A DNA stretch of 19,141 nt. It comes from Nitrospinota bacterium (GTDB lineage: Bacteria; Nitrospinota; Nitrospinia; JACRGO01). The notes beneath the pieces are model-generated. The model had not been told where the DNA came from. It did no database searches and was given only the letters and a program-made list of their open reading frames with translations. Each line of letters opens with the position of its first letter. Within the stretch, counting starts at the first letter, position 1. Position numbers and translations under genes: made by a program. Below, in pieces: positions 1 to 19,141 of the stretch. The stretch lies in assembly GCA_016212295.1 (NCBI GenBank), contig JACRGO010000018.1:1-19141 (forward strand), in the 5' to 3' direction.

Positions 1-30
1 CCTTATTCATTAATGCCCTCATCACTTATA

Positions 31-62
31 AATTCCCCTCTTGAGAGGGGTGGCCGAAGGCC
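31..62. repeat. Short REP-like double hairpin
   Basis: Two adjacent dyads are visible: CCCCTCT/AGAGGGG (35-41 with 44-50) and GGCC-GAA-GGCC (52-62). Such small GC-rich dyads in AT-richer intergenic DNA resemble dispersed palindromic elements found in many bacterial genomes. Only one copy of this exact sequence is in the window, so dispersal cannot be tested here. Confidence 0.5.
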
Positions 63-97
63 GGGGTGTGTCAGCGGGTTTTTTATACCAATCGCAT

Positions 98-125
98 GTT
101 TGCCCTTCTGGGCAAACTTTTTTTT
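98..125 (+). terminator. Intrinsic terminator reading rightward
   Basis: A perfect 8 bp stem, GTTTGCCC (98-105) with GGGCAAAC (110-117), has a 4 nt loop and is followed at once by eight T. The polarity is plus strand, so it would end a transcript entering from outside the left edge. It does not serve the minus-strand gene that stops at 235, because on that strand the T run lies before the stem. Confidence 0.75.
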
Positions 126-184
126 CAAGACAGCTTCTTAAATTCCCAAGTCTCTCTAAGCTAACGTTGCGGTAGAAAAGCATT

Positions 185-233
185 ACCTGTACCCTGATAA
201 CTGATAACTGATAACTGGAAACTGACAACTGCC
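185..233. repeat. Word tract (CTGATAA / CTGACAA type)
   Basis: A run of near-identical 7-9 nt words of the form CTGATAA, CTGGAAA and CTGACAA abuts the stop codon of the minus-strand gene at 235. It is the first of a dozen such tracts in the window. No inverted partner is visible for it here. Confidence 0.7.
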
Positions 234-234
234 T

Positions 235-1146
235 CTAAAATTTCTCCAAAACCATGTTCCTCTTCTGCATGTAGGCGTCCTTGGAAATGAGCTTCTCATC
301 CTTCAATATCTTCAAATATTCAAGCTCGGATTCAATCTCCAGCTTTTCTCCCGCGCTTTTCTGCATCAGTTCCCCGGCCTTGGCCCTGAACTCGTCCTCG
401 GTTAGCAATTTTTTGTGATACATGGCCGCCAACTTTTTCATTTTTTCCAATTTGTCCTTCCCGTCAATGGAGCCGCCTTTATCGCCCTTTCCGCCCGCTT
501 CCTGGACGATTTTGTTCTCGCCCTTCACCTCCGCTATATACTGGATCAGGGGGATTTGCACCCAGGTCAGGTCCTCATAATTCCCGCCGCCAAGAAGTCC
601 CTGCACGGACAAAAGCTTGGTGCCGGTCCCGTAATAATCCTGCATATAGCCCTTGGCAAGCATCCACATCGCCTTGGTACTGGACTGTCCTTGAACAAAT
701 GAAAATTTCCAGTTCATCGTCTCCTTCTGGACGAAGATATCGCAAATTGTGTCTCCCTTGGAGGTGTAGTTGGTGAATACCACTTTCTGTCCAGGCTTGG
801 CCTTCAAAAAAGCCTCTCTCAAATACTTTGCGGCTTGAGCCGCCGTTTTATCGGAATATATGGGAACACTATTTTCTTCCCATCCACCCATGGCCTTTCT
901 CTTGTTCCTGTAACTCAGGTTGCTCAACAGGCGGGAAAAGACCTCCTCCGGGATATCGTATGGATGCTGGTTGTCCTTGCCAGTGACCGATGATGGATAA
1001 TTTCCGCCCATTGAGGCCAAAATGACCTTGAAGGTTTTTTTGGATGGGGCTTCTTCGTCGCTCCCGGAACCAGAAAAGGAAGCAGTTGAAGATAAAAGCA
1101 GGAAGGCAATAATACAAATAAGAGTGAGGGGGTTTTTATGTTTCAT
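235..1146 (-). CDS. Secreted protein with two C-terminal SHOCT-like repeats
   Basis: 303 aa. The N-terminus is a classic signal peptide (basic MKHKNP, hydrophobic core, then a small-residue region near 22-27), so the protein is probably periplasmic or secreted; there is no lipobox cysteine. Residues ~38-225 match no family I recognise. Residues ~231-261 (KLEKMKKLAAMYHKKLLTED...) and ~272-303 (ELEYLKILKDEKLISKDAYM...) each have the SHOCT pattern: an amphipathic helix of LxxL type, a short turn with L-[IL]-[ST]-x-[DE], then a second helix. SHOCT modules usually act in oligomerisation or anchoring. The start is the ATG at 1146, with no clear Shine-Dalgarno sequence. It lies downstream of the duplicated coiled-coil genes on the same strand but ~400 bp away, so it may be read through from them. 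Function unknown. Confidence 0.8.
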   Translation of the reverse strand: MKHKNPLTLICIIAFLLLSSTASFSGSGSDEEAPSKKTFKVILASMGGNYPSSVTGKDNQHPYDIPEEVFSRLLSNLSYRNKRKAMGGWEENSVPIYSDKTAAQAAKYLREAFLKAKPGQKVVFTNYTSKGDTICDIFVQKETMNWKFSFVQGQSSTKAMWMLAKGYMQDYYGTGTKLLSVQGLLGGGNYEDLTWVQIPLIQYIAEVKGENKIVQEAGGKGDKGGSIDGKDKLEKMKKLAAMYHKKLLTEDEFRAKAGELMQKSAGEKLEIESELEYLKILKDEKLISKDAYMQKRNMVLEKF

Positions 1147-1234
1147 TTTACGTTGCGTTAGAAGTTTTAGGTATTAAGTATTTTAGCATTTTCCAGCCAT
1201 GATTCAAAAATTTGATATTTCATTTTCCGTCATC

Positions 1235-1319
1235 ATCTTTTCTTTCTCTGTGTTCTCTGTGCGAGTTTTCTTTGTGCGCTTTGTGGTAAAAAAAAAGAAA
1301 AAGAATTAACCGGATTGTA
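1235..1319. repeat. Partial copy of the ~200 bp hairpin/terminator module
   Basis: These 85 bp repeat the first part of the module that follows directly (CTTTCTCTGTGTTCTCTGTGC, then the CTTTGTGCGCTTTGTGGT word and an A-rich run to GAATTAACC), and then break off into the next full copy. Together with the next three copies this shows repeated local duplication. Confidence 0.75.
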
Positions 1320-1530
1320 ATCTTTTCTTTCTCTGCGTTCTCCGTGCGGGTTTTCTTTGTGCGCTTTGTGGTAAAGAAAAAAAAAGAAAAAAGAATTAAC
1401 CACAAAGGACGCAAAGAATTTTTCACAAAGGCCGCAAATAACCCACAACAAGGAAAAACAGGGCAGCCACGGGAGCTGCCCCTACATGGTTATATTCCAT
1501 TAAACAAAAAAAATCGGGCCGCTCTTTCGC
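1320..1530. repeat. Hairpin/terminator module, copy 1 (right terminator arm deleted)
   Basis: The order of parts is a CTTTCTCTGCGTTC tract, the CTTTGTGCGCTTTGTGG word, an A/G-rich run, the inverted word ACCACAAAGGACGCAAAG, a GGGCAGC/GCTGCCC hairpin (1461-1467 with 1475-1481), an A run, then ATCGGGCCGC. In copies 2 and 3 the last element pairs with a complementary arm to form a terminator. Here the sequence jumps from CTCTTTCG to CATGGCCG, so that arm is missing. It lies just downstream of the first coiled-coil gene, which therefore lacks the terminator its paralog has. Confidence 0.8.
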
Positions 1531-1544
1531 ATGGCCGCCCCTTA

Positions 1545-2072
1545 TCAAAACAACCCTACATTTCTTAAAACCTCGGCAAGCCGCGGCTCCTTTTTCGCGT
1601 ATTCCCTGAGCGCCTTTTCCAGCAGGTCCTCCCTCTCCTCCAATTCCCTGTTCTTTCTCGCCACCGGGGCAACCGCCGTTCTCCTGTCCCAGATAACGAA
1701 GCCAATAAGAGCGATTATCCCTCCCAAAACCACATAAGTAAGATTATTCATATCGGTAATTCTCTGCCCCATATCAGCGAACCTCTGGTCAAATTTCCGG
1801 TCCATATCGGTCAACCTCTGATCCATGGAAGTGAACCTCTGGTCCATGGAGGCGAACCTCTGATCCACGCCCTTAAAACCCTCTTCCATCCTGGTCTCAA
1901 GCCGGATCAACCTTTCCCTGTTTTCCAGGACCTGCGCCTCAATTTTGTCCAGCTTTTCCAGCTTTAAATCCATCCGGTCCAATCTTTTCTCAATCGGCTC
2001 CCCGGCATAGCAATGTGTGGAAACAAGGAGGAAGAAAAATAAACATGATAAAGCTGTTATCCTAAACCGCAT
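1545..2072 (-). CDS. Coiled-coil single-pass membrane protein, paralog A
   Basis: 175 aa. A signal-peptide-like N-terminus (1-23) precedes a charged coiled-coil region (~25-110) with heptad spacing, then a membrane helix at ~111-128 (LTYVVLGGIIALIGFVIW), a basic flank and a second helical tail rich in E, R and K. Within ~67-108 the 7-residue unit (M-D-Q-R-F/L-x-x) repeats several times (MDQRFTS, MDQRLTD), which at DNA level is a 21 bp minisatellite. It is nearly identical to the gene at 2457-2930 but 18 residues longer, the difference lying entirely in those repeats. The start at 2072 has GGGACA a few bases upstream. I know no specific function; a tethering or envelope-spanning role is a guess from the topology. 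Confidence 0.82.
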   Translation of the reverse strand: MRFRITALSCLFFFLLVSTHCYAGEPIEKRLDRMDLKLEKLDKIEAQVLENRERLIRLETRMEEGFKGVDQRFASMDQRFTSMDQRLTDMDRKFDQRFADMGQRITDMNNLTYVVLGGIIALIGFVIWDRRTAVAPVARKNRELEEREDLLEKALREYAKKEPRLAEVLRNVGLF

Positions 2073-2196
2073 ATCATTGTCCCTTTATTTTTTTATAAAA
2101 AAGTATAGGCCACAATTTCATTTCAAATTTATTTTATAACAGTCCAAGGCGTAAGGAAAGGGAATATGTAGAATCGATAGGACATCGGGTCATGTC

Positions 2197-2408
2197 ATCT
2201 TTTCTTTCTCTGTGTTCTCCGTGCGGCTTTTCTTTGCGCTCTTTGTGATAAAAAAAAAGAATTAACCACAAAGGGCGCAAAGATTTTTTCACAAAGGTCA
2301 CAAATAATCCACAACAAGAAAAAACAGGGCAGCCACGGGAGCTGCCCCTGCGTGGTTATATTCCATTAAACAAAAAAAAAATCGGGCCGCTCTTTCGGGC
2401 GGCCCGAT
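2197..2408. repeat. Hairpin/terminator module, copy 2
   Basis: This is the intact form. The word at 2232-2249 pairs with 2265-2282 (16 of 18 positions complementary) across an A-rich loop. Then come the GGGCAGC/GCTGCCC hairpin (2327-2333 with 2341-2347) and the terminator stem at 2381-2408. It sits between the two coiled-coil genes. Confidence 0.85.
2372..2408 (-). terminator. Terminator of coiled-coil paralog B
   Basis: A 10 bp perfect stem, ATCGGGCCGC (2381-2390) with GCGGCCCGAT (2399-2408), has an 8 nt loop. Read on the minus strand it is followed by a run of T (the A run at 2372-2380). It lies ~50 bp downstream of the stop codon at 2457. Confidence 0.85.
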
Positions 2409-2456
2409 CTATACGTTCGTTCGAGGCGGCGGCGTTCTTTCACATGGCCGCCCTTA

Positions 2457-2930
2457 TCAAAACAACCCTGCATTTCTTAGAACCTCGGCAAGTTTCGGCT
2501 CCTTTTTCGCGTATTCCCTGAGCGCCTTCTCCAGCAAGTCCTCCCTCTCCTCCAATTCCCTGTTCTTTCTCGCCACCGGGGCAACCGCTGTTCTCCTGTC
2601 CCAGATAACAAACCCAATAAGAGCTATTATCCCTCCCAAAACCACATAAGTAAGATTATTCATATCGGTAATTCTCTGGTTCATATCGGAAAACCTCATA
2701 TCCATGGAAGCAAACCTCATATCCACCCCCTTAAACCCTTCTTCCATCCTGGCTTCAAGCCTTATAAGCCTTTCCCTGTTTTCCAGGACCTGCGTCTCAA
2801 TTTTGTCCAGCTTTTCCAGCTTTAAATCCATCCGGTCCAATCTTTTTTCAATAGGCTCTTCGGCATAGCCATGTATGGAAACAAGGAGGAAGAAAAATAA
2901 ACATGATAAAGCTGTTATCCTAAACCGCAT
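2457..2930 (-). CDS. Coiled-coil single-pass membrane protein, paralog B
   Basis: 157 aa, with the same architecture as its tandem copy at 1545-2072: signal-like N-terminus, coiled coil (~25-90), membrane helix at ~93-110, and charged helical tail ending in AEVLRNAGLF. Outside the repeat length difference there are only a handful of substitutions (for example STHCYAGEP versus SIHGYAEEP, LET versus LEA). The heptad block is shorter here (MRFASMDMRFSDMNQRITDM). It has its own intact terminator at 2372-2408. The upstream ~120 bp is shared with paralog A, so the two probably share regulation. Function unknown. Confidence 0.82.
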   Translation of the reverse strand: MRFRITALSCLFFFLLVSIHGYAEEPIEKRLDRMDLKLEKLDKIETQVLENRERLIRLEARMEEGFKGVDMRFASMDMRFSDMNQRITDMNNLTYVVLGGIIALIGFVIWDRRTAVAPVARKNRELEEREDLLEKALREYAKKEPKLAEVLRNAGLF

Positions 2931-3054
2931 ATCATTGTCCCTTTATTTTTTTATAAAAAAGTATAGGCCACAATTTCATTTCATATTTATTTTATAACAG
3001 TCCAAGGCGTAAGGAAAGGGAATATGTAGAATCGATAGGACATCGGGTCATGTC

Positions 3055-3248
3055 ATCTTTTCTTTCTCTGTGTTCTCTGTGCGGCTTTTCTTTGCGCGCT
3101 TTGTGGTAAAAAAAAAGAAAAAGAATTAACCACAAAGGGCGCAAATAATCCACAACAAGGAAAAACAGGGCAGCCACGGGAGCTGCCCCTGCGTGGTTAT
3201 ATTCCATTAAACAAAAAAAAATCGGGCCGCCCTTTCGGACGGCCCGAT
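3055..3248. repeat. Hairpin/terminator module, copy 3
   Basis: The word at 3091-3107 is complementary to 3129-3145 at 16 of 17 positions. The GGGCAGC/GCTGCCC hairpin is at 3168-3174 with 3182-3188. This copy lacks ~24 bp present in copy 2 between two CAAA-ending words, another short-homology deletion. It ends the transcript of the porin gene rather than a coiled-coil gene. Confidence 0.85.
3213..3248 (-). terminator. Terminator of the mono-heme porin gene
   Basis: On the minus strand the stem runs 3248-3237 against 3232-3221: twelve pairs including one G-T, closed by a GAAA tetraloop, then a T run (A run at 3213-3220). It lies 27 bp past the stop codon. Confidence 0.85.
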
Positions 3249-3274
3249 TCATGATTTAAACGCTGCTTCTGTTC

Positions 3275-4588
3275 TTAGAAAGCGAAGAACAACATGACAG
3301 TGCCTTGTGTATCCTGCCTTATCTGGTTTCTGGCCATGCCGCAATTGTTTTCAGCGGCGCAGGTGTCGCTGCCCACAGTCCAAGAAATTTCCGGCCTGAG
3401 GGAGACGTTCTCACGAATGTTCCAGTAAGCGCCCAGGCTGACTACATCCGCGCCTTTCCTCTGCCAACCATCATCACCTCGAACAGAGCCGGTCGCCCTC
3501 GCTGAGGTATAGAGATAGTTGAACTTGGTGATCAGGCGGTCATTCAGGAAACCAAGGTCAAAGCCGATCTGGTACCTGTGATAGTCCTGCCCGCCAATGT
3601 CAAAATGATTCCTGGCGGAGGGATTATCGGTGTCATACAGAAAATTTCCATCGACTTCCAAAGTAATGCCTTCGGTGACGTTGCCCTGGATCTGGAAGTC
3701 CGCGCCGTTGGCCTGCAGGCTTACATCCGTGCGGTCGTTACCGGCGGAAGACCCGCCGAAAGAGGAACCGCCGTATTGTCCGTACACGCCGACCATCCAG
3801 TCAAAGCCCAGGACCTGTGGAGGAGTGATGGCGAAGCGGTAGGTGCCGCCCACGTCCGATCCAAAGTCCACCCCCCCAGGTAGTCCGGGGGCGGCAAAAC
3901 CAAGGGCGGCGAAAAACCACTCATGAGTGGCATACCACGTCATGCCCTGATAATCGCCCGCTATCGGGCCGACAGCAGCCATGGTCTCCCTCCTGTTTTC
4001 CCAACCTTTCAGGCCCTGCTGAACGCCGGTATTGAAGAGCTCCTTGCCCCAGAAAACGCCTTGCGCGTCCGTGGACCAGATGGTCATGCCGACATGTGTA
4101 TGAAGGCTTTCCAGGTCGTGCCCGAAAACGAGGGTCCCATTCGCCCAACTCAGTCCGTCCACCCCGACCGCAGTGGTCATTTCAATAGCGGCGCCGATAT
4201 GTTCGGCCACCCGTCCGCCAAAAAAGAGTGCGCCTTCATCGGGAACCTGGAATTCACCTCGCGTAGATCCCGTAGCCTGGGGTGAGGAATCCCTGGCAAC
4301 CTTTTTCATATACCTGATCTTTTCGACCCAGGACAGATTCAGGTTCGCAGGGAGGCTTGTGCCCCAATCGCCTTCGATGGTGTCAACCGCTACGTCCGTG
4401 TAGCCATTGGACTTGAAGGCCCGCCCGAAGGCATTCAACTTAGGAAAATGCTGGAAGTGGCAGCTTTTGCAAGGCATCTTCATCTGCCTGGCGAAGGCGG
4501 GAACCGCCTCAGCTTTATCCGCTCCGAAAAACAGCCCGGCCGAAACGGCCATGGCCAATGCTATTACTGCTGAAAGCACTTTTTTCAT
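3275..4588 (-). CDS. Mono-heme outer-membrane beta-barrel (porin-like) protein
   Basis: 437 aa. A signal peptide (1-28, ending AEA) is followed by one c-type heme site, CKSCH at 40-44, in the context FARQMKMPCKSCHFQHFPKL and then LNAFGRAFKSNGY. That N-terminal pattern is shared by a group of outer-membrane cytochrome-porin proteins in respiratory bacteria. The rest is rich in Gly and aromatic residues with alternating strands (for example YRYQIGFDLGFLNDRLITKF), and the last residues GTVMLFFAF end in Phe, the usual barrel-insertion signal. A Shine-Dalgarno GAAAGGGG lies ~9 bases upstream of the ATG at 4588. Its own promoter (4910-4938) and terminator (3213-3248) make it monocistronic. A role in moving electrons or small substrates across the outer membrane is inferred from the heme-plus-barrel combination and from the cytochrome genes upstream. 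Confidence 0.8.
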   Translation of the reverse strand: MKKVLSAVIALAMAVSAGLFFGADKAEAVPAFARQMKMPCKSCHFQHFPKLNAFGRAFKSNGYTDVAVDTIEGDWGTSLPANLNLSWVEKIRYMKKVARDSSPQATGSTRGEFQVPDEGALFFGGRVAEHIGAAIEMTTAVGVDGLSWANGTLVFGHDLESLHTHVGMTIWSTDAQGVFWGKELFNTGVQQGLKGWENRRETMAAVGPIAGDYQGMTWYATHEWFFAALGFAAPGLPGGVDFGSDVGGTYRFAITPPQVLGFDWMVGVYGQYGGSSFGGSSAGNDRTDVSLQANGADFQIQGNVTEGITLEVDGNFLYDTDNPSARNHFDIGGQDYHRYQIGFDLGFLNDRLITKFNYLYTSARATGSVRGDDGWQRKGADVVSLGAYWNIRENVSLRPEISWTVGSDTCAAENNCGMARNQIRQDTQGTVMLFFAF

Positions 4589-4655
4589 TTATCTATACCC
4601 CTTTCAAAATTATGCGAAAATATTATTCCCCATTACATTAATAAATAACTTTTGT

Positions 4656-4700
4656 ACGGGCAACTGTACGGGCACGATGCTTCGTGCCCCTACGCGCCCC
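4656..4700. repeat. REP-like hairpin in the porin leader
   Basis: GGGCACGA (4670-4677) pairs with TCGTGCCC (4682-4689) across a TGCT loop, within short GTACGGGC and CGCCCCTAC repeats. It falls in the 5' leader of the porin mRNA. It looks like a dispersed palindromic repeat rather than a recognisable riboswitch. Confidence 0.6.
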
Positions 4701-4764
4701 TACTTTTTAAGGCAAGGTAGCGGAAGCAAAACTCGCTGGTTGCTTCTCTTTCCTGGTCACCTCC

Positions 4765-4779
4765 TTTCACTTAGTGAAA
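4765..4779. promoter_or_regulatory. 15 bp palindrome, possible operator
   Basis: TTTCACT-T-AGTGAAA is a perfect 7 bp inverted repeat around one base, of the size bound by many dimeric repressors. It lies inside the porin leader rather than at the promoter. On the minus strand it runs directly into AAAGGAGGTGA, which is fully complementary to the usual 16S rRNA 3' end, yet no good start codon follows within normal spacing. Confidence 0.35.
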
Positions 4780-4805
4780 TTTTGTCAAAACCCGCTTAAT
4801 ATAAT

Positions 4806-4842
4806 AACTGTTCACGGTAAACCGAGAACTGTAAACGGCCAC
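4806..4842. repeat. Word tract (ACTGTTCACGG / ACTGTAAACGG type)
   Basis: A short run of related 10-11 nt words (AACTGTTCACGGT, AACCGAG, AACTGTAAACGG) in the porin leader. It is a degenerate member of the tract class, with no clear inverted partner nearby. Confidence 0.5.
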
Positions 4843-4909
4843 CTTTTTCTTGCCGTGTCCTCCCGCCCATGGAAATAGCTAAAACCCTTTGAGAGGGAAA
4901 AGTTGTTCT

Positions 4910-4938
4910 ATTAAACAAAATTTTTCTCCAAATGTCAA
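4910..4938 (-). promoter_or_regulatory. Sigma-70-type promoter of the porin gene
   Basis: On the minus strand TTGACA (4938-4933) is followed by a 17 nt spacer and TTTAAT (4915-4910), a perfect -35 and a five-of-six -10 at optimal spacing in AT-rich DNA. Transcription would start near 4903, giving a leader of about 315 nt before the porin ATG at 4588. Confidence 0.7.
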
Positions 4939-4970
4939 GTAAAAAAAATAAAAATTTTAAAAGATAGGGC

Positions 4971-5053
4971 GCAGTTGTCAGGGGGCAGGGGGCGGGATAA
5001 TTTTGAAATAAAGCCGTATATTGCCGGATAACCGCACCCTGACAACTGCATCC
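4971..5053. repeat. Left word tract beside intact four-helix-bundle gene
   Basis: GCAGTTGTCAGGG (4971-4983) is the exact reverse complement of CCCTGACAACTGC (5037-5049), a 13 bp dyad with a 53 bp spacer. In addition, 4979-4989 is an exact 11 bp inverted match to 5423-5433 on the other side of the four-helix-bundle ORF, so that ORF is bracketed by inverted words. Confidence 0.75.
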
Positions 5054-5059
5054 TACGAG

Positions 5060-5422
5060 CTAATTTTGCTTTTTTTCTATCATATTTTCTTTTGCTTTAA
5101 TAAGCCCCACAAGCATGGCTGATATTTCCCTGGTTTCCTTTATCCACTGCTTGCCTGTTTCTTCCGGAATATAGCCTATATCCATTCCAATATAAATTTG
5201 GGTGCGCAATTCACCGCAAGATCCCTTAGCGTATTGCAAAAACTTGATGCAATCTTTTTCTGATCCTCTTTCCATCCCCTCAGCTATATTGCTTGATATT
5301 GACAAACCTGATCGAGTAATTTGATCTTTAAATCCAAAATCCCTAAGAGAGACTAATTCCTTGTAAATATTCGCGCTCAATCGCGCCGCCTTTTTCCATA
5401 CATCCAAGTCCTCAAATTTCAT
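5060..5422 (-). CDS. Four-helix bundle protein (23S rRNA intervening-sequence / S23 family)
   Basis: 120 aa, full length for the family. It has the family hallmarks MKFEDLDVWKKA near the N-terminus, SISSNIAEGMERGSEKD in the middle (the conserved SSNIAEG turn) and a C-terminal helix LVGLIKAKENMIEKK. Four amphipathic helices are predicted by eye. Family members are encoded in 23S rRNA intervening sequences, as Avd accessory proteins of diversity-generating retroelements, and as stand-alone genes of unknown function; no rRNA or reverse transcriptase gene is present here. The ATG at 5422 touches the right-hand word tract and its Shine-Dalgarno-like GGGGGCAGG is part of that tract. It lies 31 bp downstream of the nonaheme cytochrome and could be co-transcribed with it. 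Confidence 0.88.
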   Translation of the reverse strand: MKFEDLDVWKKAARLSANIYKELVSLRDFGFKDQITRSGLSISSNIAEGMERGSEKDCIKFLQYAKGSCGELRTQIYIGMDIGYIPEETGKQWIKETREISAMLVGLIKAKENMIEKKQN

Positions 5423-5540
5423 CCTGCCCCCTGCACCCTGATACCTGCCCCCTTATTCCTGTCCTCCGCTGTCCCCCGCCCTCTGCCTTCTGTCCTCCGT
5501 CTTCTGTCCTCTGTCCTCCGCCCTCCGGCCTCTGCTGCCT
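5423..5540. repeat. Word tract (CTGCCCCC then TGTCCTCCG words) running into a coding region
   Basis: It begins with CCTGCCCCCTG-type words, then passes into TGTCCTCCG, TCTGTCCTC and CCGCCCTCC words. The part from 5453 on encodes the last ~30 residues of the nonaheme cytochrome. Confidence 0.75.
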
Positions 5541-6853
5541 TCCGTCCTCTTTCTTCTAAGCGCTTCCTTTCGTATGCTCTTCCGTTTTTCGTTCAGCGCC
5601 CAGATAAACAAGAGCAAAAACACCCAGGTGAAGATCAACCCGATGTTGCGGATTTTAAGCTCCTTGAATATTGCCTCGATTTCCTCATGCACCTTTTTGG
5701 CCGCGCCGGTGATTTCCTCTGTCCTCTTCTCTAACAAGGGTATATGCATGGTATGGGTCATGGCCACGGTTTTGACAAGCTTGGTATTGGCGTCATCCAG
5801 CTTGTCCCCTAAATTGGAAATCTCGAACCCGGTCCCGCCTTTCTTTTTCAACTCCGCGACCGCGTCCCTGGCCTTCCGGACGGACGCGTCCGCGGTTTCC
5901 AGCATACCTTTAAGCCTTACCCCTTCCTTGAACGCGGGGGAATCCGGGGGATGGCAGCTCCGGCAATCATCAGGCCCGTCTCCGGTGAATTTTTCAACGC
6001 CGGGGAATGGGATATTGTGTTTTCCATGGCAATTAACGCACCTGGGCTTTCCGGTTTCCTCCATTGCCAGGGAATGCTTGCTCTTTGAAAAAAATTCCGC
6101 TGTTACCGAATGGCAATTGCCGCATACCTCAGTCACGTCCTTTGCCCCTGGCGGGGCTGCCCCGTGCCCGCTGTGGCAATCGGCGCAGGTGGGGACCCTG
6201 GGGTCCTCTTTCTCAACCAGCAATTTCCCGTGGTAGCTTTGGAGATAGCCGTCGTATTGGTCAGTGGGGACTTTATACTCAGCCATGTATGCCTTGTCCG
6301 AGTGGCATTTGGAGCAGGTCTTTATAATATTGGGCCGGTGCACGGGGGAGCGTGGGTCCTTCCTGGAAAAAACCGCGTGGGTCCCGTGGCAGTCCACGCA
6401 AGTGGGGACCTTTTTGTCTCTTTCCCCGGCAAGGCGCTTGCCGTGTATGCTTTCCTGGTAATAGGAATACTGGTCGGTCCTAAGATTGTAAACCCGCATC
6501 TTTTTTGAGTCGGCGTGGCATCTGGCGCAAAGGGCGGGTATGTCCTCCTTTTTCGGCTTGCCGGTGAACCCGGCCTTTGCTTCCATTGCCGCGTCGTATG
6601 AGGAGGGGTCGCCGCCATGGCAGTCCTTGCAGGACACGCCTGCCTTTTTGTGGACGCTCAGTTCCCAGTCCGCCGCCGGTTTTTTCAGGCGCTCGTCGTC
6701 AGAAGACTGGTGGCACTCGGCGCAGGTGTTTTCTTCCGTGGCCGTATCCGGCTGGTCCTGGGCAAGGGAGGCGGCGGGGAAAAATGAAAAAGAAAGGAAG
6801 ATAAAAAAGAAAAGAAAGGGAACATAAAAAATTGAACGTCCAACATCGAACAT
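5453..6853 (-). CDS. Membrane-anchored nonaheme c-type cytochrome
   Basis: 466 aa from the chosen ATG at 6853. Nine CxxCH sites occur in order: CAECH, CKDCH, CARCH, CVDCH, CSKCH, CADCH, CGNCH, CVNCH, CRSCH. After a heme-free helical region a membrane helix (IGLIFTWVFLLLFIWAL) anchors the C-terminus. The N-terminal hydrophobic segment before SLAQ is the signal peptide. The reading frame stays open to an ATG at 7039, but that extension only translates the word tract (repeated FDVRRSM, FKVQGS) and the tail of the neighbouring gene, so I chose the last ATG before the signal sequence. It still lies within the tract and has no Shine-Dalgarno. After the membrane helix and a short basic stretch the last ~30 residues (RRAEDRGQKTEDRR) are also translated tract. 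It is placed after the Rieske/b genes as a likely electron acceptor. Confidence 0.85.
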   Translation of the reverse strand: MFDVGRSIFYVPFLFFFIFLSFSFFPAASLAQDQPDTATEENTCAECHQSSDDERLKKPAADWELSVHKKAGVSCKDCHGGDPSSYDAAMEAKAGFTGKPKKEDIPALCARCHADSKKMRVYNLRTDQYSYYQESIHGKRLAGERDKKVPTCVDCHGTHAVFSRKDPRSPVHRPNIIKTCSKCHSDKAYMAEYKVPTDQYDGYLQSYHGKLLVEKEDPRVPTCADCHSGHGAAPPGAKDVTEVCGNCHSVTAEFFSKSKHSLAMEETGKPRCVNCHGKHNIPFPGVEKFTGDGPDDCRSCHPPDSPAFKEGVRLKGMLETADASVRKARDAVAELKKKGGTGFEISNLGDKLDDANTKLVKTVAMTHTMHIPLLEKRTEEITGAAKKVHEEIEAIFKELKIRNIGLIFTWVFLLLFIWALNEKRKSIRKEALRRKRTEGSRGRRAEDRGQKTEDRRQRAGDSGGQE

Positions 6854-6957
6854 CGAACGTCGAACATCGAACCTTGAACCCTGAACCCTGAACCCTGGAC
6901 CTTGAACCTTGAACCTTGAACTTCGAACATCGAACATCGAACGTCGAACGTCGAACG
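6833..6957. repeat. Word tract (CGAACAT / CTTGAAC words), left of frameshifted four-helix-bundle gene
   Basis: About 125 bp of 7-8 nt words: CGAACAT and CGAACGT at both ends, CCTTGAAC and CCCTGAAC in the centre. The segment 6857-6873 is an exact 17 bp inverted match to 7397-7413 beyond the four-helix-bundle ORF. The start codon and first residues of the nonaheme cytochrome lie in this tract. Confidence 0.85.
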
Positions 6958-6983
6958 AAAAGGAGCTACGATTAAAGATTGAA

Positions 6984-7363
6984 TTATTTGGCATTATTGG
7001 GAACTTTCTTCTTTTCAGCGGTTTTGATGCTCGCAACAAAAATCCTTATCAGTTCATCCGTCTCCACTAACACTGAATCAACCATAGAGGCTGGTTTTAA
7101 GAGAGGAACATTTTTAACCAAGCAAAGCCACTATGGGCTTCCCTTAGCTCTTTCAAGCAAATCCGGAGTTTGTGAATAAAATCTTTTAGAGACTCAGCCG
7201 ACTGCGCCTCGCCGTGGTTAGCCAGTGGCGATGTGCCAGAGCGCAATAATTGTCCGGCGACATTATTTCCAGCCCTGGTTTTTGGCAACCGGTCCGTTAA
7301 TTTAACGATAGATGCCGCGAAATTCAGGAGCCTCTTCTCCAGGTCATACTTACTGGCTTCCAT
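6984..7363 (-). pseudogene. Four-helix bundle protein gene with a frameshift
   Basis: The first part (88 codons from the ATG at 7363 to a TAA near 7097) carries subfamily features: GNNVAGQLLRSGTSP, HGEAQSAESLKDFIHKL and KELREAH. Just before that stop the family continues in another frame: translating the minus strand from about 7110 gives VPLLKPASMVDSV, then VETDELIRIFVASIKTAEKK, ending at a TAA at 6984-6986. That is the expected C-terminal helix. One frame change near 7097-7112 therefore splits a ~125 aa gene. It may be a real lesion, programmed, or a sequence error. It interrupts the spacing between subunit IV and the nonaheme cytochrome and is bracketed by inverted word tracts. Confidence 0.8.
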
Positions 7364-7365
7364 TC

Positions 7366-7437
7366 GATGTTCAAAGGTTCAAGGTTAAAAAGTTCAGGGT
7401 TCGATGTTCGACGTCGGACGTTCGATGTTCGTTCTTT
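7366..7437. repeat. Word tract (GTTCGATG / GGTTCAA words), right of frameshifted four-helix-bundle gene
   Basis: The words are the reverse complement of those at 6833-6957, including the exact 17 bp match 7397-7413. The tract fills the gap between the four-helix-bundle start codon (7363) and the subunit IV stop codon (7440). Confidence 0.85.
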
Positions 7438-7439
7438 CA

Positions 7440-7868
7440 TTACGAGAAGTGTCCCCAAACCGCAAGCCCCACCGCGCTGAGGGCGAACAAGACGCCCATC
7501 AACAGGACCAGCTTGCGGCTGCCAGGCAGTCTGTCCGGCCCACGGTCCAGCCAAGGCACTGCAAGTAGTATAAGGACCGGCAATGCCTGGCCGGCGATCC
7601 CGATGATCTTCGGCGCCCATTCCCCAAGAAAGCCGAACTTCTCCGCAACCTTCAAAAACTGGTACCCGGCCAGGAAATACCATTCCGGCTTTATGTGGGC
7701 CGGGGTGCTGAAGGGGTCGGCCTTGTCCCCAAGCTCCGGGGGGAAGAGGGTGGACAAGGTCACCAGCACGCCGACAAGGAAGACGGACAAAATCATTTCC
7801 TTTAAAATATGCTGGTAGAAAGGGGTAGTCCAGCCCAGTTTCGTCTTTTCTTGTTCAGTCATTTTCAT
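7440..7868 (-). CDS. Cytochrome b C-terminal subunit (subunit IV / PetD-like)
   Basis: About 142 aa from the ATG at 7868. Three hydrophobic helices are visible (MILSVFLVGVLVTLSTLF, IIGIAGQALPVLILLAVPWL, LVLLMGVLFALSAVGLAVWG). The key motif PEWYF occurs in HIKPEWYFLAGYQFLKV, the conserved Qo-site loop (PEWY) of cytochrome b and subunit IV. Length and content match the split b6f-type arrangement. An open frame extends to an ATG at 7904, but the extra residues are translated word tract, so a start at 7868 (or 7862) is more likely. It follows the b6 gene with a 123 bp gap filled by a hairpin tract and should act with it and the Rieske protein in quinol oxidation in the inner membrane. Confidence 0.9.
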   Translation of the reverse strand: MKMTEQEKTKLGWTTPFYQHILKEMILSVFLVGVLVTLSTLFPPELGDKADPFSTPAHIKPEWYFLAGYQFLKVAEKFGFLGEWAPKIIGIAGQALPVLILLAVPWLDRGPDRLPGSRKLVLLMGVLFALSAVGLAVWGHFS

Positions 7869-7887
7869 ATTTACATCTCGGAATGAA

Positions 7888-7995
7888 TAATAGTCATTAG
7901 TCAATGGTCAATGGTCATTGAGTCATTAAAAGAAACATGAAACCGAACCAATGACTGATTGACTATTGACCAATGACTCAATGACCATTGACTAA
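7888..7995. repeat. Word tract forming a long imperfect hairpin (CAATGGTCATTGAGT words)
   Basis: The left arm 7907-7927 and right arm 7972-7992 are perfect 21 bp inverted repeats separated by 44 bp, with further related words on both sides. The tract fills the gap between cytochrome b6 and subunit IV. The right arm reaches the last base of the b6 stop codon. Confidence 0.9.
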
Positions 7996-8684
7996 GTTTG
8001 TTTCCTTTCCCGCTTCTTTATCTCGGAAACCGGTTCGGAGATCCCGACCTCCCTGACTATCAGGAGATGGAGGGCCAGCAAACCGCAAAGCGCGGCCGGA
8101 ATTATGACCACGTGCAGGGCAAAAAATCTGGACAAGGTGTACTGTGTGATTTCCTCCCCTCCCCTGATATAGGCTTTCAGATAGGGACCTATATAAGGAA
8201 CAGCCGCGGGTATCTCGGTCCCGACCACCGTGGCCCAGTAGGAAAGCTGGGTCCAGGGGAGCAGGTATCCGGTGAAGGAGAAAACAAGGGCGGAGGAAAG
8301 CAGGCCCACTCCAACCACCCAGTTCAACTCCCTGGGATTTTTATAGGAACCCTGGTAAAAAACCCTGCTCATGTGCAACAGCAGGGTTATGATCATCAAA
8401 TTAGCGCCCCAGGCGTGGAACCCGCGCACCAGCCACCCGAAAGGGATGTTGTTGGTGATGTTCATTACGCTGGCATAAGCCTCTTCGATGGTGGGCCGGT
8501 AATAAATAAGAAGGAGAATGCCGGAAATAACCTGGACCTGAAAAAAGAACAGGGTGGCCCCTCCAAAATAATAGGTCCAGTTGAGGGGAGGGACCTTTTT
8601 TAGCAGGTCCTTTTCCACCAGTTCCCAGACCCCATACCGCTCGTCAAGAAAATTCCAGATTTTTTGGAACACGGATTTTATCAT
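7992..8684 (-). CDS. Cytochrome b6-type subunit of a Rieske/cytochrome b complex
   Basis: 230 aa, the size of a split cytochrome b6 N-terminal subunit, with four membrane helices. Heme b ligands are recognisable as H90 (RGFHAWGAN), H104 (LLLHMSR), H191 (FFALHVV) and H206 (LLALHLL). The interval between the last two (15 positions) is the b6 pattern; bc1-type cytochrome b has 14. GYLLPWTQLSYWA matches the conserved cd-region, where GxLLPWxQMSfWg is usual. The start at 8684 gives MIKSVFQKIWNFLDERYG, a good family N-terminus. It lies between the Rieske gene upstream and subunit IV downstream, so the three core subunits are encoded together. Membrane quinol oxidation is the expected role; the acceptor is not fixed by sequence. 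Confidence 0.93.
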   Translation of the reverse strand: MIKSVFQKIWNFLDERYGVWELVEKDLLKKVPPLNWTYYFGGATLFFFQVQVISGILLLIYYRPTIEEAYASVMNITNNIPFGWLVRGFHAWGANLMIITLLLHMSRVFYQGSYKNPRELNWVVGVGLLSSALVFSFTGYLLPWTQLSYWATVVGTEIPAAVPYIGPYLKAYIRGGEEITQYTLSRFFALHVVIIPAALCGLLALHLLIVREVGISEPVSEIKKRERKQT

Positions 8685-8695
8685 AAATATAAAAC

Positions 8696-8811
8696 GTCAT
8701 GTGTCATGAGTGGTGAGTCATGGGTCATGAGTTGTGAGTTGTGAGATGGGCGTCATGCGCCGCGGGTCTTTACCGGACACATGACTCATGGCTCATGACA
8801 CATGCCTCATT
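8696..8811. repeat. Word tract (TCATGAG / GTGAGTCATG words) with inverted arms
   Basis: The exact 13 bp inverted pair CATGTGTCATGAG (8698-8710) and 8792-8804 flanks a GC-rich centre. Related words (GAGTCATGGGTCATGAGTTGTGAG) extend the left arm. It fills the gap between the Rieske and b6 genes. Confidence 0.85.
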
Positions 8812-8818
8812 TTCCCCT

Positions 8819-9265
8819 TCAAACCAACTGTATTTTATCTCCATCCACCCGGACCTCGAAGGACGGCAGCGGCTTTGGGGCCGGGCCTCCCTTGACTTGG
8901 CCGAACCTGTCGAAAACGGCCCCGTGGCATGGACACTGCAACTCCTTGGCTTCCTCATTCCACTTGACCACGCACCCCAGGTGTGTGCATGTGGCTGACA
9001 GGGCAACCACTTCCTTCCCCTGGCTATGGATAATCACTATAGGGGCGTCCTTATACCGGACCATCTTGGCGCTGCCTTCCGGGACCTCGGCCAGGGGGAT
9101 GGAGAATTTCTCGTCCTCCATGGCCCCGGGTTCCATCTTAACTGGCGATATATAGCGGATAATAGGATACAGGACCCCGCCGCCGAAGGTGGCCAATAAG
9201 AGGGCGATGAAAAGGTCCAGGAAGGACCTTCTGCCTATATCATCTTTTTGCGTGGATATTTCCAT
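8819..9265 (-). CDS. Rieske [2Fe-2S] protein of the cytochrome b complex
   Basis: 148 aa from the ATG at 9265. An upstream TTG at 9286 is possible but lies in a repeat palindrome. A twin-arginine-like RRSFLDLF precedes a membrane helix (FIALLLATFGGGVLYPII), which fits Tat-dependent insertion of folded Rieske proteins. The cluster-binding boxes are complete: CTHLGC (C, H, C) and, 12 residues on, CPCHG (C, C, H), followed by GGPAPKPLPSFEV, the conserved Pro loop. The two boxes share the cysteine pair that forms the stabilising disulfide. The gene is 134 bp before cytochrome b6 and follows the pentaheme cytochrome. It should shuttle electrons from quinol to a c-type cytochrome in the periplasm. 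Confidence 0.95.
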   Translation of the reverse strand: MEISTQKDDIGRRSFLDLFIALLLATFGGGVLYPIIRYISPVKMEPGAMEDEKFSIPLAEVPEGSAKMVRYKDAPIVIIHSQGKEVVALSATCTHLGCVVKWNEEAKELQCPCHGAVFDRFGQVKGGPAPKPLPSFEVRVDGDKIQLV

Positions 9266-9270
9266 TTTTA

Positions 9271-9304
9271 CCTTTTCAATTTTCAATTGACAATTGTCAA
9301 TTTT
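9271..9304. repeat. Word tract with an 18 bp perfect palindrome
   Basis: AATTGACAATTGTCAATT (9285-9302) is a perfect palindrome beside repeated TTTTCAA words. It occupies the junction between the pentaheme cytochrome stop and the Rieske start and is the smallest example of the tract architecture, with no spacer. Confidence 0.8.
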
Positions 9305-9310
9305 AAATTA

Positions 9311-10462
9311 TTACCGCACCGCCATGCTGTCCCTGGCCATTTCAAGCTGCATGGTTGTCCTGTCCAGAATAAACGGGCTGTACACATAGTCAACCCAGGC
9401 CGTTACATTTTTCAATTTCGCGCCTGTCGCGTAGAACGTGAAAACCTCCCGCCTGGTCTCGCCGGGCTTGAGGCGATTGTCCTTTAGTATCTGCATGGGG
9501 CCGCCAAGCATCACTTCGCTTTCATCCTTCAGTTCCCTTCCATCCATATCGGCCAGAATTTTTTCATAGGCGATCTTCTCGCGGAACACACGGCCCTCGG
9601 CGCCGGACAGCTCCACGTTCAGAATCAGTCGCCGGGTAGGAGTTCCGGTGGGGACCCTGTGTCCTGATCCCATATTGGAGATGTCCACCATGACCTCGGT
9701 GCGGGCCTCGCCCACGTTAATGTTTATAACCTTCACATCTATGGCCTTCTTCAATTGCATAAGGGAGTGGCCGCCAAGGAGATTATGCTCATTGATGGTC
9801 CTCTTGGGGCCGGCGTCGGAGCCGGCTACTATCTGCCCCATGATCGCGGGCATGTGGCAGTCCTGGCACTGTTTGCCCTTGGCCGGGTATGGCCCTTCCT
9901 TCCATTCGCCGTAAGTCCCTATGATGGAGACCCCGTTTTGCGATTTATATTCGTGGCAGCCGGCGCAGAACTCGGCGGTCTTGTGCAACTCGGAAAAGGC
10001 GATCTCGTGTTTTCCCTTCAGGTCCTTCCCGTCCTTAAACGGCCCCCGTTTGACCAGCCCTATCTCCTTTATATAAGGATCGGACGCCTTGAGGTCAACC
10101 GCCTTTACAGTATGGCAAAAGTCGCATGAGACCCCTTCCTTGGTTATTGGAAGCTTCTCATCGAAATCCCCCGTGAACCTTACTGTCGGGGCGTGGCAGG
10201 GGAGACATATATTTTTCGCTGCCCCGGAGGTCTTGCGATAAGCCAGGTTGTACGCGGTGTTGAAAATAGGGTCGTCCATGGCGTGGGCATGAATGGAGTC
10301 CTTCCATCTATTATAAATATGCTCATGGCATTTCCCGCAAACAACGCTGGAGGTGTATTTATCGGTTTCCACCTTTGGAGTTTCCTCGGCCAGGGCCATG
10401 AGAGGGGAAAAAATCATGTTTAAAAAAACGTATAAAAAGATGGAGCGGCGAAAAATATTCAT
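9311..10462 (-). CDS. Periplasmic pentaheme cytochrome c (cytochrome c554-like N-terminal part)
   Basis: 383 aa. After a signal peptide (1-25, ending ALA) there are five CxxCH sites: CGKCH (42-46), CLPCH (86-90), CDFCH (113-117), CAGCH (166-170) and CQDCH (199-203). The opening pattern VCGKCHEHIYNRWKDSIHA resembles cytochrome c554-type multiheme proteins. Residues ~210-383 carry no heme and look like a beta-rich domain. It contains GHRVPTGTPTRR, a GHxxPTG motif seen in multiheme cytochromes of metal- and sulfur-respiring bacteria. It is the first gene of the Rieske/b6/IV block and its stop is 45 bp from the Rieske start. It is a likely electron partner of the complex; a catalytic role of its own cannot be excluded. 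No clear Shine-Dalgarno precedes the ATG at 10462. Confidence 0.87.
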   Translation of the reverse strand: MNIFRRSIFLYVFLNMIFSPLMALAEETPKVETDKYTSSVVCGKCHEHIYNRWKDSIHAHAMDDPIFNTAYNLAYRKTSGAAKNICLPCHAPTVRFTGDFDEKLPITKEGVSCDFCHTVKAVDLKASDPYIKEIGLVKRGPFKDGKDLKGKHEIAFSELHKTAEFCAGCHEYKSQNGVSIIGTYGEWKEGPYPAKGKQCQDCHMPAIMGQIVAGSDAGPKRTINEHNLLGGHSLMQLKKAIDVKVININVGEARTEVMVDISNMGSGHRVPTGTPTRRLILNVELSGAEGRVFREKIAYEKILADMDGRELKDESEVMLGGPMQILKDNRLKPGETRREVFTFYATGAKLKNVTAWVDYVYSPFILDRTTMQLEMARDSMAVR

Positions 10463-10487
10463 ATATATAAGGATAAAAGAAAGTAAA

Positions 10488-10537
10488 AAGTGACTGAGGT
10501 GAACTAAAGTTAGAAGTGAGCTGAAGTGACTAAAGTT
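10488..10537. repeat. Word tract (GTGACTAAAG / GTGAACTAAAG words)
   Basis: Related words (AGTGACTGAGGTGAACTAAAG, AGTGAGCTGAAGTGACTAAAG) repeat directly in the 5' leader of the pentaheme cytochrome. No inverted partner is seen. Confidence 0.65.
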
Positions 10538-10563
10538 TTAGCCGCTTAATAGGAAACCGCACT

Positions 10564-10592
10564 ATCTTTACAAAATCCGCGGCTATAGTCAA
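10564..10592 (-). promoter_or_regulatory. Candidate promoter of the cytochrome/Rieske block
   Basis: On the minus strand TTGACT (10592-10587), 17 nt, then AAAGAT (10569-10564). The -35 is good but the -10 is poor, so this is tentative. It would give a leader of about 100 nt that includes the word tract. Confidence 0.35.
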
Positions 10593-10762
10593 GGGGGGAA
10601 AAGCTTAACGCTTCGGAGATTCCACGACGATTCCTGAGCAGGTTGGCCGTGGAATAAAGCCCATGTTTTTATCCGCATGCCGGCATAGCGCGGCGCATGG
10701 CCGCAACCAAAATAAATTTCGATGCACTCAAACGTTCGATGATATTATTACGTGGAGTGGCG

Positions 10763-11221
10763 CTATTTCTTGACGGGCCTTTTGCCTTTCACCAGCGCCC
10801 TTCGATAATCAATCACGTCCTTGTAGTCAACGGACCTGGCCCCTATCTCCATCACCGCTTTCCCTTTCTGGTCGAATTGCTCCGTCCTTACCGCCTCAGC
10901 GTAGATTTCCTTCATTTTTCCCAAAGGGGACCTGAAGAAAATCTGCAGGATATCGCCGTGGATAATATTGGCGGAAGACTGAAACCGCAAGCCTGTCGGG
11001 GAAATGTCTATAATCTCGATTTTGTGCTCCTGATTGAAAAACTCCCTTTCCCTCTCTATTATGCAAACGCCTGCTATGCGCGTTTTGAAACGGTCTCCAC
11101 CGGCGCGATGATCGTATTTCTCTCCGGTATGGCGAAGGAGTTCTTCTATGAAATTCCTCGCCTCCTGTAGCTCCTCGAAGGTCAGGTCGTTCAGGATTCT
11201 GATCAACTTTTCGTTGACCAT
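10763..11221 (-). CDS. PilZ-domain protein (probable c-di-GMP receptor)
   Basis: 152 aa. Residues ~1-35 are helical (LTFEELQEARNFIEELLRH). The PilZ signature follows: RFKTR at 44-48 (RxxxR) and DISPTG at 72-77 ([DN]xSxxG) within IIDISPTGLRFQ, then beta strands (GDILQIFF, AVMEIGARSVDY). Both c-di-GMP-binding motifs are intact, so binding is plausible. No second output domain is present, so it would act by protein-protein contact. The ATG at 11221 is separated from the HtrA stop codon by one base, which implies co-transcription and probably translational coupling. The link suggests a cell-envelope or surface response, but the target is not evident. Confidence 0.85.
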   Translation of the reverse strand: MVNEKLIRILNDLTFEELQEARNFIEELLRHTGEKYDHRAGGDRFKTRIAGVCIIEREREFFNQEHKIEIIDISPTGLRFQSSANIIHGDILQIFFRSPLGKMKEIYAEAVRTEQFDQKGKAVMEIGARSVDYKDVIDYRRALVKGKRPVKK

Positions 11222-11222
11222 G

Positions 11223-12659
11223 TCAGCCCTTTACGGTGACAGCTATGAAGACAGTCCCGCTCCCTCTCTTTATCAGGAAGAGGATGTTGTCGCCGGCCTT
11301 TGCGTTTTTTAATGTGTCCTCGTATTCTGCCAGGTTCTTGATTTTTTTCCTGTTGATCTCTAAAATCACGTCTCCTCTGCGGATGCCCGCCTCGCCGGCG
11401 GAACTCCCGAACTCCACATCGGAAACCAGAATGCCTTCGGATGAATCCAGTTTAAGGCTGTCGGCCAGATCAGGGGTGATTTCCTGGACGTTCAATCCAA
11501 GTTTTTTGGATACCACATCAGGCGTTTCCGCTGAATCCTTTAGTTTATCTATGACCACCCGGAAGGTTTTGCGTTTCCCGTCCCTGATTGTCGTCAACTC
11601 CGCGTCCTTTCCAGGTTTAGTGGCTGCCACCAGTTTCGGCAATTCCTCCATGCTGGAAACCTTCTTGCCGTCGAATTCCACTATGACGTCGCCGCGGCGG
11701 ACCCCGGCCTTTTCCGCCGGGCTGTCCTTCACCACATCGCCGACGAGCGCCCCTTCCGTATTGGCCAAGCCAAAGGAAGCCGCCATTTCAGGGGTTATTT
11801 TCTGGATCAACACCCCCAGCCAGCCCCTGGTCACCGAGCCCTTGGTCTTCAAGTCCTCCAGAATCTGCTTAGCCATGTTGATCGGCAAGGCGAAACCTAT
11901 GCCTATATTGCCCCCCGTATTCCCGGCTAAAATGGCGGTATTTATGCCGATGACCTCGCCTTTGGTGTTGATCAGCGGGCCTCCGCTGTTGCCTGGATTA
12001 ATGGAGGCGTCCGTCTGGATATAGTCGTCGTATGGGCCGGACCCGATGGTCCTGCCCTTGGCGCTGACAACTCCGACCGTGACCGTATGGCTCAGGCCGA
12101 ATGGATTGCCGATTGCCAGGACCCACTCGCCAACCTCCACCCTGTCCGAGTCCCCCAGTTTTAAAGCGGGAAGGTCGCCTTCCCCTTTTATCTTTATCAA
12201 GGCGATATCGGTTTTGGGGTCAACGCCGACAATGTCAGCGCTGTATTCCTTTTGGTTCATCAAGGTGACCTTTATTTCATCCGCGTTGGACACCACGTGG
12301 CTGTTGGTGAAGATGTGGCCTTCCTTGTCGATGATGAAGCCGGAGCCAAGGCTCTGCCTCGGGGCATTTAAATTAGGATCGAAAAAACGGTCGAAAAAAT
12401 CCTGGAACGGACTGTTGTTGAAGGGGTCCTCCCGGAAGCGTTTTTTCATGTGAGGCGCTTCCTTCGCCTTAGTGGATGTGCTGATGTTCACGACCGCCGG
12501 GTTTTCCTTTTTCGCTATTTCCGCGAAAATATTTTTTTCGACAATTTCGCCTATATTATTGGCCGCTTCCGTTGGACGGAAGGCCATTAAGGAAAAGACG
12601 AAGAGGCCGGCGGCCAAAATGTTGTGCGAGATTATTTTTCTTGATTTGAAGGGTTTCAT
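11223..12659 (-). CDS. degP: Do-family periplasmic serine protease (HtrA/DegP-like)
   Basis: 478 aa, normal for the family. A signal-type hydrophobic stretch (~13-28) ends at EAA. The catalytic triad is intact: H121 in TNSHVV, D151 in KTDIALIKI and S225 in NPGNSGGPL. Two PDZ domains follow, at ~285-365 (GWLGVLIQ, GALVGDVVKDSPAEKAGVRRGDVI) and ~385-475 (GILVSDVEFGSSAGEAGIRRGDVI). The linker near 78-95 (DPFNNSPFQDFFDRFF) is the LA-loop region of DegP-type enzymes. It degrades or refolds damaged envelope proteins. A Shine-Dalgarno AAAGGA lies 7 bases before the ATG. It is transcribed divergently from the small membrane protein at 12866 and is followed by the PilZ gene. Confidence 0.95.
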   Translation of the reverse strand: MKPFKSRKIISHNILAAGLFVFSLMAFRPTEAANNIGEIVEKNIFAEIAKKENPAVVNISTSTKAKEAPHMKKRFREDPFNNSPFQDFFDRFFDPNLNAPRQSLGSGFIIDKEGHIFTNSHVVSNADEIKVTLMNQKEYSADIVGVDPKTDIALIKIKGEGDLPALKLGDSDRVEVGEWVLAIGNPFGLSHTVTVGVVSAKGRTIGSGPYDDYIQTDASINPGNSGGPLINTKGEVIGINTAILAGNTGGNIGIGFALPINMAKQILEDLKTKGSVTRGWLGVLIQKITPEMAASFGLANTEGALVGDVVKDSPAEKAGVRRGDVIVEFDGKKVSSMEELPKLVAATKPGKDAELTTIRDGKRKTFRVVIDKLKDSAETPDVVSKKLGLNVQEITPDLADSLKLDSSEGILVSDVEFGSSAGEAGIRRGDVILEINRKKIKNLAEYEDTLKNAKAGDNILFLIKRGSGTVFIAVTVKG

Positions 12660-12730
12660 AAGGGGTCCTTTAAAAAAAAGTAAGTGAGGGGAAAAATCAT
12701 TTTTTGAGGGAATTAAAGCTCTATAAATTT

Positions 12731-12759
12731 ATGATATCATAGGAAATTCAGGCGCGCAA
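12731..12759 (-). promoter_or_regulatory. Candidate promoter of the htrA-pilZ unit
   Basis: On the minus strand TTGCGC (12759-12754), 17 nt spacer, TATCAT (12736-12731): four of six and five of six matches to sigma-70. It lies ~72 bp upstream of the HtrA start, in the 206 bp divergent gap. Confidence 0.45.
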
Positions 12760-12865
12760 TAACTCTTAAACCCATGGCGCGACAAGAAGCGGTTGAAAAA
12801 TTTGCGCGAACAACACAAATTTCAGAGCGTATATATAAGCTAAATTTTACATTTACGAAGGTAAA

Positions 12866-13276
12866 ATGCAAAATCCACGCTTTTCAAAATCCGCCTTTTT
12901 GATTGCCGGAGCGCTTAATTTCGCGGTCTCCCTCTGGCTCTGGTTTTATTATGATTTCATGCTTAAGGAGGTGATGCGGCTTCCGCTCAAGGACTCCGTC
13001 TATTTTGAATTGATACTGCGGGGGTTTTTGGTTTGCGTTGTGACTTTCGGGATTGGTTATTTTCGGGTGGGGATGAGACCAGAGCGGAACCTGGACCTTT
13101 GCCTGCTTTCCTGCATCGCCAAGGTGGGATGGCCTGCTTTATATCTTTATTATTGCATCACGCACGACTTCTTCCAGTACGGGGCGAATTCCCTGGTCTT
13201 GCTCTGGCCGGCCCTCTACGACTTGGCCTTCCTCCCCTTTTTTATCCGTTCTTTCCTGGCCATTAAAAGATGGTAG
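12866..13276 (+). CDS. Small four-helix membrane protein of unknown function
   Basis: 136 aa with four likely membrane helices (~8-27, ~46-64, ~78-96, ~107-128) and a high aromatic content (LWLWFYYDF, LYLYYCITHDFFQY). I do not recognise the family. Shine-Dalgarno GAAGG precedes the ATG. The final codons, TGG and TAG (13271-13276), are the reverse complement of the tRNA-Val 3' end, so the stop codon overlaps the convergent tRNA gene by six bases. It is divergent from HtrA. Confidence 0.8.
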   Translation: MQNPRFSKSAFLIAGALNFAVSLWLWFYYDFMLKEVMRLPLKDSVYFELILRGFLVCVVTFGIGYFRVGMRPERNLDLCLLSCIAKVGWPALYLYYCITHDFFQYGANSLVLLWPALYDLAFLPFFIRSFLAIKRW

Positions 13277-13346
13277 GCGGAACAGGGATCGAACCTGTGA
13301 CCCTCGGCTTGTAAGGCCGATGCTCTCCCGGCTGAGCTATCCGCCC
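13271..13346 (-). tRNA. tRNA-Val (anticodon UAC)
   Basis: On the minus strand the 76 nt gene reads GGGCGGA acceptor, a D arm with AGCTCAGCCGGGAGAGC, anticodon stem TCGGC/GCCGA around loop CTTACAA (anticodon TAC, reading GTA codons), T arm with GGTTCGATCC, acceptor TCCGCCT, discriminator A, and an encoded CCA. All stems pair, with a G-T at the end of the acceptor. The CCA and discriminator (13271-13274) lie in the end of the convergent membrane-protein gene. Confidence 0.97.
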
Positions 13347-13357
13347 GTTTTTATATT

Positions 13358-13387
13358 ATTGTATAGACTTTTAACTCATCGTGTAAT
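13358..13387 (-). promoter_or_regulatory. Candidate tRNA-Val promoter
   Basis: On the minus strand ATTACA (13387-13382), 18 nt, then TACAAT (13363-13358), ending 11 bases before the mature tRNA 5' end. The motif quality is moderate, but the position fits a tRNA with a short leader. Confidence 0.4.
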
Positions 13388-13424
13388 GATATATAATACC
13401 ATGATTAAATTTTAAATTAAACCA

Positions 13425-13458
13425 TTCCTTAAGGAAAGTTCTAAAAAAACAGTATAAT
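13425..13458 (+). promoter_or_regulatory. Palindrome and -10 element just before the methyltransferase
   Basis: TTCCTTAAGGAA (13425-13436) is a perfect 12 bp palindrome 16 bp before TATAAT (13453-13458). The TATAAT ends only five bases before the ATG at 13464, so a transcript from it would be essentially leaderless. The palindrome occupies the -35 position and could be an operator or activator site. Confidence 0.4.
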
Positions 13459-13463
13459 TTTTT

Positions 13464-14102
13464 ATGAAAAACAGACTTTACCAATTATTCATTGATGATG
13501 TAACGGATTTGTGCTACAAGAACTGCCTTTCCTACTTTCCGGAAAAATCGCGGGTGCTGGACGTGGGAATCGGAAACGGCGTGATGACGAGGAATTACCA
13601 TTCCTTGATAAAAAACAAGGACTTCAGGATCACTGGGATTGATATAAATAAGAGCTATCTCAACCACTGCGACCGCCTTATCCGGGCCTATCAACTGGAG
13701 AACAATATTCAGATTTTTCATAAATCAGTGGAAGCCTATGCCCCTCCACAAAAAGAGTACTTTGATTTTATTCTTTTCAGTATGAGCTTCATGCTCTTTC
13801 ATAACCAGCAAATTGTCCTGGACCGGGTAAGGCATTGGCTTAAACCAGAGGGAAAGATAGTTTTTTTCCAGACCATGTTTCAAAAGCGCTCACGGTTAAT
13901 GGAGTTCGTGAAGCCAAAACTGAAGTATTTCACCACCATAGATTTCGGAAAGGTCACCTACGACCACGATTTCTATCACCTCCTTGAAAGAAACCATTTG
14001 TCCATCTTTGAGGATAAGTTGCTGAAAAGGGAGTGGTTCAAGGGGGAATACCGGATTATTGTCACCTCCGTTTCCAATGGGAATGGCGGAGGGCATAGAT
14101 GA
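13464..14102 (+). CDS. Class I SAM-dependent methyltransferase
   Basis: 212 aa. SAM-binding motif I is VLDVGIGNGVM (~31-41), followed by the acidic residue ending beta-2 in FRITGIDINKSYL (~54-66). A post-I/IV region DFILFSMSFMLFHNQQIVLDRV fits the methyltransferase_11/25 fold. The substrate cannot be read from sequence. It is not an obvious ArsM, since the conserved arsenic-binding cysteines are not seen in the expected arrangement. No Shine-Dalgarno is apparent and a TATAAT lies immediately upstream. It ends convergently with the DUF115 gene across an inverted word tract. Confidence 0.82.
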   Translation: MKNRLYQLFIDDVTDLCYKNCLSYFPEKSRVLDVGIGNGVMTRNYHSLIKNKDFRITGIDINKSYLNHCDRLIRAYQLENNIQIFHKSVEAYAPPQKEYFDFILFSMSFMLFHNQQIVLDRVRHWLKPEGKIVFFQTMFQKRSRLMEFVKPKLKYFTTIDFGKVTYDHDFYHLLERNHLSIFEDKLLKREWFKGEYRIIVTSVSNGNGGGHR

Positions 14103-14128
14103 CAGGGTTTGACGCAACAAAAAAAAAA

Positions 14129-14262
14129 GCAAAATTACAAATGACAAATAGCAAATTACAAATAAATTGCAAACTACAATTACCGAATGCCCAAAACAAT
14201 TCCATTTCCTTGTTTGTCATTTGTAATTTTGGTTATCGGGATTTATTTGTTATTTGACAATT
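14129..14262. repeat. Word tract (AATTACAAATGACAAA words) with inverted arms
   Basis: The segments 14131-14148 and 14213-14230 are perfect 18 bp inverted repeats. The left arm is followed by more TAGCAAATTACAAATAAATTG words and the right by TTTATTTGTTATTTGACAATT. It lies between two convergent genes and reaches the DUF115 stop codon. Confidence 0.85.
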
Positions 14263-15191
14263 CACTTGGCCTTTCGTTGCAGAAGCTTTTCCAGTTTCCA
14301 TTCCACGTTCACCCTTTCTCCGCAAAAAAGATTGATCCCCTCGGCTAAGGGCATTTGCTCGCAAAGGCCGGATAGAATCCCGTCCTCCGAGCAATTTATT
14401 GGACGGGAGGGATTTGGACGGCTCCACTCCTTGAAGGCCCAATTGAACCAGGTCTTGGTCACGGACATGGACTTGAGCGTGGGGGTCTCCCGCCCAAAAA
14501 TATTTTTCTCCATTACCATGTGCTCCCCATCGCGGAGAAGGATGATGTCCTGGCAATCGTTTTCAACCATGTCATAAACGGTCCCGGTTGTATGCCCCTT
14601 CCCCTTGGGGAAGGAAAGGTCCTGCCCTATGAAGATGATAGGGTTGGCGCCCAGTTGAAAGGCGAGGTCATAGGAGATGGTCAGGACGCTCCCGCCTGGG
14701 GTGAGGACCCCAACATGCTGCGCGTCCTTTTGGATCTGGGTCAGTACCGGGATGTCCGGCGCGAATTTGTTGAAAAAAAGGACGGCCCCCTTCCAAAGGC
14801 GGAGTATCTTGGGGTGGACTATGGTCGGGGCGACCAGTCTAAGGCCGCGTGTGTCAATGCCCCAAAAAAACCTGATGATGGATTCCTGGGGATCTAGGAC
14901 GGTAACAAAATTGGGCTTGATCCCCTCGGAGAGCAGGGTGGCAAGGGCGGCGTCGCAAGCCACTATGATGGACCGCTGGGCAGCCCATTTAAGAAATTTT
15001 AAATTCTTGTCCAGGGAAGGGCCGGCCCCAACGAGAATACAGGGAATGTCCTTTAATTGTCCCCTTATTTTAGGGACCCCGGTCCCTTGCAGGACCGCCG
15101 GACGGTTGGCCCTGTAATTATTCAGCCACGCCTCCGAAAAACGGTCGATGGTGGCGGTTTTTACCTCTGCAAGCCTGGATTCGAATTCCAT
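14262..15191 (-). CDS. DUF115 / MptE-like (Maf-type) protein
   Basis: 309 aa. The core matches the 6-hydroxymethylpterin diphosphokinase MptE-like/DUF115 family: PCILVGAGPSLDKNLKFL (~49-66), then SIIVACDAALATLLSEGIKPNFVTVLDPQES (~73-103 as two blocks), TPGGSVLTISYDLAFQLGANPIIFIGQDLSF further on. Bacterial members (motility accessory factors) are linked to transfer of nonulosonic-acid sugars to flagellins or to glycan synthesis. Usual Maf proteins are about twice this length, so this is a short form with little beyond the catalytic-like core. No flagellar or sugar genes are in the window, so its role is open. The start is the ATG at 15191. Confidence 0.82.
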   Translation of the reverse strand: MEFESRLAEVKTATIDRFSEAWLNNYRANRPAVLQGTGVPKIRGQLKDIPCILVGAGPSLDKNLKFLKWAAQRSIIVACDAALATLLSEGIKPNFVTVLDPQESIIRFFWGIDTRGLRLVAPTIVHPKILRLWKGAVLFFNKFAPDIPVLTQIQKDAQHVGVLTPGGSVLTISYDLAFQLGANPIIFIGQDLSFPKGKGHTTGTVYDMVENDCQDIILLRDGEHMVMEKNIFGRETPTLKSMSVTKTWFNWAFKEWSRPNPSRPINCSEDGILSGLCEQMPLAEGINLFCGERVNVEWKLEKLLQRKAK

Positions 15192-15227
15192 ATCGTGAGT
15201 CTATCAAAAAAGATTTAAATTTAAATG

Positions 15228-15421
15228 GAACGCGGATGACACGGATAAAACGGATTTGCGCGGATAAAAAAAAATTGTAACTATCTAGTGTTTTGAAAAA
15301 AACAAAAAATTAAAAAATAAAGAAAAGAATATAGACACAGAAGGACACTTATTATCTATGATTAAAAACAAAAAGCATAAAAAATCCGTGTAAATCCGTA
15401 TAATCAGCATCATCCGCGTTC
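15228..15421. repeat. 194 bp element with inverted ends (CGCGGATGACACGGAT words)
   Basis: The ends GAACGCGGATGA (15228-15239) and 15410-15421 are exact 12 bp inverted repeats. Each continues inward as related ACGGAT words (CACGGATAAAACGGATT on the left, AATCCGTGTAAATCCGTAT on the right). The ~120 bp centre is AT-rich and has no ORF. No target-site duplication is visible. It lies between the DUF115 and ArsS genes. Confidence 0.8.
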
Positions 15422-15431
15422 TATTTCTTTT

Positions 15432-16406
15432 TCAAAAAACCAAGCCAGAGCGGATCTCCCCGCCGCAGCTCGACCCTCTTCCGGCCGCGCATCCGAAGCA
15501 ATGGTCTCCCACCATAATTTCCCTCTTTTTCAGCACTTCTAAATCGAAGCCGGACAACAAGGAGGCGGCCCCATGATTCACCGTGAGCTCCAGCATCTGG
15601 TTGAAATCGCAATCGAAAATCCTTCCGTCCCAACTGATGCTCAACATTTTCCTGCACATCAGTTCCGGGATTGTCTCCTTGTTGAAATTCTTTTTCAGAA
15701 TGGCGGCGTAACTCTCGTAATTGCCGCCCTTCAACAAGGTCTCCTTGAAGCGGCCTATGGGCATATTGGTTATTGCTAAGAGCTTGTTGAAAACTATTCC
15801 GTGCCTGCCTTGAAGCTCGCGCTTGTAATCCGATTCCAGGGCGTCCTGGCGTCCTGGCAGAACAGCCCCTGCCGGATTATAAACAAGATGGAGCGCCAAG
15901 CCGCTTCCTTCCTTTCCATAGCCTCGATCATTTAATAACTTCAAGGCCTGAATGCTTAACTTATACACGCCAGCGCCCCTTTGCGAATCCACGTTCTTCT
16001 CCAGATAGCAGGGGAGCGATGCGATTATCTCCACGCGGTTTTTAACTAAAAGGCCGATCAACCGTTCGTTCCCAGGAAGGAGGAGGGCGCTGAGATTGCT
16101 CCTGAGAATGGCCTTTTTGCCCAGGCTGGCCGCCCCTTCCAACAGGTATCCCAACCCCGGATGCAGTTCAGGGGCGCCACCGGTTATGTCGAGAGTGTGG
16201 ATTTCGTTCTCCGCCAGGACCTTCAGGACCATGCCCATTGTTTCCCTGGACATGAATTCAGTTTTTTTGTCCGGTCCCGCGTCCACATGGCAATGGAGGC
16301 ATCTCTGGTTGCAATGCCTTCCTATGTTGACCTGGAGGGTATCAATCCCGTCCGCCATGAGCGGGGAGTGGATTGCCTCGTATACCTTGGAGCTGAATTC
16401 GGACAT
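15432..16406 (-). CDS. arsS: Radical SAM protein of the ArsS (arsenosugar biosynthesis) family
   Basis: 324 aa from the ATG at 16406; a TTG at 16436 would add ten residues. The radical SAM cluster motif is CNQRCLHC (C32, C36, C39) in TLQVNIGRHCNQRCLHCHVD, very typical of this family, followed by DITGGAPELHP (GGE-like SAM motif). A C-terminal Cys-rich segment (CRKMLSISWDGRIFDCDFNQML, then HCFGCAAGRGSSCGG) matches the family. ArsS proteins add the 5'-deoxyadenosyl group of SAM to dimethylated arsenic. No arsM or other ars gene is in the window, so the arsenic role rests on family resemblance. Some relatives carry selenocysteine, but none is needed here. The TTG start would lie two bases from the restriction gene stop codon, suggesting co-transcription. 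Confidence 0.82.
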   Translation of the reverse strand: MSEFSSKVYEAIHSPLMADGIDTLQVNIGRHCNQRCLHCHVDAGPDKKTEFMSRETMGMVLKVLAENEIHTLDITGGAPELHPGLGYLLEGAASLGKKAILRSNLSALLLPGNERLIGLLVKNRVEIIASLPCYLEKNVDSQRGAGVYKLSIQALKLLNDRGYGKEGSGLALHLVYNPAGAVLPGRQDALESDYKRELQGRHGIVFNKLLAITNMPIGRFKETLLKGGNYESYAAILKKNFNKETIPELMCRKMLSISWDGRIFDCDFNQMLELTVNHGAASLLSGFDLEVLKKREIMVGDHCFGCAAGRGSSCGGEIRSGLVF

Positions 16407-16438
16407 TGTTTGTTGTGGAAAAAATTTAACCGCCAAAT

Positions 16439-19141
16439 TTATTTAATTGCCTCATTCAACAACCCTTCAAGATCATTCGGATCAAATGACACGGCACATT
16501 TCCACTTCCCAAATCCCCCGTGATCATTGACGGCCTTGCTCCACTCATCAAGGAAGGCCCTCTTTGTCTTATTCTGTTCATTATCCTGCCCCTTGGTTTC
16601 AAGGACCAGAAATTCGCCTTTCTTCAGCTTCAAGATGAAATCAGGGAAATATTTCCTGATCACCCCCTGAAAATTATAAAGCACCGCAAACCCAAGATGG
16701 CCATTCTTTACAAACGATTCAACGGCATTGCTGTTATCAAGAGTTTTTGCCTCAAGGAATTCCCATTTATTGTCAACGACTGTGAAGTTGATGTGGGACT
16801 TTGTGAAATTCTCGCACGGCTTGCTTGTCCACCATGCTCTTACATACTCCGTGGAACGGATAGGGTGCTCTTTATCGAAAACAGGAGTCAATTGCGTGGT
16901 ATTGACCGCTCTGATTTCATTCCAGATATGCTGAATCACCTTGTTCATATTGAGCATAATAAGAATGCGTTTACGTAGTTCATCCTGATTGAACATCGGG
17001 TTTTTTATCTGGATCTTTTCAGAATTTATAAACTTCTCAATTATGCCTATGAGCTGAGTCAGGAATATCTCCTTGCTCCCCTTCCAGTCAGGTTTCTTTT
17101 CTGAGTTGTAGATGGTGGATGCGATGCGGAATATGATCGATTGTAATCTTAATTTTTCAGCAATTCCCTTGAGGTCAATTTCCGTTAATGCGGCGGGGTT
17201 GGGCTTTCCCGCGATGATAGCGGCCAATTCAGCCTCTATTATGGATTCGTATGGATCCAATTCAAGAGGTTTTACCGCTTGGATATCCAAAGTGAGTTGC
17301 GGCTTGTATACATGGTCAATCCGCAAGACATTCGGGAAAGAAATTTCATGTTCCGCCTTTTCTTTTACAGGCTCTATCCTTGTCTTGGGCGGTGGAGGAG
17401 GCGGAGGAGGGCCATCGGCTCCGCCTTCATGCGGCAGAAATGTAAACGGTACGCCGAAAATATTTACATACTCTGCATCAAATAGCTCAATTTCTTTCCC
17501 AGTTATCGGGTCAATTTGTTTTTTGGTATCATACGAACTTCTTCTCAGGCCGCGCCCCACAACCTGCTCACACAGCAACTGGCTGCTGAAAGCCCGCAAA
17601 CCCATAATATGAGTAACAGTCTTGGCGTCCCATCCCTCACTGAGCATACCCACGGAGATCACATTCTGAATCTGCTCGCCCGGTTCTCCTATTCTGCCAA
17701 CTGTATCAACGGTTCTTCTTAATAACTCCGCCTGTTGTTTCCTGGTCAGCTTCTTTTCTTTTGGATTATAGTTATCTTCTTCGCTGTCATCCGCCACATC
17801 AATCGCCACTTCTTCCGTTTCAGCCTCGGCCTTATCAAGGATGCTGCTGTCAATCTGTAAGGTTTTCCGCGGGTCGCATAGATCACCCAACCCGGCAACA
17901 GATAACAAAAAGGCATCGCGGTCAAATGAAAACTTTATACGGCCTGATGTGTAAGTCGTATTGGCCACCGTAATCATCACAGGTGGGATTTTATGTCCGG
18001 CCTTTTCCCAATCGTCTTTCGTTGCCTTCCAGTCCTTGCCCAAAAGAAGATAGGCATTTTTTATAAGGTCAGGGAGCGGATCGCTATCTTCTGCCTTGCG
18101 GTTGATATCGTCCTTCACGGCGAAATCCATGTAAATATGGTAAAGCCTTGACCGCAGGTTGTTATCCACATTTCCGTCATCGCGTATTACAACCCTAGGA
18201 GTCTTTACCAATCCTGATTCTATGGCGTCATTCAATCCGAAATCACTTATAATCCAGGGAAACAACGCCTCTTCAGTCGCTTTTTTCCCGGAGGGCGCGA
18301 AAGGCGTCGCGGACAGATCAAAGCACCTGATTATCCCCCTTGCCCTATGTATCCTGTCCAGTCCGCCAACCCAGACAGTGCTTTCCTCAATGTCTTCTTT
18401 TTTTATACCCTTGATCTTGCTTTCCGCCGGGATGCGCCAAGCGTGGTGGGCTTCATCATTAATCACCACGAGGTTAGAGGCATTGGCCATATCTCCCATC
18501 GCTTCCCGGACATACGCCTCATCGCTCTTAGCGCCGCGCTTGTCAACGGTCTTATTCTTTGCCAGTCTTTCTTCGCTGTCCCATGCCAGTGAATGCCAGT
18601 TGATGATCTTTACCTTCCCCTGCCGCAGGGACTCCATCAACCCCGATGGAACAATATTGAACTCTTCGTAGTAGTTTTCCCTGCCAAAGGGATTCAGAAC
18701 CGACAACCGGTTGCGGACGGTCAGGCCAGGCGCAACAACGAGGATGTTTTTTGAAAACCGGGTATCCTTGCCGTTGGCTACTTTATTCAGCACGTGCCAC
18801 GCAATGAGCATACTCATTACAATGGTCTTGCCGGAGCCTGTGGCCATCTTATTGCACCAGCGGAAAAAACCGCCGCCGTCACCCGGAATATCAATGCCTG
18901 TGCGGTCTGCAGCAGGCGCTTCTGTAAGCCAGATCAGCGTTTCAATGGCCTCAAGCTGGCAAAAGAAAAACCTCCGGTCTTTTCGTTCTTCGGGTTCCAT
19001 CCAGTGTTCCAAAAGTCTTTTTGTAATCCCTGTAACTCCGGGATACCCATCATCTCTCCATTTCCTGATCCGTGGGCGGATGGCATTCACCAGTTCAATC
19101 TCAATAAAAGTTCCGGGATCGTCAAACCCCTTGGAACTCTC
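16439..19141 (-). CDS. Restriction helicase-nuclease (type III Res-like, BPTD_3080-like), 5' end outside window
   Basis: The frame is open to the window edge (17 codons before a GTG at 19090 still fit the family), so the N-terminus is missing and ~900 aa are present. Counting from that GTG: Walker A MATGSGKT (~82-89), DEAH box NDEAHHAW (~211-218), motif III LSATPF (~259-264) and VVGRGLRRS further on mark a superfamily 2 helicase. A proline run (GGADGPPPPPPPP) separates it from the C-terminal part. The end carries a PD-(D/E)xK nuclease signature, FPDFILKL then LVLETKGQD. All motifs look intact. It would use ATP to translocate and cut foreign DNA. The expected methyltransferase partner would lie beyond the right edge. 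ArsS follows on the same strand. Confidence 0.9.
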   Translation of the reverse strand, partial: ESSKGFDDPGTFIEIELVNAIRPRIRKWRDDGYPGVTGITKRLLEHWMEPEERKDRRFFFCQLEAIETLIWLTEAPAADRTGIDIPGDGGGFFRWCNKMATGSGKTIVMSMLIAWHVLNKVANGKDTRFSKNILVVAPGLTVRNRLSVLNPFGRENYYEEFNIVPSGLMESLRQGKVKIINWHSLAWDSEERLAKNKTVDKRGAKSDEAYVREAMGDMANASNLVVINDEAHHAWRIPAESKIKGIKKEDIEESTVWVGGLDRIHRARGIIRCFDLSATPFAPSGKKATEEALFPWIISDFGLNDAIESGLVKTPRVVIRDDGNVDNNLRSRLYHIYMDFAVKDDINRKAEDSDPLPDLIKNAYLLLGKDWKATKDDWEKAGHKIPPVMITVANTTYTSGRIKFSFDRDAFLLSVAGLGDLCDPRKTLQIDSSILDKAEAETEEVAIDVADDSEEDNYNPKEKKLTRKQQAELLRRTVDTVGRIGEPGEQIQNVISVGMLSEGWDAKTVTHIMGLRAFSSQLLCEQVVGRGLRRSSYDTKKQIDPITGKEIELFDAEYVNIFGVPFTFLPHEGGADGPPPPPPPPKTRIEPVKEKAEHEISFPNVLRIDHVYKPQLTLDIQAVKPLELDPYESIIEAELAAIIAGKPNPAALTEIDLKGIAEKLRLQSIIFRIASTIYNSEKKPDWKGSKEIFLTQLIGIIEKFINSEKIQIKNPMFNQDELRKRILIMLNMNKVIQHIWNEIRAVNTTQLTPVFDKEHPIRSTEYVRAWWTSKPCENFTKSHINFTVVDNKWEFLEAKTLDNSNAVESFVKNGHLGFAVLYNFQGVIRKYFPDFILKLKKGEFLVLETKGQDNEQNKTKRAFLDEWSKAVNDHGGFGKWKCAVSFDPNDLEGLLNEAIK

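What the first reader, a model, noticed from the sequence alone, without database searches (positions are those of the whole stretch)
4971..15421. Locus-specific word tracts with inverted arms across the window: one architecture, many sequences
Most intergenic gaps hold runs of a 7-15 nt degenerate word, and the word differs at every locus (CAATGGTCATTGAGT, CGAACAT, TCATGAG, AATTACAAATGACAAA, CGGATGACACGGAT and others). In most cases the reverse complement of that word lies across a spacer. Exact inverted matches read from the sequence: 21 bp (7907-7927/7972-7992), 18 bp (14131-14148/14213-14230), 18 bp palindrome (9285-9302), 17 bp (6857-6873/7397-7413), 13 bp (8698-8710/8792-8804), 12 bp (15228-15239/15410-15421), 11 bp (4979-4989/5423-5433). 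Since no word is shared, homologous copying between loci does not explain them. A process that generates local inverted word arrays (foldback synthesis, template switching, or an enzyme) would. Function could be transcript ends, protein sites or parasitic DNA.
Basis: partly seen in the sequence, partly recalled or inferred. Interest (0 to 1): 0.75.

Follow-up and report, generated by a model that had tools for sequence, protein, structure and literature searches.

The report
Word-armed mobile elements encoding S23 protein
The odd inverted word tracts between genes are the arms of small, apparently mobile genetic elements built around one ring-forming protein of unknown function; each protein lineage carries its own 7- or 8-letter DNA word, which offers a testable origin for the heptamer repeats long seen without explanation in many bacteria.

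Summary
The inverted word tracts are real (six of seven stated pairs exact, the seventh shifted by one base), but "no word is shared" is wrong. Two of the seven arm pairs bracket genes for the 23S-rRNA-IVP / S23 four-helix-bundle protein (PF05635); the genome holds 18 such loci. IVP genes found by protein alone carry word-array inverted arms in 116 of 143 loci, in 24 of 30 from ten further genomes, and in 9 of 10 on cyanobacterial plasmids; outer-flank controls give 2 of 131. Words have a period of 7 or 8 nt, differ between IVP lineages and are shared within a lineage across many phyla (Mantel r=0.43, P=0.001; opposite-strand control -0.05). The ORF-less tract at 14115-14255 has at least 29 full-length copies here and none in a congener. 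Four relatives without IVP genes show no word arrays in 562 kb; genomes with IVP show 35-410 per Mb. ORF-bearing elements (about 484 bp) fill gaps between genes in operons, in sense orientation (95 of 107). Best reading: mobile or formerly mobile elements whose pentameric IVP probably binds its own word array, plus ORF-less derivatives. Binding and transposition chemistry are inferred. This links rRNA intervening sequences with unexplained bacterial heptamer repeats.

The parts
5060..5422 (-). Element A: gene for 23S-rRNA-IVP / S23 / TIGR02436 four-helix-bundle protein, 120 aa, intact
   Evidence: PF05635 E=7e-34; TIGR02436 and PRK12275 subfamily
5421..5453 (-). Element A: 5' arm (sense of IVP), word CAGGGTG / CAGGGGG, period 7
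   Evidence: 85% complementary to 4966-4998; arm score 43 against null 99% of about 25
4966..4998 (-). Element A: 3' arm
   Evidence: same word at another IVP locus L016
5465..5534 (.). Adjoining one-armed array of TCTGTCC words, about 10 copies
   Evidence: TRF; homologous places elsewhere in own genome and in G001
7097..7363 (-). Element B: IVP gene of another lineage, 88 aa, C-terminal part lies in another frame (decayed copy)
   Evidence: PF05635 E=8e-10, TIGR02436; C-terminal part read in another frame; nucleotide relatives in G001 C499
7369..7436 (-). Element B: 5' arm, word GAACATC (TTCGATG on + strand)
   Evidence: 58-nt arms 78% complementary; arm score 62
6826..6956 (-). Element B: 3' arm, about 17 GAACNTC words
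   Evidence: TRF 17.6 copies of period 7; 17 related places in 556 kb of own genome
7890..7994 (.). Element C: ORF-less hairpin of GTCATTG words between cytochrome b and petD-like genes
   Evidence: 21-bp exact arms, RNA z=-5.6; absent at the orthologous junction of G001; word shared with IVP locus L006
8693..8812 (.). Element D: ORF-less hairpin of GTCATGA words between cytochrome b and Rieske genes
   Evidence: 29-nt arms 86% complementary, z=-4.7; the orthologous G001 junction carries a different word
9268..9310 (.). Element E: short palindrome of TTTTCAA / CAATTGA words
   Evidence: 18-bp palindrome; 9 related places in the sample; word resembles the arms of L014
10480..10537 (.). One-armed array, word AAAGTGACT, same as IVP loci L009 and L012
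   Evidence: 15 related places in the sample
14115..14255 (.). Element F: ORF-less element, AAATNNC words, member of a dispersed family
   Evidence: at least 29 full copies 85-94% identical in own genome, 0 in congener; word shared with IVP locus L011
15214..15265 (.). Element G: arm of CGGATGACA / CGGATAAAA words
   Evidence: 52-nt arms 77% complementary to 15384-15435; related copies in G001
15384..15435 (.). Element G: opposite arm
1235..1440 (.). CTTTGTG / CACAAAG octamer-word tract, the word of the widespread L021-type IVP lineage; related tracts at 2200-2290 and 3055-3150
   Evidence: word compared with IVP arms in many phyla
194..231 (.). TAACTGA-word tract, the heptamer reported in Beggiatoaceae (PMC4679880)
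   Evidence: TRF CTGATAA 5.4 copies

Best explanation
The tracts are the arms of one superfamily of small mobile, or formerly mobile, genetic elements. SHOWN: the full form is about 0.48 kb, a single gene for a four-helix-bundle S23/IVP protein (PF05635/TIGR02436) bounded by two inverted arms, each an array of roughly five copies of a partly degenerate 7- or 8-nt word. Each protein lineage has its own word and word length, shared across phyla. ORF-less derivatives with the same kind of arms are dispersed in the same genomes. ORF-bearing elements sit in gaps between genes, starting about 2 nt after a stop codon and ending about 11 nt before the next start, in sense orientation with the host operon; the one ORF-less family tested has no such bias. 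The IVP is under purifying selection. INFERRED: the IVP is expressed by read-through; its homopentameric ring (known for the Xanthomonas S23 protein) binds one arm array, about one word per subunit, pairs the two arms, and so marks its own element and ORF-less copies with the same word for copying into new gene junctions. The strand-cutting or copying enzyme is not in the element and must come from the host or another element.
For: Arms at IVP genes chosen by protein alone: 116/143 (own 13/14, relatives 43/51, named 60/78) against 2/131 outer flanks; 24/30 in ten genomes reached through named loci of several phyla, outer 1/29; 9/10 on cyanobacterial plasmids; ordinary ORFs 4.5-7.3% against 7 of 8 IVP ORFs in the same sample. 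Word tracks protein lineage: Mantel r=0.43, P=0.001, opposite strand -0.05; CwrAG cores spaced exactly 8 nt 277 times against 0-3 at spacings 5-7 and 9-12, confined to one IVP lineage; word length shared by 97% of pairs above 70% protein identity against 36-51% below 55%. ORF-less arrays match own IVP words in 48% against 1.3% for permuted words. Word arrays 0 in 562 kb of four IVP-free genomes of the class against 35-410/Mb in IVP-bearing ones. Dispersal: at least 29 copies, 0 in congener. Presence/absence at orthologous junctions. Orientation 95/107 sense on both sides, ORF-less 11 against 7. Position and length. Purifying selection, median dN/dS 0.16. Pentamer: PDB relatives 2gsc and 2rld with five chains, homopentamer torus stated in PMC4990558; median 4.6-4.9 words per arm.
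Against: No transposition event has been observed, and no enzyme, target-site duplication or exact insertion chemistry was found; the only reverse transcriptase detected in the genome is a group II intron type. About half of the ORF-less arrays do not match a word of an IVP arm held from this genome, and element D has no relative in the 556-kb sample. In Flavobacterium the element is fixed at one junction (gmk-nadD according to PMC5524665) in all 21 loci examined, which fits domestication or a host function as well as mobility. No IVP binding data exist here; the ring-word model rests on word number and on published pentamers, and words per arm vary widely (5-95%: 2.3-13.9). The periods and word counts were measured on arms already selected for complementarity.
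Confidence: 0.78

Rival explanations
1. Local generation: foldback synthesis or template switching makes a new inverted word array at each locus.
For: Arms of one element resemble each other more than the arms of orthologous elements in sister species (P=1e-4), which foldback copying would produce; the arms show no sense-strand G-U bias (117 against 123), so selection for RNA pairing is not evident.
Against: Words recur genome-wide and across phyla with the IVP lineage; arrays are absent from the IVP-free genomes sampled; an independent local process would not link word to protein lineage.
Confidence: 0.07
2. Host regulation: the arrays are binding sites or transcript-processing hairpins used by the cell, and IVP is a host RNA-binding regulator whose gene carries its own sites; no mobility.
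For: Strong purifying selection on IVP, sense orientation in operons, conservation at one Flavobacterium junction in 21 loci, stable hairpins; Geobacter and Beggiatoaceae authors proposed regulatory roles (PMC2700814, PMC4679880).
Against: Presence/absence at orthologous junctions and a lineage-specific burst of copies; random orientation of ORF-less copies; decayed IVP copies with stops or frame breaks; very patchy occurrence among relatives.
Confidence: 0.13
3. Ordinary simple-sequence repeats: heptamers expand by polymerase slippage (long simple sequence repeats), and inverted pairs arise by chance or by inversion.
For: Array lengths vary in whole units, and heptamers are the commonest long repeat class in many bacteria (reviewed in PMC4679880 and PMC4692102).
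Against: Slippage explains neither inverted pairing around one protein family, nor word-protein linkage, nor absence from IVP-free relatives, nor full-length element copies with non-repeat cores.
Confidence: 0.02

Closest known systems
23S rRNA intervening sequences (IVS) with S23p/IVP ORF (Leptospira, Coxiella; PMC4990558)
   Same: Inverted complementary arms around a PF05635 ORF; Coxiella IVS of 428 nt is close to the 484-nt median here; sporadic distribution and inferred horizontal transfer.
   Different: Here the elements lie between protein genes, not in rRNA; many copies per genome; arms are arrays of lineage-specific 7/8-nt words. RNase III excision untested.
Cyanobacterial STRR heptanucleotide repeats (Calothrix, Nostoc)
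   Same: Tandem heptanucleotides, intergenic, several words; on cyanobacterial plasmids such arrays flank IVP genes in inverted pairs in 9 of 10 loci.
   Different: Described as simple repeats; in the papers read here they are not linked to an encoded protein.
Xanthomonas GGGAATC and Nostoc GGGGA(C/T)T heptamers (PMC4692102)
   Same: Heptamer with fixed and free positions (GGGANTN), majority of four units, 70-75 inverted pairs per Xanthomonas genome, intergenic; the solved S23 protein XCC0516 (2gsc) is from Xanthomonas campestris.
   Different: Interpreted there as G-quadruplex repeats; the terms S23 and four helix do not occur in the paper. Flanks of XCC0516 could not be read here.
TAACTGA repeats of Beggiatoaceae, cyanobacteria, Bacteroidetes (PMC4679880)
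   Same: Intergenic heptamer arrays with patchy phylogeny suggesting horizontal transfer; the same word occurs at window 194-231.
   Different: No inverted pairing as a rule, no protein linked; regulatory role proposed.
DGR accessory protein Avd
   Same: Homologous fold family (weak match NF033474; homology noted in PMC10053308).
   Different: No DGR reverse transcriptase or template repeat found; the genome's one reverse transcriptase is of group II intron type.
MITEs, REP/BIME elements with RAYT transposases
   Same: Short palindromic, intergenic, dispersed, ORF-less copies alongside ORF-bearing ones.
   Different: No transposase or RAYT in the element; termini are not conserved between families but are word arrays.

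Membership tests
23S rRNA intervening sequence (IVS) | Encodes a PF05635/S23 protein or is an ORF-less counterpart | tested here: met
23S rRNA intervening sequence (IVS) | Bounded by complementary arms able to form one stem | tested here: met
23S rRNA intervening sequence (IVS) | Located inside a ribosomal RNA gene | tested here: not met
   window holds no rRNA, only a tRNA; elements lie between protein genes
23S rRNA intervening sequence (IVS) | Excised from the transcript by RNase III without religation | not testable with these tools
   needs RNA experiments
STRR / long heptanucleotide simple repeats | Tandem 7-nt units, intergenic, several words per genome | tested here: met
   period 7 or 8 in 110 of 116 armed IVP loci
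Diversity-generating retroelement | Avd with a DGR reverse transcriptase and template/variable repeats | tested here: not met
   one reverse transcriptase in the genome, group II intron type, on a contig without an IVP locus; template/variable repeats not searched
MITE of a known insertion sequence | Termini shared with a transposase-encoding element | tested here: inconclusive
   words are shared with IVP-encoding elements, which encode no recognisable transposase; no insertion-sequence library was searched
MITE of a known insertion sequence | Target-site duplication | tested here: inconclusive
   flanks of 30 copies show no consistent duplication by eye; ends are ragged

The most novel reading that the evidence does not exclude
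A previously unrecognised, phylum-crossing superfamily of mobile elements in which a ring-shaped pentameric protein recognises a repeated 7- or 8-nt word, one word per subunit, with protein lineage and word co-evolving as a readable code; the elements mobilise without an encoded nuclease or polymerase, and are the common source of bacterial heptamer repeats and of 23S rRNA intervening sequences.
Probability: 0.4. Interest if true: 0.95.

Novelty: new variant of a known kind. Interest (0 to 1): 0.85.

Why it matters
Heptamer repeats in cyanobacteria, Xanthomonas, Geobacter and giant sulfur bacteria have lacked an origin, and the S23/IVP protein has no known function although its structure has been solved. 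Linking them gives both a testable explanation: the protein's target is written next to its gene, differs by lineage, and can be read from sequence. It would also show how a 0.5-kb element with one small gene that resembles no transposase spreads across phyla by occupying gaps between genes in operons.

Tried and rejected
Rfam: only a tRNA in the window. RNA-level selection on the arms: sense against antisense wobble mismatches 117 to 123, so no support. DGR origin: only one reverse transcriptase, group II intron type. Phage carriage: no match in 50,697 phage records for the L021 IVP. TAACTGA across the phylum: one hit in 77 genomes; no IVP tested for there. A first scan with a protein alignment failed for lack of conserved stretches; one protein (L021) was used instead, so the 80 named loci come mostly from its lineage, and one search was added as a broader check. 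One literature search (with the term bAvd) returned noise. The AlphaFold job for the element A protein (alignment A3) was still queued at the end, so no predicted-fold evidence is claimed. Target-site duplications were looked for in 30 copies and not found.
Full report
CHECK OF THE OBSERVATION. Six of the seven stated inverted pairs are exact as written, and the 6857/7397 pair is exact after a shift of one base. Longer imperfect arms were found by the repeat finder. Against dinucleotide-preserving shuffles, the tracts at 7870-8010 and 14103-14261 (P<=0.016) and at 8685-8818 and 9240-9320 (P<=0.033) exceed chance; the tract at 15192-15431 is marginal, and other gaps are not significant by longest exact match alone. 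The word periodicity is plain: Tandem Repeats Finder gives period 7 or multiples for most tracts. So the architecture is real.

Two of the arm pairs (4979/5423 and 6858/7397) bracket small genes. Both encode the 23S-rRNA-intervening-sequence protein family PF05635 / TIGR02436, also called S23 or four helix bundle protein. The second is a decayed copy, its C-terminal part lying in another frame. The own genome (3.74 Mb in 237 contigs) has 18 PF05635 loci. Reading their flanks shows the same design with other words: TTAGCGA, GTTCACGG, GTCATTG, AATTACG, AAATTAC, GATTTGAG and others. Several words are those of the ORF-less tracts in the window (GTCATTG at 7890-7994; AAATTAC at 14115-14255; AAAGTGACT at 10480-10537).

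STATISTICS OF THE ARMS. For IVP genes selected only by protein similarity, the 220 nt upstream was aligned with the reverse complement of the 220 nt downstream. Of 143 loci, 116 exceed the 99% shuffle level (own 13/14, relatives 43/51, named species 60/78), while flanks 500-720 nt away do so in 2 of 131. A further set of 30 IVP loci from ten genomes, reached through named loci of several phyla, gives 24 (outer flanks 1 of 29); some of these are loci already counted among the named set, the others are IVP genes of other lineages. Ten IVP genes on cyanobacterial plasmids give 9. Ordinary ORFs in the own-genome sample give 4.5-7.3%, IVP ORFs in the same sample 7 of 8.

WORDS FOLLOW THE PROTEIN LINEAGE. 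Over 116 armed loci, protein identity and arm-word similarity correlate (Mantel r=0.43, P=0.001); the same test with one arm reversed, which keeps base composition, gives -0.05. In the lineage found with the L021 protein (Planctomycetota, Nitrospirae, Elusimicrobia, KSB1, Lentisphaerae, Kiritimatiellae, SAR324, Syntrophaceae, Sumerlaeota, Caldithrix, Desulfobacterota, Verrucomicrobia, Bacteroidota), many arms share an octamer with a CwrAG core. These cores are spaced exactly 8 nt 277 times, and at spacings 5-7 and 9-12 only 0-3 times; no own-genome locus and 1 of 58 relatives' loci of other lineages show the pattern. The best period is 8 in 61 and 7 in 49 of 116 loci; pairs above 70% protein identity share the period in 97% of cases, pairs below 55% in 36-51%. 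The number of words per arm has its median at 4.6-4.9 with a wide spread.

DISPERSAL. The ORF-less element at 14115-14255 has at least 29 full-length copies, 85-94% identical, in the own genome (40 scored, 29) and no match in the only congener held, G001. Thirty copies align over the whole element and have unrelated flanks. In 556 kb of the own genome most other window tracts have 5-42 related places (the CACAAAG tracts 1-2; the TAACTGA tract, one element A arm and element D none), while 75 shuffled queries have none. ORF-less arrays away from IVP genes match words of own IVP arms in 48% of cases against 1.3% for words with permuted columns. Four genomes of the same class without IVP genes show no word arrays outside long ORFs in 562 kb; four genomes with IVP genes show 35, 66, 105 and 410 per Mb, the G001 and G015 samples being small.

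PRESENCE AND ABSENCE AT ORTHOLOGOUS SITES. G001 has the same operon. Where the window has element C between the cytochrome b and petD-like genes, G001 has only 8 nt between the aligned stretches against 138 here. At the next junction, cytochrome b to Rieske, G001 carries a tract with another word (AAAGTACCTAAAG). The junction that holds element A is free of IVP and of words in G001 (552 nt against 1106 nt between aligned stretches). At the element B position the G001 contigs end in a third word (AACGCAGAGGCGCAG).

POSITION, ORIENTATION, SELECTION. Armed IVP elements have a median length of 484 bp (443-516); the 5' arm starts a median 2 nt after the upstream stop codon, and the 3' arm ends a median 11 nt before the next start. 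They are co-directional with the upstream gene in 104 of 111 cases, with the downstream gene in 100 of 112, and with both in 95 of 107; only 4 are antisense to both. The ORF-less family shows no such bias (11 against 7) and none of its 30 copies lies inside an ORF. The simplest reading is that insertion has no preferred orientation, but ORF-bearing elements persist only where host transcription expresses the IVP. Coding sequences are under purifying selection (median dN/dS 0.16).

ARMS CO-EVOLVE. Twenty-one Flavobacterium loci lie at one orthologous junction (the F. columnare annotation in PMC5524665, places a four helix bundle gene between guanylate kinase and nicotinate-nucleotide adenylyltransferase). 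There each 5' arm is closest to its own 3' arm beyond chance (P=1e-4), while core letters of the word are retained throughout. Mismatches between arms show no excess of sense-strand G-U pairs (117 against 123), so pairing at the RNA level is not supported; copying between arms, or recognition of each arm by the protein, fits better.

MECHANISM. Shown: unit structure, word-protein linkage, dispersal, junction preference, sense bias of ORF-bearing copies. Inferred: relatives with solved structure are 2gsc and 2rld, each with five chains, and PMC4990558 states that the Xanthomonas S23 protein is a homopentamer forming a torus. A ring of five subunits and arms of about five words suggest that one ring binds one arm, one word per subunit, as the TRAP protein does with its repeated triplets (analogy from general knowledge). 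Bringing two arms together would mark the element for copying by an enzyme supplied from outside. That enzyme is unknown; no target duplication was found, and the one reverse transcriptase in the genome is of group II intron type.

RELATION TO KNOWN THINGS. Elements with S23 ORFs and complementary arms are known as intervening sequences in 23S rRNA (PMC4990558); those here fail the defining location, so they may work like them but are not members as defined. Heptamer repeats were described in Beggiatoaceae, cyanobacteria and Bacteroidetes (PMC4679880), Xanthomonas and Nostoc with many inverted pairs in Xanthomonas (PMC4692102), and Geobacter as putative regulator sites (PMC2700814). Text searches for S23 and four helix in PMC4679880 and PMC4692102 found nothing, and a combined search of the open library found no paper joining them. 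Subscription papers are not covered.

LIMITS. The genome and most relatives are draft assemblies from uncultured organisms; gene calls in the scripts are simple ORF rules; the 80 named loci come from one IVP lineage and many are Bacteroidota, so counts are not independent events. The predicted structure did not finish in time.

Noticed in passing
window 1147-3280: A segment carrying a small membrane coiled-coil gene (1545-2072 and 2457-2930) is directly duplicated at 83% identity over 932 nt, with CACAAAG-word tracts on each side; recombination between tracts may have made it.
   Followed up: partly
window 31-82: Palindromic repeat CCCCTCTTGAGAGGGGTGGCCGAAGGCCGGGGTGTG, about 20 hits in 556 kb of the own genome; also next to IVP locus L012. 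Not a word array.
   Followed up: partly
window 10670-10720: A GC-rich mini-hairpin GCGCGGC-GCATG-GCCGCAACC with 27-30 related hits in the sample; a like hairpin forms the left end of most copies of the 14115-14255 family.
   Followed up: partly
L260 and L266: On two cyanobacterial plasmids the IVP element sits between cas6 and cas4 of a CRISPR operon (type I-D in Anabaena sp. 90).
   Followed up: no
L261: In Nostoc edaphicum pNe_5 the IVP element lies antisense between the two ribonucleotide reductase subunit genes, an exception to the sense rule.
   Followed up: no
L167-L195 right flanks: Some copies of the 14115-14255 family carry an extra 3' hairpin CATAAAACTTTGTTTTTTTAGCAAAGTTTTATG with a T run, somewhat like an intrinsic terminator.
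   Followed up: no
G001 C499: Two G001 loci match the element B IVP region (window 7012-7354 and 6919-7199), so this lineage with its GAACATC word is present in both species.
   Followed up: partly
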